Assembly: GCA_910574935.1 (NCBI GenBank)
Contig: CAJTCU010000018.1
Span: 1-60,904 of the forward strand
Length of the DNA: 60,904 nucleotides
Direction of reading: 5' to 3'
Source of the DNA: Oscillospiraceae bacterium
GTDB lineage: Bacteria; Bacillota; Clostridia; Oscillospirales; Acutalibacteraceae
In this document: positions 1-60,904 of the stretch, one piece after another
Position numbering within the stretch: position 1 is the first letter of the stretch
Layout of the letters: each line of letters starts with the position of its first letter
Notes under the pieces: generated by a model
Database searches by the model: none
What the model saw: only the letters and a program-made list of their open reading frames with translations
What the model was told of the DNA's origin: nothing
Position numbers and translations under genes: made by a program

Positions 1-194
1 CTCTGTGCATACTGGGAATCTTCCTTATACGGCGCAGGATATCTCTCATAACATTCATTCATTTATGCGTCGGCTCCAGCATAATCCCTCTCGGGTTATT
101 CGTTTTTTCCTCCATCCGCTTCTTTCCTATCTTTCGGCGGAGGAGTAATATCTGGCGGAGCAGAATGGAAAATGCAAAATCCTGTCGAATGGAA

Positions 195-228
195 AAACCC
201 CGCAATCCATCGCAGGATTACGGGGTTT
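195..228 (-). terminator. Rho-independent terminator
   Basis: A 14-bp stem (AAACCCCG plus six more pairs, one G-U wobble on the minus strand) closes a six-base loop. Read leftward it is followed by a short T run. It would stop leftward transcription leaving the ICE cargo genes. Confidence 0.7.
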
Positions 229-467
229 GAATCTCTTTTATATGACCGGCTATGTCGAGGCCGGTATTCTGACCTCGGCAGCATTTTCCATGCCCTCCTT
301 TAGTGAAGGAGAGCAGAGTTACCTATTATGTCCACCTCCCTTATTTTGGGGCATTATATAGGGAGAAGTGCTATAATTCTTCCAGAAGCGTCACGGATTT
401 ACTGAATTTAATCAACAATATATGACAAAATCAGGCGTTATCCACACAGAAGAAAAAGCGAAAATTT

Positions 468-495
468 AAGAGTGCGGCAGGGAATACCGCACCCT
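468..495 (-). terminator. Terminator after winged-helix gene
   Basis: GTGCGG/CCGCAC inverted repeat directly after the stop codon of the winged-helix gene, followed leftward by an A/T-rich tract. The same hairpin follows the paralogous pseudogene at 4951-4977, so it was duplicated along with the gene. Confidence 0.7.
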
Positions 496-497
496 TT

Positions 498-1022
498 CTA
501 TATTTCAAATTTATAGCCCGCGCCATAGACGCTTTTCACATAATCCGGCAAGTCAGGGGCAACCCGGAGCTTCTTTCGCAGGTTGCTTATATGATTGTTG
601 ATCGCTTTCCGGGAATAGTAGGTGTAATCCTCATGCCATACCAGATCCAGGAGCATTTCATAAGTGAACACCCGTTTTGGATTCAGTATGAGCAAAGCAA
701 AGATTTCAAATTCCTTGACCGTCAGCGGAATTACCTGGCTCCGCACGGTAACAAGGCGCTGCTCCAAGCAGAAATATAAATCACCTTCCCGGACTTCTGT
801 CAAGGGTTGATCGGCCTGCGGTGGGATAAAATACTGGCCTCGAAAGAGTGTTGTACAGGAGACATCAGCCGGAATATTGCCAGCCTCATAGTCACGAACA
901 AACTGAGCCAGTTCCTTCTTTTGGATAGCAGAAAGCAGGGTAAACAGCTTTTCACCGATCTGCCTGCCGGAATCTTTTAAGTCCAAAACGGCTAATTTCT
1001 CATAATTATACCTTCTTTCCAT
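498..1022 (-). CDS. Orphan winged-helix (OmpR/PhoB-type) regulator
   Basis: 174 residues. The C-terminal half (about 75-174) is a Trans_reg_C winged helix: it has the LTVKEFEIFALL entry motif, the recognition helix around AINNHISNLRKKL and the final GAGYKFEI wing seen in OmpR/PhoB proteins. No receiver domain precedes it. Instead there is an N-terminal segment of about 75 residues that I do not recognise. It is therefore a DNA-binding protein not controlled by classical phosphotransfer. A broken paralogue lies at 4979-5488 with the same downstream hairpin, so the gene was duplicated within the element. The start is uncertain because no strong ribosome site precedes the ATG. Targets are unknown; the adjacent SdpR/I pair and ABC genes are candidates. 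Confidence 0.8.
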   Translation of the reverse strand: MERRYNYEKLAVLDLKDSGRQIGEKLFTLLSAIQKKELAQFVRDYEAGNIPADVSCTTLFRGQYFIPPQADQPLTEVREGDLYFCLEQRLVTVRSQVIPLTVKEFEIFALLILNPKRVFTYEMLLDLVWHEDYTYYSRKAINNHISNLRKKLRVAPDLPDYVKSVYGAGYKFEI

Positions 1023-1093
1023 ATCATATATTTTTGCTTTGCTTTCTCTTTCACACTGAATAGCAAGAATAGCAGACTTGCCAAATATTATTA

Positions 1094-1741
1094 TTACTTG
1101 TTATTACTATCTAATGACCTATACTTTCCCAAATTTCCCTTGCTCTGATAAAAAGCAACCAGGGAATAAACACACACAGTTATAATCCAAAGACCAATTC
1201 CCAACAAAAATACAAGATTATTGTTTTGCACAAACAAGACAAGTAAACACTGAATAATCCCAAAAGGAATTGCCGTGTATCCGGCAAACCGATGCGTTTT
1301 TTGCCAGCATAGTTTATCCTTTAAAATCCAAGGCAATTTGAGCCCAATACAGCTACGATAAGGCATTTGTGGTAACAAATTCCCGACCAATACCATTAAG
1401 CCTCCCACGATAAGCACTATGCCTTTCATGTAATTCATCTGCAAACCACAGTATTTAGCTACCGTGACAAAATAGAAAAGAAAAATTCCAAGCCCCAAGA
1501 GGTTAATCGCAGTCAGAGTAACATCATTTCTCACTTTGTTATCGCTTTTGGAGATTTTATGAGGGAAAAATGCCACAATAGCTAACGCCAACAAAAGAAC
1601 GAAACAAATCCCGATAAAAACCCAGCGGGAAGAGCTTTGCATGAACAAAGGGATTTCACTGGGAAGGTACTTAAAGCACAGAACCGTCCCTATGATGAAT
1701 ATAATCAAGAATATCATATTCAGGCTTCTATATAGTTTCAT
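1094..1741 (-). CDS. SdpI-like immunity/DUF1648 membrane protein
   Basis: About 215 residues with six or more hydrophobic segments. The N-terminal part carries a DUF1648-like YLPSEIPLF motif and the C-terminal part the SdpI signature around WILKDKLCWQKTHRFAG. In Bacillus, SdpI is a membrane immunity protein against the SdpC toxin and also sequesters the repressor SdpR; that role here is inference. The open frame extends further upstream, but AGAGGG lies about 8 bases before the ATG at 1741, so I place the start there. It overlaps the end of the ArsR-type gene, which indicates translational coupling. No SdpC-like toxin is visible nearby. Confidence 0.85.
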   Translation of the reverse strand: MKLYRSLNMIFLIIFIIGTVLCFKYLPSEIPLFMQSSSRWVFIGICFVLLLALAIVAFFPHKISKSDNKVRNDVTLTAINLLGLGIFLFYFVTVAKYCGLQMNYMKGIVLIVGGLMVLVGNLLPQMPYRSCIGLKLPWILKDKLCWQKTHRFAGYTAIPFGIIQCLLVLFVQNNNLVFLLGIGLWIITVCVYSLVAFYQSKGNLGKYRSLDSNNK

Positions 1742-2027
1742 TGTCATTTCCCTCTTTTCCTGTCGATTTATTCGTATCAAAAAAATCTAAAAATGCGCCT
1801 AAAGTTGTTTGCAATACAGAAGCATTCAGGGAATAAGTAACGGACATCCCCGTCCGTTCGCTTGTCACTAACCTTGCTTCTTTCAAAATGTCAAGATGCT
1901 TTGATATGGCAGGCTTTGAAATTGTAAAGTTTTCAGAAATTTCTTTCGCTGTCATATCACCATTCGCAAGCAACTTTAGGATTTGTCGTCTGGTATCATC
2001 AGATAGAGCTTTGAATACAGTAGTCAT
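1728..2027 (-). CDS. ArsR-family autorepressor (SdpR-like)
   Basis: 99 residues, a single winged helix-turn-helix of the ArsR superfamily: it begins MTTVFKALSDDTRRQIL and has recognition helix SKPAISKHLDIL. No metal-binding CxC motif is visible, which fits the SdpR autorepressor subfamily rather than a metal sensor. It sits directly upstream of and overlaps the SdpI-like gene, the usual sdpR-sdpI order. GGAGAT lies about 10 bases before the ATG. A short palindrome, ATAC-A-GTAT, at 2052-2060 in the upstream region is a plausible autoregulatory operator. Confidence 0.88.
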   Translation of the reverse strand: MTTVFKALSDDTRRQILKLLANGDMTAKEISENFTISKPAISKHLDILKEARLVTSERTGMSVTYSLNASVLQTTLGAFLDFFDTNKSTGKEGNDNETI

Positions 2028-2060
2028 CTAAATGAATCTCCTTTCTCAATAATACTGTAT

Positions 2061-2267
2061 TCATTTTTTCTTGCGCGTAAATTGATGGTAAATCAAATAC
2101 GGAACCGGCGTAAGCAGCAGAATAAAATACTTGCTTGCATACTATCCTGCCTCACCATTTGCATCAAAATGGAAAGGTATCTTGTCTGGAAGAAAAAATG
2201 TTGCCACAAACAAAATGACAAAGGCTCCGATCAATAGCACCACAAGGATCAAGTTCTTCTTACTCAT
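2061..2267 (-). pseudogene. Small DUF1648 membrane protein, amber-interrupted
   Basis: With GGAGGAA before the ATG at 2267, the frame encodes one transmembrane helix and then PDKIPFHFDANGEAG, a DUF1648-type motif. It then meets TAG at 2142-2144. The same frame continues past the stop with YASKYFILLLTPVPYLIY before ending at 2061, so the parent was about 68 residues. This continuation is seen directly. DUF1648 proteins commonly sit beside SdpR/SdpI genes. The 41-residue product may still be made, but it would lack the second hydrophobic segment. Confidence 0.7.
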
Positions 2268-2311
2268 AGCTTCTTCCTCCTTTTGATTGATTGACATATT
2301 TTGAAAGGCAA

Positions 2312-3904
2312 TTACTCTTGATATGAAGCAATTCCTTTACACACAAGTAAAATTAGAATACATACACTGCACAACAGAAAGGTTATAACGCCCCCGGCAG
2401 GGAATCCATTCTGAAGCATTTTTGCAACCGCAAATATATATCCTATTGAAATTGCGATGCAAAGCAAAATGGATAAAACCACATTAACATTCTGCTTAAT
2501 CGCTTCTGTTTCATTTGTCCATTCCAATTTGGGCCGCTTCATGTCGATCCATACCCCGATCAAGTTCCATAATGCTGCAAATGATATGCCAACAAGAGCA
2601 ATTACTCCAATCTGGATAAGGCCATAGTGAAAGTAAGCCTTAAATATGAAGCAATTTATGATAATCCCCATCATCGAGATACTTGTAGAAAACAGGGCTT
2701 TCACAAACGCTTGCTGCTTTAATGGATACGGAATAATCTTCGCTATCCAGAAACTTGCGCCCTCTCTGGAAAAACTGCTGGAAGCCACTACATTGATTGT
2801 GGATGTAAGGACTATGACCGCAATCGCAAATAATACCGCATAGAAGGAAAATTCCGGGGCAGATACCAAAAGTCTTATTTGTTCTATACTTTCTGCAGTT
2901 GCGCTGACCCGGAAAGACAGCGGCAGTAAAAAAGGGGTAATAAAAACCCAAAACAATCCATTTATGACATATACTGGATTACGGAAAAAAGTCTGATACT
3001 CTTTCTTAAAATAACTTCTCAGCTTTGGCAATGAGTTGAATTTCGTCGCCGTTAGGCGAATCCGTCCCTCTTTATCATAGATGGCATATTTCTTTCCGAT
3101 TACAAGATAGCTCAAATAGTAATAGCCACCGATAAATACCGCAACAAGTATCATGCAGAGCAGTTCTAGTGCGGGGTGAAAACCGATATACTGATTATAG
3201 AATGGGAATGGTACAATGAAATCATTAACCCAGTTCAATAAGTCTCGTTTTTCATCTATTTGTCCATTGGATAATAGACTGCCAATCATGCCGCCCGCAA
3301 AATACACTATGATTCCTGCAACCACCAGCAGTGTCCTCATGCGTTTCAGAAGCATGGCAAATTTCAAGCATATTGTCACAAGAACCGCCAAAGGGAACAC
3401 AACAACATGAGGAAGTATTGCTGCCGCAGAGATGTATGTGATTATTGCAGAAGTTTCTCCCATATATTGTGTTTGAATTATACACACGGGAAGCAGCAGT
3501 AAAATTTCAATCCCATAGCAAAACAAGATTACGGTAATGTACTTGCCTGTAAAAATGTCGCATGGCCTCACAGGAAATAGCAACAAGTGTTCTGTATCCT
3601 TTGAAAAGCAGAAAACATTGACCAGCAGGAAGGCGCTCGCGATTGAAAGTATCATTGCCACCACAAACAGTGCAAGCCGACAAAACAATGCTCCCAGCCC
3701 CAACTCGGAAAGTCCATCATAAAGCTGTCCCAGCATTTGGAAATAGTAGTAATAGAACACGCCTATAATACTTAAAACAAAGCAACTCAGCACAATAACG
3801 TAGGCGTCAGGGCGTTCTTTTAATTTGTATCGGAAGTTCAAAAAGCTAAAATTGATCTTACTGATTGCTTTGCTTAATTGAAAGATCTTTGCCCACCGGT
3901 ACAT
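2312..3904 (-). CDS. ABC-2 type exporter permease
   Basis: About 530 residues with roughly a dozen hydrophobic segments and no ATPase motifs: the membrane half of an ABC-2-like exporter. It overlaps the end of the upstream ATPase gene by about 47 bases, so the two form a translationally coupled pair. Two adjacent ATGs (3907 and 3904) follow GGAGGTGG; the second has better spacing. Substrate is unknown. Neighbouring immunity-type genes make a peptide or bacteriocin-like substrate possible, but nothing in the sequence proves it. Confidence 0.85.
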   Translation of the reverse strand: MYRWAKIFQLSKAISKINFSFLNFRYKLKERPDAYVIVLSCFVLSIIGVFYYYYFQMLGQLYDGLSELGLGALFCRLALFVVAMILSIASAFLLVNVFCFSKDTEHLLLFPVRPCDIFTGKYITVILFCYGIEILLLLPVCIIQTQYMGETSAIITYISAAAILPHVVVFPLAVLVTICLKFAMLLKRMRTLLVVAGIIVYFAGGMIGSLLSNGQIDEKRDLLNWVNDFIVPFPFYNQYIGFHPALELLCMILVAVFIGGYYYLSYLVIGKKYAIYDKEGRIRLTATKFNSLPKLRSYFKKEYQTFFRNPVYVINGLFWVFITPFLLPLSFRVSATAESIEQIRLLVSAPEFSFYAVLFAIAVIVLTSTINVVASSSFSREGASFWIAKIIPYPLKQQAFVKALFSTSISMMGIIINCFIFKAYFHYGLIQIGVIALVGISFAALWNLIGVWIDMKRPKLEWTNETEAIKQNVNVVLSILLCIAISIGYIFAVAKMLQNGFPAGGVITFLLCSVCILILLVCKGIASYQE

Positions 3905-4610
3905 CATTAACCACCTCCATATAAATATCCTCTAAAGAAGTTTCGGAAGGGTTATCTCGAAGTTTGATTGTTTTCTTAATCATGCCAGCTTGCATAATGA
4001 CGATTTTATCACATAGGTTCTCACAAATTTTCAATATGTGAGAGGAAAACAGAACCGATTTTCCGTAGGACGCTCTGGATTGAATCAATTTCTTCAAGAC
4101 CTGAACCGCTTCTACATCCAGTCCCGTCATCGGCTCATCTAACACCCAAAGAAGGGGATCGTTCACCAGTGAAGCTATAATAGCAATTTTCTGCTTTGTC
4201 CCATGAGATAATTTTTTGATAGGTCTGTTCAGATGTTTTTCAACCTGAAACGCCTCTATCAGCGGAGTATAAATTGTGCCTCTTGTTTTAGAAGGTACTT
4301 CGTACATATCCGCTATAAAATTCAAATACTCCTTTCCCGTAAGATTGTTGTATATATCGTGGCTGTCAGAAACATAGCTGATTTGTTTCTTGTATTGCAT
4401 GGGGTTCAGCTCCAGAGAGTAATTACCAAGGCAGATAGAGCCTTTTTCAATCGGTAGTAATCCCAAAATCAGCTTTAAGGTTGTGGTTTTTCCAACTCCG
4501 TTTTTCCCCAACAGGCCAACGATTTCTCCATCCAGCACAGAAAAAGTGAGATCGGTCAGCACAGGGACTTGTGGTTGGTAATGAAAAGACAAGCTGGACA
4601 CATTCAACAA
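3858..4610 (-). CDS. ABC transporter ATP-binding protein
   Basis: A complete nucleotide-binding domain: Walker A GKNGVGKTT, ABC signature LSHGTKQK, Walker B LLWVLDEP, and an SSH switch region. It pairs with the overlapping permease downstream. An ATG lies at 4628, but the consensus ribosome site AAGGAGG lies inside those first codons, eight bases ahead of a TTG at 4610. I therefore prefer the TTG start, which still leaves the whole ABC fold. A strong promoter with a perfect dyad sits immediately upstream. Confidence 0.88.
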   Translation of the reverse strand: MLNVSSLSFHYQPQVPVLTDLTFSVLDGEIVGLLGKNGVGKTTTLKLILGLLPIEKGSICLGNYSLELNPMQYKKQISYVSDSHDIYNNLTGKEYLNFIADMYEVPSKTRGTIYTPLIEAFQVEKHLNRPIKKLSHGTKQKIAIIASLVNDPLLWVLDEPMTGLDVEAVQVLKKLIQSRASYGKSVLFSSHILKICENLCDKIVIMQAGMIKKTIKLRDNPSETSLEDIYMEVVNDVPVGKDLSIKQSNQ

Positions 4611-4633
4611 GGAGAACACCTCCTTCATAGCTT

Positions 4634-4690
4634 TTAACCTTTTGGTTAATTGGTTGTTTTCAGTATAGCATCATATTTGAAAAATGTCAA
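4634..4690 (-). promoter_or_regulatory. Promoter and TTAACC operator for ABC pair
   Basis: On the minus strand TTGACA (4685-4690) and TATACT (4662-4667) are separated by 17 bases, near-consensus for the housekeeping sigma factor. Just downstream of the -10, TTAACC-TTTT-GGTTAA (4634-4649) is a perfect 6-4-6 dyad, well placed for a repressor acting as a roadblock. ABC pairs of this kind often carry a YtrA-type GntR gene upstream; none is present here. Confidence 0.75.
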
Positions 4691-4712
4691 TACACGAAGT
4701 AGCCTCTGGCTA

Positions 4713-4873
4713 GGGCTTGTTTGAAAAATCGAAAACGTCGTCTTTTTTGCCATAAGAGGCCACTTTCTACGTCGAAAATCCTCGTCAATCGCCAGATTGC
4801 CTTGCGGTTTTCTCCTTGAAATTGTCCCCTTCTGGCCCAAAATTCGTCATTTCCTCTATTTTCAAACAAGCCC
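4713..4873. mobile_element. Palindromic miniature element, copy A
   Basis: 161 bp with inverted ends GGGCTTGTTTGAAAA, flanked on both sides by TA (4711-4712 and 4874-4875). It shares its internal sequence with copies at 31067, 39502, 40850 and 60496. The apex is a CAATC/GATTG stem. It has no coding capacity; open frames across it are artefacts. It sits just upstream of the -35 of the ABC promoter. Confidence 0.88.
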
Positions 4874-4950
4874 TATGAATTTATTTTGCAATTCTTTTTT
4901 CATATATAACAAGAGGCTATTTATGCAGTAAAACAAATACGAAAATTTAA

Positions 4951-4977
4951 GGGTGCGGCAGAGGATACCGCACCCTT
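4951..4977 (-). terminator. Terminator after winged-helix pseudogene
   Basis: GGGTGCGG/CCGCACCC stem followed leftward by an A/T-rich tail. It is homologous to the hairpin at 468-495. Confidence 0.7.
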
Positions 4978-4978
4978 C

Positions 4979-5488
4979 CTATACTTCAAATTTATAGCCC
5001 ACGCCATAGACGCTTTTCACATAATCCTGCAGATCCGGGGCAATCCTGATTTTCTTTCGCAGGTTGCTTACATGGTTGTTGATTGCCTTTCGGGAATAGT
5101 AGGTGTAGTTCTCATGCTATACCAGATCCAGCAGCATTTCATAGGTGAACACCCGTTTTGGATTCTGTATAAGCAAAGCAAGAATGTCAAATTCCTTAAC
5201 AGTTAGCGAAATCATCTGGCCTCGAACAGTAACAAGGCGCTGTTCCAAGCAGAAGTACAAATCGCCCTCCTGGATCTCTGTTAATGGCTGATCTGATTGC
5301 CTTGGAATGGAATACTGACCATAAAAGGCAGGATAGCATGGAGAAAGGACACTATCAGATTCAGAATTTTTACTTTCTGAAATAAAACGCTCCAATTCTT
5401 TTTGCTGTGTCTTTGTGAGAAGCGCAAAAAGTTTCCTGCCTATTTTTTCACCGGATTCTGTTAAATCAAATACTGCGAAATGCCCCAT
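4979..5488 (-). pseudogene. Winged-helix regulator, amber-disrupted paralogue
   Basis: Paralogue of the 498-1022 gene. Translation from the ATG at 5488 (after AGGGGGTGAT) gives 123 residues ending LLDLV, then TAG at 5117-5119. The same frame resumes after the stop with HENYTYYSRKAINNH and runs to GYKFEV and a stop at 4979. The intact paralogue has tryptophan (TGG) at that position, so one G-to-A change explains the break. The truncated product lacks the recognition helix and wing and should not bind DNA. Confidence 0.88.
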
Positions 5489-5555
5489 ACTATCACCCCC
5501 TGTTCCTCAGTGTCAATCAAAAAGAATCTGAGCTATCCTTCTTTACAGTCGATTT

Positions 5556-5966
5556 TTATTCTTCCTTTTCCCGGAATCCCCAAGCCTCAAAATCCGTATC
5601 TTCATCCTCCGGCTTAACTTCCTCGGCATAATCGGGACCGATGGCCTCTGCCGAGGCGTTGAGCATATAGGGCGTGACCTGTACCGGCGCTTCGCTCTGG
5701 ATTGCCAGCCCCCTGCGGGCAGCCTTGCCGCAAAACACCATGGCGGCGGCAAAGGCAAAATACTGCACACAGCTTGTTAAGTAGAGATTCACAATGGCCA
5801 GTTCATTTCCCTGCACAGGGACACCCTGCTCAAGCTGCCGGGAAATGTTTTGATGACAAGCCGCCAAGGAAATAAAGGCCGTAATCAACAGCAGCACAGC
5901 AAAAACGTAGCAGGCCACAGCGAGGATGCTGCCCTTTTTGGAGGGCTTAGAAAACTCGTCCATCAT
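5556..5966 (-). CDS. Small membrane protein of ABC efflux operon
   Basis: About 136 residues with two hydrophobic segments, one near residues 13-37 and one near 75-95, then an acidic tail rich in Glu/Asp. I do not recognise the family. The start overlaps the stop of the upstream ABC ATPase (ATGATG), and GGAGGG precedes it, so it is translationally coupled to the ATPase and probably an accessory subunit of that transporter. Confidence 0.7.
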   Translation of the reverse strand: MMDEFSKPSKKGSILAVACYVFAVLLLITAFISLAACHQNISRQLEQGVPVQGNELAIVNLYLTSCVQYFAFAAAMVFCGKAARRGLAIQSEAPVQVTPYMLNASAEAIGPDYAEEVKPEDEDTDFEAWGFREKEE

Positions 5967-6667
5967 CTTGCCCTCCTCTCGTTGCGGGGAGCATTGTTTC
6001 TGCGGCATTGGGGTTGGGCGTTTCCATCCTGAGTACGCTCCAGCACCTGCAGCTCACCTTTTTTCAGCCGGAACACCACATCGGCCTGCTTCGCCAGCTC
6101 ATTGGAGTGGGTAACGACCACCACACACTTGTTCATCTTGTGGGCGCTCTCTTTGAGAATTTCCGTGATGTCCTGGGCAGTGTCCTCGTCCAGATTGCCG
6201 GTAGGCTCATCGGCCAGGATCACCGGAGCCTCGCTTGCCAAGGCACGGGCGATGGCTACACGCTGCTGCTGGCCGCCGGAAAGTTTCAGCACATTTCGCT
6301 TGGATTCTTCTTTCGTCAGGCCCAGGCGCTCCAGAATGGGCAACGGCGGCAGCTTGGAGGTCAGCGATACATTCTCTGCGGGGGTCAGATAGTCGATCAG
6401 GTTATACGCCTGAAAGATAAATGCCACATGGTTTTTCCGATGATTAGACAAACCGGTTTTGGCAATATCTTGTCCTTCAAAACAAATTTGGCCGTTGCTG
6501 GGGCTATCCAGACCACCGATCAGGGAGAGCAGGGTGGTCTTACCGCAGCCGGAAGGACCCAGGATTGCGTAGAGTTTGCCCTGTTCCAGTTGTCCGCTCA
6601 CGCCCCGAAGGACAGGCTGCTTGCCGTCATAACTATATTTCAAATTGGAAAATTCTAAAATGCTCAT
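5963..6667 (-). CDS. MacB/LolD-type ABC transporter ATPase
   Basis: About 234 residues of a MacB/LolD/BceA-class ATPase: Walker [11 protein letters not shown]-loop FQAYNLI, signature LSGGQQQR, Walker [13 protein letters not shown] and H-loop THS. It partners the two FtsX-like permeases upstream in the same operon. The frame has earlier ATGs at 6700 and 6679; I chose [16 protein letters not shown] because that is where the fold begins. AAGGAG lies 12 bases upstream, so the ATG at 6679 remains possible. The likely role is export of, or resistance to, amphipathic or peptide compounds. Confidence 0.87.
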
Positions 6668-6683
6668 ATCAACATACATCTCC

Positions 6684-7202
6684 TTACATCCAGTCATCAA
6701 AAAAATCGTTCATCCATTCTTCGGAATCTAAGCCCCCAGAAGCAGAATCCACGCTTACATTGTTTATATCGCTTAAAGTGATTTCACACGATCCGCTTGT
6801 GCCATCCTCAACAAGTATGATTCTTGCTGTACCCTTTTTCAAATCGACGGAAGTGCTTTGCGTATCATCACCTTCTAAAAGGGTGGTAATTTTATTGTCC
6901 TTGGAAACAAGCAGGACTTTGAATTTTCCGCTGGACAAATCTGCCGAAAGGTCAATAGAAATAGATGTATCTTCTGCTGCATTGAGCATCCAAATGGTGT
7001 CTTTTCCGTTGAACCCTTGAAATTCTCTTTTCAGAGAAGTGTCCGTACTTCCGGTGTCTACACATTTTTGGTAGGTATAACTATCCTCATTAGAAAGGAT
7101 CAAGTTGCGATCATTATATGAGGAATTTCCACAGGCAGATAAGATCAATGTGAAAATCAGAGCCGAACAAATCAGCATAACTATTCTTCTTGTGCGCTTC
7201 AT
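6684..7202 (-). CDS. Lipoprotein of ABC efflux operon, copy 1
   Basis: 172 residues. The N-terminus is a lipoprotein signal (KRTRR basic start, hydrophobic core, lipobox LSACG). The mature part is a beta-rich domain of unknown function. It is a close paralogue of the lipoprotein at 10410-10928, with long identical stretches such as NSSYNDRN and KREFQGFNGKDTIWML. The open frame continues upstream into a truncated ABC ATPase, but only the internal ATG at 7202 puts the signal peptide at the N-terminus. GGAAAG, which encodes the Walker A Gly-Lys of that remnant, is the only ribosome-site candidate. A substrate-sensing or capture role beside the FtsX permeases is inference. Confidence 0.8.
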   Translation of the reverse strand: MKRTRRIVMLICSALIFTLILSACGNSSYNDRNLILSNEDSYTYQKCVDTGSTDTSLKREFQGFNGKDTIWMLNAAEDTSISIDLSADLSSGKFKVLLVSKDNKITTLLEGDDTQSTSVDLKKGTARIILVEDGTSGSCEITLSDINNVSVDSASGGLDSEEWMNDFFDDWM

Positions 7203-7319
7203 AGTAGTCTTTCCACATCCAGAAAGGCCGGAAACGGCATACCTTTTTCCCGCTCCGATTTGGGAGCTGCTTTTTTTATCAAATGAATTTGACAATTCTG
7301 GTAATTCCGAAATGCTCAT
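7203..7319 (-). pseudogene. ABC ATPase N-terminal stub
   Basis: With GGAGG upstream of the ATG at 7319, the frame encodes a shortened version of the downstream ATPase start: MSISELPELSNSFDKK, then GKRYAV and GLSGCGKTT, the Walker A motif. It runs directly and in frame into the lipoprotein start codon. The rest of the ATPase is missing. It looks like the scar of a duplication and deletion in which the ATPase and lipoprotein genes recombined. Confidence 0.7.
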
Positions 7320-7336
7320 AATCTTAAATCCTCCAT

Positions 7337-8659
7337 TTAGCTCATTTTGCTTAATATCTCTTTGGGCTGTAAGCGAAACACTGGGATGTTAGACATTCCC
7401 ACAGAGAAGGCTACAACTAAGGTTCCAATTCCACAAACAGCCGCAAAGTTACGAACAGTTATTTCCACTTCCAGAGAAGAGGCGGTATCGCTGGCGATTG
7501 TTTCGGTTTGCGCGGAGACATTTTGCAGGAGAAGATCACCCGTTACATCCGCAACGACTTGGCCAGCAAAGAAAGAAATGCCAAATGCCAGCGCAGCGAT
7601 CATCATGACCTCTGCAAAATGTTGCAGAAATATCTGCGTCTTTCGGTATCCCATAGCCAGCAATATACCTGTTTCATGAATACGGCCCTTAATCCAAAGA
7701 CTTAGAATTAAAGACAACACCAGGGCACTGCCAATAATTAAGCAGGTCAACAAGGACGATACCAGGGCAGACATATTTTCCAAAGGTGCCGCTGTTCGCT
7801 GATATTCTTCATCGGCAGTTTCTACCGCAAAATCATCCCATGCAATATTGGCGTTTTCTTTTGCAGATTCAATGGTATTACTAAGCTGAGCCGGATCTTT
7901 CACATAAAATTCCAGTCGTTGATATTCTCCTGATTCCCCATTGGAATCGTCAATGAAAATTCGGTTCTGATAAAGAGAGGGTGGCGGTACAAGCCCCGCA
8001 TTAAGTTGTGGTTCCTTGATTTCGTAGATACCTACAATAGAGAAGGGGCTGGATGTTTTTTCTTGCGAAGATTGAAGCCAGATTTGATCTCCAACTTCTA
8101 AATTGTTAAGTCCTGCAAGTTCTTTACTTATGAGAACAACATTTTCATCTGTCGGCAGAATGTGACGCCCTTCAGTGATCTGAAAGGTTCCTTTTGAAAA
8201 AAACATGCTTTTTTCAGAGTCCGTATTCATTTCACTGGTAACAGTATGAAGTAATGTTTCATCATCATCGTATTGATTATTGGTCTCTACCAGTTCCAGA
8301 TATTCTCCATTGGCATTGGTCAGTATTGCCTCTCCAATTTGAGAAGCATTGTAGCTTTCAATATTAGGAGTTTTTAAGACTTCTTCAATCACAGAATCAT
8401 CTAACGGCGCACCGACATATTGAACACCACTGCTTTGATTTTCACTGGCTATAAAGTTTTCAGATTTAGATTTGTCCACCACTAACCCAAAACTACCACC
8501 AAGAGAGTGCCTTAGTTCTTGTGCTGCTGTATCGGCAGAATATTTAATCGAAAGCCCTACCAAAACAAAGGTTGAAACGACAAGCAGCACCATGAACAAC
8601 ACAATGCTTTTTCCCTTTTTACGGTGTACTGATAAAAAGGCTCTGCTTAAAGTGTTCAT
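7337..8659 (-). CDS. FtsX-family ABC permease (second)
   Basis: About 440 residues in MacB/FtsX layout: one N-terminal transmembrane helix (around 18-40), a large extracytoplasmic domain, then three C-terminal helices. The frame is open further upstream, but AGGAGG seven bases before the ATG at 8659 marks the start. It is paralogous to the next permease upstream, and the pair probably forms a heterodimer served by the ATPase at 5963-6667. It lies between the permease partner and the lipoprotein in one transcript. Confidence 0.85.
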   Translation of the reverse strand: MNTLSRAFLSVHRKKGKSIVLFMVLLVVSTFVLVGLSIKYSADTAAQELRHSLGGSFGLVVDKSKSENFIASENQSSGVQYVGAPLDDSVIEEVLKTPNIESYNASQIGEAILTNANGEYLELVETNNQYDDDETLLHTVTSEMNTDSEKSMFFSKGTFQITEGRHILPTDENVVLISKELAGLNNLEVGDQIWLQSSQEKTSSPFSIVGIYEIKEPQLNAGLVPPPSLYQNRIFIDDSNGESGEYQRLEFYVKDPAQLSNTIESAKENANIAWDDFAVETADEEYQRTAAPLENMSALVSSLLTCLIIGSALVLSLILSLWIKGRIHETGILLAMGYRKTQIFLQHFAEVMMIAALAFGISFFAGQVVADVTGDLLLQNVSAQTETIASDTASSLEVEITVRNFAAVCGIGTLVVAFSVGMSNIPVFRLQPKEILSKMS

Positions 8660-8670
8660 TATGTGACCTC

Positions 8671-10104
8671 CTAATCCATCTTTCCAAGCAGCTCTTTGGG
8701 CTTCAAACGGAAAATCGGAATAGAAGCTACCGTTACGGAGGCTATAATCAGCACCCCACCAATACCAAACACCCAAAACAGTGTTTGTGGCACAACTGTG
8801 ACTGTCAATTCAGTGACAGATGTTGTGTTTGTAGGGATTTCAGGCAACGTATAACCAAAGGAACCATCCTCACCAATCTCCGGTTCTTGTGTAACAGAAT
8901 TAGTGGTATCGGTGTCCAAGAGAGCATTTCCCATTCCTTGTGCAACTGCTGTACTGGCAAAAAAAGAAAGGCTGAACGCTAATACGGCAACAATAAGAAC
9001 CTCGGCCAGATGTTGCATTAAAATCTTTGCCTTACTAATACCAATAGAAAGTAAGATTCCGGTTTCATGAGTACGGCTCTTTGTCCACATGGTCAGAAGC
9101 AAAACTAATATGGCAACGCTTATGACTGTAGTAATCACAATAAGCGTCGTAATCAAACCTCCCAGATTGTCCAGCGGCAAAGCTGCAGATTCGTAGGATT
9201 TATTTTCTTCGGCCAACGTAAAACAATCCCAATCTATGGAATCCAGATTTCTTACATCTTCCATAATACTGTCCAACTTAGCCGGATCATCTACCTGATA
9301 ATGAACTTTGTAATAGCCCTCAGATGACCAGGATAACAGTTCTACGCTTGTTTCCACATCCATCAAAACTGTATTTTCCAGCAAATCTCCCGGTGTTGAA
9401 AACATGGAAACTTGTTGTGTTATCTTAGAATCAAAGATACCGACAATGGTAACTGTTTCTTGCAATTTTCCAGCTTCTTCATCTCCGCCTGTAATTTGTG
9501 GATTCATAGCGATTACAAATTGGTCGCCTAATTTCAGATTGTTTGATTCCGCCAACTCTTTATGGATCAGCACAGCGTTGTGATCCTCGCTGGTAATCTG
9601 GCGTCCTTCAATCAACTCAAGGCTGCCACCAGTAAACATATCAGCTTCCGCTGTATTGGTGTAGCCATAAATATTTGCCTGTTTACTCAGTACCGGCTCA
9701 TTGGCAAACATACTTCCTTCAATACTCTTTAACTTCAAATACTCGCCATCCATCGTTTTCAGATTTGCGGGGCCAATATTCTCTGCATTATATCCGCTTA
9801 CGCCGGGAACCTCTGCCACTTTATCCGCAATTTCTTTTGTCAGGGATTCTCCCACATACGCCATCGCATAGGAACCGTTCCCAAGATCACGGCGTTCATA
9901 TTTGCTCTGGTCGCTGTGATCTTCTTTCATGACAAATCCACCGCCTAAAGACTGACGCACATTTGCAGCCGCCTGGTCAGCGGCCTTGCGAATAGATACC
10001 CCGGAAATTACAAGTATACCTACGACTAAGAAAATCATAAACAGCAAGAGCGTCTTGCTCCATTTTCGGACAAGATACAAAATTGTCCTTTTTCCCACAT
10101 TCAT
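8671..10104 (-). CDS. FtsX-family ABC permease (first)
   Basis: 477 residues with the same plan as its downstream paralogue: helix near 13-33, extracytoplasmic MacB-like domain, and three C-terminal helices ending in IPIFRLKPKELLGKMD. AAGGAGG lies seven bases before the ATG. It is the first gene of the efflux operon; a probable regulator-binding direct repeat lies at 10172-10189. Family knowledge: such permeases extrude, or free from the membrane, hydrophobic or peptide compounds and are commonly controlled by an adjacent two-component system, as found here. Confidence 0.87.
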   Translation of the reverse strand: MNVGKRTILYLVRKWSKTLLLFMIFLVVGILVISGVSIRKAADQAAANVRQSLGGGFVMKEDHSDQSKYERRDLGNGSYAMAYVGESLTKEIADKVAEVPGVSGYNAENIGPANLKTMDGEYLKLKSIEGSMFANEPVLSKQANIYGYTNTAEADMFTGGSLELIEGRQITSEDHNAVLIHKELAESNNLKLGDQFVIAMNPQITGGDEEAGKLQETVTIVGIFDSKITQQVSMFSTPGDLLENTVLMDVETSVELLSWSSEGYYKVHYQVDDPAKLDSIMEDVRNLDSIDWDCFTLAEENKSYESAALPLDNLGGLITTLIVITTVISVAILVLLLTMWTKSRTHETGILLSIGISKAKILMQHLAEVLIVAVLAFSLSFFASTAVAQGMGNALLDTDTTNSVTQEPEIGEDGSFGYTLPEIPTNTTSVTELTVTVVPQTLFWVFGIGGVLIIASVTVASIPIFRLKPKELLGKMD

Positions 10105-10134
10105 AGAAGTGCCTCCTTTGCTTTGTTTTTCAGT

Positions 10135-10189
10135 ATTTTAGCAGGCATATTTCTCATGGGTATGGAACATAGTTGTCATGGAGTTGTCA
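10135..10189 (-). promoter_or_regulatory. Activator-type promoter with GTTGTCA direct repeats
   Basis: Read leftward, two TGACAAC repeats (plus strand GTTGTCA at 10172-10178 and 10183-10189) are spaced exactly 11 bp. They stand upstream of a poor -35 and a fair -10 (TAAAAT, 10135-10140). An 11-bp direct repeat ahead of a weak -35 is typical of OmpR-family activated promoters, so the response regulator at 12505-13170 is the obvious candidate. Confidence 0.55.
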
Positions 10190-10242
10190 AAACACTGTCT
10201 GTATATTGATAAACAGATTTTTCGTTTTCTTGGTCTTTCGGC

Positions 10243-10275
10243 AAAAAAGGCGGCGGCTCTAAAAAGCCACCGCCA
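10243..10275 (-). terminator. Terminator after second lipoprotein
   Basis: Minus-strand stem GGCGGTGGC/GAGCCGCCGCC with a short T-rich loop, followed by six T. It ends the regulator-kinase-lipoprotein transcript before the permease promoter. Confidence 0.85.
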
Positions 10276-10409
10276 GATCAAATAAGCGTGTCAGTATAGC
10301 TGCTGTACGACAGCTTTTTTGCCATCGTGCGGTAGCTAATCACTTATAGCCTGATTGTCTCATGAATATTCAAATCAGGAAGTCAAAACACTCCATGGGT
10401 CTTTCTATT

Positions 10410-10928
10410 TTACGTCCAATCATTATAAAAATCATCCATCCATTCTTCGGAATCTAAGCCATCAGAGGGTGAATCCACACTTACATTGCTTATATCGCTT
10501 AAAGTGATTTCACACGATCCGCTTGTGCCATCCCCAACAAGTATGATTCTTGCCGTACCTTTCTCCAAATCAATGGATGTATTCTGTGTACCATCACCTT
10601 CTAAAAGAGTGGAAATTTCCTTCTCCTCGGAGACAAGCAGCACTTTGAATTTTCCGCTGGACAGATTTGTCGAAAGGGCAAGGGAAATAGAAGCATCTTC
10701 TTGAGCATCGAGCATCCAGATGGTATCTTTTCCATTGAACCCTTGAAATTCTCTTTTCAGAGAAGTGTCCGTACTTCCGGTGTCCACACATTTTTGATAG
10801 GTATAGCTGTCCTCGTTAGAAAGGATGGAATTGCGGTCATTATATGAGGAATTTCCACAGGCAGATAATACCAATGTAAAAACCAAAGTCAAACAGAATA
10901 GTTTAATGATGTTTTTTGTGTATCTCAA
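10410..10928 (-). CDS. Lipoprotein of regulator operon, copy 2
   Basis: 172 residues with a lipobox ending LSACG and a mature domain nearly the same as the lipoprotein at 6684-7202; differences concentrate in the signal peptide and in scattered charged positions. Translation most likely starts at TTG (10928), since AAGGAGAG lies seven bases upstream and no ATG fits. It follows the sensor kinase gene and precedes a strong terminator. Function is unknown. Having one copy in the regulator operon and one in the transporter operon suggests a shared ligand-capture or sensing role. Confidence 0.8.
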   Translation of the reverse strand: MRYTKNIIKLFCLTLVFTLVLSACGNSSYNDRNSILSNEDSYTYQKCVDTGSTDTSLKREFQGFNGKDTIWMLDAQEDASISLALSTNLSSGKFKVLLVSEEKEISTLLEGDGTQNTSIDLEKGTARIILVGDGTSGSCEITLSDISNVSVDSPSDGLDSEEWMDDFYNDWT

Positions 10929-11059
10929 TGTAATCTCTCCTTATTTTATATTAGAACTTCTGTATAGCGGATAAATACACCATACACCTCCATTTTATCA
11001 ATGGGTCAACCCTATCTTGTTTAATGAAGTCCTCTTTGTATTGGTACGTTGAGATAACT

Positions 11060-12508
11060 TCATTTTACGAAGCGGTTATTTGTGGGGCAGTTTATTGTAA
11101 ATCTCATTCCATGCTCATACGGCATAAAGGAGTAAGGGATTTTGTAAGTATCCAAAAGTTTATGGGTGATATATAATCCAAGGCCATTTCCACCAGTTTC
11201 CCTGCTGCGAGAATAATCAGGCCGGTAAAACGCTTCAAACAAATGATTTAGGTCTTTCTCTGAAATCGGGACGCATTCATTTTCTACTATGATCGTGCTT
11301 TCTGAACAGATAACAGAGACTTTTCCACCACTGTTTGCATAATTCACAGCATTAGAGATAACATTGGAGATTGCCCGCTTTACAGCTTTGACCGGAATAT
11401 GAACCACCCCGGCTTTTTCTGTTTCAATATAAAATACAATTCCCTTTGAATCTGCAATCAAGCGGTAGGAATTACAGACCTCATGGAGCAACTCAGAAAG
11501 CTGGACTTTCTTGATAGGTTCTTCTGGCTGTCCAGTCAATTTAGAGGCGTCAAGCACCTCTTGGATCATAGAAGAAAGCTGCAGCATTTTTTCTTTGCAT
11601 ACAGGGAGATAAGTATCTGTATCTTCAAATTTCCCCACACCTAAGATCATGCTGTCCAGCATAGTGCAAACTGCCGATACAGGCGTTTTCAACTCATGCG
11701 AAGCAGCTCGCATGAAGTCTATTTTTGATTGCTCCACTTCGCTAACATGGGCGATTTCTGCGTGCAGATGATCTATTGATGTCAAAAGTTCCTTATAAAG
11801 TGCGTTGATATTTTGAGATAACTGTCCGATCTCATCCTTTGTGCGAATTTCACAGACAGCATTTCTCTTTAATAACCTCATTTGCTCTGTAGTTTCTGAT
11901 ATTTTCTTGATTGGTGTAGAAAGCCGTCTGGAATACAAAAACGCCACAATAGCAGAAATAATAAAGCAAATCAACAAGTTAATAGGAAGGATCTCAAGAA
12001 CAATGCCTTTTGTTTCATTTACCGGCTGCAATGTAACAAGAATAAGCAACGTACAATCTTCGTTATCTGCATTTTGAAACGTAAATTCCCGCTTTACAAA
12101 TTGTGCTGTTAAGTAGGGAGCCAGGCCATCAATCCCTTGTTCAGCGCCCGTAACATTAGACTGAGCATCATTCGCTTGATCTCCGGGAGAGGCTTGAAAA
12201 GAATAATCTTTCCCGTTTCCATTCAGGGCATCTTCAATATAAAAAGAACCATAGACATACTGTTTATCTCCGCAGGTCAAGTTCACAAATGCCTTATTCT
12301 TAGCATACCGCTCCAAAACCTTATCTTCCGATAATTCTGAGGATTGTTGAAGCTGCTGTATTATTTCCTCCCCTATGCTTTCCGCAAGACTTTCTTTTTG
12401 GTTTGTATAAAAAGCAGGTATCAGAAAATACATCAACCCATGCCCAATTAACGTAATGATAATCATTAACATAAGGGTATAACAAAAAGTTTTTGGAAAT
12501 AGTTTCAT
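11060..12508 (-). CDS. Sensor histidine kinase
   Basis: 482 residues. Two membrane helices (about 9-30 and 172-192) bracket an extracytoplasmic sensor of about 140 residues. Then come HAMP (195-250), HisKA with phosphoacceptor His271 in RAASHELKTP, and a HATPase domain with N-box NAVNYAN and G-box GGNGLGLYI. All catalytic motifs are intact. Its ATG overlaps the response-regulator stop by four bases, so the two are co-translated. It probably senses a compound handled by the neighbouring ABC efflux module. Confidence 0.92.
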   Translation of the reverse strand: MKLFPKTFCYTLMLMIIITLIGHGLMYFLIPAFYTNQKESLAESIGEEIIQQLQQSSELSEDKVLERYAKNKAFVNLTCGDKQYVYGSFYIEDALNGNGKDYSFQASPGDQANDAQSNVTGAEQGIDGLAPYLTAQFVKREFTFQNADNEDCTLLILVTLQPVNETKGIVLEILPINLLICFIISAIVAFLYSRRLSTPIKKISETTEQMRLLKRNAVCEIRTKDEIGQLSQNINALYKELLTSIDHLHAEIAHVSEVEQSKIDFMRAASHELKTPVSAVCTMLDSMILGVGKFEDTDTYLPVCKEKMLQLSSMIQEVLDASKLTGQPEEPIKKVQLSELLHEVCNSYRLIADSKGIVFYIETEKAGVVHIPVKAVKRAISNVISNAVNYANSGGKVSVICSESTIIVENECVPISEKDLNHLFEAFYRPDYSRSRETGGNGLGLYITHKLLDTYKIPYSFMPYEHGMRFTINCPTNNRFVK

Positions 12509-13170
12509 CGCACAGCCTCAAATTTATAGCCGATTCCCTTTACTGTTACAATACAGTCCAATCCTAACTTTTTACGAAGTCTGCCGATATATGTGTCAAT
12601 CGTCCTATCATTCAATGGAACATCTGTCCCCCAAATAGAATCGAGAATTTGATCTCTGGTCAACACAACTCCTGTATGATCCACCAGAATTTTCAGCAAC
12701 TGCACTTCTTTGGGTGAAATATCAATCAGCTTTCCTGCCTTTTCTGCTGAAAAGCCGGAGAAGTCCACTATAATATCTTTATAACTCCAAATATTTGCTG
12801 GTTCCGTTTTTCCAATACGCCGAAGAAGCGCCGTAATCCTTTTTCCCAGTAAAACGATGGAAAACGGTTTCGTTACATAATCATCTGCCAGATTGTCAAA
12901 ACTCATAATCTGTGTATCCATGTCGTCCATCGCTGTGAGCATAAGAATTGGTATGCTGCTTGCCTGACGAATCTTTTTCAAAACATTCAGACCGTTTATT
13001 TGGGGAAGCATGATGTCCAAAACAACCAGGTCTATCTCTTTGCTATTGAACAACTCTAAAGCCTGTTCTCCATCGTATGCTGAAAACACGATGTGGCCCA
13101 TATCCTGCAAATACTGACAAACAGATTCGTTTGTCAGGACATCATCCTCTACTATCAATAAGTTTGCCAT
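12505..13170 (-). CDS. OmpR-family response regulator
   Basis: 221 residues: receiver domain 1-120 with the acidic pair E8/D9/D10, phosphoacceptor Asp52 in VVLDIMLPQ and conserved Lys in VTKPF, then a winged-helix domain ending GIGYKFEAVR. GGGTGATGAA precedes the ATG. It is partner of the overlapping kinase gene. The GTTGTCA direct repeats ahead of the permease operon are the most likely target. Confidence 0.93.
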   Translation of the reverse strand: MANLLIVEDDVLTNESVCQYLQDMGHIVFSAYDGEQALELFNSKEIDLVVLDIMLPQINGLNVLKKIRQASSIPILMLTAMDDMDTQIMSFDNLADDYVTKPFSIVLLGKRITALLRRIGKTEPANIWSYKDIIVDFSGFSAEKAGKLIDISPKEVQLLKILVDHTGVVLTRDQILDSIWGTDVPLNDRTIDTYIGRLRKKLGLDCIVTVKGIGYKFEAVR

Positions 13171-13324
13171 TTCATCACCCTTTTTTATTTAGATATTAGC
13201 ATTCCAATGTGTCATGTATATGAATTTTCCATGGATAACGAGAAACTTTGTCAAGTAAGGCAGTAGACTCCACACAGACACGCCAATAAGTATATCAAAT
13301 TTTCTGAATAATTTCCATATATGC

Positions 13325-14101
13325 TTATGAATGTTCTTTTTCCTGTGTCCTTTCCGCAGACGGTCCCAGCAGATAGTCAATATTGGCCTTCACATTCTGC
13401 AGCTCCTGCATTTCTTCCCGTACCTGCTTATATTCCGCATAGGCTTTTCTCTTGGCCTCCAGCACTTCGGCATATTCTTCCCGCAGAGTCTTTACGGTAG
13501 GCAGCTTCTCCACTCCCAGGCTGTCAAAATATTTCTTCGCTGCCTGGTGGATCAGGATGTCAGCCTCATGCTCGGCCCGAAATTTTTTGCTGTAACCGGC
13601 TTTTCGATACGCAATGTGGACAGATCTCGTCTTAGAGTAATTGACGATCTGTTTCTGCAATTCTCCATTTTGAGATAAACGGCTTTCCATATCCTTGATC
13701 TGCGTGGAAAGCTCATTAAACCGGGAAGTCGTAGCCTGGGCCTTTGCTTGAAGGTCCTCATAGCTCATATCCCCATGCTCTTTCAGGTAAGCCACAGCTT
13801 TCGCAAGCTGCTTCACATTGAACACTTTGGCACAACGCTCATAACCGGCACCTTTACCGGCCCGCATTGCGGCGTCAATATCAATCAGCATCCTCACCGA
13901 AGAATTGGACCGTTTGGGCTGAACAGAGGGAATATAGGTTCCGGCGATCCTTTCCCGTATTGCCTGTTCAGTATAATCTCCTTTTCCCATCCATGTGCCA
14001 TAATGGTCCCGGCTGGGTTTCGGATTCTCTACAATGGAAAGCCCATGCTCCAGGCACAGCTCCCTCGCTGCCTGAATCTGCTCTTTGCTTACGCCGGGCA
14101 T
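13325..14101 (-). pseudogene. ICE relaxase, C-terminal remnant
   Basis: 258 codons matching the C-terminal region of relaxases of Firmicutes ICEs: MPGVSKEQIQAARELC, then GLSIVENPK, then a long charged coiled coil ending YLLGPSAERTQEKEHS. The N-terminal nuclease half with its catalytic Tyr and His triad is absent. The upstream sequence is instead the end of a replication-initiator gene, so most of the relaxase and everything between was deleted. It cannot nick oriT; the element is not self-mobilisable. The family call rests on remembered ICE proteins. Confidence 0.72.
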
Positions 14102-14173
14102 AGTGCCGGCACAGAATTTCTTTTCATCGTGCCCCGCCTCCTTTCTGTGATGAAAAAAGACACCCGAAGGCGC

Positions 14174-14473
14174 CTAACAGCCGTATAGGTCGTGATTGAC
14201 CTCGGCACGGTAATAACTGTCCATTGTTGCCGGGGCATTATACAGCGCTGCCAGCAGGTATGCCTTGATATTTCCGACTTTTGTGGTGTTCTTGTCAATG
14301 CAGTCAAAGACATACTCCAGGTGGCCGGAATTGATCTTCAGGAAACGGCCCTTTACCACCTCCCTGGGAAAATCATCCCCGGCAATACGGATATATGGAC
14401 GCTTGGACAAAACCACTTCAATCATAAGCTCCATAGTCTCGTCTAAGCGTTCTTTCCCATAACGGGAAACCAT
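14174..14473 (-). pseudogene. ICE replication initiator, C-terminal end
   Basis: 99 codons resembling the DUF6017-type end of ICE replication initiator A proteins: RYGKERLDETMELM, then IKAYLLAALYNAPATMDSYY. The N-terminal helix-turn-helix and the core are missing. The fragment lies head-to-tail with the relaxase remnant, the normal ICE order with the intervening genes removed. A fragment of the missing N-terminal part of such a protein, from another element, lies at 39933-40124. Confidence 0.68.
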
Positions 14474-14563
14474 ACAGTCATGTGGAGCTCGTTCAGGACT
14501 TTGTATTGATAGTCGCCCTCAACCTGAAAACAGCAGCCGTTTTTCCATTTCGTTTAATTCCAT
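14443..14563 (-). pseudogene. Small ICE protein, frameshifted
   Basis: AAAGGAGAT precedes an ATG at 14563 that encodes MELNEMEKRLLFSG and stops at 14519. Dropping one T in the TTTT run gives LLFQVEGDYQYKVLNELHM and continues to 14443, overlapping the start of the initiator remnant. This looks like a small conserved ICE open reading frame damaged by a one-base insertion. I cannot name its function. Confidence 0.5.
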
Positions 14564-14593
14564 GTGGATCTCCTTTCTCTTGAAAATGGGTAT

Positions 14594-14667
14594 AAAAAAA
14601 GGGCGCCCACCTATAAAAGTGAAACGCCCACGGCAACCAGCGGTCAGGCGATACACCGGACCGCTGG
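14594..14667 (-). terminator. Tandem hairpins in ICE leader
   Basis: Two minus-strand hairpins in series: CCAGCGGTC/GACCGCTGG (14637-14667), then GGGCG/CGCCC (14601-14629) followed immediately by seven T. They sit just upstream of the small ICE gene start, so they form either a terminator for vanished upstream genes or an attenuating leader. Confidence 0.5.
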
Positions 14668-14820
14668 CACTATTAAATTTTGTCGTTAATGAAACAGCCT
14701 CCTTTTTTCGATATTTTTCTCGCCATGTTTCAACTTGGAAAAGGAATTGAATAAATGACGGCAAACGCTCAAACCCCTTGAAAATAAAGGCTTTTTCCGT
14801 TTGTCGTTATTATACCGTAA

Positions 14821-15018
14821 CGGCACACGTTTTCGACCCTGGCACTCCAAAATGGAGTAGACATCAAAACGGTGTCGGGTATGCTGGGCCACTACAGTGC
14901 AGGGTTCACCCTGGACACCTACGCCCACGTCACCACCGCCGCGCAAAAAGAAGCAGCCAAGACGATGGGCAACCTCCTGGGGAGTAGTATCCGGTCGTTT
15001 CCGCTCCTATCCCCGTGA
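14821..15018 (+). pseudogene. Tyrosine integrase, C-terminal remnant
   Basis: Frame from 14821 reads RHTFSTLALQNGVDIKTV, then MLGHYSAGFTLDTYAHV, ending at TGA 15016-15018. This contains the Arg-His box (RHTF), the second His (GHY) and the catalytic Tyr (DTYAHV) of tyrosine recombinases. It starts abruptly: an in-frame TAA at 14818-14820 precedes it and no start codon exists, so everything N-terminal to the Arg box is gone. The break coincides with the compositional change from AT-rich to GC-rich DNA. Confidence 0.88.
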
Positions 15019-15024
15019 TGGGTA

Positions 15025-15059
15025 GGAGAAACCGCAAGCGGTTTCTCCCGGAGTTTTTT
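15025..15059 (+). terminator. Terminator after integrase remnant
   Basis: Perfect 11-bp stem GGAGAAACCGC/GCGGTTTCTCC with an AA loop, followed by six T. It sits seven bases after the integrase stop codon. Confidence 0.85.
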
Positions 15060-15141
15060 GATTCTGCTGTCGCAGACCCCCGAAACGTCCGAGCGGGTTC
15101 TGGTATGGGTCAGTGGGTCAACGAAGGGAAAACGAAAAAAG

Positions 15142-15176
15142 AAATCCCCGGAAACCCTAAAGTTTCCGGGGATTTT
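15142..15176 (-). terminator. Terminator downstream of tRNA fragment
   Basis: Stem AATCCCCGGAAAC/GTTTCCGGGGATT, T-rich on its left side. It directly follows the 3' end of the minus-strand initiator-tRNA fragment and is probably that gene's original terminator. Confidence 0.75.
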
Positions 15177-15177
15177 C

Positions 15178-15219
15178 GGTTGCGGGGGCAGGATTCGAAC
15201 CTGCGGCCTTCGGGTTATG
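15178..15219 (-). pseudogene. Initiator tRNA-Met 3' fragment (attachment-site scar)
   Basis: Reverse complement reads CATAACCCGAAGG, then CGCAGGTTCGAATCCTGC and CCCCGCAACC: anticodon CAT, the rest of the anticodon arm with its GGG/CCC-type stem, the TpsiC arm and the 3' acceptor strand of tRNA-fMet. Homology stops immediately 5' of the anticodon, so D-arm and 5' acceptor are missing and no functional tRNA can form. A 3' tRNA segment beginning at the anticodon loop is the typical duplicated core left by tRNA-targeting integrases. Its 3' side, with the native terminator, faces left. Confidence 0.85.
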
Positions 15220-15462
15220 GCTGTGGTGATTCGATTTTTTCCAGCAGCTTCCAGGCATTTCCGGCCCTTTTTGCTCGATTCTTCCGGCCAAAACCCGAAA
15301 GTCTGGCACTATATGCTTCCCTGAGCTTTTCCGGTTCTGGGTCAGAAAGTGGGTTGGGCGCTGAGAAAGCGAAAGGCCGAAAACGGAAGCGTCCGCAAAA
15401 TCTGCGTTGCAAAAAAAGAAAGAGTCAAGCGATATTCATCCATTTCAATTTGAGCGGAGAGC
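15220..15462. other. Spacer between tRNA scar and gntR
   Basis: No gene, RNA or repeat is recognised. By the orientation of the tRNA fragment, this side is where the integrated element should have continued, so it may be unrecognisable element DNA. Confidence 0.4.
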
Positions 15463-16179
15463 CTATTTGACAATCTCCACGATGAATTGATTACGGTCCG
15501 CCGGATAGAAATTTTCAGAGTATTCAATGGGCCGCTCCGCGCTGTCATAGCCTGTGGAGGAGATGTAGTGGCAGGGGGAATTATCCGGCAACCCAAACAG
15601 AGAGGCCGTCTTTCCATAGAGCATCCGCACCTCCAGAAAGCGCCGGACCTTGTTGACATAAACGCCGTTTTCCTCCAACACATCGTAGAAGGAGCGCTGC
15701 TCAAAATCGAACTGCAGCGCTGTGGGAACCAGGGAGTGGGGGAAATAGACGGTGGTCAATATCATGGGCTTTGCTGTGTCGGCATCCTTGATAAAGCGCA
15801 GGCGGCGCAGCTTGATGACCCGTTCCTCCTCTGTAATAGACAGGCAGCTTTGAATGTGTTCGCTGGGGTAGATCATGCTTAGCTCCAGGACCTTTGTCAG
15901 GGGAGAGAACCCTTTTTTCTCCATCTCCTGGTTATAGCTCTCAATAAATTTTGTATATTCCTGCAAGACCTTTGGCTTTGTTACAAAGCTGCCCCGGCCC
16001 CGTACTCTGGTTAGATAGCCCTCGTTCACAAGGTCGTTCAGGGCGTGGCGCACCGTGGGGCGGCTGACGCTGAACTGCTCGCTAAGGTCCATTTCCTTGG
16101 GAATCAGGTCTCCCTCCAAAAACTCCCCGTTCTGGATTTTTTCCAGAATGTATTGATAGACTTTGGAATAATTATGCAT
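15463..16179 (-). CDS. GntR/HutC-family transcriptional regulator
   Basis: 238 residues: GntR winged helix-turn-helix (1-70; LSEQFSVSRPTVRHALNDLVNEGYL) plus a UTRA ligand-binding domain (about 85-238; SSTGYDSAERPIEYSENFY). HutC-subfamily members sense sugars or sugar phosphates and repress catabolic operons. The ATG overlaps the stop of the upstream ROK kinase gene by eight bases, so they are coupled. TGTAATTACA palindromes inside both promoters of the divergent mannoside operons are its probable operators; its inducer is probably a mannose-derived metabolite (inference). Confidence 0.92.
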   Translation of the reverse strand: MHNYSKVYQYILEKIQNGEFLEGDLIPKEMDLSEQFSVSRPTVRHALNDLVNEGYLTRVRGRGSFVTKPKVLQEYTKFIESYNQEMEKKGFSPLTKVLELSMIYPSEHIQSCLSITEEERVIKLRRLRFIKDADTAKPMILTTVYFPHSLVPTALQFDFEQRSFYDVLEENGVYVNKVRRFLEVRMLYGKTASLFGLPDNSPCHYISSTGYDSAERPIEYSENFYPADRNQFIVEIVK

Positions 16180-17077
16180 GATTTTCGCCCTCCTCGGCAG
16201 ACCGAAACAGCAGCGGCACCGCGCGCATGGCAGAAGCGGAGGAGTCTGCTGAGACGCGCAGGGCTGTCCCCAGGCGTTTTAGGGTCCGTTCCAGTCCTTC
16301 GCAGAACAGGGCGCTGCTCTTTGCCACCTGACCGCCTATCACCAGGCATTCCGCGCCAAAACACTCTGAAATAGGTGGGATCACTTCTTCCAGCCGGGCG
16401 CCGAATTCGGCAAAGATTTTCCTGGCCTGGGGGTCCCCCTGCCGGGCCAGATCCGCGGCCTCTCTGACCGTGATATCCGGGTGAAAAAGGCCGCTCTCCC
16501 GCAGCATACGGGCCAGCCCTGTGGCAGAAAGATACTGGTCCACAGTGCCGCCCTGGTATGGCAGGGAATAGACCCAACCGTTCTCAGGCACCCGGGGACC
16601 GGACTTCACCAGCCGGCCCTTTTCCACAAAGCCAGACCCGAGCCCTGTGCCAATACAGATCATCATGGACCGGTCAAATCCTCTGCCCTGGCCAAAAGCG
16701 GCTTCTCCCAGGCAGAACAGGTCCGCGTCGTTCTGAAAGGCGAAGCGCTCTCCGGCCAACCCGCAGATTTTGGCCAGCCGCGACCGCAGGTCCAGGCCGT
16801 AGATGGAGTCATACTTTCCGATGCCCCGCAGCAGGCTGATTCCTCTCGCATAGTCGAAGGGGCCCGGAAAAGCCAGCCCCACCCCGGCAAGAGTATGTCC
16901 CTGCGCGGTGAGCTCTGCCTGCCTGGCCGCGATAATTCCAGCCAGATTGCCGACAATGGTTTCTGCGTCCTCACGGGCCAGGGCAGCGTCCCTGGAAATG
17001 GACGAGAGACGGCCCTCTGCCAGTATGGCGGATTTGATCTGTGTACCTCCCACATCAAGAGCAATGAAGGCGTTCAT
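16172..17077 (-). CDS. ROK-family sugar kinase (probable mannokinase)
   Basis: 301 residues. It has the ROK phosphate loop ALDVGGTQIKSAIL at residues 5-18, FAFQNDADLF with the catalytic Asp, the IGTGLGSGF adenosine region and CLVIGGQVAK near the C-terminus. The ROK zinc motif (CxCGxxGCxE) is absent; the equivalent stretch reads PENGWVYSLPYQGGTVDQYLS-like sequence. The longer upstream frame lacks a ribosome site, whereas GGAGG lies six bases before this ATG. Context supports phosphorylation of mannose released by the GH38 enzyme, feeding the isomerase encoded divergently. Confidence 0.87.
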   Translation of the reverse strand: MNAFIALDVGGTQIKSAILAEGRLSSISRDAALAREDAETIVGNLAGIIAARQAELTAQGHTLAGVGLAFPGPFDYARGISLLRGIGKYDSIYGLDLRSRLAKICGLAGERFAFQNDADLFCLGEAAFGQGRGFDRSMMICIGTGLGSGFVEKGRLVKSGPRVPENGWVYSLPYQGGTVDQYLSATGLARMLRESGLFHPDITVREAADLARQGDPQARKIFAEFGARLEEVIPPISECFGAECLVIGGQVAKSSALFCEGLERTLKRLGTALRVSADSSASAMRAVPLLFRSAEEGENHA

Positions 17078-17108
17078 AGGGAACCTCCGGGTAACTGAAT
17101 TTTCTATC

Positions 17109-17137
17109 ATTATAAAGTGCTTTCCGACAAATGTCAA
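17109..17137 (-). promoter_or_regulatory. Promoter for ROK-gntR operon
   Basis: Perfect consensus on the minus strand: TTGACA (17132-17137), 17-bp spacer, TATAAT (17109-17114). A degenerate operator TGTAAACACA (17140-17149) abuts the -35 on its upstream side and matches TGTAATTACA at eight of ten positions. Confidence 0.85.
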
Positions 17138-17237
17138 TATGTAAACACAAAGAAGTGCTTTTTGAAAAGGCACTTCCTTTTTTTCGCCAGATTGGCGCAG
17201 GTGTGAAGAAGTCATGTTAGATATTTTTTGGGATGCC

Positions 17238-17266
17238 TTGACATTTGTAATTACATATGCTAGACT
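17238..17266 (+). promoter_or_regulatory. Mannoside operon promoter 1 with operator
   Basis: TTGACA (17238-17243), 17-bp spacer, TAGACT (17261-17266). The spacer contains the perfect 10-bp palindrome TGTAATTACA (17246-17255). Bound protein here would occlude RNA polymerase. The same arrangement precedes the solute-binding protein gene at 21630. Confidence 0.85.
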
Positions 17267-17304
17267 GATAGCACCGTATAGAATGAGCATAACGGAGGGA
17301 GCAC

Positions 17305-19056
17305 ATGAATCAACACGGTTATCAGAATTATGACAAATGGCCTGAAAAGCGCTTGGAGGTTGTCTCTGGGGACGCGGTCAGTGGTTATGGAGCCATTTGT
17401 GAACGGATAAGGCAGGCGGCTGCGGGCCGCGGCCGCACCGTAATTGCGGTGGATTGCTACCCGGGTGTGGACCTTTTGGAAATAGAGGAGGGACTGCGAG
17501 GGCTGAACACTGCCGGCGTCTTTCTCAGCGACGCGGTTTTTGTGCCAGACAGCGAATATCAGCGCCGCAGCGCAGAATACCTGACAGACGACCGGGTGTT
17601 TGGAGTGATGACCTGCAAACGCCTGGAAGACTTTGTGGACCCGACCGCCATGAACAAAATGCGGGAGGCCGTTCAGGGGGTGGAGCAGGGGATTCTGCTT
17701 ATTCTGGGCGTTGGCGCGTCGTTGGTCTGCCAGCCGGATATTCTGGTCTATGCGGACCTGGCCCGCTGGGAGATCCAGACTCGCATGAAAAGGGGCATGG
17801 GCAACTGGAAGGCCCACAATGAGGGAGAAAGCTTTACAAAGAAATTCAAGCAGGGCTTCTTTCTTGAGTGGCGGCTGGCGGACCGGCACAAAAAGCCCCT
17901 GCTGTCCACGCTGGACTTTCTACTGGATACCAACATCCCGGGAGAGCCCAGGATGGTTCGGGGGGAGTGCTTCCGCCAGGCCTTAAAGAAGCTCGCCAGC
18001 GAGCCTTTCCGGCTGGTCCCCTACTTTGACCCAGGGGTATGGGGGGGCCAGTGGATGAAGGAGGTCTGCGGCCTAGACCGGGAGCAGCCCAACTTTGCCT
18101 GGAGCTTTGACGGCGTTCCGGAGGAGAACAGCCTCTATGTCCGCTTCGGGGACCTGCGGGTGGAGTTTCCGGCCATGGACCTGGTGCTGTACCAGCCCAT
18201 CGGTCTGTTGGGGGACAGGGTGCACGCCCGCTTTGGTGCGGAGTTCCCTATCCGGTTCGACTTTCTGGACACCATGGGCGGGCAGAATCTCTCCTTGCAG
18301 GTGCATCCTCTGACAGAGTACATCCAGCAGACCTTTGGCATGCATTACACCCAGGACGAGAGCTACTATATTCTGGATGCGGAGCCCGGGGCGCAGGTAT
18401 ACCTGGGGCTCAGGGAGGGCGTTGACCGGGAGGAAATGGTCCGGGAGCTCTATCGGGCCCAAGAGGAGGGGGGTAGCTTTCCGGCGGAGAAATATGTGAA
18501 TACATTCCCCGCCAAAAAGCATGACCACTTCCTCATTCCCGCGGGTACTGTGCACTGCTCGGGCAAAGGGGCCATGGTTCTGGAAATCAGCGCAACGCCA
18601 TATATCTTCACCTTTAAGCTGTGGGACTGGGACCGTCTGGGCCTGGACGGCAGACCCAGGCCCATCCACATTGGACATGGGGCAAAGAACATCGTTTGGG
18701 AGCGTACCACTCCCTGGGTGCGGGAGAACCTGATCAACCGCTTTCAATCCCTTCCCGCGCCGGAAGGAGTCAGCGCCCAGGTTACCGGCCTGCACCAGCG
18801 GGAGTTTATCCAAACAGAGCGCTATACCTCGGCGGGGCCGGTGCTTCATGAAACCAGGCACAGCGTCAACGTGTTGAACCTGGTGGAGGGGGCGGAGGCT
18901 GTTGTGGAAAGCCCAGAGGGGGCGTTTGCACCCTTTGTGGTACACTATGCGGAGACCTTCATGATCCCAGAACAGGTAAAGCGCTACAGGATCCGGCCAT
19001 TTGGCAGGGCAGAGGGCCAGGCGGTAACAGTTGTCAAGGCATATGTTAGAACATAA
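17305..19056 (+). CDS. manA: Class I mannose-6-phosphate isomerase with N-terminal extension
   Basis: 583 residues. The C-terminal part (about 225-583) is a cupin-type phosphomannose isomerase: zinc ligands are visible as Gln332/His334 (SLQVHP), Glu352 (ESYYIL) and His417 (PAGTVHCSG). It interconverts mannose-6-phosphate and fructose-6-phosphate in the cytosol. The first 220 residues resemble a decayed nucleoside-kinase fold (VIAVDCYPGVDLLEIEEGL) in which the GxGKS phosphate loop is missing. The protein is much longer than ordinary ManA (300-400 residues). GGAGGG precedes the ATG. It is first gene of the operon, followed after ten bases by the alpha-mannosidase. Confidence 0.88.
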   Translation: MNQHGYQNYDKWPEKRLEVVSGDAVSGYGAICERIRQAAAGRGRTVIAVDCYPGVDLLEIEEGLRGLNTAGVFLSDAVFVPDSEYQRRSAEYLTDDRVFGVMTCKRLEDFVDPTAMNKMREAVQGVEQGILLILGVGASLVCQPDILVYADLARWEIQTRMKRGMGNWKAHNEGESFTKKFKQGFFLEWRLADRHKKPLLSTLDFLLDTNIPGEPRMVRGECFRQALKKLASEPFRLVPYFDPGVWGGQWMKEVCGLDREQPNFAWSFDGVPEENSLYVRFGDLRVEFPAMDLVLYQPIGLLGDRVHARFGAEFPIRFDFLDTMGGQNLSLQVHPLTEYIQQTFGMHYTQDESYYILDAEPGAQVYLGLREGVDREEMVRELYRAQEEGGSFPAEKYVNTFPAKKHDHFLIPAGTVHCSGKGAMVLEISATPYIFTFKLWDWDRLGLDGRPRPIHIGHGAKNIVWERTTPWVRENLINRFQSLPAPEGVSAQVTGLHQREFIQTERYTSAGPVLHETRHSVNVLNLVEGAEAVVESPEGAFAPFVVHYAETFMIPEQVKRYRIRPFGRAEGQAVTVVKAYVRT

Positions 19057-19066
19057 GGAGGACGTT

Positions 19067-21484
19067 ATGAAAGCGCCAGACAAAAAATGGACCATCTATG
19101 TGATACATCACAGCCATACGGACATCGGCTATACAGACGCCCAGGAGGAGATGGAGTTCCACCATGTCCAGTTCATACGCCAAGTGCTGGATATTCTCTG
19201 CCAGGAGGACAAGGGCAAAAGGGAGTGGAGCGGCTTCAAGTGGAACTGTGAGAGCGCCTGGTGTGTAGAGCGCTTTTTAGCGGACGCCCTGCCCGAGGAG
19301 AGGGAGCGCTTTTTCCAATATGTGAAGGCAGGGCGCATTGGTGTTTCCGGCAGCTACCTCAACTTGACCGAGTTGGCAAGCAGCCGGGTGCTGGGACAGA
19401 ACCTTCAAAAGATACAAAGACTGATGGGGGAGAACGGCGTAAAGCTCCGCTCGGCTATGACGGCGGACATCAACGGCTACAGTTGGGGCTTTGCCGACGC
19501 GCTCCTGGACGCCGGGGTGGAGAGCCTGCTCTGCTGCCTGCACACCCACCATGGGTATCATCCCACCTTTCAAAAGCAGAACCCCTTTTGGTGGAGGGCC
19601 CCCTCAGGCAGAAAGCTGCTGGTCTGGAATGGAGAGCACTATCTTCTGGGCAACGAGCTGGGCCTGGCCCAGGAGTCTGAGTTCCAGTACACCATACAGG
19701 ATGGGATGCCCGAAATGCGGGACCGCTTCCGCAAGGCGGAGCTGCGGCTGTATTCGTATATAAAAACCATGGAGGAGCAGGGCTATCCCTATGACTTTGT
19801 CCCGGTGACAGTCTCTGGCATGATGACCGACAACGCCCCGCCCAGCGTGAAGGTGATACGCTTTATCCACCAGTTCAATGAGAAGCACGAAGCGGAAATT
19901 CAGCTGAAGATGGTGACCCTCCAGGAGTTTTTTGATGCGGTAAAGAACCGGCTGGGTGATATCCCCACTTATTCCGGGGACTGGACCGACTGGTGGGCAG
20001 ACGGGGTAGGCTCTACCCCCAATATTGTGGCCCACTACCGGGAGGCCAGCCGGCTATATGACATGGTCTGCGCCCTAGACCCGGACTGCGCTGTTGTTAC
20101 AAAGGAGGAGAGGGAGGCCATTAGCTACAACCTGATTTTCTATGCTGAACACACCTGGGGTTATTCCTCCTCCATTACAGAGCCGTGGCACCCGAACGTG
20201 AACTATTTGGACCTGCGTAAGGCGCTTTTCGCCCAAAAGGCCAATGAGCTGGCCCATAAGGCTATGGATAAAATCGAGGAGTCAAAAGGCAAAACCGCTC
20301 TGTCCCTTTACCATGACTACCGCTTTAAGCTTATCAATCCCCACGATGTGCCTATCTGCGATATGTCCAGCATCAACATGGAGGTGCTGTATGGACATAA
20401 GCACTTTAGGGTGGTCGACGAGCAGTCTGGCTTGGAAACGCCCTATCAGCTGGGCTTTTATGCCCGGGGGCGGGCATTCCAGATTCTGGCCCAGCTTCAG
20501 CCAGGAGAAGAGCGCACCTTCCGGGTGGAGGAGACGGAAGCGCCCCCCTTGGTGTCCAGCGGGCGGTCGGCAGAGAGGGGCCATGACGGAATCTGCGACT
20601 TCCAGCGGGTATTTCAGAGACGGCTGGAAAGGGGCTCCTGCGCCACACCCTTCTCTATGGAGAACCATTTCCTCCGCATCCGCTATGAGGAGGGTGAGGG
20701 GATCGTCTCCATATACGACAAGCAGAGGGAGATGGAGATGGTCACGCCGGGCATTGGAACAGCGTTTCAGCCTATCTATGAGGTGACCCGGCTGGGGGAG
20801 AACCAGCAGCTGGGCCGCCGGGACATGGGACGCAACCGCAAAGCCATTGCCACCCGCCGGAGCTACGGTTGCATGTGTGGAGCAAACGTTTTGGAGGAGG
20901 GACCGCTATACTCACGCGTTGCGCTTTCCTATGAGCTGGAGGGCGCCGAAAACTGCGCGCTGATTCTTACTCTCTATCACCACAGCCCCCGCCTGGATGT
21001 GGATTTCCAGCTGCACAAGTCCAGCGTGTGGGACCCGGAAAACCTGTACCTGGCCCTGCCCTTCAACGCCCGCACCGGAGAGGATGTTTTGTGGATGGAC
21101 AAGGCAGGCTGCCTCCTGCGGCCCAGAATAGACCAGATTCCCGGCACCTGCACGGACTTCTATCTGCTGCAAAATGGCGTTGTTGTGAACAAGAAGAACG
21201 TCAGTGTGCTGCTGGGAATGCGGGATACGCCTCTTGCGGCCATGGGAGATATCCAGGCTCATCCCATCCGGCTCTGTGGAGAGGAAGGGGTGCGCAATGA
21301 CGATGCCCTCTATGCTTGGCTCATGAACAACTTCTGGGAGACTAACTTTAAGGCGTCGCTGGGAGGATTCCATCAGTACCGCTTTACATTTGCTCTTTCA
21401 GAGGAGAAGGAGCCGGAAGAGCTGTTCCGGCAGCTGCGGGCCATACATGGGGGCGTGACAGCCTTTTACCAGTTTGACTGCTGA
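19067..21484 (+). CDS. GH38 alpha-mannosidase
   Basis: 805 residues without signal peptide, so cytoplasmic. Glycoside hydrolase 38 features: the N-terminal zinc motif around HHSHTDIGYT (His17/Asp19), the nucleophile region TADINGYSWG (Asp134) and the C-terminal beta-sandwich domain. It hydrolyses alpha-mannosides that the downstream ABC importer brings in. AAGGAGG in the gap after the isomerase stop selects the ATG at 19067 over an in-frame ATG at 19031. Together with the ROK kinase and isomerase it completes a path from alpha-mannoside to fructose-6-phosphate. Confidence 0.92.
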   Translation: MKAPDKKWTIYVIHHSHTDIGYTDAQEEMEFHHVQFIRQVLDILCQEDKGKREWSGFKWNCESAWCVERFLADALPEERERFFQYVKAGRIGVSGSYLNLTELASSRVLGQNLQKIQRLMGENGVKLRSAMTADINGYSWGFADALLDAGVESLLCCLHTHHGYHPTFQKQNPFWWRAPSGRKLLVWNGEHYLLGNELGLAQESEFQYTIQDGMPEMRDRFRKAELRLYSYIKTMEEQGYPYDFVPVTVSGMMTDNAPPSVKVIRFIHQFNEKHEAEIQLKMVTLQEFFDAVKNRLGDIPTYSGDWTDWWADGVGSTPNIVAHYREASRLYDMVCALDPDCAVVTKEEREAISYNLIFYAEHTWGYSSSITEPWHPNVNYLDLRKALFAQKANELAHKAMDKIEESKGKTALSLYHDYRFKLINPHDVPICDMSSINMEVLYGHKHFRVVDEQSGLETPYQLGFYARGRAFQILAQLQPGEERTFRVEETEAPPLVSSGRSAERGHDGICDFQRVFQRRLERGSCATPFSMENHFLRIRYEEGEGIVSIYDKQREMEMVTPGIGTAFQPIYEVTRLGENQQLGRRDMGRNRKAIATRRSYGCMCGANVLEEGPLYSRVALSYELEGAENCALILTLYHHSPRLDVDFQLHKSSVWDPENLYLALPFNARTGEDVLWMDKAGCLLRPRIDQIPGTCTDFYLLQNGVVVNKKNVSVLLGMRDTPLAAMGDIQAHPIRLCGEEGVRNDDALYAWLMNNFWETNFKASLGGFHQYRFTFALSEEKEPEELFRQLRAIHGGVTAFYQFDC

Positions 21485-21489
21485 ATTTA

Positions 21490-21499
21490 TGTATTTACA
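21490..21499. promoter_or_regulatory. Possible third GntR operator
   Basis: TGTATTTACA, nine of ten matches to the TGTAATTACA operator, six bases after the GH38 stop and about 140 bp ahead of the importer promoter. It may allow repressor looping or may be chance in an AT-rich gap. Confidence 0.4.
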
Positions 21500-21629
21500 A
21501 ATATGACTGCTCTTGGGATCTTTTCAAAAGGCAGAAGGTATGGCTACGCAATTTTTCCATCAAGTCTATATATGATATAGTTTGTCTGAATGATTTCAAA
21601 ATTTGTTAGCATAAATCCCCTAGAACTGC

Positions 21630-21658
21630 TTGACTAATGTAATTACATATGCTAGAAT
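21630..21658 (+). promoter_or_regulatory. Mannoside operon promoter 2 with operator
   Basis: TTGACT (21630-21635), 17-bp spacer, TAGAAT (21653-21658), with TGTAATTACA (21638-21647) in the spacer. Fourteen consecutive bases around the palindrome (TGTAATTACATATG) are identical to promoter 1, so the catabolic and import operons share one regulator. Confidence 0.87.
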
Positions 21659-21713
21659 GTACTCAATCAAATTGCTCACAAAGAGCACAATTAGGATATG
21701 GAGGGAATCTGAA

Positions 21714-23429
21714 ATGAAGAAAAGACTACTTAGTATGCTGCTGGCAGCTTCTCTGCTTTTGTCTTTGGCCGCCTGCGGCGGCCAGGGCCAGAGCAGCTCC
21801 AGCGCCCAAAGCAGCGGGACCGGTTCCAGCTCTGCGGCAAGCCAGACAGAAGGCAGCTCCTCAGAGGCGCAGGAAGGAGAGACCGCAGACCCTGGCGCAC
21901 CCCTGAGCGAGGAGGAAATTTTCGCCCCCTATGAGGAAACGGTGACGCTGAGCATTGCCCGCCAGGCTGTCAACGGCAACAATCTTCCCGATGGGGACGA
22001 GTTTGAGACCAACCAGTACATCCAGTGGCTGGAAAAGGAACTGAACATGAAGATCGAGTTCTCTTACCTTGCCACTGACAGCGATTCTTACAACACCCGC
22101 ATCAACCTGATGACCACTACCGACGACCTGCCCGACGTGGCTTTTGTGAACCGCCAGCAGTATGAGGCAATGGTGGAGGCGGACCTTCTGGCGGATATGA
22201 CGGATATTATCCCCCAGTATTCCTCCCAGCTGATTCACGACTATTACACCTCCTATGATAACCGGCCCATTGAGTATGCAAAAATAAACGGCAGGGCCTA
22301 TGCCATTCCCAATGCAAAGCCCCAGGATTCCCAGCCGCTTTTGTGGGTGCGCAAGGACTGGCGCGAGAAGCTGAATCTGGACGTTCCGGAAACCCTGGAC
22401 GATGTGGTGGCGTTGGCCGACGCCTTTGTAAATCAGGACCCTGACGGCAACGGCCAGAACGACACCGTGGGCCTGATCGCGGACAAATCCCTGAACGGCG
22501 TAGGCGGCGGCTTTACCCTGAATGCCATGTTCAATGTATTCGGCTCCTATCCCAGAGCTTTTGTCCGTAACGACGCGGGAGAGATTGTCTACGGCTCTAC
22601 CCAGCCGGAGACCAAGGAAGCCCTGAAGCTTTTGGCAGATATGTATCAGAAGGGCACCCTTGAAAAGGAGCTGGCCTCCCGGGACTGGAACGCCAACGCG
22701 GGGCTGGTCTCCTCTGGCCAAGCGGGAATGTTCTTCTACCCCTGGCACGGCGCCTGGATGGCCAGCGACGCGGTACGGGCCAACCCCGAGGCCGAGTGGG
22801 AGATGCTGGCGGCGCCGGTGGGTGAAGACGGCAAGCTGAAAATTGTCTCTCCCGAGCCGGTAAGCCAGTACTTGGTGGTGAGCAAAAAGTGCAAGCACCC
22901 CGAGGCGGTCATGAAGCTGCTCTCAAAAGAGTATCAGGGCCTGCGGATGCTGGACGAGGAGGGCGCAAAGATCTACTACGGCCTGGGCGTTTCCTGGGAG
23001 AACTGGCCCATTCCCCTTGAGCTAAACTACCGTGACACAGTGTATGAGGACGCCCTCTCCATTAAAGAAGCGGTGGAGACCGGCAGCACCGACAAGCTGA
23101 AGCCCAGCATGGTCCCCAATTACGAGAACTATGTCACCTACCTGGAAGAGGGCGCCGGCGCTATGGACACCTATGGCAACGCCATCGCGTTTGTCATCTC
23201 TGCCGAGGCAACGGGAAACCCCGCCTATGAGATGATTGAGGAGGCCTACTACGGCATGACCGACACCAAGTCCATGAAGTTCTCTAACCTGACCAAGATG
23301 GAGGACGAGACCTTCCTGAAGATCATCACCGGCGACCAGCCCGTGGACGCTTTCGATGAGTTTGTGGAGAAGTGGAATAAAGAGGGTGGCCAGGAGATTC
23401 TGTCCGAGATGGAGGAGCTGGCCCAGTAA
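21714..23429 (+). CDS. Extracellular solute-binding lipoprotein (CUT1 family)
   Basis: 571 residues. Lipoprotein signal KKRLLSMLL...LAACGG with lipidated Cys21, then a Ser/Gly-rich linker (about 22-65), then a family 1 solute-binding fold of the LipO type found with LplB/YtcP permeases (NQYIQWLEKELNMKIEF, DDLPDVAFVN). GGAGGG precedes this ATG; an in-frame ATG-like codon at 21630 overlaps the promoter and is rejected. It captures an oligosaccharide outside the cell, presumably mannose-containing from context. The exact glycan cannot be read from sequence. Confidence 0.92.
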   Translation: MKKRLLSMLLAASLLLSLAACGGQGQSSSSAQSSGTGSSSAASQTEGSSSEAQEGETADPGAPLSEEEIFAPYEETVTLSIARQAVNGNNLPDGDEFETNQYIQWLEKELNMKIEFSYLATDSDSYNTRINLMTTTDDLPDVAFVNRQQYEAMVEADLLADMTDIIPQYSSQLIHDYYTSYDNRPIEYAKINGRAYAIPNAKPQDSQPLLWVRKDWREKLNLDVPETLDDVVALADAFVNQDPDGNGQNDTVGLIADKSLNGVGGGFTLNAMFNVFGSYPRAFVRNDAGEIVYGSTQPETKEALKLLADMYQKGTLEKELASRDWNANAGLVSSGQAGMFFYPWHGAWMASDAVRANPEAEWEMLAAPVGEDGKLKIVSPEPVSQYLVVSKKCKHPEAVMKLLSKEYQGLRMLDEEGAKIYYGLGVSWENWPIPLELNYRDTVYEDALSIKEAVETGSTDKLKPSMVPNYENYVTYLEEGAGAMDTYGNAIAFVISAEATGNPAYEMIEEAYYGMTDTKSMKFSNLTKMEDETFLKIITGDQPVDAFDEFVEKWNKEGGQEILSEMEELAQ

Positions 23430-23460
23430 TCAATCATCCCTGGGGTAAGAAGGTGAGACC

Positions 23461-24357
23461 ATGTACTACAAGAAGAATCAGAAGTATTACCACTCTATGC
23501 TGCTGCCCGGAATGATTCTTTTGCTTCTGTTCGCATTTATTCCCATGGTTGGGATTATAATAGCGTTTCAAAAGTTTATCCCCACCAAAGGGATCTTTGG
23601 GTCAAAATTCGTGGGTCTATACAACTTTGAGTATATGTTCAGCATGTCCTCCAGCTGGCAGATGTTTGAGAACACTCTGGTCATCGCGGTGTCCAAAATC
23701 ATCATCGGCCTGATCGTGCCCATTATCGTAGCCCTGCTTTTGAACGAGGTGCGCCATGCCCGCTTTAAAAAGGGCGTTCAGACCATCATCTATCTGCCTT
23801 ACTTTATTTCCTGGGTGGTGCTGGGGGCGATCTTTTCCAATATCTTCTCTGGAAACGGCGCGGTGAATACGGTTCTGCAGGCTCTGGGAATCACCGACGA
23901 GTCCATCCTGTTCATGCAGAGCAACCAGTGGTTTCGTTCCATCATCGTGTGGACGGATGTGTGGAAGATGTTCGGCTATAATACGATCATCTATATATCC
24001 GCCCTGGCCGCCATCGACCCGGCCCAGTATGAGAGCGCGGCCATCGACGGGGCCAACCGCTGGGACATGGCGCTGCGGATCTCTCTGCCGTCTGTCAAGT
24101 CTACCATCGTCCTATTGGCGACGCTGAGCCTTGGAAATGTGCTGAACGCCGGATTTGAACAGATTCTAACCATGTACAATCCTGTGGTGTATGAGACGGC
24201 GGATATTATTGACACGGTGGTATACCGCATGGGCCTGCTGGACCAGCAGTATGGCGTGGCCACGGCCATGGGGCTGGTGAAGTCTGTCATCAGCTCAGTG
24301 CTGATCGTATGCTCCTACGGGCTGGCAAAGCGCTTTGCCAACTATGAGATTTTCTGA
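23461..24357 (+). CDS. Sugar ABC permease, LplB type
   Basis: 298 residues, six membrane helices, with the EAA loop YESAAIDGANRWDMALRISLP that contacts the ATPase. The ribosome site AAGGTGAG precedes the ATG. First membrane subunit of the importer whose binding protein is encoded just upstream. No ATPase gene is in the operon, so a shared MsmK-type ATPase encoded elsewhere is expected (family knowledge). Confidence 0.92.
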   Translation: MYYKKNQKYYHSMLLPGMILLLLFAFIPMVGIIIAFQKFIPTKGIFGSKFVGLYNFEYMFSMSSSWQMFENTLVIAVSKIIIGLIVPIIVALLLNEVRHARFKKGVQTIIYLPYFISWVVLGAIFSNIFSGNGAVNTVLQALGITDESILFMQSNQWFRSIIVWTDVWKMFGYNTIIYISALAAIDPAQYESAAIDGANRWDMALRISLPSVKSTIVLLATLSLGNVLNAGFEQILTMYNPVVYETADIIDTVVYRMGLLDQQYGVATAMGLVKSVISSVLIVCSYGLAKRFANYEIF

Positions 24358-24383
24358 CCAGGGGAGAGGAAGGAACTGCGGAA

Positions 24384-25274
24384 ATGGTAACGAATAAAAG
24401 CGTTCTAAGCAAGCTGTGCGACATCATCATCTATTTTCTCCTGTCGGTCATCTGCCTGGCCTGCCTTGTGCCGCTGGTAAATACGCTGGCGCTGTCCTTT
24501 AGCGCCAGCAGCGCCGCCAACGCGGGAAAGGTGCTGCTTTGGCCAGTGGACCCGACCCTGGCCTCCTATGAGAAGATCATTACTGACTCGGCCTATATCC
24601 AGGCCATCGGGGTATCCTGCATGCGGGTTCTGGTGGGGACGGCGGTATCGTTTGTCATCATTGTGACCATGGCCTACCCGCTTTCAAAAAGCGCGAAGAC
24701 CTTTCGCTTTCGCAATGTCTATATGTGGGCGGTGATCTCCACCATGCTTTTTAGCGGGGGCCTTATCCCACTGTACATGATGGTATACAACCTTAAGCTG
24801 ATCAACAGCTTCTGGTCTTTGATCCTGCCCTGCGCGGTGCCGGTGTTCAATGTGATTTTGGTGATGAACTACATGAAGGGCCTGCCAAAATCCGTGGAGG
24901 AGTCGGCAGAGCTGGACGGAGCAAAGCCCTGGACCATCCTGCTGCGTATCGTAATGCCTATGTGCAAGCCGGTGCTTGCCACAGTGACGCTGTTCACCGC
25001 GGTGGGCCACTGGAACCAGTATTTTGACGGTATGATTTACCTGAACTCTCCGGCAAAATGGCCGGTGCAGACCTATATCCAGTCTCTACAGACCAACCTC
25101 AGCGAGCTGTCCACTATGACAGACCCTGAGGAGATTGCCAGGCTCCTACAGGTCTCCGGCATCACCTTCAATGCCGCAAAGGTATTTGTGGCCCTGCTGC
25201 CGGTGATGATTGTATTCCCCTTTGTGCAGAAATACTTTATCGGGGGAATTGTGCTGGGAGCGGTTAAAGAGTAA
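24384..25274 (+). CDS. Sugar ABC permease, YtcP type
   Basis: 296 residues, six membrane helices, EAA loop EESAELDGAKPWTILLRIVMP. Partner of the LplB-type permease 26 bases upstream; together they form the channel of a CUT1 importer. It ends with FVQKYFIGGIVLGAVKE, the usual C-terminus of this family. Last gene of the operon, followed by a strong hairpin terminator. Confidence 0.92.
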   Translation: MVTNKSVLSKLCDIIIYFLLSVICLACLVPLVNTLALSFSASSAANAGKVLLWPVDPTLASYEKIITDSAYIQAIGVSCMRVLVGTAVSFVIIVTMAYPLSKSAKTFRFRNVYMWAVISTMLFSGGLIPLYMMVYNLKLINSFWSLILPCAVPVFNVILVMNYMKGLPKSVEESAELDGAKPWTILLRIVMPMCKPVLATVTLFTAVGHWNQYFDGMIYLNSPAKWPVQTYIQSLQTNLSELSTMTDPEEIARLLQVSGITFNAAKVFVALLPVMIVFPFVQKYFIGGIVLGAVKE

Positions 25275-25288
25275 AAAAAGAGCGCATA

Positions 25289-25335
25289 AAAAGACCTCCC
25301 TGATCCGGCGGTAAGCCGGGGATGGAAGGTCTTTT
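25289..25335 (+). terminator. Terminator of mannoside importer operon
   Basis: Stem AAAAGACCT.../...AGGTCTTTT with an inner CCGGC/GCCGG pairing, A-rich on the left and T-rich on the right, so it could act in both directions. Confidence 0.85.
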
Positions 25336-25934
25336 ATATTTACATGGGAGCAGCGTAAGGCGTTAGGTTTATCATAGAAGGGGTTGGCCAAACGGTTTGC
25401 ATATGGTGTTGAACGTGAACTGAAAATCTGCGTTGTGCAACAAAGAATGCGGCGCTCAAAAATCAGCAGGGCCCAACCATTTTTTCAACGCATCAAATGA
25501 GATTTTCCCAGCAGTGGGCTCATCCCGCTTGCTTTTCGCCATAGCGCTCCAGGCATAAAACGCGCCAGGACGTATCTTTGCCCGCCCTGATCCAGTTGAG
25601 CCGTTTCTTGTACTCCTGCCGGGACTCCGCTCATCCGAATTCTTTTTCTCCGCCCAGCGCTTTACCCTGCCGGCCTCTCTGCCAGTATGTCCGTTCTCGT
25701 CAACCGTCAGATTGCAAAACGCCGCCGTGTTGCGCTGGGGAATCGCGAAATACTTGCCGCTTTATTAATGAACACTTTGCAGCGTGCTCTTCGCTGCTCA
25801 AGATTTGCGCCGCTCAATAAAGAAAACCTCTATCTGGGCCTAAGATTCGACTGCGGCCGCCTTATTAATGGATTTTTCAAATCACCTCCGGGTCCGGCTT
25901 CGGCTTGCGCCAATTTTCCAAAGCATGCTTCCCC
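25336..25934. other. 600-bp spacer without recognised gene
   Basis: Open frames here are short and lack ribosome sites or family resemblance. A minus-strand frame around 25390-25520 reads sensibly for about 45 codons with one stop, suggesting an eroded coding remnant, but I cannot name it. No terminator is evident for the leftward gene ending at 25935. Confidence 0.5.
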
Positions 25935-27215
25935 TCATTTGCACCGCTCAGTCATAATGGATAATATCGTCTGGTCTGTCTGCCGCATTCCTTGCTGAGC
26001 TAAAAATCCCACGTTCGCAATGGTGTTATCCACGCCTTTGGTCACGATGCCGTCGCCGCTTTTAAACTCCTGATGGTTCTTATACATAGAGTACCCCAAG
26101 ATCCCCGCATCCACGCTGGCGGCGATCTTGGCGGCGCAGGACGGCTTTGCCCCGTCGCAGATAGTTCCGCTGATAATCGCTACAGCGTTGACAATGGTGT
26201 GGGCAATGGCTTCGTAGCCGCCGTCCAGCAGATAGGCAATCCCTGCCCCAGCTCCGACCCCCGCGCTGACCGCGCCGCAGTAGGCCGAAAGGCGGCCTAT
26301 GCCGCTTTTCTGGTGGATGGTCACCAGGTCGCTGACCAGCAGCGCCCGGTACAGCTTTTCCTGGCTTGCCCCCAGGAACCTTGCGTAACGAACCACCGGC
26401 ACGGACGCGGTTATCCCCTGGTTGCCGGAGCCGGAGAGGATTACCACCGGCAGTTCGCACCCGCTCATCCGGGCGTCGCTCCCGGCGGCGGCCCAGGCTT
26501 TCGCCTCGGTCTTGATGTCCTCGGGGTACTCCGCCAGCAATACAGAGCCAATATTGGCGCCCCAGTTATTTTTCAGCCCCTCCTCCGCGATAGCCGTATT
26601 GCAGTCGATCTGCCGCTGTAGCAGCGGCGCGATCTCTTCCGGCTCTGCCGTATCAGCAAACTTCAGAATATCCGCGACGTTCAGCACGCTCTTGTCCGTA
26701 AGATTGTCCTCGGCGGAATCGGTAACCGGCTTTTCCAGCAGGACTTCGCCGTCCCTTTCTTCTCTAACGATATTGCTGTGGCTGTTGGCGATATGTACGC
26801 AGGCGGAATGCTCCCCCGCCCAGCCGGTGAGCCGTATGTCCAGCATCCGGGGCGTGTCGGCGCAGACGATCTCAATGGAGGTATCCCGGCAATAGGCCGC
26901 GATGGCCCTGTGCCGCTCCGCCGGAACAGAGGAGATGACCTGTAGAATCTTCTCAGCGTCCCCCGCCGCTATCCCCGCCGCAATGGCCGCGGAAATGCCC
27001 TTTAGCCCTCCGGTGTTGGGGACAACAACGCTTTTCACATTTTTGATGATATTGCCAGAGACCTCCGCCCGTATTCTTTCCGGCCAGAGCCCCAGAATAT
27101 CCCGGAGCCGGGCGGCGGCATAGGCCAGGGCGATGGGCTCCGTACAGCCTGTGGCGGGGACCAGTTCTTCCCTTAAAATGGACAAATACGCCTTTTTTGT
27201 TTCAGCAGTCAACAT
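25935..27215 (-). CDS. cyuA: L-cysteine desulfidase (CyuA/YhaM, UPF0597)
   Basis: 426 residues over the full length of the UPF0597/CyuA family: it begins with the PATGCTEPIALA motif and has the cysteine motif SGTICDGAKPSCAAK near the C-terminus, which with the N-terminal Cys binds the catalytic 4Fe-4S cluster. The enzyme splits L-cysteine to pyruvate, ammonia and sulfide in the cytosol under anaerobic conditions. It lies 15 bases after the YitT gene and probably shares its transcript. No cysteine transporter or CyuR-type regulator is adjacent. Confidence 0.9.
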   Translation of the reverse strand: MLTAETKKAYLSILREELVPATGCTEPIALAYAAARLRDILGLWPERIRAEVSGNIIKNVKSVVVPNTGGLKGISAAIAAGIAAGDAEKILQVISSVPAERHRAIAAYCRDTSIEIVCADTPRMLDIRLTGWAGEHSACVHIANSHSNIVREERDGEVLLEKPVTDSAEDNLTDKSVLNVADILKFADTAEPEEIAPLLQRQIDCNTAIAEEGLKNNWGANIGSVLLAEYPEDIKTEAKAWAAAGSDARMSGCELPVVILSGSGNQGITASVPVVRYARFLGASQEKLYRALLVSDLVTIHQKSGIGRLSAYCGAVSAGVGAGAGIAYLLDGGYEAIAHTIVNAVAIISGTICDGAKPSCAAKIAASVDAGILGYSMYKNHQEFKSGDGIVTKGVDNTIANVGFLAQQGMRQTDQTILSIMTERCK

Positions 27216-27230
27216 AAATTTTACCTCCTT

Positions 27231-28130
27231 TTATCGGGTGGGGCTTTCAGGCGGCTCCACATAGACCCGTTCGCTGGAAAAGCCCTGCCCCCGAACCTCC
27301 TTGATCTGTGTGATGGTCAGGAATGCATGGGGGTCAACGGATTGGATCAGTGACTGTGCGGCATAAAGTTTCCGGGGCGGGATCACGCACAGCACGCCGC
27401 GCTGGGGCAGCCTTGTCCTGCCGGTTTCAATTTGAATCATTGTGATACCGGCCTGTAGCTTTGTCAGGCATTTCTGCCGTATCTCCTCATACCGGCTGGA
27501 AACCACAAAGAGCTGTATCTGTGACTGCCCTAAAAGCATCACTTTGTCCAGCACAATTGTCTCTACCACCAGCAGCACAACGCCGTATAGGATTTGTTCC
27601 GGGTCAGAGAACACGGCCTGCGCACCCATAATGACGATATCCGTCAGGTAGACCGCCACGGAGACCGGGATATGGGTCCACTGATGCAGCGCCAGATTGA
27701 CTACATCCGTTCCGCCGGTAGAAGAACCCACCCGCATCACCAGCCCCACGGCAATGCCCACCAGCCCGCCGCCCAGCAGGGCCGACAGCAGCGGGTCGGC
27801 AGTCAGCCCATCAATATCCGGTACCCTCTGGGCCGCGCCCAGGAAGATGGGGTAGAGCAAGGAGCTGGCCACCGTAGCCAAAACGAACCTCCATCCCAGC
27901 ACCGCCCAGCCCAGCGCCAGGGCCAGCAGGTTCACGCATAAAACGATTACAGCGGTGTCCAGTGGAATAAACCTGGCCAGAACGACCCCAACGCCGGTAG
28001 CGCCGCCCATAATGACGCCGCTGGGCAGGATGAATGCCGCCACGGCGAACCCCAGCAGCATATTTCCGGCTATGATGGCAAAACCGGCCTCAGACGCTTT
28101 TTTCAAGCGCTTCCAATCAAGCTTTCTCAT
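27231..28130 (-). CDS. YitT family membrane protein
   Basis: 299 residues: five or six membrane helices in the first 200 residues (DUF161; GVIMGGATGVGVVLARF, SSTGGTDVV), then a cytoplasmic DUF2179 domain (YLTKLQAGITMIQ-like segment, VLCVIPPRKLYAAQSLIQ). It matches the usual YitT length and order. The ATG lies one base after the stop of the upstream M16 protease, so it is co-translated. Transport role is unproven; co-occurrence with a cysteine desulfidase in one operon hints at a sulfur or amino-acid connection (inference). Confidence 0.88.
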   Translation of the reverse strand: MRKLDWKRLKKASEAGFAIIAGNMLLGFAVAAFILPSGVIMGGATGVGVVLARFIPLDTAVIVLCVNLLALALGWAVLGWRFVLATVASSLLYPIFLGAAQRVPDIDGLTADPLLSALLGGGLVGIAVGLVMRVGSSTGGTDVVNLALHQWTHIPVSVAVYLTDIVIMGAQAVFSDPEQILYGVVLLVVETIVLDKVMLLGQSQIQLFVVSSRYEEIRQKCLTKLQAGITMIQIETGRTRLPQRGVLCVIPPRKLYAAQSLIQSVDPHAFLTITQIKEVRGQGFSSERVYVEPPESPTR

Positions 28131-28131
28131 A

Positions 28132-31023
28132 TCAGAGCACCTCTATATGGTCCAGCCAACCGGCACAGGCGTTCACCTGTTGCCGGGAGCCAAGGACGCA
28201 GACGCTCCCGCGGGCTGTCAGGTCCTCCACAGGGCCCGCCAGGGCGGTAAGATCTTCCGGCACAGTGGCAAGCATCTCCCGGCGGACGCGGCGCCGGTCC
28301 TCGTGGCTGATCTGCCGCCAATAGAGGGCGTCGGCGATCTTGCCTTTCATGCGGGCAGTCAGGAGCGGGTCGGACTCCGCCGCCGCGCCGGTGATCATGC
28401 CGGTCAGGTCTATAGCAATGCCTCTTAGAAAATCCGAGGAGGCGCGGTAGCAGTCCAGCGTCCGGGCGGCGCTGGGGTCACGGAAGGAGTAGAATCCCGC
28501 GAAGCCTGTGTCACGCAAAACCATTCCCGTGCCGTAGGCCCCGCCCTGGACCCGCACCGTGTTCCAAAGGTGGGCAAGGGAGACGGTACGGCCCATGACC
28601 TTCGCCGCGCCGCTTCCGGCTCCTTGGAAAACGCCGCCCAGAGCCGCGTATGATACGCCGGAGGGAATCACAAACCCTTCCCGCCGGGGCTTCCAGGGCA
28701 GGAGGGCCCCCGCGCAGGGCAGGGCAAAGCTACCCGCTGGCAGGCTGGACGAAAGGAGGCGGGCAATGGGATTGGCAGAGGCGTCATTCCCGGCGGTGAC
28801 GCTGACGGTCATGCGGGCGCGGCAGAAAATGCGGCGGGCCAGAGAGCTCAGGTCCTGCGCCAAAGCGGGAAAGCGGGCGGGGAAGTCCTGCTCCAGCTCC
28901 GTGAGCCACCGCAGGAAGGTGATGCCCGAAGCCTGCTCCTGCACGGCTCCCTCGGCGGTGGAGCAGGCCAGGACCCTGGCCATGGCGGCGCTGTGGCCCG
29001 CCGTGGCCATCTGCTCCGCCATGGCCGTCCGCCGCTGGCGCAGGAATGTGAGCGCCTGCTGGGAATTCTCCCACTGCTGCCCCACTAAAAGCTCTGTTAG
29101 GAAGGACAGGGCTTTTTCCAGCTTCGTGTCCAGAATACTACAGGAAACACACAGGAAGGTCCGGCAGCGCTCTGGGGCGTTTTTCCGCCCGTAGGCTTCT
29201 ATAGTGAATTGGATGCTTCCGAACAGGGCGCGCATCTCCCGGTTCAGGTCCGCCAGCCCATACTTTTCCGTATCCAGGCTGCCGAATAACTGGGCCATAA
29301 AGGACGCCTTAGCCAGTTCCTCAGGGGATAGGTCATCTAGCGCGAAATAGAGGCTGCAATAGGTGATACCGTTGGTGGGCAGCCGGTGACGAAGGAGCGT
29401 TATGCTGCCGGCAGTTTCTTCCTCTATGGGCAGCTTTTCCGGCTCCGGCGGAATCTGGTCAAGGCGAAGCCTGGGAATGGACGCCAGCTGCTCCGGCGTG
29501 TCCAGCGTATTCTGCCAAGCGGCGATAGCTTCCTGGAAGCGGCGGGCGCCGGCGGCTTCCGTGGCTCCCCAGCCGGAGCGGACGGCGCTAAGCCAAGCGG
29601 TCTCCTGTGCCTGGCGCTCCTGTCCTATGGTGTGGGAGGGCAGTGCCAGAACCCGGCAGTGATGAGGATTCTCTAAAATGAGCCGCTTCAGCAGATCTTC
29701 AAAATAACCGATCCCGCACTTGTCCCGCAGGCCGTCAAAGAGCGTTCCAACGCTGAGATTTGCCGCCGGGTCGCCGCCGTAGAGCCAGCTCTCTAGAACC
29801 TGGAAGCAAAGCACAAGCCCCTGGGGCATCTGCCCATAGTCCCGCTGCCGGGACTCAAATTCCAGGTTGTCCAGCGCCGCTAGGACCCGCCGGTGATCCA
29901 GCCCCTTCCGAGACAGCCGCTTTAGCTCATCCCGGAGGGCGGCGGACGCCTCCTCGGCCTTGTCCTCGGCCATGTCCCGGGCCTCCAGCATAAGCCAGGG
30001 CTGCTGTATACCGTCGTGAAGCTCTAAGCGGACGTCCCGGGCTAGGCCGCTTTCCAGAAGACGCCGTTTCAGGGGGGCCTGATTGTCCCCACATAGTACA
30101 TCCGATAAGGCTTGCAGCGCCATTAGCGTCTCCCTGTCCCGGAAGGTGCAGGCGGCGTACCCATCCGCCAGCCGGGCGCGTCCCTCCAAAGATTCCTGTG
30201 CGGACAGCTCATAGCGTATCACGGACAGGCCCGCTTCAATGGGCTTTTGCCAAGGTACCCCTTCCGGCACGGCAAGGCGCTCATAAGCACAGAGGTATTC
30301 ATGGTCTAGAATCCCGAGAACCTGTGCGATATCTATGCTGCCGTCCAAAAATATATAGGAATTGGACGGGTGGTAGAGGCGGCTGTGGGCGGCGGCGAAG
30401 GCTTCGTAGGTCAGCTCCGGGATTTTCGCCGGGTCTCCCCCAAAAACATAGCGGTAGCAGGTATCCGGAAACAGGCGGCGGGCCGCCTCTCGCTCCAGAA
30501 GGGCGTCCGGCGAGGAGAAGGCCCCCTTCATCTCGTTGAATACCACGCCCTTGATGGAGAGCGCGCCGGCTTCGTCCAGCTCGTAGTGCCAGCCCTCTTG
30601 GCCGAAAATTTCCGGCTTGGAGTGGAGCAGCGGGTGCAGTACCGCGTCCATGTAGACCCGCAGGAGATTGAGAAAATCCTGGCGGTTCCGGCTGGATACC
30701 GGGTAGACGGTCTTGTCAGGGAAGGTCATGGCGTTGAGGAAGGTGTTCATGGAGCTTTTCATCAACTCCACAAAAGGCTCCTTTACCGGGTAGCGTTTTG
30801 AGCCGCACAGGACTGAGTGCTCCAGAATGTGGAACACGCCCGTGTCGTCCCAGGGCTGGGTCTGGAAAGCGATGGCAAAAGTCTTGTTTTCCTCCGCGCG
30901 TTCCAGCCATACCAGCCGGGCGCCGGACTTTTGGTGCTCCATCAGCCAGAGATTCGCCTCCAGTTCGTCAATACGCTGTTGGTTTAGGACAATAAAGCCT
31001 GAAAAGATACTGCTCTTTTCCAT
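28132..31023 (-). CDS. M16C metalloprotease (presequence protease-like)
   Basis: 963 residues, the full length of insulinase-family M16C enzymes: inverted zinc motif HILEH (His65, Glu68, His69), the downstream Glu in EMKGAFSSPDALL, and four alpha/beta domains in one chain. It degrades short unfolded peptides inside the cell; no signal peptide. The frame stays open 67 codons further upstream, but that part is the translation of miniature element B. AGGAGG nine bases before the ATG at 31023 marks the true start. First gene of a protease-YitT-cyuA operon. Confidence 0.9.
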   Translation of the reverse strand: MEKSSIFSGFIVLNQQRIDELEANLWLMEHQKSGARLVWLERAEENKTFAIAFQTQPWDDTGVFHILEHSVLCGSKRYPVKEPFVELMKSSMNTFLNAMTFPDKTVYPVSSRNRQDFLNLLRVYMDAVLHPLLHSKPEIFGQEGWHYELDEAGALSIKGVVFNEMKGAFSSPDALLEREAARRLFPDTCYRYVFGGDPAKIPELTYEAFAAAHSRLYHPSNSYIFLDGSIDIAQVLGILDHEYLCAYERLAVPEGVPWQKPIEAGLSVIRYELSAQESLEGRARLADGYAACTFRDRETLMALQALSDVLCGDNQAPLKRRLLESGLARDVRLELHDGIQQPWLMLEARDMAEDKAEEASAALRDELKRLSRKGLDHRRVLAALDNLEFESRQRDYGQMPQGLVLCFQVLESWLYGGDPAANLSVGTLFDGLRDKCGIGYFEDLLKRLILENPHHCRVLALPSHTIGQERQAQETAWLSAVRSGWGATEAAGARRFQEAIAAWQNTLDTPEQLASIPRLRLDQIPPEPEKLPIEEETAGSITLLRHRLPTNGITYCSLYFALDDLSPEELAKASFMAQLFGSLDTEKYGLADLNREMRALFGSIQFTIEAYGRKNAPERCRTFLCVSCSILDTKLEKALSFLTELLVGQQWENSQQALTFLRQRRTAMAEQMATAGHSAAMARVLACSTAEGAVQEQASGITFLRWLTELEQDFPARFPALAQDLSSLARRIFCRARMTVSVTAGNDASANPIARLLSSSLPAGSFALPCAGALLPWKPRREGFVIPSGVSYAALGGVFQGAGSGAAKVMGRTVSLAHLWNTVRVQGGAYGTGMVLRDTGFAGFYSFRDPSAARTLDCYRASSDFLRGIAIDLTGMITGAAAESDPLLTARMKGKIADALYWRQISHEDRRRVRREMLATVPEDLTALAGPVEDLTARGSVCVLGSRQQVNACAGWLDHIEVL

Positions 31024-31066
31024 AAATGGCCGCCTCCTCGTAGTGAAATCTTTCTTGTTCGGCTTA

Positions 31067-31228
31067 GGGCTGGTTTGAAACATGGAAAACGCCGCCTTTT
31101 TACCCAGAAGCGGCCCTTTTCTGCGTCGAAAATCCTCGTAAAACAGCAAGGATTCCTTGCTGTTTTCTCCTGGGAACTGACCACTTCGGGTCAAAAATCC
31201 GTCATTTCCTCTATGTTCCAACAAGCCC
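31067..31228. mobile_element. Palindromic miniature element, copy B
   Basis: 162 bp, ends GGGCTGGTTTGAAA and CCAACAAGCCC, flanked by TA on both sides (31065-31066, 31229-31230). The apex is the perfect stem CAGCAAGGA/TCCTTGCTG. It sits between the divergent M16C and flavoprotein genes, so it lies in or next to both promoters. Confidence 0.88.
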
Positions 31229-31415
31229 TAGGTGCCAATATTATAGAAGCTTTTCGCTTCTGACGCAAGATGCTATGCTTATTCTGTTCATTTTCCCGAC
31301 CATTCTGTCCCATTCGCAAATACTCCCTACCGTTTCATACCGGCTTTGGGCTGGAACAGAGCGTCCGCTATTTGTACAGAATAGACCGTTTCCGGGGCGG
31401 AATGAGCAAGCGGTA

Positions 31416-31443
31416 TTGATTTTTTCGGAAAAAATGATATGGT
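31416..31443 (+). promoter_or_regulatory. Weak promoter candidate for redox-export cluster
   Basis: TTGATT (31416-31421), 16-bp spacer, TATGGT (31438-31443). The spacer includes the A/T mirror palindrome TTTTTTCGGAAAAAA. Match to consensus is only fair. Confidence 0.3.
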
Positions 31444-31476
31444 TGCATTTAGAAAAAGCTGGGAGGGGTGCGTCAG

Positions 31477-32337
31477 ATGTACGACCTGCTTATTATCGGC
31501 AGCGGGCCCGCCGGTGTTTCCGCCGCGCTAAGCGCAAAAGCACGGGGCCTGGATTTTCTATGGTTCGGCTCCAGACAGTTAAGCCCTAAAATCGTGAAAG
31601 CCCAGTGTGTGATGAACTATCCGGGGCTTCCGGCAGTTACCGGGCCAAAGATGCGGGATGCCTTTTTACATCAAGTGGACAGCTTGGGCATTTCTATTTT
31701 AGAGGAACGGGTCAATTCCATCTACGACATGGGCGGCTATTATACCGCCGTGGTCAATGACAAGATGTATGACGCCAGGGCGGTCATCCTGGCCCCGGGG
31801 GTATCTAACAGCCGGGAGATACCCGGCGAGAGCCGGCTGCTGGGGAAGGGGGTCAGCTATTGCGCCACCTGTGACGGTGAGCTGTACCGGGGCAAACGCC
31901 TGGCAGTGGTCTGCACAGACCCATCTTTGGAGGAGGAAGTCGAGTTCCTGGCCGGGCTGGCTTCAGAGCTGTTCCTGTGCACCAGCTATAAGGACTGCGG
32001 CGTCCACCGGGACAATGTGCGGCACACGGTGGGATATCCCACGGAAATTTTGGGAGGGGACAGGGCTTCCGGCCTGGTCTGCGGCAGCGAGACGGCAGCG
32101 GCGGACGGCGTATTCTGCCTGCGTTCCTGCGTGGCCCCGTCGGCGCTGCTGCCGGGACTGGCGGCAGAGGGCGGACACATCCGGGTGGACCGGGGACAGC
32201 GGACCAACCTGCCGGGCTGTTTTGCCGCCGGGGACTGCACGGGACGGCCCTATCAGTACGCAAAGGCGGTGGGCGAGGGCAACGTGGCCCTGCACAGCGC
32301 GGTGGAATACCTGAAAGAAATGGAGGCGCGGGAATGA
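31477..32337 (+). CDS. Thioredoxin-reductase-like flavoprotein, no NADPH motif
   Basis: 286 residues. FAD-binding IIGSGPAGVSAAL at the N-terminus, redox pair Cys129-Ala-Thr-Cys132 (CATCDG) and C-terminal FAD motif CFAAGDCTGRPYQYAKAVGEG as in TrxB. The second Rossmann domain lacks the GGGxSA NADPH motif; the place reads VVCTDPSLEEEVEF, and the HRRxxxR motif is absent too. Clostridial ferredoxin-linked flavin thioredoxin reductases show the same loss, so ferredoxin may be the electron donor (inference). A GTG at 31468 is in frame, but GGGAGG fits the ATG at 31477 better. It overlaps the next gene by four bases; the thioredoxin two genes on is its obvious substrate. Confidence 0.85.
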   Translation: MYDLLIIGSGPAGVSAALSAKARGLDFLWFGSRQLSPKIVKAQCVMNYPGLPAVTGPKMRDAFLHQVDSLGISILEERVNSIYDMGGYYTAVVNDKMYDARAVILAPGVSNSREIPGESRLLGKGVSYCATCDGELYRGKRLAVVCTDPSLEEEVEFLAGLASELFLCTSYKDCGVHRDNVRHTVGYPTEILGGDRASGLVCGSETAAADGVFCLRSCVAPSALLPGLAAEGGHIRVDRGQRTNLPGCFAAGDCTGRPYQYAKAVGEGNVALHSAVEYLKEMEARE

Positions 32338-33254
32338 GATCAAGAATATTAAAGATGAAGGACTACCGAGAGGTGGACGTGGGGCCGCTGCTTAAGCCTT
32401 TTGTGCCGGATGAGGCGGAGCTGGCTTCGGAGATAAGGCGGCTGACCAACCCGTATATCCGCTGGGAGCCCGGCGAGGTGGTCTCTGCCGGGGACCAGGT
32501 GGTGTGCCGGCTGGTTTCGGACTGCCCCAGGTACAATAAGGAGAAGGTTCGTTTTGTGGCAGGGAGCGGGATGTTTCAAAGGGAGCTGGAAAATCTCTCT
32601 ATCGGCATGAGGGTGGGCGAGACCCGGGAGGCTGGCCTGCCAGAGTGCAAGGTGTCCCTTGCGCTGGCAGGGGTGATGAACCGCGTGGCCCCGGAACCTT
32701 GTGATGAGATGGTGGAGAAGCTGGAGCTGGACGGCGTGCATACTGTGGCGGAATACCGGGCCTACCTGATGGAGCGGCAGAAAGAGGCCGCTTTCGGGCA
32801 GGACTCTTTTGAAGCGCTGAAGGAGCTCACCCGGGAGGTGATAAGCGGCTCTGAGTTTGTGCTGTACCGGGAGGACTGGGCCGAAGCCATTAACCGGGAG
32901 CTGGACCGCTGCCGGACGCTGTGCCGCCAGGAGGGCATGGTCCTGGAGAAAATGACGCCGGAGCAGTTCCAGGGCCGCATCCCGGTGAAAAGCTACCATG
33001 AGCTGGTAGCTATGCTCCAGTACGACGGCTGGGACAATCTCTGCCGCTATCTGCTGGGCCGCCGGTACGCCGAAACGGACCACTTTCACTCTGGCGAGGC
33101 GGAGTACGAGGCGTTTATCGCAGACTATGCCAAAACCTGGCGCGTCTCTGAGGAAAGCGCCCGGGAGGCAAACCCATTTGAGAACTTCATTTTTAACGAA
33201 TACGCCGGGCACGCCTATACGGTGCTGAAAAACTATATCAGAGAATTTTATTAA
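32334..33254 (+). CDS. Trigger-factor-like protein without ribosome-binding domain
   Basis: 306 residues. The central part (about 50-115) resembles an FKBP-type prolyl isomerase as in trigger factor (GMFQRELENLSIGMRVGETREAGLPE), followed by a long alpha-helical region like the trigger-factor chaperone arms. The N-terminal ribosome-docking domain with the GFRxGxxP signature is missing, so it should act free in the cytosol. No signal peptide. It is encoded between a flavoprotein and thioredoxin in one transcript and upstream of an ABC exporter, which suggests a dedicated folding helper for a secreted product. Family call is moderate. Confidence 0.7.
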   Translation: MRSRILKMKDYREVDVGPLLKPFVPDEAELASEIRRLTNPYIRWEPGEVVSAGDQVVCRLVSDCPRYNKEKVRFVAGSGMFQRELENLSIGMRVGETREAGLPECKVSLALAGVMNRVAPEPCDEMVEKLELDGVHTVAEYRAYLMERQKEAAFGQDSFEALKELTREVISGSEFVLYREDWAEAINRELDRCRTLCRQEGMVLEKMTPEQFQGRIPVKSYHELVAMLQYDGWDNLCRYLLGRRYAETDHFHSGEAEYEAFIADYAKTWRVSEESAREANPFENFIFNEYAGHAYTVLKNYIREFY

Positions 33255-33268
33255 GGGAGGAACCCATC

Positions 33269-33586
33269 ATGGCAATTCAAAACGCGGACAAGACCAATTT
33301 CAAAGAGCTGATCGGAGAGGACTTCGTCATTGTCGACTTCTACGGCACAACCTGTGTTCCCTGCAAGCTGTTTTCCAAGATACTGGAGGACATTGCGGCG
33401 GAGATACCATTCTTGAACATCGTCAAGCTGAATACCACCGAGAACCCGGAGCTGGCACAGGAGTACGGGATAACCGCCGTGCCCACTGTCCACTTCTATA
33501 AGGACGGACAGCTGCTCAAAAGCCATGTGGGCGTCATGCAGCCCCAGGTGGTGAAGGAGGTTATCGCCCAGTATATGTATGCGTAA
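33269..33586 (+). CDS. trxA: Thioredoxin with CVPC active site
   Basis: 105 residues, complete thioredoxin fold: beta strand FVIVDFYGTTCVPCK with redox cysteines 29 and 32, and cis-proline loop GITAVPTVHFYKDG. The usual WCGPC is replaced by TCVPC, which should change redox potential. No signal peptide, so cytosolic. AGGGAGG precedes the ATG and the gene follows the trigger-factor-like gene after 14 bases. Probable electron acceptor of the flavoprotein at the start of the operon. Confidence 0.93.
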   Translation: MAIQNADKTNFKELIGEDFVIVDFYGTTCVPCKLFSKILEDIAAEIPFLNIVKLNTTENPELAQEYGITAVPTVHFYKDGQLLKSHVGVMQPQVVKEVIAQYMYA

Positions 33587-33611
33587 AGCCGGACAGATTA
33601 AGCGGCTTTTC

Positions 33612-33638
33612 GGGCAAAATCGACATCTGCCCTTTTTT
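33612..33638 (+). terminator. Weak terminator after thioredoxin gene
   Basis: GGGCA/TGCCC five-pair stem followed by six T. A short stem, so partial read-through is likely. Confidence 0.5.
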
Positions 33639-33653
33639 CAATATTTCCAATAT

Positions 33654-33661
33654 GCTATAAT
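33654..33661 (+). promoter_or_regulatory. Extended -10 promoter for small lipoprotein
   Basis: TGCTATAAT: perfect TATAAT (33656-33661) with the TGn extension. No -35 worth naming. Thirty bases before the lipoprotein start, giving it a promoter separate from the thioredoxin operon. Confidence 0.6.
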
Positions 33662-33691
33662 CCATTCACCAATAAAAGGAGGCTCTGTCCC

Positions 33692-34171
33692 ATGAAAAAG
33701 ACTGTGAAACGTATCGTCTGCTCTCTGCTTGCACTGCTTTTAGTGTGCGGTCTTACCGCCTGCGGCGGCACAAAGGGCGTGGACCCGAAAACCTGCACAT
33801 ACGATGAGATGGTGGAATATCTTACCGCCAAGGGCTACATCTCCAAAGACGCCGCCCCGGTGGACATGCTCACTACCGAGGGCTATCTTACGGACAATAC
33901 CGGCGGTGATATCCCCTATGCACCTTTTGCGGATCAAGCACAGGACTACGATGGGCTCTGGCTGATGTGGTGGGACGCCGCCACCCCCTCTGAGGCGTAC
34001 ACCAACTGCTTCCAGAACCTTGCTATGAACGAGGGCGTCATCGTCTACATGGGCGGCGCGGCTGTTCTGGAAACCGCCGCTTACAACGGCAGCTTTGCCA
34101 TTGCCTTTGGGGAGGACTACGCCCAAAAGGACGCCGTTACAGCAGATTTCCAGGCGCTTTCCCAGAAATAA
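33692..34171 (+). CDS. Small secreted lipoprotein, WWD family member 1
   Basis: 159 residues. Lipoprotein signal with lipobox LTACGG (Cys24). The mature domain is acidic and compact, with a YDEMVEYL helix, a central WWD motif, and then NEGVIVYMGG and YNGSFAIAFG. The same pattern (MDEVLAEL, YWWD, DGVIDLYGS, HNGPFALWL) occurs in the protein at 37769-38248, so they are paralogues. I know no family for it. Two cysteines remain after the lipid Cys and could form a disulfide. It has its own promoter and is followed by a strong hairpin before the exporter genes, the layout seen for abundant exported substrates. Confidence 0.75.
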   Translation: MKKTVKRIVCSLLALLLVCGLTACGGTKGVDPKTCTYDEMVEYLTAKGYISKDAAPVDMLTTEGYLTDNTGGDIPYAPFADQAQDYDGLWLMWWDAATPSEAYTNCFQNLAMNEGVIVYMGGAAVLETAAYNGSFAIAFGEDYAQKDAVTADFQALSQK

Positions 34172-34179
34172 GGACATAG

Positions 34180-34226
34180 AAACGCCCCTACCCTATCCTA
34201 ATATTGGGATAGGGCGGGGGCGTTTT
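34180..34226 (+). terminator. Strong hairpin between lipoprotein and ABC exporter
   Basis: Stem AAACGCCCC-ACCCTATCC paired with GGGATAGGG-GGGGCGTTTT, loop TAATATT. Only 32 bases separate it from the exporter start and no promoter is visible there, so it probably acts as a partial terminator that sets a high lipoprotein-to-exporter ratio. Confidence 0.85.
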
Positions 34227-34258
34227 GCTGAAAAGTACATAAGAGGAAGGAGAAAACC

Positions 34259-35998
34259 ATGGAAACAAACGCGATTTTCCGAAAAAATTACGGCAGCTTC
34301 CGCCGCTTCTTCTCCATGCTGGGTAAGGCGGACCTGCCCTATCTGTGGATCGTAGGCTACCTTGTGGCAAGCGCCGTCATCGCCAATGCGGGCGTCAGCT
34401 CTACCGAATACAGCGCCGCTCTCTTCGCCGGGAATGTGGGACTGACCGCAGTGGTGCTGCCCTATCTTTTTTACCAGATTCTCTCCCTAATTCTCAGCTC
34501 TGTCTCCGGGCTCATCAATAACCTCTGCACAGCCCGCATGGACAGGAACCTGCGGCGGATGGTCTGGCGCAAGACGGTGAGCCTGCCCCTGCGGTTCTAT
34601 GAGAACAACAACCCCAAGGAACTGCTCAGCCGTATTACCACCGACATCTCCAGCATCAGCAATCTGGTCATGAAGGTTTTTCTCCCCATCTTTACCACGG
34701 CCTATGCCAGTTTTGTGATCCTTCAGAAAGTCTCTAGCTATGACGGGGCGCTGATGTGGTCCCTGGTGGCGGCGCTGCCGGTGAATATCCTCATCAGCTT
34801 TATTCTGGGCCGCCTGCAATTTGGCGTACAGGATCTTATCAACCGGCGCAACGCCCAGCTGACCGCCACGGTGGCGGAGCGTACCAATAACCTTATGCTG
34901 ATAAAATCCATGGGCGCCGAGGCGAAGGAGGCCGCCACCGGCGGGGAGCGGATGAAGGCCAGCTACCGGGCCGCCGGAATGAATATCTGGATCACAGGCA
35001 CAGCGGTTCCCATCCGTGCCATTGCCAGCGTCTTACAGACCGTCGTCATTATCCTGGTGGGCCGGGGATACTACGCTTCCGGCGCACTGAGCCTGACGGA
35101 GTGGATCGCTTATTACGGCTTTGCTATTCAACTGACCAATATCCTCAGCGCATACTGCGGCTACTGGACCTCCTTCAAAAGCGCCCAGGGCGCGGTGGAG
35201 CGGGTGAGCGAGATCATGGCCGAGCCTTCAGAAAATTTGAACGCCGGAAGCACCATGGAGTCACCGGCGGGAGGCATTCACTTTGAGAAGGTGGATTTCT
35301 CCTTCGGGAGCGAGCCCCTTTTCACGGGCTTAGACCTGGATATCCCCGCGGGGCGCATCACCGCCGTGGTGGGTCCCTCCGGGTCGGGGAAGACCACCCT
35401 GCTGAACCTGGTCGACCGTCTATACCCACTGAACGGCGGGTCGATACAGATAGGAGGAAAGGATACCTCGGATTACTCTCTGTCCAGTTTCCGCCGCGCC
35501 CTGGGATATGTGACCCAGGAGAGCGTTATGTACGCCGGCACCATCCGGGAAAACCTGCTCCACGGCCTGGGGCGGACGCCGCCGGACGAGGAGCTGGACG
35601 AGGCCTGCGCCGCCGTGGGCATCCTTGATTATGTCCGCCGCCAGCCCTTGGGCTACGACGCCCCGGTAGGGGAGAGCGGGGCCAGTCTCTCCGGCGGGCA
35701 GCGGCAGCGTTTCTCTGTGGCCCGGGCCCTATTGAAAAAGCCGGACTGCCTGCTGCTGGACGAGGCCACCGCCGCCATGGACATAGGCGGAAAGGCGGGC
35801 GTGTGGGCCAGCATCCGGCAGGTCATGGCGGGGAAAACCGTGGTCTATGTGGCCCATGACGCCCAGACCATACGCAACGCGGACTATCTGATCGTCCTTA
35901 GGGACGGGCGGGTGGAGGCCGCCGGGGAGCGGGAAGATGTGATGGCTTCCAACCTGTACTGTCGGGAAATGATGGAAAATGGAGAGGAGGTCTGCTGA
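34259..35998 (+). CDS. ABC exporter half-transporter 1 (TMD-NBD)
   Basis: 579 residues: six-helix type I exporter membrane domain (about 20-320), then the ATPase with Walker A GPSGSGKTT, signature LSGGQRQR, Walker B CLLLDEAT and H-loop AHD, all canonical. AGGAAGGAG precedes the ATG. No peptidase C39 domain at the N-terminus. It forms a heterodimer with the next gene, whose start lies one base after this stop. Likely substrate: a peptide or small protein, judged from the flanking secreted proteins and folding helpers (inference). Confidence 0.9.
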   Translation: METNAIFRKNYGSFRRFFSMLGKADLPYLWIVGYLVASAVIANAGVSSTEYSAALFAGNVGLTAVVLPYLFYQILSLILSSVSGLINNLCTARMDRNLRRMVWRKTVSLPLRFYENNNPKELLSRITTDISSISNLVMKVFLPIFTTAYASFVILQKVSSYDGALMWSLVAALPVNILISFILGRLQFGVQDLINRRNAQLTATVAERTNNLMLIKSMGAEAKEAATGGERMKASYRAAGMNIWITGTAVPIRAIASVLQTVVIILVGRGYYASGALSLTEWIAYYGFAIQLTNILSAYCGYWTSFKSAQGAVERVSEIMAEPSENLNAGSTMESPAGGIHFEKVDFSFGSEPLFTGLDLDIPAGRITAVVGPSGSGKTTLLNLVDRLYPLNGGSIQIGGKDTSDYSLSSFRRALGYVTQESVMYAGTIRENLLHGLGRTPPDEELDEACAAVGILDYVRRQPLGYDAPVGESGASLSGGQRQRFSVARALLKKPDCLLLDEATAAMDIGGKAGVWASIRQVMAGKTVVYVAHDAQTIRNADYLIVLRDGRVEAAGEREDVMASNLYCREMMENGEEVC

Positions 35999-35999
35999 T

Positions 36000-37772
36000 A
36001 TGAAGCGCAACGGAACAGACAGCAGCCAGCAGAAGCAGAAATATTCTTTCCGCGCCTATATCTCGTTTTATACCCGGTTTCCCATCCCCTGGTGGCTGTT
36101 TATCGTGTCCCTGGCGTTCGGCCTTGTCAATACCGAGGTGGTGCTGGCTATCTCCAAGTATGTGATCCAGATCAACAAGGGCGAGCTCTACAACGGCGTC
36201 ATTATCGGCTACTCCCTATTGACCGTGCTGAACGCCGTAATAGCCATGTTCAGCAACCTCTGCGGGGAGTATGGCATCCAGAAGGTCACCCTTAGGGCTA
36301 GGATGCTGCTGTGGAACAAGATACTCCACCTGCCCATGCGGGAAGTGGAGCGCCGCCAGCCCTCGTCCCTCATCTCCGGCGTTGTGAACGACATTACCCA
36401 GGCCAGCGCGGTGATACACATGATATTCTCCACGGTGGCCTCCATCTACGGCTTTATCCGCTGCTGTGTGGAGATGGCCCGGTTCAACGCAAAGCTCTCC
36501 GCATATATGCTGCTATTGGTCCCTCTGGCTATTGGCGTGTTCGTCCTGGTGGGACAGCTGCAGTACCGCATGATGCTGCGGCGGTATGAGAGCCTGAGCA
36601 CCATGACGGAGTTCTTTTCCGAGCATATCTCCGCCGCCAAGCACGTGAAAGCCCAGGCCATAGAGGAGCTGGAAGCGGAGGAGGGTTTTCGGGCCATTGA
36701 TGAGCGGTACAAAGCGGACATCTACTATGCCTTTATGGAGGTTCTGCAGGTGTTCTCCAATACGCTCTATACCTCCATCGGCAGCATTGCCATTGCCCTG
36801 TTCGGCTCTGACATGATCCGCAAGGGCCAGATGCCCGATACCGGCATCAATGACTTTACCACCTATAAGGGCCGGGTGGACCAGTACCAGGCTGAGGTGC
36901 TGACCCATTACCAGACCCTCAAGGGCACCCAGGGCGCCATGCGGTATGTGGGCGTCCTCCTGGATGGGCCGGAGGAGGACCCGGACGCCGGGTACGACCT
37001 GCCGAAGGACCGGACGAAGGAGGACATCCTGCTGGAACGGGTGAGCTTTGGTTACGACCCCCGCCAGCCGGTGCTCCACGACCTGAGCCTCACCATCCCC
37101 GCCGGGAGAACCACTGCCATTATTGGCAACAACGGCTGCGGCAAGTCCACCCTGCTCAAGCTGATCCAGGGCATCTATCTGCCGGACAGCGGCCGGGTAT
37201 GGTTGGGGGACTCGGCGGTGGACAAGGTGAAGCTGGCCCAGCTGCGCCGGCGCTTTGGCTGCATCTTCCAGCATAACCCCTTGTTTTCCGGCTCCGTTCG
37301 TGATAACATAGCCTATGGAGAAACCGGTGAAGTGTCGGATGAGGCGGTGGCTGGGGCCGCAAGGCTTGCGGATGCGGACGGCTTTATCAGCCAGCTGCCA
37401 GAAGGGTATGACTCTGACGTAGGCATGGGCGGGGCGCTGCTCTCTGGCGGGCAGCGCCAGCGGGTGGCAATCGCCCGGACGCTGCTGTTCGACCCGGACT
37501 ATCTGCTTATGGACGAGGCTGGGGCCAGCCTGGATCATAAGAGTGACAGGACCATCTTCCGCGCCGTTAGAGAACATATGAGGGGCAGAACGATTGTGGT
37601 GGTGGCCCATGATATGCGCACGGTGATGGAGGCGGATCATATCATCGTTCTCAACAGTGGCTCCCTGGAGGCGACGGGCACCCACGAGGAGCTGCTGAAA
37701 ACCAGCCCTACCTATCGTAACTATCTGGAATTGCAGGGATATGCCCTGGCGGGAGAGGAGGCAGGACGATGA
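36000..37772 (+). CDS. ABC exporter half-transporter 2 (TMD-NBD)
   Basis: 590 residues with the same layout as its neighbour: membrane domain about 20-330, Walker A GNNGCGKST, signature LSGGQRQR, Walker B YLLMDEAGAS, H-loop AHD. The Walker B aspartate-glutamate pair is kept, but the following residues (DEAGAS rather than DEATSA) differ from the partner, in keeping with asymmetric sites in heterodimeric exporters. GGAGAGGAGG inside the end of the first gene serves the ATG at 36000. Its stop overlaps the next gene's ATG. Confidence 0.9.
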   Translation: MKRNGTDSSQQKQKYSFRAYISFYTRFPIPWWLFIVSLAFGLVNTEVVLAISKYVIQINKGELYNGVIIGYSLLTVLNAVIAMFSNLCGEYGIQKVTLRARMLLWNKILHLPMREVERRQPSSLISGVVNDITQASAVIHMIFSTVASIYGFIRCCVEMARFNAKLSAYMLLLVPLAIGVFVLVGQLQYRMMLRRYESLSTMTEFFSEHISAAKHVKAQAIEELEAEEGFRAIDERYKADIYYAFMEVLQVFSNTLYTSIGSIAIALFGSDMIRKGQMPDTGINDFTTYKGRVDQYQAEVLTHYQTLKGTQGAMRYVGVLLDGPEEDPDAGYDLPKDRTKEDILLERVSFGYDPRQPVLHDLSLTIPAGRTTAIIGNNGCGKSTLLKLIQGIYLPDSGRVWLGDSAVDKVKLAQLRRRFGCIFQHNPLFSGSVRDNIAYGETGEVSDEAVAGAARLADADGFISQLPEGYDSDVGMGGALLSGGQRQRVAIARTLLFDPDYLLMDEAGASLDHKSDRTIFRAVREHMRGRTIVVVAHDMRTVMEADHIIVLNSGSLEATGTHEELLKTSPTYRNYLELQGYALAGEEAGR

Positions 37773-38248
37773 AACGCTTTACCATTGTTTTTTCCGTTCT
37801 TCTGGTGCTGGGCTTTGGTGGTGTGCTGGCCTATGTAGCGGCATCGCCGGAGTTTGTTCCACCCGCGGCACTGATTGGCGAGGGGGAAGACCCTGACGCT
37901 CCCATCTGGGACATGACCATGGACGAGGTTCTGGCCGAATTAGCGGCCCAGGGGCTGATTGACGACCCGGCCTCCGCCATTTCCCTGGCCAACGACGGCT
38001 TATGTACCGACGCCCGCAAGGTCAGCGGCGCGGAATTTTACTGGTGGGATCTGGAGAACCTGGAAGAGGGTAGCCAGGAAGAGACTGCCTATAAGAGCCT
38101 GAAATCGGATGGCGTCATTGATCTCTACGGCTCCGGGCACATTTTGAGTTATGTTCACAACGGCCCCTTTGCGCTGTGGCTGGATCTCTATGAGGGCGAC
38201 CCCGGCGCATTAGAGCAGGCGTTCAAGAATGTCGGGCAGGCGGAGTAA
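37769..38248 (+). CDS. Small secreted/anchored protein, WWD family member 2
   Basis: 159 residues. The N-terminal hydrophobic segment (about 5-26) lacks a lipobox, so it is either cleaved by signal peptidase I or an anchor. The outward domain repeats the layout of the lipoprotein at 33692-34171: MDEVLAEL helix, EFYWWD, DGVIDLYGS, HNGPFALWL. Only one cysteine remains. It overlaps the exporter gene by ATGA, so it is made with the exporter and may be its extracellular partner, an immunity protein, or a second substrate. Family unknown to me. Confidence 0.72.
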   Translation: MKRFTIVFSVLLVLGFGGVLAYVAASPEFVPPAALIGEGEDPDAPIWDMTMDEVLAELAAQGLIDDPASAISLANDGLCTDARKVSGAEFYWWDLENLEEGSQEETAYKSLKSDGVIDLYGSGHILSYVHNGPFALWLDLYEGDPGALEQAFKNVGQAE

Positions 38249-38267
38249 AAACAGGGAGGAACCGGCA

Positions 38268-39032
38268 ATGGAGATGAAAGCTCTACTGGTGGACAGTGAC
38301 CAGCGTCTGCTGGGCGAGCTGACCGTGATGCTGCACGCGTTCCAGTGCTTCCGGGTGGTGGGGACGGCGCGGACATCAACGGAGGCTGTTGAATATGTCC
38401 AGCTCAATGACGTGGACGTGGTATTTGCCAACCACCAGCCCGCCGACCCCCGCATTACCAGCGTGGGAGAGCATTTGTCCGCCGTTTTAGGGCAGAGCCA
38501 TCCACATATCCAGGTGGTGGTCTATTCCGACTCGGCGGAGTGGGCTTTCAATGCTTTCCGCTGTCAGTGCGCCGGGTACCTACTAACGCCTTTCGACCCC
38601 CTGGCGCTCCAATCGCTGGTCAACCGGCTAAGCTATGTGTTCGACCTACAGCAGGCCAAGCGGGAGGTGGCGAATCGCAGTATCATGATCAAAACCCGAA
38701 ACGGGTATCAGCTCACCCGTCTCAGTGATATTCTCTTCGTTGAGCGGAGCAATCGGAAAAACAGTATTGTAACCACCGATGGGCAGGAAATCACGCTGCT
38801 GGGATATACCATGAACCAGCTGGAGGAAATGCTGGAGGGGTGTGGATTCTACCGCTGCTACCAGTCTTTCATCGTCAACCTCTCCCAGGTTGCGGCTGTC
38901 CGGGCGGACAATGAGGCAAAAAATTATACCATCCGTTTCAAAGGCTATGAGGGAGAGATCCTGCTTAGCCGGGAAAAATATGCGGAGCTAGTGAACCTTT
39001 TGAAGGGGCGGTACGCGAAGATCAATATCTGA
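38268..39032 (+). CDS. LytTR-family response regulator
   Basis: 254 residues: a CheY-like receiver (1-120; MKALLVDSDQRLLGEL) followed by a LytTR DNA-binding domain (about 140-250; DILFVERSNRKNSIVTT, FYRCYQSFIVNLSQV). In the receiver the usual phospho-Asp strand reads VDVVFANHQP, so the acceptor Asp appears to be replaced by Asn or Ala and it may work without phosphorylation. No sensor kinase gene is adjacent. GGGAGG nine bases upstream selects this ATG over an earlier in-frame start. LytTR regulators often run quorum or bacteriocin operons, matching an exporter locus. Confidence 0.85.
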   Translation: MEMKALLVDSDQRLLGELTVMLHAFQCFRVVGTARTSTEAVEYVQLNDVDVVFANHQPADPRITSVGEHLSAVLGQSHPHIQVVVYSDSAEWAFNAFRCQCAGYLLTPFDPLALQSLVNRLSYVFDLQQAKREVANRSIMIKTRNGYQLTRLSDILFVERSNRKNSIVTTDGQEITLLGYTMNQLEEMLEGCGFYRCYQSFIVNLSQVAAVRADNEAKNYTIRFKGYEGEILLSREKYAELVNLLKGRYAKINI

Positions 39033-39055
39033 CGCCGCATCATAAAAGTGGTACG

Positions 39056-39082
39056 AAACGGGCTATGCGTACGCCGTTTTTT
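39056..39082 (+). terminator. Terminator after LytTR gene
   Basis: AAACGG/CCGTTT stem followed by further T, 24 bases after the stop codon. Modest stem. Confidence 0.5.
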
Positions 39083-39259
39083 GGATCCAGATGCGGTTCA
39101 TTGGCTTGAGTTTGTTGGGGTGATTTTTGCGCCGTAAAACAAAGAAAAACGGTTCCCAATTCTGCCCGCAGCGCACTCATGGCGCGTTCCTTTCGCGGTA
39201 GCGGCTCCATACATACTATCCCTCAGGCCGTAGCCCTGAGTCCGGCAAGGTGATTTATT

Positions 39260-39934
39260 AAGAATGTGCTTGGCAAGACCCAGACTGAGGTTAAAGAGAA
39301 ACTTGCCCGGGCAATCGAGGACGGCAAAGGGTTGGACATCGTAAAGGCCGGTCCACTATACGGTAGGGCATTGGATAGACGGGTGGTATGAGAACTACGC
39401 CAAAATCAAGGTGCGGCCATCCTCGCGCAAAACCTACAAAGGTTATGTTGAAAATCCCATCAAACCGAGCATCAGCACGTTACCGCTTAGTAAGCGGACT
39501 AGGGCTTGTTTGAAAATAGAGGAAATGACGAATTTTTACCCAGAAGGGGTTCATTTCAAGGAAAAAACCGCAAAGCAATCTTCCGATTGGCGAGGATTAT
39601 TGACGCAGAAAGGGGCCCCTTCTGGGTAAAAAGACGGCGTTTCCGATTTTTCAAACAAGCCCTACGCTGGAAGTACAAGCCCTTTACAGAAAGCCGCCGG
39701 CCAGCGGTAGGGCAGAGCGTACAGAGTCCAAACAGCAACCCAAAACCTTGAGCGCCAAGGCAGTATGCAATATAAACCAGGTGATTGCGTCTGCAATGTG
39801 GCTTGCCAAAAGCCAGAAACTCATTATAGTCAGTCCCCCAGGCGGTGGTGCCCTGTTAAAGGGAGAACATTAGGAAATCAAAACGCGGGCAGCAGACCAG
39901 TTGGCAACATTGTTCCAGCGGGGCAAAGAAACAG
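39260..39934 (+). pseudogene. Tyrosine integrase, N-terminal remnant split by element C
   Basis: Translations resemble the N-terminal and core-binding domains of ICE integrases: GKTQTEVKEKLARAIEDG, then after a frameshift WYENYAKIKVRPSSRKTYKGY and SISTLPLSKRT. Element C follows, and beyond it the frame resumes TLEVQALYRKPPASG, then KTLSAKAVCNINQVIASAM, a stop, and EIKTRAADQLATLF. The catalytic domain is absent. Removing element C plus one TA joins the two halves in frame exactly. This could be the missing half of the C-terminal remnant at 14821, but the order on the chromosome is reversed, so that is unproven. Confidence 0.82.
39502..39662. mobile_element. Palindromic miniature element, copy C
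   Basis: 161 bp, both ends GGGCTTGTTTGAAAA, flanked by TA at 39500-39501 and 39663-39664. Inner arms match over about 45 bp (both contain ACCCAGAAGGGG). Apex CAATC/GATTG. This copy interrupts an integrase remnant and so proves TA duplication on insertion. Confidence 0.93.
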
Positions 39935-40124
39935 GCTGCTCGTGGATGATGTACTCGTTGCTGCTGAATTTGCCGCTTTCGTTCCTGGTCTGCTGGCGCT
40001 GGATGCACCCGGCCCGCTGCAATTCGTTGGCGGCGGAACGAATAGCCTCCTTGCTCTCCCGGTTGATGCAGCACCGGCCGGGCAGGGGATAGTCCCAATC
40101 TTCCGGGAGTGATAAAATCTGCGG
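39933..40124 (-). pseudogene. ICE replication-initiator helix-turn-helix remnant
   Basis: Minus-strand frame reads ILSLPEDWDY, then INRESKEAIRSAANELQRAG and SSNEYIIHEQP, the winged-helix N-terminal region of ICE replication initiators (compare SLPEDWDYT...INRES in that family). It lies head-to-head against the integrase remnant with a junction near 39934, so two element pieces were joined by rearrangement. No start codon or downstream domain is present. Confidence 0.72.
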
Positions 40125-40138
40125 CGTTGGCCGGAACG

Positions 40139-40178
40139 CAGAAACGGGCGGTGTCTTGCCGACATCGCCCGTTTTCTG
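40139..40178. terminator. Bidirectional-type hairpin terminator
   Basis: CAGAAACGGGCG-TGTC paired with GACA-CGCCCGTTTTCTG, five-base loop. Stem long enough to terminate in either direction. Confidence 0.7.
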
Positions 40179-40315
40179 TACGGTTGTTCACTTGTTTGCG
40201 CCGCCCGTTTTCCGCTGCCCTTAAAAAATATTGATTCGAGTGGGGGCATGTATTCTTAATGGTACGCCAAAAAAGGCGTGCGCTTTTTATTGGGAAGCTT
40301 TACTAGGGAAAGGTG

Positions 40316-40744
40316 CTAGTCCCGCAGAGGCGCACCGTTGCCGTCCACGTTAATAGATCCGGTAAGGATCATAATCCCTTCCACTAGGCCCCAAATGCTG
40401 ATGCCAAGAGTAGCTATTCCGCAGGTAAACATACCTCCCAGCAGGCTGACCAATAGCTGGATGACCGCTTTTTTGGTGTAGCCCAAGTAAAAGTTATGAA
40501 CCCCTAAACCGCCCAGGAAAATGCCCAAAAGGCCCGCGGCCAGTTTGGACTTGGCGCCCGCCATGCCAGGGGCGCCCATAGGAGCGGCCAGAGAGACGCC
40601 GCACTTAACGCATACAGCGGCCTGGGGGCCTGTGGGGTTGCCACAGTTGGGACAATAATTAAAGCCAGTGCCAGTCTTAACGCCACAGTTGGTACAAACA
40701 AAAGCGTTAGGGTCTACAGGGTTTCCACAGTGTCTGCAATACAT
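40316..40744 (-). CDS. Zinc-ribbon TM2-domain protein
   Basis: 142 residues. Two N-terminal zinc ribbons (CRHCGNP...CTNCG and CPNCGNP...CVKCG), a short linker, then a TM2 domain of two helices with GIFLGGLGVHNFYLGY. Proteins of this type are small inner-membrane proteins of unknown role. It is monocistronic, with no obvious partner. Element D lies about 105 bp upstream of its start. A ribosome site (GGAGCAAATGGT) is weak but correctly placed. Confidence 0.9.
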   Translation of the reverse strand: MYCRHCGNPVDPNAFVCTNCGVKTGTGFNYCPNCGNPTGPQAAVCVKCGVSLAAPMGAPGMAGAKSKLAAGLLGIFLGGLGVHNFYLGYTKKAVIQLLVSLLGGMFTCGIATLGISIWGLVEGIMILTGSINVDGNGAPLRD

Positions 40745-40849
40745 ACCATTTGCTCCTTACCTCATTTTTTACTATTTTAACATGAAGTTCACCATAATGC
40801 AACATAAAGCGGTAAATTTTACAAATGGAATTTTGTATCCAGCCTTTTA

Positions 40850-41032
40850 GGACTTGTTTGAAAATAGAGGAAATGACGAATTTTGGGCCAGAAGGGGACA
40901 ATTTCAAGGAGAAGAACCGCTGTAGTTAGCTGCGCTAACTACGTCACTCTGGCGATTGACGAGGGTTTTCGACGTAGAAAGTGGCCTCTTCTGGCCAAAA
41001 AAGACGACGTTTTCGATTTTTCAAACAAGCCC
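40850..41032. mobile_element. Palindromic miniature element, copy D
   Basis: 183 bp, ends GGACTTGTTTGAAAA and TTTTTCAAACAAGCCC, flanked by TA on both sides (40848-40849, 41033-41034). It is the longest copy because its apex carries the stem GTAGTTAGC/GCTAACTAC in place of the shorter apical sequence of copy A, which it otherwise closely resembles. It lies between the TM2 and GH42 genes, about 200 bp ahead of the GH42 start. Confidence 0.88.
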
Positions 41033-41233
41033 TAGATGTGGACCCAAAAACCGCGCGGACCATCCATCTAAAATAAAGCCATGACGTAGTGGTTAAAAAA
41101 TTCTTCTCCAGGTCTTGAAAGAGGGATAGGTTTGTGCCATAATTACCATAATGACCGGCTGCCCAATGAACACATAGGCAGTCATCCTGCTGAAAAAAGA
41201 AAATCCCCTGTGACGCAGAAAGGAATTGAAACT

Positions 41234-43291
41234 ATGAAAGCACCCTTTACCCGTATTTTATACGGCGGAGACTATAACCCCAATCAGTGGCCCCGGGAGG
41301 TCTGGGAAGAGGATATGCGCCTGTTCCAAAAGGCTGGCATTAACTCCGCCACCGTGAATGTGTTCTCCTGGGCCAAGATCCAGCCCAGTGAGGAAACCTA
41401 TGACTTTACCGAGCTGGACGCCGTGATTGATAGGCTTAGCAGAGAAAACATTGACATTGTCTTAGCCACTGCTACCGGGGCTATGCCCGCTTGGCTGGTA
41501 AAGCGCTATCCTGAAGTTACCCGGGTGGACTTTGATGGCCGCCGCCACAAGTTTGGCCAGCGGCACAATCACTGCCCCAATAGCCCGGTCTATCAAAAAT
41601 TTTCCCGTAAGCTGGCTGGAGAGCTGGCCCGCCGTTACGGCGGCAACCCCCACGTGGTGTGCTGGCATATTTGCAATGAATACAATACTGGCTGCTACTG
41701 TGAAAACTGTGAAAAGGCTTTTCGGGTATGGCTGCGGGAGAAGTATGGAACCTTGGAAGCAGTGAATAAAGCCTGGAACACCGAGTTTTGGGGGCATACC
41801 TTTTATGACTGGGACGAGATCGTGGCTCCCAACAATCTCTCGGAGGGCATGGGTACAGAGTGGAGCCATAAGACTGCCTTTGCGGGCGTCTCTATTGACT
41901 ATGACCGCTTTCTTTCAGACAGTCTGCTGGAAAACTATAAATTGGAGCGGGACGCTATCCGGGCGTTCGACCCAGAAACCCCCATTACCACGAACTTGAT
42001 GGGTACTTATAAGGGCCTGGATTACTTCAAATGGGCCAAGGAGATGGACCTGGTCAGTTGGGACAACTACCCGGCCTATAATACTCCCTGGAGCCTGACA
42101 GCCATGCGCCATGACCTGATGCGGGGGCTAAAGGATCAGCCCTTTATGCTGATGGAACAGACCCCCAGCCAGCAAAACTGGCAGGCCTATAACTCTCTCA
42201 AGCGTCCGGGCCAGATGCGTGCCCAAAGCTATCAGACCATTGCCCATGGGGCAGATACCATCCAGTTCTTCCAGCTGCGGCGGTCTGTGGGGGGCTGTGA
42301 GAAGTTCCACGGAGCGGTGATTAGCCACTCTGGCAGTGAGGAGACCAGGGTGTTTCAGGAGGTTTCCCAGCTGGGGGCAGAGCTGAAAGCCCTGGGCAGC
42401 GAGATTCTGGGCGCGGCCAGCCCGGCCCAGGTGGGGATTCTCTTTGACTGGGACAACTACTGGGCCCTGGAATATACCAGCGGGCCCACTGTGGATCTGC
42501 GGTATGAGGACCAGATTCACCAGTATTACCGGTATTTTTATGAGCGGCACATCCCGGTGGATATGGTGCCTGTGGACGGGGATTTTTCTAAGTATAAGGT
42601 CATCGCCGCACCAGTACTGTATATGGTGAAAGAGGGGATGGCTGAAGCTTTGGAACAGTTTGTAAAGGGGGGCGGCGTGCTGGTTACAGGCTTTATGAGC
42701 GGCATTGTGGACCAAAGCGACAACGTACACCTGGGCGGCTACCCGGGGCCCCTGAGAAAGCTGTGCGGCGTGTGGGCTGAGGAGATTGACGCTTTGGCCC
42801 CAGAGCAGAGCAACACCCTGCGCTTTACCAATGGGGAAGAGGCCAAATGCGGCCTGCTGTGCGACATCCTCCATTTAGAGGGGGCCCAGGCCCTGGCTTA
42901 TTATGGGGAAGACTTCTATGCGGGTACGCCCGCAGTCACCAAAAATCAATATGGTAAGGGCGCCGCCTATTATGTGGGGACCCAACCAGACCGGGCCGGT
43001 CTGTCCCTAGTGTTGGACCAGATGGTAAAAGACGCGGGGGTGGCGCCCCTGGTCCCAGACCAAACCCAGCTGGAGATTACCCGGCGGGTAAAGGAGGGCC
43101 GGGAATACTGGTTTATCCTGAATCTTACCGGCAGGACTCAGCCTGCTCCAGAAAGCTTTGCAGGAGAGACGGACCTGCTTACCGGTAAAGAAGTGGGTGG
43201 CCAGTTGAGTGGTTTTGGCGCCCTGCTGGTGCGGCGCAGGCCCAGGCCATGCTGGCCCGGTCGGCCGCCAGTTTTTGCGCCCAAACCGTGA
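41234..43291 (+). CDS. GH42 beta-galactosidase, altered C-terminus
   Basis: 685 residues. Glycoside hydrolase 42: N-terminal barrel beginning ILYGGDYNPNQWP, acid/base Glu149 in CNEYNTG, zinc cysteines in GCYCENC, nucleophile Glu308 in FMLMEQTPS, then trimerisation and C-terminal domains. No signal peptide, so it hydrolyses beta-galactosides in the cytosol. AAAGGA upstream selects this ATG. The family sequence ends near GFGALLV; the final 24 residues, Arg/Pro-rich (VRRRPRPCWPGR), come from reading the neighbouring phosphodiesterase gene in the wrong frame, so a deletion fused the two genes. Confidence 0.9.
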   Translation: MKAPFTRILYGGDYNPNQWPREVWEEDMRLFQKAGINSATVNVFSWAKIQPSEETYDFTELDAVIDRLSRENIDIVLATATGAMPAWLVKRYPEVTRVDFDGRRHKFGQRHNHCPNSPVYQKFSRKLAGELARRYGGNPHVVCWHICNEYNTGCYCENCEKAFRVWLREKYGTLEAVNKAWNTEFWGHTFYDWDEIVAPNNLSEGMGTEWSHKTAFAGVSIDYDRFLSDSLLENYKLERDAIRAFDPETPITTNLMGTYKGLDYFKWAKEMDLVSWDNYPAYNTPWSLTAMRHDLMRGLKDQPFMLMEQTPSQQNWQAYNSLKRPGQMRAQSYQTIAHGADTIQFFQLRRSVGGCEKFHGAVISHSGSEETRVFQEVSQLGAELKALGSEILGAASPAQVGILFDWDNYWALEYTSGPTVDLRYEDQIHQYYRYFYERHIPVDMVPVDGDFSKYKVIAAPVLYMVKEGMAEALEQFVKGGGVLVTGFMSGIVDQSDNVHLGGYPGPLRKLCGVWAEEIDALAPEQSNTLRFTNGEEAKCGLLCDILHLEGAQALAYYGEDFYAGTPAVTKNQYGKGAAYYVGTQPDRAGLSLVLDQMVKDAGVAPLVPDQTQLEITRRVKEGREYWFILNLTGRTQPAPESFAGETDLLTGKEVGGQLSGFGALLVRRRPRPCWPGRPPVFAPKP

Positions 43292-43938
43292 CGCCCTCGG
43301 TTACCCTGCCCTGCCATATGTCCCTGTTCCACAGCGTTACGCCTCAGCGCCACGGCACCACCACAAATACCTACGCTCCTCAAGCGCGGCCCGTGCGGGG
43401 GCTGTGTGAGGTGCTGGCCGCGGCCGGCAAGCGCTGCGCTTTCTTCTATAACTGGGAGCCTCTGCGGGATTTATCCCGGCCAGACTCTCTGCTGTTCTCC
43501 TATTTCTGCCAGGGCACGGCGCTGGGCTATGAAGAGGCCAACAACATGGTAACCGGCGCGGCAATGGAGTTTTTGGGCCGGCAGCAGGTGGACTTTGCCT
43601 TTGTCTATCTGGGCAATGTGGATGAGGCGGGCCATAAATACGGCTGGATGGGCACGGAATACCGGCAGGCCGTGGAGAAGAGTTGGAAGAACATTGCGGC
43701 GCTTGCCGCCGGGCTGCCAGAGTACACCGTGATGGTTACCGCTGACCACGGAGGCCACCAGCGCACCCACGGCTGCGACATCCCCGAGGATATGACCATT
43801 CCCCTGTTGATTCAGGGCAAGGACTTTGCTCCAGGCTCCCAGCTGGAAGAGGCTAGTATCCTGGACATTGCCCCTACAGTGGCTGCCCTGCTGGGCGTTC
43901 CGGCGGACAGAGACTGGGAAGGGAAAAGCTTGGTCTAG
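43249..43938 (+). pseudogene. Alkaline-phosphatase-superfamily phosphodiesterase, 5'-truncated
   Basis: 229 codons from the internal ATG. The nucleophile region TPSVTLPCHMSLFH, metal motif DEAGHKYGW and TADHGGHQRTHG of nucleotide pyrophosphatase/phosphodiesterases are present. The N-terminal strand with the first metal-binding Asp is missing. Homologous-looking frame continues upstream as GAAQAQA and is then cut off at about 43230, where GH42 coding sequence begins in another frame. Restarting at 43249 by coupling to GH42 translation is possible, but without the first Asp the product should be inactive. Confidence 0.78.
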
Positions 43939-44101
43939 ATGAGAGGGGGACCGTACCGGCAAAAACTGGCAAAACAGGCAAGAGTATAAATGGAAAAGAG
44001 CTTTTATAAAAATTTACAGAATAGGCTAGGAATCTTCACGGTTTTGCGTTATAATAATAGAAAACCACCCGAGATAACACCAGAAGAAAGAAGGAAACGT
44101 G

Positions 44102-44671
44102 ATGGGGATTATCAATCAGTTGTGCCGTGCCGCCGGAGACTATGCGGAAATGTTGAAAGAGAAGAACAGCCGCGCCGCTGTAATCAATCGGCTGCGTATG
44201 GTAATCCGCTGTGAGGAAAAGGCGGCTGACCAGGAATATATGGCTCTGGGCCGTTACTATTATAATGCGCTGCGGGACAAGGATAACGCCTTGGCCGAGA
44301 GCCACTGTGCGCGTATTGACGAAATTAGCGCCCGCCGGGACAGCGCCCTGGAAGCCCTGGAGCGAATAACCCATGAGGCAAGCAGTATTGCCGTTATTTC
44401 TGGTTATGATTCGGAGTGTGACGGTTCCTTAGAGGAGCGCGCGGAAGAGAAAAAAACCCTTTTCCATTTTGAACAGGGCCCCTTAACCGTGACAGTAACC
44501 AAGGACGAGCCTGCCCAGCGGGAAGAGATCGACCTTTCCGATGTGGAAGTCTACGATCAGGATCCCACGTTGTCCGTAGAGACGGCGTCCGTCCAGCCAG
44601 CGGCAGAGGCCGGACCGGAGATTCAACCCGCCGAGCCCGACGAAAACGACGGCCTGCCCTTTGAGGGCTAG
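44102..44671 (+). CDS. Hypothetical protein, helical with acidic tail
   Basis: About 189 residues of unknown family. Residues 1-100 are predicted alpha-helical with many charged residues (LRMVIRCEEKAADQEYMALGRYYYNAL), perhaps a coiled coil. The C-terminal half is disordered-looking and acidic, rich in Glu, Asp, Pro and Ala. No signal or membrane segment. AAGGAA precedes the ATG, and a TATAAT lies about 50 bases upstream. A gene of this sort is common as an uncharacterised cytosolic protein; I infer no function. Confidence 0.7.
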   Translation: MGIINQLCRAAGDYAEMLKEKNSRAAVINRLRMVIRCEEKAADQEYMALGRYYYNALRDKDNALAESHCARIDEISARRDSALEALERITHEASSIAVISGYDSECDGSLEERAEEKKTLFHFEQGPLTVTVTKDEPAQREEIDLSDVEVYDQDPTLSVETASVQPAAEAGPEIQPAEPDENDGLPFEG

Positions 44672-44680
44672 AATCTGCTG

Positions 44681-44860
44681 TTAAGGCAACACCACACCAT
44701 TCGCGGCTGGCGCCTTAAGCACCGTCTTGCTTGCAGATTTTCCGTGATAGCGCACAGCGTTCGCTGGTCAATGGTGAGATGGACGGCGCTCAATCTGTAG
44801 CCTCTCACGAAAAATCTGACTGCGCAATACGGTGCTTAGAATTCTGCGGTATTGCCTTAA
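44681..44860. mobile_element. Second inverted-repeat element family, copy 1
   Basis: 180 bp with imperfect inverted ends TTAAGGCAACACC / GGTATTGCCTTAA; similarity of the two arms continues inward (GCACCGT, AGATTTT). No coding capacity. It is related to the 65-bp copy at 55841-55905. Unrelated to the GGGCTTG family. Inserted between a hypothetical gene and the CpXC gene. Confidence 0.75.
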
Positions 44861-44908
44861 AACAAACGACGCCAAGAACGGGCCCGCCCAAAGAAAGGAA
44901 CATGTGCC

Positions 44909-45532
44909 ATGGAGATTGTGAAGGACATCATTTGCCCCCAGTGCGGGGAATCTCAAAAATATCGGTTGTATACCAGCATAGACGCCCAGGAGCATCCAGA
45001 ACTAAAGGCCAGCATCCTGGATGAGACCCTGTTTGACTGGCGGTGCCAGCGCTGCAACTATTTTGCGGCCATGGCATATCCTTTTGTATACATAGACAAG
45101 CAGGTGGGATATGTGGTGTGCTTGGCCCCGGGGGGCAGCGGCAACGCCGTGGAGGTGACCGAGCCTTTGCGGAACTTTGTGAAACGGCGGGTAAAAAACC
45201 TGGCGGAAATGAAGGAAAAGATTTTAATTTTTGACACAGGCTGTGATGACGCGGCGGTAGAACTTATGAAAAACGCCCTATGCACCATTGTAAAGCGAGG
45301 CTATGGCAACGCGAATTTGCACGCCTATTTTAGCAGGGCGGAGGAGGAGAAAATGGAGTTTGCCATTTTTATGCCCAGAAAGCCGGAGCCGGTGTATCAC
45401 TCCACCCGGGTGGAGGTGTACAGGCAGTCTCAAGAGGTACTGCGGGCCCTGAACTATATGGACCCCGAAGGTTTTGCCACAGTAGACGCCAAGCTGGCCA
45501 AGCGTATTATTGAGGACTACCAGAGCGCCTAA
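44909..45532 (+). CDS. CpXC domain protein
   Basis: 207 residues. The N-terminal CpXC zinc ribbon has CPQCGE near residue 9 and WRCQRCN near residue 43. The rest is an alpha/beta domain, with HSTRVEVYRQSQEVLRAL toward the end. Function of the CpXC family is unknown. AAAGGAACATGTGCC precedes the ATG. It stands alone between element copy 1 and a strong terminator. Confidence 0.85.
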   Translation: MEIVKDIICPQCGESQKYRLYTSIDAQEHPELKASILDETLFDWRCQRCNYFAAMAYPFVYIDKQVGYVVCLAPGGSGNAVEVTEPLRNFVKRRVKNLAEMKEKILIFDTGCDDAAVELMKNALCTIVKRGYGNANLHAYFSRAEEEKMEFAIFMPRKPEPVYHSTRVEVYRQSQEVLRALNYMDPEGFATVDAKLAKRIIEDYQSA

Positions 45533-45562
45533 GGACGGGAAAGCCAACGGGAAAAACAACTT

Positions 45563-45600
45563 AAGAGCCTCCGTGGCGGCACGGGGGCTCTTGCTTTTGC
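45563..45600 (+). terminator. Terminator after CpXC gene
   Basis: AAGAGCC-CCGTG/CACGG-GGCTCTT stem with loop GCGG, then TTGCTTTTG. Confidence 0.85.
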
Positions 45601-45686
45601 TTGGCATGTTATTTCAGAAGTAGCGGGCCAATATGTCAACTTCCGTGAATCATTCGTGCCGGCCTGGGGCATAGGTTGGCGGAGGT

Positions 45687-47465
45687 TTATGACACGGACT
45701 CTGGCCCAGCGCTGGCGCTGGCCGGCAGGCTGTACTTTTCCAGGCATCGGTTGTAAGCCTGAGTAAAGGCCGGGCTGCCAGAGGTTTTCACCTGGTTCAA
45801 ATACTCGTGGGCGTCCATAGAGGAGGATTCCTTAATCTGAATCACGGTCACCGCCACGTTGGAGCAGTGGTCAGAAACACGCTCGTAGTTGGTAAGCAGG
45901 TCTGTTAGCACAAAGCCCAGTTCAATGGTGCAGCGGCCCTCTTGCAAACGCCGAATATGTCGGGTTTTCAGTTCAATTTTCAGGTCGTCTACCACCTGCT
46001 CCAGGGGCTCTACCTGGCCGGCCAGAACACTGTCCTCTTTCTCAAAGGCCTCTACCGTCAAGTTTAGAATATCAATAATGGCCTGGGTGATAATGCCCAC
46101 CTCCACTTGGGCCTTGTCAGAAAAGTGCAGCTGCTTGTCATGAATTTCCTCGGCCACCCGCAGAATATTTAGGGCGTGGTCACCAATCCGCTCGAAGTCG
46201 CCAATAGCATGCAACAGCTCGGCGGCCTCATTGCTATCACGGACCGAAAGATCCTTGCTGCTTAACTTTACTAAGAAAGTGCCCAGCGTGTCCTCGTATA
46301 GGTCAATCTCCTCTTCGGTGCTGGCAATCTCGGCGGCCACCTTGGAATCGAAGTCTTGAATCAGCCCAATGGCTGAAAGCATAGAGTCCCGGGCGGCGCG
46401 GGCCATTTTAACAGTTAAACGGCGGCACTCGGCAATGGCAAAGCCAGGGGAGAGCATCAGCCGCTCGTCCAGCAGGGCCTCTTTGGTACTGGTCTCGCGG
46501 ATGGTGAGCTTGGAAAGCTTTTCCAGCTGCTTGGAAAAAGGCAACAATACAAAGGTATTGATGATATTAAACAGGGTATGTACCACCGCAATGCCCAGGG
46601 CGTCGATGGGGGCGTCTACTACGTCAAAATGAAAGACGCCGTTGAGAATATAGAAAGCGGAAAGACAGATAATGGTGCCAATGACCTTAAAGTATACGCT
46701 AACAGCTACCACCCGTTTAGCGTTTTTGTTGGCGCCTATGGCAGAAAGCAAACCGGTAACGCAGGTTCCAATGTTGGCCCCAGTAATAATGGGAAAGGCC
46801 ATGCCCAAAGAGATGCTGCCGGTGAGAGAAAGAGACTGCAAAATGCCTACCGAAGCGGCGCTGCTCTGGATAATGCCGGTAAACACCGTGCCAATTAGCA
46901 CCCCCAGCAGGGGATTCTGGAACATAATGAGAAGGTCGTGGAAAGCGGGGCTTTCTGCCAGGGGGCTAACCGACTGGCTCATAAAGGTCATACCGGTCAT
47001 TAAAATCGCGAAGCCGATCAGCACATGTCCGGCGTCCTTCTTTTTTCCGTTCTTGCCGGTCATAACCATAACCACGCCGGCCAGGGCCAGCAGGGGAGAG
47101 AAGGACTCGGGCTTTAACATTTGCAGCCAGAAGCTGTCGGACTGAATGCCGGCCGCGCTTAAAATCCACGCGGTTAGGGTGGTGCCCATGCTGGAACCCA
47201 TGATCACAGGCACGGTTTGGCTTAGCTCCATAATGCCGGAGTTCACCAGGCCCACCAGCATAACGGTCATGGCGGAAGAGGATTGGATGGCAATGGTGAT
47301 CACGGCCCCCAGGGCCAGGCCTTTGAATTTGTTAGAGGTCATAGACTTCAGCACATGCTCCAGCTTGCCGCCCACCATTTTTTCCAGCCCGGCAGAGAGT
47401 ACGTTCATGCCGTACAGGAAGAAGGCCAGTCCCCCCAAAAGCGTAAACACAGAAAAAATATCCAA
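45687..47465 (-). CDS. Na/Pi cotransporter family protein with PhoU domain
   Basis: 592 residues. The N-terminal membrane part has two inverted NptA-type repeats, each with a QSSSA-like motif (IAIQSSSAMTVM and GIIQSSAASVGI) that binds sodium and phosphate. Residues about 340-570 form a cytoplasmic PhoU-like helical domain (DFERIGDHALNILRV, NYERVSDHCSNVAV). Such YjbB/NptA proteins move phosphate across the inner membrane, probably outward in bacteria with PhoU control. It is monocistronic and convergent with the CpXC gene. Confidence 0.92.
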   Translation of the reverse strand: MDIFSVFTLLGGLAFFLYGMNVLSAGLEKMVGGKLEHVLKSMTSNKFKGLALGAVITIAIQSSSAMTVMLVGLVNSGIMELSQTVPVIMGSSMGTTLTAWILSAAGIQSDSFWLQMLKPESFSPLLALAGVVMVMTGKNGKKKDAGHVLIGFAILMTGMTFMSQSVSPLAESPAFHDLLIMFQNPLLGVLIGTVFTGIIQSSAASVGILQSLSLTGSISLGMAFPIITGANIGTCVTGLLSAIGANKNAKRVVAVSVYFKVIGTIICLSAFYILNGVFHFDVVDAPIDALGIAVVHTLFNIINTFVLLPFSKQLEKLSKLTIRETSTKEALLDERLMLSPGFAIAECRRLTVKMARAARDSMLSAIGLIQDFDSKVAAEIASTEEEIDLYEDTLGTFLVKLSSKDLSVRDSNEAAELLHAIGDFERIGDHALNILRVAEEIHDKQLHFSDKAQVEVGIITQAIIDILNLTVEAFEKEDSVLAGQVEPLEQVVDDLKIELKTRHIRRLQEGRCTIELGFVLTDLLTNYERVSDHCSNVAVTVIQIKESSSMDAHEYLNQVKTSGSPAFTQAYNRCLEKYSLPASASAGPESVS

Positions 47466-47841
47466 TTTTACAACCCCCGAATCAATTCCTCAGTGTCGGT
47501 TCCATTTTTACCCTATACAATTTTATGATAGCATAGTCCGGGGTAACAAATCAATGGCTTTTTGCAAAAAAGGGAAAATTATGCTGAAATGTCGGGGACA
47601 GAATCGCTGGCATACTTTTTCAAAAGGCCCTGTTCTGCCAAAAGGAAAGACTGGTTTATGGTTTTTTTTGTAATCTTTATGCCCAGGGCATGGATCAGCA
47701 GCAGGGGCCCGGCAAGCGTTCTATCAAAAAATGCGCCCAAACTGTTTTGCACCATAAGAAATGGGTAGAAAAACCACCGGAAATGTAGTATAATAATCTC
47801 AAAATACCGTTTTCTAAAGAAAAACGTACGGGGGGAACGCC
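47466..47841. other. Divergent promoter region, nptA-like / ispDF
   Basis: No gene recognised. TATAAT at 47789-47794, about 50 bases ahead of the ispDF start, is a likely -10 for the rightward gene but its -35 is poor. No riboswitch-like structure is evident. Confidence 0.45.
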
Positions 47842-49020
47842 ATGAACGATCGTTTTGCCGCGGTGCTGGTGGCCGGGGGAAATTCCACCCGCATGGGCAC
47901 AGGCCGCTGCAAGGTGCTGGAAGAACTGGGGGGCGTGCCGGCTATTTGCCATCCGCTAAAGGTGCTCTGCGGCTGTAAGAGAATTGACGAGGTCTGCGTG
48001 GTCTGCCGCCAAGAAGATATGGACCAGATTGCCCGGCTGGCAGCCCAGGCAGGCCAGAAAGCGGTGGGCAGAAAAAAGATCTGCTTTGCTAAGGGCGGTG
48101 CGGAGCGCCAAGAGTCCGTGCTGCGGGGCGTCCAGGCGCTGGAAGGAGACAGCGGCTTTTTGCTGGTACACGATGCGGCCCGGCCCCTGCTGAACCCAGA
48201 GACCTTAGAGGCAGTGTGCCAGGGGGCCCTGGCTTTTGGCGCGGCTACGGCGGCGGTGCCCAGCAAGGATACCTGCAAACTGGCGGATGAGGAGGGCTTT
48301 GTGGCCTCCACCCCAGAGCGGAGCAGGCTTATGGCAGTGCAGACGCCCCAGGCTTTCCGCCGGGACCTGTACCTGTATGCGGTGGGCAGGGCCCAGGCCA
48401 CCGGGGTACGTTATACAGATGACTGCCAGCTCATTGAGGCCGCGGGAGGCAGGGTAAAGCTGACAGCCGGACACTATCACAATTTCAAGCTCACTACGCC
48501 CGAAGACCTGCTGCTGGCCCGGGCTCTAGTGGCAAAGAAGGAGGCGGGACCGATGAGAATTGGCCAGGGGTACGACGTTCACAAGCTGGTACAGGACCGG
48601 CGGCTGGTGCTGGGCGGGGTGGAGGTGCCCTACCGGCTGGGGCTGCTGGGCCACTCGGACGCGGATGTGCTGGCCCACGCCATAGCAGACAGCCTTTTGG
48701 GCGCGGCGGCGCTGGGAGATATTGGCCAGCATTTTCCCGACAACGACCCAGCTTTTGCCGGAGCGGACAGCCTGAAACTGCTGGAGCAGGTGTGCGGGCT
48801 GCTGCGAGACCGAGCGTATGAGATTGGCAATATTGATGCCACGGTGATAGCCCAGCGGCCCAAGTTGGCGGGATATATTCCGGCCATGCGGGAAAACCTG
48901 GCCCGGGCCTGTGGAATAGGGTTGGAGCAGGTCAGCGTAAAGGCCACCACAGAGGAGGGCCTGGGCTTTACGGGCCGGGGAGAGGGGATTGCGGCTAGCG
49001 CAATCTGCATGATATTTTAA
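47842..49020 (+). CDS. ispDF: Bifunctional IspD-IspF (MEP isoprenoid pathway)
   Basis: 392 residues. The IspD part (about 1-230) has the cytidylyltransferase motif [11 protein letters not shown] and VHDAARPLL. The IspF part (about 236-392) begins [12 protein letters not shown] with zinc motif DVH, then [20 protein letters not shown] and the [17 protein letters not shown] end. The two act on MEP and CDP-ME2P, steps 3 and 5 of the non-mevalonate route. Fusion is known in other bacteria; IspE must be elsewhere. GGGGGGAAC precedes the ATG. Confidence 0.95.
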
Positions 49021-49120
49021 CAAAATATGCCCCCCAATCGCCCACAGGCGGCTTTCTCTGCCTCTTGGCCGCGCAAAGCCTTCGCTTTTTTAACGTATCA
49101 TTTATAAAGGAGTGTTCCCA

Positions 49121-50062
49121 ATGTCAATGGATCGACTGATGGAAGCTATTACCCAAAAACAAAACCCCACGGTGGCGGGCCTGGACCCCAAGCTGGAGTA
49201 CATCCCAGCTCATATCAAAGAGGCCGCCTTTGCCCAATACGGCAAAAATCTAGAGGGCGCCGCCGCCGCGCTGCTGGCCTTTAACAAGGGCCTTATGGAC
49301 AGCCTCTGCGATATAGTGCCAGCGGTTAAGCCGCAGGCGGCTTACTATGAGATGTACGGCTGGCCCGGTGTGCGCGCTTTGGCTGAAACCATCCAGTATG
49401 CCAAGGAGAAGGAGCTGTTCGTTATTGTGGACGGCAAGCGGAACGACATTGGGGCTACCATGGGGGCCTACGCCGCCGCGCATCTGGGGACCACCGACGT
49501 GGAGGGAGAGTCCGTTGAGGCCTTTGGCGCAGACGCCCTAACGGTGAACGGCTACCTGGGCAGCGACGGCATCGACCCGCTGCTGGCCGTGTGCGCGGCC
49601 CGGGATAAAGGGATTTTTGTACTGGCAAAGACCTCCAATCCCTCTTCCGGAGAGTTCCAGGATCAGATGCTCCATGCCATGTATGAACCCCTCTATCGGG
49701 CCATGGGCAATATGTGTCAGCAGTGGGGGCTAAAGCTGCCTGGAAAGTATGGCTACAGCGGCGTGGGGGCCGTGGTGGGAGCCACCTACCCCAAGCAGCT
49801 GAAGGAGCTGCGCCACGCTTTGCCCAACACCTTCTTCCTGGTGCCCGGATACGGAGCCCAGGGCGGTGCGGCCAAGGACGTGGCTATGGGCTTTGATAAG
49901 CACGGCGCCGGAGCTATTGTCAATTCCTCCCGGGCCATTCTCTGCGCCTGGCAGAAGGAGGGCTGCGACCCCGAGGACTACGCCGGAGCCGCCCGTCGGG
50001 AGGCCCTGCGGATGCGTGACCAGCTGATGGCGGAGCTGGGCGGCATCAGCCTGCCGGTGTAG
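49121..50062 (+). CDS. pyrF: Orotidine 5'-phosphate decarboxylase, type 2
   Basis: 313 residues. Catalytic strand VIVDGKRNDIGAT (DxKRxDI) and phosphate-binding end SGVGAVVGATYP and FLVPGYGAQG match the longer type-2 PyrF family. It makes UMP in pyrimidine synthesis. AAGGAG eight bases upstream supports the ATG at 49121; a GTG at 49112 is also in frame. It starts a pyrF - unknown - pyrK - pyrD cluster with very short gaps. Confidence 0.95.
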   Translation: MSMDRLMEAITQKQNPTVAGLDPKLEYIPAHIKEAAFAQYGKNLEGAAAALLAFNKGLMDSLCDIVPAVKPQAAYYEMYGWPGVRALAETIQYAKEKELFVIVDGKRNDIGATMGAYAAAHLGTTDVEGESVEAFGADALTVNGYLGSDGIDPLLAVCAARDKGIFVLAKTSNPSSGEFQDQMLHAMYEPLYRAMGNMCQQWGLKLPGKYGYSGVGAVVGATYPKQLKELRHALPNTFFLVPGYGAQGGAAKDVAMGFDKHGAGAIVNSSRAILCAWQKEGCDPEDYAGAARREALRMRDQLMAELGGISLPV

Positions 50063-50064
50063 CT

Positions 50065-50739
50065 ATGGCTTCGCGAATTATGCATCTGGTCCTGGCCCAG
50101 GAGCTGCTAAAAGACCGGAAGCTTTCCCAGTCGGAGGCCTTTTTGTTTGGGGCCTTGCTGCCGGACGCTCCCCGGTCGCCGGCCGGGAAGGCGGGAAACC
50201 GTGCCAGTCATTTTCTGGCGGACCGGGGCCCGCTGAGAACCTATGATCTGGATGAATTCCGGCAGCTCTACGGAGAACGCCTCCGGGAGGAAGGGCTCTA
50301 TCTGGGCTACTACCTCCACCTAATCCAGGACATCGTCTACCGGCGGTTTCAACATGGAAAATGGGCCTGGGGCAAGTTGAGCAAGGAGCAGTTTACTAGA
50401 CTGTACCAGGACTACAGCCTGCTCAATGACCTGTTCATCTGCCAGTATAGGTTGGAAAATAATGTGAAAATCCCTAGGGAAGCGGAGGGAGAGGATATAT
50501 GCCGGCGCTTCTCCCTGCGGCCTGGAGAGCTGTTGGAGCAGGTGGAGGAGGATTTCCGCCGGGAAAGGGCGGGAGAACCGGAAGAGCCCGTCTTTCTCAC
50601 CTGGAATATGGCCCGGGAGTTTTTGGGGGCAGCGTTGGCCCTGTGCCAAAAGGAGCTCTATGCCCTTGGTAGAAGCGGGTCCCTGTTGGACCCCTGGGAG
50701 CTGGCTTGGGAGTCGCAGCGGCCGTATCACGCCGTATAA
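50065..50739 (+). CDS. Zinc-dependent phospholipase C-like protein, hypothetical
   Basis: 224 residues, helical, beginning MASRIMHLVLAQELL, with histidines and aspartates spaced as in the zinc-dependent phospholipase C / S1-P1 fold (LLPDAPRSP, YLHLIQDIVYRRF). No signal peptide. The assignment is by pattern only. The ATG lies two bases after the pyrF stop and the gene is embedded in the pyrimidine cluster, though no pyrimidine-related role is suggested by the sequence. Confidence 0.6.
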   Translation: MASRIMHLVLAQELLKDRKLSQSEAFLFGALLPDAPRSPAGKAGNRASHFLADRGPLRTYDLDEFRQLYGERLREEGLYLGYYLHLIQDIVYRRFQHGKWAWGKLSKEQFTRLYQDYSLLNDLFICQYRLENNVKIPREAEGEDICRRFSLRPGELLEQVEEDFRRERAGEPEEPVFLTWNMAREFLGAALALCQKELYALGRSGSLLDPWELAWESQRPYHAV

Positions 50740-50768
50740 TTCATATAAATTTGATGGGGAGAAACGCT

Positions 50769-51530
50769 ATGAAACCTTATGATTCCGTCCTTTGCCCTAT
50801 TGTCGCGGCCCAGGAGCTGGCCCCTGGCATTTTTGACTTCCGTCTTTCCTGCCCCGCCCTAGCGGAGCTGGCCCGGCCCGGGCAGTTTGCCCAGATCCGC
50901 CTGCCTGGCCACAGCCTGCGGCGGCCCATCTCTATCTGCGGTATCCACCGGGAAAAGGGGGAGCTGCGGTTTGTGTTTCAAGTGCGGGGCCAGGGCACGG
51001 CGGAGCTGGCAGAGTTTCGGGCAGGAGACTGCCTGGAAATTTTAGCTCCCCTGGGTCGGGGGTTCCCCATTGACAAGACAAAGAAGACGTTGCTCATCGG
51101 CGGAGGCATCGGTGTGCCGCCCCTGCTGGGCGCGGCGGAGGAACTGGGGGGCAGCGCGGTGGCTGTGCTGGGTTTCCGCAATCAAGAGGCCGTGATTCTG
51201 GAAGAGGACTTTTGCCGGGCCGGTGCCAAAGTCTTGGTGGCCACGGACGACGGCAGCTACGGCCACCACGGTCTGGTGACGGAATTGGCCGGGCAGGAGG
51301 ACTTTCAGGTAGTGATGGCCTGCGGGCCCAGGCCCATGCTGAAAGCAGCGAAGGCGCTGGCGAAAAGCCGGGGCGCGGTGGGATTTCTCTCTTTAGAGGA
51401 GCGCATGGCCTGCGGCATTGGGGCTTGTCTGGGCTGCGCGGTGGCGCTGCTGGATGAGAAGGGGCAGGCGTATTATGGCCATGTGTGTAAGGACGGCCCG
51501 GTGATAGACATGGAGAGGGTAGAGCTGTAA
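50769..51530 (+). CDS. pyrK: Dihydroorotate dehydrogenase electron-transfer subunit
   Basis: 253 residues. Ferredoxin-reductase FAD domain (HSLRRPISICG), NAD domain (LLIGGGIGVPPLLGAAEEL) and C-terminal 2Fe-2S cluster cysteines in MACGIGACLGC and GHVC. It passes electrons from the PyrD subunit to NAD. GGGGAGAA precedes the ATG; an in-frame GTG upstream overlaps the previous gene and is rejected. Its partner PyrD is encoded next, after about 250 bp, as part of a fusion. Confidence 0.94.
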   Translation: MKPYDSVLCPIVAAQELAPGIFDFRLSCPALAELARPGQFAQIRLPGHSLRRPISICGIHREKGELRFVFQVRGQGTAELAEFRAGDCLEILAPLGRGFPIDKTKKTLLIGGGIGVPPLLGAAEELGGSAVAVLGFRNQEAVILEEDFCRAGAKVLVATDDGSYGHHGLVTELAGQEDFQVVMACGPRPMLKAAKALAKSRGAVGFLSLEERMACGIGACLGCAVALLDEKGQAYYGHVCKDGPVIDMERVEL

Positions 51531-51670
51531 AGAGGGGGAAACCGCTTTAGAGACCCCCGGTGCGCATGGCGGCCATTCCGTGTTATTACCCCGCCGCGAA
51601 ACAACAGAAAGCCCGGTGTACATTTTGAAGAGGTTGAATGTCCCTGGAGCACATACTTTTTCCACGGTTA

Positions 51671-51705
51671 GGGCTTGTTTGGATTGACGAATTTTTCCAT
51701 CCAGC
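51671..51705. mobile_element. Palindromic miniature element, fragment G
   Basis: TA followed by GGGCTTGTTTG, then GACGAATTTTTCC, which match the end and inner arm of the family. The rest, including the other end, is missing. A decayed copy in the pyrK-pyrD gap. Confidence 0.65.
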
Positions 51706-51780
51706 CCCAGGTAATACTTTAGAAAAACGAATTCAGCGCCCTAAAAGCGCCCAGACCAACGCCAAGAGAGGAGCAATACC

Positions 51781-53289
51781 ATGATTATCCTGTGTTCCAA
51801 CGGCCTTTCCAGCCCGGGCCTGAAAAAAGCGGCGGGCCGGTATGTGCAGCCCGGGGAAAAAGCTGCCCTGGTGGTGACGGCGGACCCGGTGTATCGGGAA
51901 AAAAACCGTCACGTAGAGCGCTGCCGGGAGGAACTGGCCTCTTTAGGCCTGAGGGTAGAGCTGCTTGACCTGGACTTTCAGCCTGCGCAAGATTTGCTGC
52001 GCTATGATGTGGTGGCGCTGATGGGCGGTAATCCCTATTACTTGCTGGACTCTATCCGAAAACACCAGGCCGGGGAGATTCTGCGGAAGGTGGGGGAGAA
52101 GGGCCTGCTGATTGGCTGGAGCGCTGGAGCGTTGGTGCTGGGGCCCAGCCTGGGGCTGGTGGACCAGTATAGTCCAGAGCTAAATACCGTGGGCCTTGCC
52201 GACCTGCGGGGTTTGAAGCTGGCAGAGACGGAAGTTCTGCCCCACTACAGCCGCTTTCAGACCCGGTATGAACATCTAGAGGAGCGCTGCCAAGCCTATG
52301 AGGCAGAGCATGGCTGTAAAGTGCTCCGCCTGGACGATGGCGAGGGCGTATTGTTGGGGGACGCGGTGGAAGTAATCCGTTCGCCCCTAAAGGTAACCGT
52401 GGCCGGGGTGGAGTTCGCCAATCCGATCATCGCGGCCTCGGGTACCTTTGGCTTTGGCCGGGAGTATGGGGAAATGTACCCCCTGTGGCAGCTGGGCGGC
52501 ATTAGCTGTAAAGGCATTACCCTTCACCCGCGCTCCGGTAATCCGCCTCCCCGAGTGACGGAGACCCCAGCTGGGATGCTGAATGCTGTGGGCCTGCAAA
52601 ACCCCGGGGTAGACCATTTTGTGGAGAAGGACCTGCCCTGGCTTAGCCGGCAAGGGACAAGAATTATCGCCAACCTGGCAGGCAGCGCGGTAGAGGACTA
52701 CTGCCAAACCGCCGAAAAGCTCAATGATACCCCCATAGATATGGTGGAGCTGAACATTTCCTGCCCCAACGTAAAGGAGGGCGGCGTACAGTTTGGCGTA
52801 ACGGCCCAGGGGGTGGAGGGGATCACAAAGGCGGTACGCCGGGTGTGTAAAAAGCCTTTGATGGTGAAGCTCTCCCCCAATGTCACAGACATCAGCGAAA
52901 TGGCACTGGCCGCCGAAAGCGCTGGGGCAGACGCGGTGTCCCTGATCAACACCCTGACCGGGATGCGTATCAATATCCACACCCGCCGGCCCATTATCCA
53001 CAATAATACCGGCGGCCTCTCGGGTCCGGCGGTACTGCCGGTGGCCTTGCGCATGGTGTGGCAGACAGCCCAAAAGGTGAAGATCCCTATAGTGGGCCTG
53101 GGGGGCGTCTCCAGCCCCGAGGACGCCATAGAGATGCTGCTGGCCGGGGCCTCGGCCATCCAGGTGGGCACGGCCCTGTTTACCGACCCATATACGCCCC
53201 AAAAAATTTGTGCTGGCCTGGAAAATTATTTGGCCCAGCAGGGCCTGGCCTCGGTAACGGAATTGACAGGAGGGGTGCAGCCGTGGTGA
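51781..53289 (+). CDS. pyrD: Peptidase S51 - dihydroorotate dehydrogenase (PyrD 1B) fusion
   Basis: 502 residues. Residues 1-198 are a peptidase E/S51 fold with nucleophile Ser114 in GWSAGA and the PHYSRF region. Residues 202-502 are class 1B PyrD: ANPIIAASGTFGFGREY, catalytic Cys328 in NISCPNVKEGG, and the FMN phosphate site GLGGVSSPEDA. The join falls a few residues before the usual end of S51 and at about residue 3 of PyrD, with no stop or linker. PyrD needs PyrK, encoded upstream. I know no S51-PyrD family, so this is probably a recent in-frame deletion fusion or a sequencing artefact. Confidence 0.88.
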   Translation: MIILCSNGLSSPGLKKAAGRYVQPGEKAALVVTADPVYREKNRHVERCREELASLGLRVELLDLDFQPAQDLLRYDVVALMGGNPYYLLDSIRKHQAGEILRKVGEKGLLIGWSAGALVLGPSLGLVDQYSPELNTVGLADLRGLKLAETEVLPHYSRFQTRYEHLEERCQAYEAEHGCKVLRLDDGEGVLLGDAVEVIRSPLKVTVAGVEFANPIIAASGTFGFGREYGEMYPLWQLGGISCKGITLHPRSGNPPPRVTETPAGMLNAVGLQNPGVDHFVEKDLPWLSRQGTRIIANLAGSAVEDYCQTAEKLNDTPIDMVELNISCPNVKEGGVQFGVTAQGVEGITKAVRRVCKKPLMVKLSPNVTDISEMALAAESAGADAVSLINTLTGMRINIHTRRPIIHNNTGGLSGPAVLPVALRMVWQTAQKVKIPIVGLGGVSSPEDAIEMLLAGASAIQVGTALFTDPYTPQKICAGLENYLAQQGLASVTELTGGVQPW

Positions 53290-53954
53290 CGAAAATCTAT
53301 CTCATCCGCCATTGCCAGTCCATGGGGAATTTGGACCGGCGTTTTCAGGGGCGGTTCGATGCGGACGTAAGCCCAGAGGGTGAAAAGCAGCTAGCCCTGC
53401 TTGGTCTGCGCTTTCGCAATGAACCGGTGGACGTGATCTATACCAGCCCCCTGATCCGGGCCAAAAAGACCGCCCTGGCTATTGCCCAGTACCATTCCCA
53501 GACCCCGGTCCGGGAGGAGCAGGATCTGATCGAGATGGACGTGGGGCAGATGGAGAACTTACGCCTGGAGGATATTCCCGCCCGCTGGCCCCAGTTGGCG
53601 GAGCATTGGGACCAGGCCCCAGACCTGTGCTGTTTCCCCGGGGGTGAAACTATGGAGCAGGTCTACCGGCGGGCCAGTGAGGCCCTGGACCGTATCATTG
53701 CCGAAAATCCCGGGAAAACAGTGATCGCGGCCACCCACGGCGGAGTGCTGAAATGTCTTTGCGCCCAGGTGGATTTTGGTGGCATCGGGGGGCTGCGGGA
53801 CTGTCAGGTGTTCGGGAACACCAGCGTTAGTTTGCTATTGGCAGAGGAGGGCCGGATGAGCTGGCAGTATAAAAACAACATGGACCACCTGCCGGAGGAA
53901 ATGCGTAAGCCCAAGCTCCTTTACCGGTTTGAGAGGCGGGGGGAGCTGGTATGA
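53283..53954 (+). CDS. Histidine phosphatase superfamily protein
   Basis: About 223 residues. Phosphoglycerate-mutase-like fold with IYLIRHCQSMGN, phospho-His in RHC (usual RHG), YTSPLIRAKKTA, a catalytic Glu/Asp in EMDVGQMENL and ATHGG with the second His. Likely a broad phosphatase (CobC/GpmB type); substrate unknown. It starts with GTG, either 53283 or 53286, after GGAGGGG. The start lies inside the end of the pyrD fusion gene and the stop overlaps ruvX, so all three are coupled. Confidence 0.88.
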   Translation: MVTKIYLIRHCQSMGNLDRRFQGRFDADVSPEGEKQLALLGLRFRNEPVDVIYTSPLIRAKKTALAIAQYHSQTPVREEQDLIEMDVGQMENLRLEDIPARWPQLAEHWDQAPDLCCFPGGETMEQVYRRASEALDRIIAENPGKTVIAATHGGVLKCLCAQVDFGGIGGLRDCQVFGNTSVSLLLAEEGRMSWQYKNNMDHLPEEMRKPKLLYRFERRGELV

Positions 53955-54379
53955 TGATTCTTTCGGTAGATTTGGGCCGTGTCCGCACCGGCTTGGCGGT
54001 GTGCGACCCGGAAGAACGGCTGGCCTCGCCCCTAAAAGTTGTGGCCCAGCGGGACCCAGAGCGCCTGGCCCAAGAGATCGCCGCCGCCGCCCAGGCCGCC
54101 GGGGCCGGGCTGCTGGTGGTGGGCCTGCCCCGGAACATGGACGGCACCGAAGGGGACAGCGCCCGCTTTGCCCGGGAAATGGGGGAAAGGCTGGAAAAGG
54201 CCAGCGGCCTGCCTGTGGAATTCTGGGACGAACGGGGCACTACTATTACAGCCCACGGCTACTTAAACGAGACCAACACCCGGGGTAAAAAGCGCAAGGC
54301 CGTGGTAGACGCAGTGGCGGCGGTGATTATTTTGGAGGATTTCCTCCGGGCCCGGCGGAATGAGAGGAATCGCGCGTAA
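53951..54379 (+). CDS. ruvX: RuvX/YqgF Holliday-junction resolvase family
   Basis: 142 residues, RNase H-like fold: SVDLGRVRTGLAV with the first catalytic Asp, LLVVGLPRNMDGTEGDSA, FWDERGTT and the C-terminal VVDAVAAVIILEDFL containing the last Asp. Members process 16S rRNA 5' ends or resolve recombination intermediates. ATG overlaps the phosphatase stop by four bases. Last gene of the cluster; element E follows 20 bases later. Confidence 0.93.
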   Translation: MMILSVDLGRVRTGLAVCDPEERLASPLKVVAQRDPERLAQEIAAAAQAAGAGLLVVGLPRNMDGTEGDSARFAREMGERLEKASGLPVEFWDERGTTITAHGYLNETNTRGKKRKAVVDAVAAVIILEDFLRARRNERNRA

Positions 54380-54399
54380 GAGATTTTTTGGGGGTTCTA

Positions 54400-54496
54400 G
54401 GGCTTGTTTTAAAATCGGAGAAATGCTGGATTTTTGACGCCGAAGCCGCCATTTCAGGGCAAAACAGACCGTGTTTTGGAGTTTCCAAACAAGCCC
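54400..54496. mobile_element. Palindromic miniature element, copy E (short)
   Basis: 97 bp, ends GGGCTTGTTTTAAAA and TTTCCAAACAAGCCC, flanked by TA on both sides (54398-54399, 54497-54498). It lacks the central apical section, so it is an internally deleted member. It sits between ruvX and ldh. Confidence 0.85.
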
Positions 54497-54610
54497 TAGC
54501 TTTATGGGCATTTTTCGATCGATACGCATGGACATTCAACAGAGGATCAAGAGAATAAACCATGTCCAGGTGGAAAAAGTAAATGGTACAAAACAGAAAG
54601 GCGTGAAGTT

Positions 54611-55567
54611 ATGTATTTGAACAAGAGAAAAATCGTTCTGGTAGGTACCGGCATGGTGGGCATGAGCTTTGCCTATTCGGCCCTAAACCAATCCCTGTGC
54701 GACGAACTCGTGCTGGTGGATATTGACAAAGACCGGGCCCGGGGCGAGGCTATGGACCTGAACCACGGGGTAGCTTTTGCCAGCTCCAGCATGAAGATCT
54801 ACGCGGGAGAGTACAGCGATTGCTCCGACGCGGATATTGTGCTGATTTCAGCGGGAGTCAGTCAAAAGCCCGGCGAGTCCCGGCTGGACCTGCTCAAACG
54901 TAACGCGGCGGTGTTTCAGTCCATCATCCGTCCCGTGGTACGCTCGGGGTTTGGGGGCATCTTCCTGGTGGCCACCAACCCGGTAGATATTATGACCCGG
55001 GTAACCTATGAGCTCTCGGGCTTTAACCCCAACCGGGTGTTCGGCAGCGGCACCACCCTGGATACCGCCCGGCTGCGGTACCTGCTGGGCGGATACTTTT
55101 CCGTAGACCCCCGGAATGTCCATGCGTATGTCATTGGCGAGCACGGCGACAGCGAATTCGTGCCCTGGAGCCAGGCCATGGTGGCCACCAAGTCGGCGGC
55201 GGATATATGCCAGCAGTCTGGGGGGCGGTATCGGCTGGAGGAGATGCAGCGGCTTAGCGTGGAGGTTCGGGACGCCGCCCAGAAGATCATCGAGGCGAAA
55301 AGCGCCACCTACTATGGCATTGGTATGGCCCTGGTGCGCATTGCCCGGGCAGTGCTGGGCAATGAAAATAGCGTGCTGACTGTCTCGGCCCGGCTAAGGG
55401 GAGAGTACGGCCAGCGAGGGGTCTATGCCGGGGTGCCCTGTATTGTTAATGGAAATGGGGTAGACCGGGTGCTGGAACTGCGGCTTACCCAGGAAGAGCA
55501 AGAACACTTTGACAGCTCCTGCGCCCTGCTGAACGAGGTCTATCAGGGACTGGAACTGGAGTTTTAG
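54611..55567 (+). CDS. ldh: L-lactate dehydrogenase
   Basis: 318 residues. NAD-binding GTGMVGMSFAY, Asp at the end of strand 2 (LVDIDKDRARGEAMDL), substrate-binding Arg in DTARLRYLLG, proton-acceptor His178 in GEHGDSEF. All catalytic residues are present. It reduces pyruvate to L-lactate, reoxidising NADH in fermentation. It is monocistronic with a strong terminator about 235 bp downstream; the intervening sequence shows no gene. Confidence 0.95.
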   Translation: MYLNKRKIVLVGTGMVGMSFAYSALNQSLCDELVLVDIDKDRARGEAMDLNHGVAFASSSMKIYAGEYSDCSDADIVLISAGVSQKPGESRLDLLKRNAAVFQSIIRPVVRSGFGGIFLVATNPVDIMTRVTYELSGFNPNRVFGSGTTLDTARLRYLLGGYFSVDPRNVHAYVIGEHGDSEFVPWSQAMVATKSAADICQQSGGRYRLEEMQRLSVEVRDAAQKIIEAKSATYYGIGMALVRIARAVLGNENSVLTVSARLRGEYGQRGVYAGVPCIVNGNGVDRVLELRLTQEEQEHFDSSCALLNEVYQGLELEF

Positions 55568-55802
55568 GGAAACGCCGTTGAATGGAGAAAACCCCTTTAC
55601 CTGGAACCTGTTTATGGGGAGTACCAAAAGAAAAACCGGCCGGTTTGGGCAGGGGGGTCTTTGTCAAGAAGTTTTCCAAAATTTTCTCACATTCCCTGTT
55701 GCTGGAAGGTATTCCCAGTAGAGAGGGGGGCGCTAAAACCGCCGCGGCCGTCCTTGTCAACGGCCAGGAAATTCCCCAGATTCCAATGGAAGAACAAAAA
55801 GG

Positions 55803-55838
55803 CCAGGGTCTGTGTCCCCACAGGCCCTGGTTTTTTTA
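55803..55838 (+). terminator. Terminator downstream of ldh
   Basis: CCAGGG-CTGTG/CACAG-CCCTGG stem followed by seven T. Confidence 0.88.
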
Positions 55839-55840
55839 GT

Positions 55841-55905
55841 TTAGGCAATACTGCGCAATACGGTGCTTAAGGCGCCAGCCGCGAATTGTGCGGTGTTGCC
55901 TTTAA
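55841..55905. mobile_element. Second inverted-repeat element family, copy 2
   Basis: 65 bp with ends TTTAGGCAATAC / GGTGTTGCCTTTAA. Its reverse complement matches the first 45 bp of the copy at 44681 (GGCGCCTTAAGCACCGT). It lacks the central section of that copy, so it is a deleted derivative. Its end supplies the stop codon of the neighbouring MerR gene. Confidence 0.75.
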
Positions 55906-56627
55906 TTCCGTTTGTCGCAGTAAATGGCAATGGCTTCTCCGGCAAATTCCGCCGTGCCCGGGCCTCCGGCCTGGTCGATATTCTCCCGGAATCGGGGGTC
56001 TGCGGTGTACATCTGTCCCAGCCCCCGCAGAATCTCCGGCGTACACTGGTAAAAGCTCTGGCTAATTTCCCGCCGCAGCTGTTCCACCAGATCCTGGGCT
56101 TTTTCACTGTCTGGGGGAAAGTCCTTTATGCCGCCCATCTGGGTGAAAAGGTCCATCACCCGGCGGCTAGCCTCTTCAAAGCCTGTGGGGGGCTTCCCCT
56201 GAAACTCCTCAAAAGCCGCCGTCTTACCCCATTTTTCCCGAACCTCCTGGGCGTAGCGGTCCCTTTCTTCTGTGCGAAACGCGTTGAAATCCATAGGATC
56301 TCCTCCTGTCTCTAAAATTTCACGGGCCATGTTGAGAAGGCCGTCCAGCTGCCTGCGCTCCAGCTCCAACAGGGTGATTTGCTGGCGGAGGGCCTCCGCC
56401 TGGTCGAAGCCGGGGCTGTGGACAATGGCCTTGATTTGGCTTAGGGGAAACCGCAGCCGCCGGAACAGCAGGATACTTTGCAGCTGGGCCAGGGCCCTTT
56501 CATCATAGAGCCGGTAGCCCGCCCCGGTTACCGCCGAGGGCTTTAAAAGACCGATTCGGTCATAATGGTGGAGCGTGCGCACGCTTATTCCGGTAAGCTG
56601 GCTAACCTCCTTTACCGTTCGCAGCAT
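55902..56627 (-). CDS. MerR-family regulator, TipAL type
   Basis: 241 residues. MerR helix-turn-helix (1-70; VKEVSQLTGISVRTLHHYDRIGLLKP, YRLYDERALAQLQ), a dimerisation coiled coil (75-115) and a C-terminal TipAS-like ligand domain with FRENIDQAGGPGTAEF. TipAL proteins bind thiopeptide and other hydrophobic drugs covalently and activate their own gene; the ligand here is unknown. It has a typical 19-bp-spacer promoter. The stop codon lies in the end of inverted-repeat element copy 2, so the last residues may differ from the ancestral protein. Confidence 0.92.
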   Translation of the reverse strand: MLRTVKEVSQLTGISVRTLHHYDRIGLLKPSAVTGAGYRLYDERALAQLQSILLFRRLRFPLSQIKAIVHSPGFDQAEALRQQITLLELERRQLDGLLNMAREILETGGDPMDFNAFRTEERDRYAQEVREKWGKTAAFEEFQGKPPTGFEEASRRVMDLFTQMGGIKDFPPDSEKAQDLVEQLRREISQSFYQCTPEILRGLGQMYTADPRFRENIDQAGGPGTAEFAGEAIAIYCDKRN

Positions 56628-56655
56628 ATTGCGGCCTCCTTTCCCGTGTGAGACA

Positions 56656-56686
56656 ATGATAGACTATGACGCAGCGTGAGGGTCAA
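56656..56686 (-). promoter_or_regulatory. MerR-type promoter with 19-bp spacer
   Basis: Minus strand TTGACC (56681-56686) and TATCAT (56656-56661) are separated by 19 bases, the overlong spacing that MerR proteins correct by twisting DNA. The spacer carries the palindrome ACGC-T-GCGT. Predicts autoregulation. Confidence 0.8.
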
Positions 56687-56699
56687 TATCAAATAAAAA

Positions 56700-57061
56700 A
56701 AAGTCGGAGCGGAAGGGATCAATCAATGGGCCGGAGAAGGAACCCATAAAGCTTTTGCGCTCTCACCGGGTCTTGCCTGCCGGCCCGGCCGGACCGGAAC
56801 GCTCCCTGCTGGAGAGCTTTCCTGATTTGAGGGGCTTAGAACGGCTGCGTGGCTGGAATACCGCAAGAAACGGGTCATCCGCGCCGTTGCCCAAAACGGG
56901 TGGGGTTCTTAGGGGGCCGTTTAGCGCCGGCTGAATCGGCAGATCCAAAGCCTTTCAGCGGCCAGCGGCCAAAATATCGGCGAACCCCAAATTTTTGTTG
57001 CTAGAAGTTCACTCCATATAGTATAATGATAGAAAATGGCAATAAGAAGGAGGAGTCTTAT
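56700..57061. other. Spacer without recognised gene
   Basis: Short GC-rich open frames only. TATAAT at 57018-57023, about 40 bases before the flavodoxin-family gene, is its probable -10; the -35 is weak. Confidence 0.45.
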
Positions 57062-57679
57062 ATGAAAGTACTGATGCTCAATGGCAGCCCCCACGCCAAG
57101 GGCAATACCTACACCGCCCTGCACCAGATGGAGCAGGTTTTTATCCAGTCCGGTGTAGAGGTGGAGCTGCTGCATATCGGCAGTCAAGACATTCGCGGCT
57201 GCATTGGCTGCCGCAAGTGCGCCCAGCTGGGCCGCTGCGTGTTCGATGACCTGGTGAACGAGACCGCGCCCAAGCTGGAGGCCTGTGACGGCCTGGTGGT
57301 GGGCAGCCCGGTGTACTATGCCGCGGCCAACGCCACCCTGACGGCCTTTTTGACCCGGCTGTTCTACAGCAGTTCTTTTGATAAGACCATGAAGGTGGGC
57401 GCGGCAGTGGCTGTGGCCCGGCGGGGCGGCCTAACCGCCACCTTTGACCAGCTGAACAAGTTTTTTACCATCAGCGGAATGCCGGTGGCCTCGGGCCAGT
57501 ACTGGAACGGCATTCACGGCTCGGCCCCCGGCGAGGCGGAACAGGACGCCGAGGGCCTGCAAATGATGCGCACCTTGGCCAATAACATGGTGTTCTTGAT
57601 GAAGAGCATTGCCTTGGGCAAGGAGCGGTTTGGCCTGCCCCAGCGGGAGCCGGTTCAGCGCACCAACTTTATTCGGTAA
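57062..57679 (+). CDS. Flavodoxin-fold NAD(P)H-dependent oxidoreductase
   Basis: 205 residues. FMN-binding loop LNGSPHAKGNTYTAL at the N-terminus, a cysteine pair region GCIGCRKCAQLGRC typical of the iron-sulfur flavoprotein-like subfamily, then SPVYYAAANATLTAF. Likely an FMN reductase or quinone/nitro reductase in the cytosol. AAGGAGGAG precedes this ATG; an in-frame ATG at 57026 lies on the -10 side and is rejected. A hairpin lies about 165 bp downstream. Confidence 0.9.
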   Translation: MKVLMLNGSPHAKGNTYTALHQMEQVFIQSGVEVELLHIGSQDIRGCIGCRKCAQLGRCVFDDLVNETAPKLEACDGLVVGSPVYYAAANATLTAFLTRLFYSSSFDKTMKVGAAVAVARRGGLTATFDQLNKFFTISGMPVASGQYWNGIHGSAPGEAEQDAEGLQMMRTLANNMVFLMKSIALGKERFGLPQREPVQRTNFIR

Positions 57680-57844
57680 GGCCGGCCCACCCTTGGAATT
57701 CCAGGCGGTTCTCATTCTTTGGGTGGCGGTATGCGGCCTATCCTGCCGGGCTCTATGGCGTGTGCTTTGCACGTTTGCCGCATGGGGGCGTATCCGTTTG
57801 TAACCGTTCCGTGTGGCACATCATCCATCAATCATAAAAACTCG

Positions 57845-57880
57845 AACCCGTCTGTGATTCCTTGCAGGCGGGTTGCGTCT
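57845..57880 (+). terminator. Hairpin terminator upstream of MATE remnant
   Basis: AACCCG-CTG/CAG-CGGGTT stem with a nine-base loop, followed by the T-rich GCGTCTTTCTT. Confidence 0.55.
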
Positions 57881-57883
57881 TTC

Positions 57884-58555
57884 TTGCCTGTTTCTGCATC
57901 GCTGCTCATGAGCTTCTCCAACATCATGATGAACAACCTGGCCAGCGGCTACGGCGACTATGTGATCTCCGCATACGGCGTGGCGGGCAAGCTTACTACA
58001 ATGGTTTTCATGATTACCATTGGCTATATCTCTGGCTATATGCCCTTTGCCGGGTATAACTACGGCGCGGGAAAATATAGGCGGATGCTCTCTTCTATGA
58101 AGTTTAGCCTGATTTCCGGCACAGGGCTTTGTCTCGTCCTGCTCATACCATTTCTTTGGCTTGCCCCCGGCTTTTTACGGCTGTTCACCAGCGACCCGCA
58201 AATTATTGATGTGGGGGTGCGCTTTCTTAGGGCCTACGCCTGGGTCGTGCCCTTTATGGCGGTGCAGATGACGGTGATGTGCACCTTCCAGGCTGTGGGT
58301 GACGGCGTGCGCTCCATGCTCATAAACCTGGGGCGGCAGCTGCTGTTCTATATCCCGTTTTTGTACCTGTTTAACCATCTCTGGGGGCTGACAGGCCTGC
58401 TCTATGCCCAGACCGGCGCGGATATATGCGTCACTATTTTAGCGGTGCTGACGGGCCTGCCGCTGCTGCATAAGCTAAGCAAAACCCCGGAGAAAGACGA
58501 ACCCCTGGAGCGCTCTCCGGCTGGTCAGATTCCAATCAATCATGCAGAAAGATAG
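57884..58555 (+). pseudogene. MATE efflux pump, C-terminal half
   Basis: 223 codons that match the second half of MATE family transporters: LPVSASLLMSFSNIMMNNLASGYG, then FAGYNYGAGKYRRM and VMCTFQAVGDGVRSM, with six membrane helices. The first six helices are absent. The upstream sequence is a terminator hairpin of unrelated origin, so the 5' half was lost by deletion. An open frame continues upstream to 57719 without coding character. A half pump should not function. Confidence 0.85.
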
Positions 58556-58582
58556 GGAAATGTAAAGAAAGGAAATGTAAAA

Positions 58583-58915
58583 ATGGGTAAATTAGAAAAA
58601 ATCCAGAAGTTCGCGGCAAAGGGGAAGGCGGATAAGCTGCTGCCTTTCCTGCATGACACAGACCAACAGGCGGCCCTTGGGGCCATTCAGGCGCTGGGAG
58701 AATTCACCAGTCAGATAGACGTGCTGGGGGCCTTGGCTGAAGTGCTGGACAGTGGGGACGTGTTACAGCGCAAGGCCGTGGCAGAGGCTTTTGCCAATGC
58801 GGAGGGAAGCTATGCGGAGAGTGTCCTGATGCATCGGATGGAGCAGGAGACAGATGCCGGGGTGAAGGAGGCCATGCGGGAGTCGCTGGCGAGGATCAAG
58901 AAACGCTCGAAATAA
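58583..58915 (+). CDS. Small HEAT-repeat protein
   Basis: 110 residues made of paired helices with HEAT-like periodicity (LLPFLHDTDQQAALGAIQALGEF, LLQRKAVAEAFANAEG-like repeats). No signal or membrane segment. AAAGGAAATG precedes the ATG. It is encoded 27 bases after the MATE remnant and convergent with purF, so it may have belonged to the MATE transcript. A protein-interaction role is all that can be said. Confidence 0.72.
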   Translation: MGKLEKIQKFAAKGKADKLLPFLHDTDQQAALGAIQALGEFTSQIDVLGALAEVLDSGDVLQRKAVAEAFANAEGSYAESVLMHRMEQETDAGVKEAMRESLARIKKRSK

Positions 58916-58936
58916 AGAGCCGCGGCTGATCCGGAT

Positions 58937-60367
58937 TTAGGGCGCGGAATGCTCCCTCGTTCCCAGCTTTTGCTCAAACCGGTCCTTGCGGGTGTCCTTC
59001 GGAATGGGGGTTGGGTACCGCCCGCTGAAACAGGCGGAGCAAATACCGGGGCTCCCCGCCAGCCGGTCAAGGGCGTCTACCGGCAGATAGCCCAGGGAGT
59101 CTGCCCCGATGATGGCGGCGGTCTCCTCCACTGTATGCTTGCACGCAATCAGGTGGTCTTGGGAGTCGATGTCCGTGCCATAGTAGCAGGGGTGCAGAAA
59201 CGGCGGCGAGGACACCCGCAGGTGTATCTCTTTGGCGCCTGCCTCCCGCAGCAGCTTGACAATGCGCCCGCTGGTGGTCCCTCGCACGATGGAGTCGTCC
59301 ACCAGCACCAGCCTCTGTCCCCTCACCGCGGACTCTATGGGGCTTAGCTTAATGCGCACCTGGTCCAGACGCTGGGCCTGGATTGGAGAGATGAATGTGC
59401 GGCCAATGTACTTGTTTTTAATCAGCCCCATGCCATAAGGGATTCCAGATGCCCTGCTGAAGCCCAGGGCCGCGTCCAGGCCCGAGTCCGGCACGCCAAT
59501 AACCAGGTCGGCGCTGGCGGGGCGCCGCTCTGCCAGCAGTTCGCCGGCCCGCTGCCGTGCCAGGTGCACGGATACTCCGTCCAGCACAGAGTCGGGCCTT
59601 GCAAAATAGATATACTCAAAGACACAAAGCCTTTTCGGCTTCTGGCCGCAGTGCTCTCGGTATGACGCCATTCCGTCAGGACCGAACACCAAAATTTCCC
59701 CCGGCTCCAGGTCTCGCTGAAATTCCGCGCCAATGGCCGCCAGAGCGCAGCTTTCCGAGGCCACCGCGTACCCGCCGCCGGAAAGCCTGCCGTAGCATAA
59801 GGGCCGGAAACCAAAGGGGTCCCGGGCGGCAATGAGCTTTTGGGCGGACATAAGCGCCAGGGAGTAGGCTCCGTCCAGCTGGTCCATAGCCGCGCGCAGG
59901 GCGGCTTCAATGGAGGGGGTGGTCAGGCGCTGCTGGGTGACAATATAAGCGATAATCTCCGTGTCGCTGGTAGTGTGGAAAATAGCGCCGGAAAGCTCCA
60001 GCTTGTTTCGAAGCCCGGCGGCATTGCTAAGGTTGCCGTTGTGGGCCAGGGCCATTTTTCCTTTCTGATGGTTCACCTCTATGGGCTGGCAGTTTCTGCG
60101 CCCGCCGCCTCCGGTGGTGCCGTAGCGCACATGGCCCACCCCCATATTCCCTTTGGGCAGGCGGCCCAGCGCCTCGGGGGTGAATACCTCTCCCAGCAGG
60201 CCAACGTCCTTGTGGGACGCGAATACGCCGTCATCGTTTATCACAATCCCGCAGCTCTCCTGCCCCCGGTGCTGAAGGGCAAAAAGCCCGTAATAGCAGA
60301 GCTCGGCCGCCTCTGCGCGGTCTGGCAGCCACACACCGAAAATTCCGCATTCCTCATGGATACTCAT
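58937..60367 (-). CDS. purF: Amidophosphoribosyltransferase
   Basis: 476 residues. N-terminal glutamine amidotransferase with Cys7 (MSIHEECGIFGVW), exposed after a six-residue propeptide is removed; the PRPP motif VLVDDSIVRGTT; and CSACFSGRYPTPI near the C-terminus. The cysteine spacing in the last third fits the iron-sulfur cluster of Bacillus-type PurF. First committed step of purine synthesis. GGAGAGG precedes this ATG; an in-frame ATG 33 bases upstream is rejected. No purine riboswitch is visible; element F lies 128 bp upstream. Confidence 0.95.
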   Translation of the reverse strand: MSIHEECGIFGVWLPDRAEAAELCYYGLFALQHRGQESCGIVINDDGVFASHKDVGLLGEVFTPEALGRLPKGNMGVGHVRYGTTGGGGRRNCQPIEVNHQKGKMALAHNGNLSNAAGLRNKLELSGAIFHTTSDTEIIAYIVTQQRLTTPSIEAALRAAMDQLDGAYSLALMSAQKLIAARDPFGFRPLCYGRLSGGGYAVASESCALAAIGAEFQRDLEPGEILVFGPDGMASYREHCGQKPKRLCVFEYIYFARPDSVLDGVSVHLARQRAGELLAERRPASADLVIGVPDSGLDAALGFSRASGIPYGMGLIKNKYIGRTFISPIQAQRLDQVRIKLSPIESAVRGQRLVLVDDSIVRGTTSGRIVKLLREAGAKEIHLRVSSPPFLHPCYYGTDIDSQDHLIACKHTVEETAAIIGADSLGYLPVDALDRLAGSPGICSACFSGRYPTPIPKDTRKDRFEQKLGTREHSAP

Positions 60368-60495
60368 ACGCACCTCTCCTTTATTCTCCGCTGGCCCCAT
60401 AGTTTGCCAGCATTCTTGCCGACGGGTCGTCTACTTTACAGCCCTCCCATTCCGGGCCGGGCAGCCAAAAACCGCCTGCGCGCGGTCCCAGGCTA

Positions 60496-60656
60496 GGGCT
60501 TGTTTGAAACATCGAAAACACCGTCTTTTTGCCCAGAAGGGGTCCTCTTCTGCGTCGAAAATCCTCGTAATACGCAAGGATTCCTTGCGGTTTTTTCCTT
60601 GAAGCTGGCCGATTCTGGACAAAAATCCGTCATTTCCTCTATTTTCAAACAAGCCC
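60496..60656. mobile_element. Palindromic miniature element, copy F
   Basis: 161 bp, ends GGGCTTGTTTGAAA and TTTTCAAACAAGCCC, flanked by TA on both sides (60494-60495, 60657-60658). The apex is CGCAAGGA/TCCTTGCG. It lies between purF and the glutamine synthetase end. Confidence 0.9.
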
Positions 60657-60810
60657 TAGTACCGTGTTTCTCGAACAACGCCCGATATAGCCGGGCTTCT
60701 TTCGTAAAAGGCCGGGCGTGGGGATAGGGCCTGCCGTTTGTTTTCAGCGCCCCGCCTGTGTAAAGCCCCCTCTGGGCATACGCCTTCAAATCGTCCGCCC
60801 TGTTTTTACC
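60657..60810. other. Spacer between element F and glutamine synthetase
   Basis: A minus-strand frame (about 60660-60805) reads ADDLKAYAQRGLYTGG and on to the edge of element F, without a start codon or recognised family. It may be noise, or a small gene cut by the element. Confidence 0.35.
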
Positions 60811-60904
60811 TTACGCTGAAAAGAATATCGCCGTAGCTGGGATAGGGCCAGAACTCCTTGGCCGTAATGGTCTCGGCCCGGTCGCATACCGCCCGCAGCC
60901 CCTT
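60811..60904 (-). CDS. Glutamine synthetase (type III), C-terminal end
   Basis: Partial: only the last 30 or so codons are in the window. Translation reads KGLRAVCDRAETITAKEFW, then PYPSYGDILFSVR and stop, which fits the C-terminus of type III (GlnN) glutamine synthetases (xxPxPTYGELLF). The rest lies beyond the right edge. If correct, it makes glutamine, the nitrogen donor used by the neighbouring PurF, although the two are separated by a miniature element. Confidence 0.72.
   Translation of the reverse strand, partial: RGCGRYATGPRPLRPRSSGPIPATAIFFSA

Follow-up and report, generated by a model that had tools for sequence, protein, structure and literature searches.

An apparently mobile gene cassette of gut bacteria with a possible role in the import and destruction of disulfide-bonded peptides

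Introduction

What function could unite thiol-redox enzymes, a trigger-factor-like protein, two ABC half-transporters, two small WWD proteins and a LytTR regulator encoded side by side? This question is posed by a 60,904-nt stretch of DNA, here called the window, from Oscillospiraceae bacterium (GCA_910574935.1, contig CAJTCU010000018.1, positions 1-60,904). The original prediction described eight of its genes as a candidate pathway exporting a reduced, unfolded small protein, a cargo implicitly identified with the WWD proteins. Our analysis leads us to suggest, tentatively, that the direction is inward: the genes may form a mobile, self-regulated system that imports disulfide-bonded (cysteine-rich) peptides and destroys them in the cytosol.

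Results

All eight predicted ORFs were found (31477..39032; Table 1), with amended starts for ABC2 (probably 36000) and LytTR (probably 38268), each preceded by a Shine-Dalgarno-like sequence. Pfam and NCBIfam back the protein classes that had been named: a pyridine-nucleotide-disulfide reductase, a thioredoxin, two exporter-fold ABC halves and LytTR. The overlaps or tiny gaps between the genes hold at five of seven junctions, but TrxA and LP1 are 105 nt apart, with a predicted promoter between them, and LP1 and ABC1 are separated by 87 nt containing a strong hairpin. The eight genes belong together and are conserved together; the unit is nevertheless larger than described, since three minus-strand genes (25935-31023) encoding a PreP-type M16C peptidase, a YitT-type membrane protein and an L-cysteine-desulfidase homologue had gone unmentioned. 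The cassette thus comprises about 11 genes. As originally claimed, such a set appears to lack a described counterpart, no account of one being present among the literature matches listed.

Table 1. Features of the cassette in the window.
Feature	Coordinates	Strand	Basis or details
L-cysteine desulfidase (CyuA/UPF0597)-like enzyme	25935..27215	-	Pfam SDH_alpha E 1e-60; PDB 9he0
YitT-type membrane protein with DUF2179	27231..28130	-	Pfam YitT_membrane E 3e-45, DUF2179 E 2e-10
M16C metallopeptidase, presequence-protease (PreP) type	28132..31023	-	Pfam M16C_assoc 2e-44, PreP_C 3e-25; PDB 2fge
Predicted LytTR-type promoter, peptidase-YitT-desulfidase unit	31240..31310	-	GGACAGAAT-N12-GAACAGAAT, 12 bp, TTGCGT-17-TATAAT
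Predicted LytTR-type promoter, FFTR unit	31374..31443	+	GTACAGAAT-N12-GGGCGGAAT, 12 bp, TTGATT-16-TATGGT
FFTR (ferredoxin-type flavin thioredoxin reductase) homologue	31477..32337	+	Profile of 6 copies, motifs
Trigger-factor-derived protein, FKBP-like and C-terminal parts	32334..33254	+	TIGR00115 positions 118-383 of 410
Thioredoxin (TrxA)	33269..33586	+	Pfam Thioredoxin 3e-19
Predicted LytTR-type promoter, LP1/ABC unit	33591..33661	+	GGACAGATT-N12-GGGCAAAAT, 12 bp, TTTTTT-17-TATAAT
LP1, WWD-family lipoprotein, lipobox LTAC	33692..34171	+	Sequence; alignment of 7
Strong hairpin between LP1 and ABC1	34179..34226	+	-38.1 kcal/mol, z -6.7
ABC1, exporter-fold ABC half	34259..35998	+	Pfam/NCBIfam, PDB matches
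ABC2, exporter-fold ABC half	36000..37772	+	Pfam/NCBIfam, PDB matches
LP2, WWD-family protein, N-terminal signal or anchor	37769..38248	+	Sequence, hydropathy
LytTR regulator, receiver without phospho-acceptor Asp	38268..39032	+	Pfam LytTR 5e-16

Pattern scanning across 84,980 species turned up the trigger-factor-like gene at 11 further loci; in ten of them the sequence continues past this gene. TrxA, ABC1, ABC2, LP2 and LytTR genes accompany it in all ten, the peptidase and desulfidase genes in nine, and FFTR and YitT in eight each. The grouping had been staked on homologues being adjacent in other genomes; for the trigger-factor-like protein, the neighbours did stay with it elsewhere. Neither FFTR nor YitT was detected around locus L035 or the Scatolibacter locus (L039), and Scatolibacter is missing from the matches of an FFTR search. 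Reading ~3.8 kb upstream and 3.4 kb downstream at L035 revealed no peptidase or desulfidase gene. In three of the ten loci, all from Gemmiger, LP1 was not found and therefore cannot be an essential receptor there. Gene order varies between lineages. The trigger-factor-like and TrxA genes precede the LP1/ABC genes wherever sequence extends that far (10/10 loci), and in Scatolibacter the desulfidase and peptidase genes are inserted between these two groups.

Blocks of ~13 kb with mostly unrelated flanks are 97-98% identical among three Lachnospiraceae genomes and, likewise, among three Gemmiger genomes (identity within each lineage). Nine flank proteins were scanned and included two integrases, a MobL relaxase and a RepA_N initiator. 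By these comparisons the cassette is mobile, and its patchy distribution covers a small number of gut bacteria from different families. Genes of the FFTR-like, M16C and desulfidase types are also found elsewhere without it; two protein families, one defined by the WWD domain and the other by the ribosome-free trigger factor, were seen, weak matches aside, only with the cassette.

The redox genes point to a particular type of reductase. A profile of six copies matched PDB 6gnc (E 4e-87), then 6gna and 6gnd, which we take to be FFTR structures although the entries themselves are titled thioredoxin reductase; the next thioredoxin reductase after these scored 7e-42. The second-domain CxxC (CATC at residue 129) is invariant in the six aligned copies. 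In the window copy the glycine motifs are confined to residues 8 (FAD) and 266 (C-terminal), and the three copies inspected have N- and C-terminal glycine motifs only, with no NADPH-site glycine motif and no HRR. This "TrxB" resembles ferredoxin-type reductases, with ferredoxin rather than NADPH as the putative donor. Its thioredoxin neighbour carries CVPC in five of six copies and CGPC in the sixth, from Scatolibacter.

NCBIfam supports the trigger-factor-like assignment weakly (TIGR00115: E 3e-8, 32.9 bits, or 29.5 bits from DNA, against a cut-off of 180.2), but profile-profile comparison aligns the protein colinearly with real trigger factors over 246 columns (hhalign, probability 95.1%, E 3.2e-8). 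The ribosome-binding N-terminal domain is absent from this 306-aa protein, whose TIGR00115 match starts at profile position 118-119, and a separate full-length trigger factor is encoded in the same genome.

The PreP-type peptidase (start ATG at 31023) is similar to PDB 2fge over nearly its whole length (E 5e-148), retains intact HILEH and NEMKG motifs, and by hydropathy has no hydrophobic N-terminal or TM-like segment. HxxEH and the distal Glu are present in all five copies read in frame, a count that leaves out a sixth, out-of-frame row; the M16C_assoc and PreP_C domains are present in the window copy. The desulfidase homologue matches the L-cysteine desulfidase 9he0 across residues 12-423 of 426 (E 4e-28), with GCTEP, GCELP and CDGAKxSCA motifs in all four copies inspected. 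Because Pfam calls this domain a serine dehydratase alpha chain, homology does not fix the substrate.

Visual inspection and hydropathy indicate a lipoprotein signal peptide with a lipobox in LP1 and either a signal or an anchor at the N-terminus of LP2. LP2 contains one WWD domain in the window copy, two in Scatolibacter and three in L035. Neither protein matched a solved structure or curated family, and inspection of alignments and hydropathy revealed no family-wide conserved cysteines in either. Given their own Sec-type N-termini and the lack of throughout-conserved cysteines, LP1 and LP2 would need neither an ABC exporter nor a thiol-protecting pathway, and the cassette probably does not export them. 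Nor did the intergenic spaces read in five loci show another cargo gene or a conserved small ORF, and the originally proposed export of a reduced, unfolded small protein is not supported.

Walker A, signature, catalytic Glu and His are retained by both ABC halves across seven aligned copies, and exporters make up most of their named best PDB matches. Importers of the exporter-type fold exist but are a minority. The original observation that a C39 peptidase is missing stands for the Pfam matches of both halves. A peptide exporter with a C39 leader peptidase was rejected on this ground and on the lack of a recurring small ORF in the intergenic spaces read. Membership of the CydDC family was likewise rejected (178-213 bits against cut-offs of 329-435). 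The LP1-ABC1 hairpin is present in all five loci folded (the window, L029, L031, L035 and L039; weakest in L039, z -3.7), at the same position even in L035 and L039, where its sequence is unrelated. It resembles an arrangement that yields surplus binding protein.

The regulator had been called quorum-type, a label not borne out: its receiver lacks the phospho-acceptor Asp, the position (assigned by eye) being Asn in six and Ser in one of seven aligned copies. A promoter pattern of 9-bp repeats 12 bp apart, followed after 12 bp by -35 and -10 elements, gave 26 matches across eight loci, and 22 of these stand ahead of cassette units; 20 shuffles gave a mean of 0.85 and a maximum of 3. It precedes the peptidase unit, the FFTR or trigger-factor unit and the LP1/ABC unit, and the FFTR-unit promoter region was aligned in six loci. 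What the sequences show is the content of the cassette, the co-occurrence and joint transfer of its genes, their common promoter boxes and the protein classes.

Discussion

We propose, as a possible but tentative model, that a peptide is captured outside by the lipoprotein LP1 and the anchored LP2 and brought in by the heterodimeric ABC transporter. Its disulfides would be reduced by the ferredoxin, FFTR and thioredoxin chain, with the ribosome-free trigger-factor-like prolyl isomerase holding it unfolded and the PreP-type peptidase degrading it; known PreP relatives cut peptides of 10-65 residues. The desulfidase homologue might convert released cysteine to pyruvate, ammonia and sulfide, and the LytTR activator, with its pseudo-receiver, may switch the units together. 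YitT has no role in this scheme. The transport direction, substrate, enzyme activities and order of steps are what we infer here. That a PreP-type peptidase and a desulfidase homologue co-move with the cassette points to breakdown rather than secretion. Uptake is also favoured by the absence of a noticed cargo gene together with the Sec-type N-termini of LP1 and LP2, by the hairpin, and by the co-occurrence, ~13-kb transferred blocks and common promoter pattern. Precedents exist: in nontypeable Haemophilus influenzae, the Sap system imports host peptides that are then degraded by cytosolic peptidases (PMC3207918), and PreP relatives have been proposed to have had a part in a "destroy" step (PMC9291397). 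Several observations weigh against uptake: the exporter fold and mostly exporter-type PDB matches, the occurrence of FFTR-like, M16C and desulfidase genes without the cassette and the failure to find several near L035 or L039, or LP1 in the Gemmiger loci, the lack of structural or family matches for LP1 and LP2, and the unbiased distribution of PreP homologues from peptide-resistant bacteria given in the same paper (PMC9291397). It is doubtful, though conceivable, that the full combination applies, in which a horizontally moving cassette runs an exporter-fold heterodimer as a peptide importer and couples it to ferredoxin-driven disulfide reduction, the ribosome-free trigger factor, PreP-type proteolysis and the catabolism of cysteine, so that gut-commensal carriers neutralise or feed on disulfide-bonded peptides, defensins or bacteriocins for example.

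The exporter fold, with exporters among the nearest solved relatives, and the constant placement of the trigger-factor-like and TrxA genes before LP1/ABC would suit a dedicated exporter. In that case FFTR, thioredoxin and the trigger-factor-like protein would keep a cytosolic peptide or small protein reduced and unfolded, the ABC pair would export it, the peptidase would clear failures, and LP1 and LP2 would be outside partners in assembly or quality control. This is unlikely, given that no conserved cargo ORF was noticed between the genes of five loci, that the WWD proteins have their own Sec-type N-termini and no family-wide cysteines, and that a desulfidase homologue finds no obvious place. 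Thiol homeostasis, in which a CydDC-like pair exports cysteine or another low-mass thiol, the desulfidase, FFTR and thioredoxin handle cysteine overload and disulfide stress, and the trigger-factor-like protein and peptidase treat damaged peptides, seems to us quite unlikely. The desulfidase, FFTR and thioredoxin classes do act on thiols, and the CydD/CydC models score ABC1 at 208.4/207.7 bits and ABC2 at 213.2/178.4 (cut-offs 435 and 329.05), but several other exporter models outscore them for both halves, and the lipoprotein-first unit, the hairpin and the linked PreP-type peptidase and ribosome-free trigger factor are left unexplained.

The least likely of these accounts is immunity at the surface, by which LP1 and LP2 would act like NisI-type lipoproteins and sequester a toxic peptide, the ABC pair would expel it from the membrane, as LanFEG does, and the cytosolic genes would treat peptide that gets through. 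A mobile, patchily distributed cassette with a lipoprotein, an ABC transporter and LytTR regulation fits such a role. However, in its ABC halves the membrane and ATPase domains are fused, which they are not in LanFEG, no biosynthetic genes were recognised in the cassette, and the reduction and proteolysis genes would have no main role.

If the uptake model is true, gut commensals pass round by gene transfer a compact route for opening and digesting disulfide-bonded peptides, and ferredoxin electron supply is joined to peptide uptake. A bacterial PreP in this setting bears on the proposal, made in PMC9291397, that organelle presequence degradation grew from peptide-resistance machinery. Mechanism aside, the two cassette-tied families offer testable handles, as does the predicted LytTR regulon through its defined box.

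The components compare with known systems as follows. The FKBP-like and C-terminal chaperone regions are colinear with those of trigger factor, whereas the ribosome-binding domain is missing and the score is far under the family cut-off. With the M16C enzyme PreP (PMC9291397; PDB 2fge) the peptidase shares near whole-length similarity, the PreP C-terminal domain and the zinc-site motifs, but it is bacterial and sits in a regulated transport cassette, its activity being putative. The reductase agrees with FFTR (PMC12796991) in sequence class, CxxC and the absent NADPH-site glycine motif; it differs in its linkage to a transporter, peptidase and chaperone, and its ferredoxin dependence is putative. 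The LytTR systems of PMC6193735 likewise have a pair of 9-bp direct repeats, separated by 12 bp, ahead of -35; there the gap to -35 is most often 10 bp rather than 12 bp, and the repeats listed differ from the cassette box GGACAGAAT. The cassette regulator further departs from these systems in its pseudo-receiver. HdrRM/BrsRM-type systems include a cognate membrane protein; no multi-span protein lies directly beside the cassette regulator, whose neighbour LP2 has, by hydropathy, one N-terminal span, and the multi-span YitT belongs to another unit. CydDC is similarly a heterodimeric exporter-fold ABC in a thiol-related context, but the cassette halves score far under the CydD/CydC cut-offs. Sap is a multi-subunit importer, whereas the cassette has exporter-fold half-transporters, WWD proteins matching no solved structure, and one predicted regulator governing additional genes for a reductase, a chaperone, a PreP-type peptidase and a desulfidase. 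If the direction proposed here is right, the cassette would share with Sap, as described in PMC3207918, an extracytoplasmic binding protein, ABC import and cytosolic peptidases.

Cassette content and distribution

The cassette unit is larger than the eight genes that the original prediction had taken as an export system. All eight ORFs were found where it had placed them, and Pfam and NCBIfam searches recovered the classes it had named for ORF 1 (a thioredoxin-reductase relative), ORF 3 (thioredoxin), ORFs 5 and 6 (exporter-fold ABC halves), and ORF 8 (LytTR). Additional cassette genes lie divergent to these (see table). The trigger-factor-like (TF-like) protein occurs in 2 of 150 family genomes (its own and G095), is absent from the one congener drawn (G125), and among 391 class genomes has a good match in its own genome only; seven other class matches, weak and partial (E 8e-9 to 8e-4), may be ordinary trigger factors. 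A scan of 84,980 species genomes placed the TF-like gene at 11 loci, a count based on two short peptide patterns, so that the scan may overlook relatives that are more distant or conserved in other ways. These loci belong to two Oscillospiraceae near the window, three Lachnospiraceae (A2, 3-1, and Petralouisia muris), two Oscillospiraceae MAGs labelled Lapin, three Gemmiger, and Scatolibacter rhodanostii, whose gene is the same as that of G095. Judging from record titles, we take the carriers to be animal-gut bacteria. No TF-like relatives were found in viral contigs (pattern scan) or plasmids.

One locus (L034) stops directly after the TF-like gene, and gene-content counts rest on the remaining 10. 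Joint occurrence elsewhere, on which the original prediction turned, was evident with the TF-like protein as query: cassette neighbours are kept in all 10 loci. TrxA, ABC1, ABC2, a WWD protein, and LytTR (complete in Scatolibacter) are each present in 10/10, the peptidase and desulfidase in 9/10, FFTR and YitT in 8/10, and LP1 in 7/10. Gene order varies. In Gemmiger, YitT separates FFTR from the TF-like gene, and the desulfidase and peptidase occupy the opposite end; in Scatolibacter, the latter two are inserted, in the same orientation, between TrxA and LP1. The same content in altered order across lineages is as functional linkage predicts.

Counting the window's own genome, relatives of the peptidase (E <= 1e-60), desulfidase (E <= 1e-40), and FFTR (E <= 1e-30) occur in 10, 19, and 47 of the 150 family genomes, respectively, the last number possibly including NADPH-type enzymes; these genes therefore also live alone. 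In 10 stretches with lone relatives of any of the three, no second cassette gene adjoined, except in G077; one stretch (L052) held a single generic ABC ATPase match. In G077, which has no TF-like match, the peptidase and desulfidase genes are adjacent, the only such pair seen outside the cassette and possibly a core older than it. The window's own genome also encodes a second PreP-type peptidase (61% identical), with no further cassette genes within the 20 kb inspected.

Positions of predicted sites and other features in the window and related loci
Feature	Locus	Position	Strand	Context
LytTR repeat (predicted), GGACAGAAT-N12-GGACAGAAT	window	31281-31310	-	before peptidase unit
LytTR repeat (predicted), GGACAGAAT-N12-GGACAGAAT	window	31374-31403	+	before FFTR unit
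LytTR repeat (predicted), GGACAGAAT-N12-GGACAGAAT	window	33591-33620	+	before LP1 unit
Box matrix site	Gemmiger	11311		before ABC1
Box matrix site	Gemmiger	20834-20850		before peptidase
Box matrix sites	L035 (Lapin MAG)	3625; 5055		
Box matrix site	L039 (Scatolibacter)	9840		
Additional cassette genes	window	25935-31023		divergent
Hairpin	window	34179-34226		LP1/ABC1
Repeat of ~165 nt, TAGGGCTTGTTTGAAA ends	window	31062-31231; 39500-39664; 40848-41034		
Peptidase-desulfidase pair	G077 (L045)	9137-13378		
Second PreP-type peptidase	own genome (L048)	G000:C1:374517-377396		
Three WWD domains in one ORF	L035 (Lapin MAG)	9275-10486		
Two WWD domains in tandem	L044 (Scatolibacter)	11-811		
LP2, matches in two frames	L038 (Gemmiger An194)	15136-15613		

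Mobility

The cassette moves between genomes. Three Lachnospiraceae copies have 12.97-13.2 kb in common at ~98% identity, and beyond this their flanks show no match longer than 600 bp; among the three from Gemmiger, the common stretch is 12.7-13.0 kb at ~97% identity. Borders lie between a few bp and ~400 bp beyond the terminal genes; L036 and L038 are alike to the right locus end, which puts their right border beyond the sequence compared. The flanks of L029 and L030 are also common to both, and match the window elsewhere over short DNA stretches (~130-300 bp). Four window flank genes used as tblastn queries were unmatched in the other loci. Nine flank proteins scanned included two phage-type integrases (L032, L037), one MobL relaxase (L029), and one RepA_N initiator (L031). 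By TF-like identity, the Oscillospiraceae window is nearer to the Lachnospiraceae copies (75-77%) than to those of Lapin and Gemmiger (49-54%).

The G+C content of the cassette (25935-39032) is 58.8%, against 47.8% to its left and 56.6% to its right in the window. A partly palindromic repeat, which looks like a MITE-type element, is present in three window copies. Scoring 40 of 165 candidate places gave 76 matches, a lower bound; the first 40 are nearly complete, and most of the others are the same places read on the opposite strand. L029 lacks a counterpart of 31062-31205, the segment that separates the peptidase gene from its predicted promoter.

Predicted LytTR regulon

Judged from predicted promoter sites, the cassette units look like one regulon. 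A looser repeat search of the window gave 8 matches against 2.5 expected, the top three being the direct repeats tabulated. A box matrix made from half-sites of the window and L031, built after an initial look at all loci, scored best before cassette units in other lineages (L035-L039), with 21-bp spacing. We then combined the box pair, a 12-bp gap, and -35/-10 elements. At a score >=22, this composite matched 26 times in eight loci versus a shuffle mean of 0.85 and maximum of 3 (20 shuffles), and at >=24, 19 times versus 0, although the gap was chosen after the sites were seen, so that the shuffle test is not blind, and near-identity within L029/L030, L031-L033, and L036-L038 leaves about five independent lineages. 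Twenty-two of the 26 precede cassette units, three lie elsewhere in the window, and one is an overlapping site in L038. Of the four window sites scoring >=23, the one at 20266 (score 24) lies outside the cassette and could be chance or an additional target; two further outside sites score 22. Gaps to -35 of 11 and 13 bp gave 20 matches each, 10 bp gave 9, and 14 bp gave 12; box gaps other than 12 gave 0-11.

Genome-wide, the loose box (<=2 mismatches) matched 39 times versus 11 for the reversed pattern. Among 12 of these 39 checked (the 27 left out include the 31374 site), a composite score >=22 was reached only at two cassette sites. A general promoter/terminator scan recovered none of the predicted LytTR promoters, nor did it report the LP1-ABC1 hairpin as a terminator. 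Operators described in PMC6193735 are pairs of 9-bp repeats, spaced mostly by 12 bp, as in the cassette; mostly they precede -35 by 10 bp, versus 12 bp here. In the LytTR receiver domain, the phospho-Asp is replaced in 7/7 copies (Asn in 6, Ser in 1), suggesting that the regulator is probably not phosphorylation-driven.

Enzymes, transporter, and WWD proteins

The best matches of the FFTR profile were 6gnc, 6gna, and 6gnd, well ahead of the remaining thioredoxin reductases; the homologue has CATC and no glycine motif at the NADPH-site position. FFTRs take electrons from ferredoxin, according to PMC12796991. ORF 2, the trigger-factor-like one, gave a weak NCBIfam trigger factor match from position 118 on and no Pfam match. 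Against real trigger factors, the protein aligned from just before the FKBP domain onward (probability 95.1%); it lacks the ribosome-binding part, and its genome also encodes a normal trigger factor. The peptidase is PreP-like along almost the entire sequence, and its zinc motifs are intact; the predicted desulfidase retains the cysteine motifs looked for.

Catalytic residues are retained in both ABC halves. The implied role of the WWD proteins as exporter cargo was dropped because both have Sec-type N-termini, that of LP1 being a lipoprotein signal peptide and that of LP2 a signal or anchor. In neither family does cysteine conservation extend to all members, and nothing convincing matched LP1 or LP2 in Pfam, NCBIfam, or PDB sequences. 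LP1 searches of the 150 family genomes (E <= 0.001) returned nine: its own, G095 (E 8e-42), and seven weak matches (E 9e-5 to 8e-4), six of them to the N-terminal part only. The LP2 profile found two of 391 class genomes, its own and G479 (E 2e-5). No cassette gene lay near the weak matches in G479 or in G148, the only one of the seven opened. A wider WWD family was rejected, these weak matches being treated as chance. LP1 remnants were not found in the Gemmiger loci: the gap gave no match at E <= 10 in two of them, and none of the three gave one at E <= 1. Tandem WWD domains occur in Lapin and Scatolibacter, and the two-frame LP2 match in L038 is possibly a frameshift or sequencing error.

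The LP1-ABC1 hairpin (-38 kcal/mol) recurs in position in all four further loci that were folded; its sequence differs in L035 and L039. Keeping its place, not always its sequence, across lineages suggests selection for structure. Among intergenic ORFs of >=20 aa in the window, L029, L031, L036, and L035, inspection by eye revealed no hidden precursor peptide recurring between lineages; some window-L029 conservation is expected from DNA similarity alone.

Proposed function and comparison with known systems

Together in one predicted regulon, a peptidase acting on unfolded peptides, an enzyme that breaks cysteine, a pair that reduces disulfides, and a ribosome-free prolyl isomerase suggest that the cassette enzymes break down disulfide-bonded peptides in the cytosol, where these would be opened and then consumed. 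Uptake is our preferred, if tentative, transport direction, since the transporter unit starts with a lipoprotein gene and we noticed no gene for a cargo. ABC pairs of the exporter fold usually work outward, which counts against uptake; the rival explanations are quality-controlled export, a role in thiol homeostasis, and immunity at the cell surface.

To our knowledge, no known system matches this parts list. That the original prediction knew of no described counterpart agrees with the openly licensed literature searched: among the papers listed, we found none that describes such a cassette, which is not proof of absence. In its proposed working, the cassette is similar to import-and-destroy systems. 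Haemophilus is described as importing host peptides and degrading them in the cytosol (PMC3207918), and bacterial PreP relatives have been proposed to have served in such systems (PMC9291397), the latter paper itself reporting an unbiased PreP distribution among peptide-resistant bacteria.
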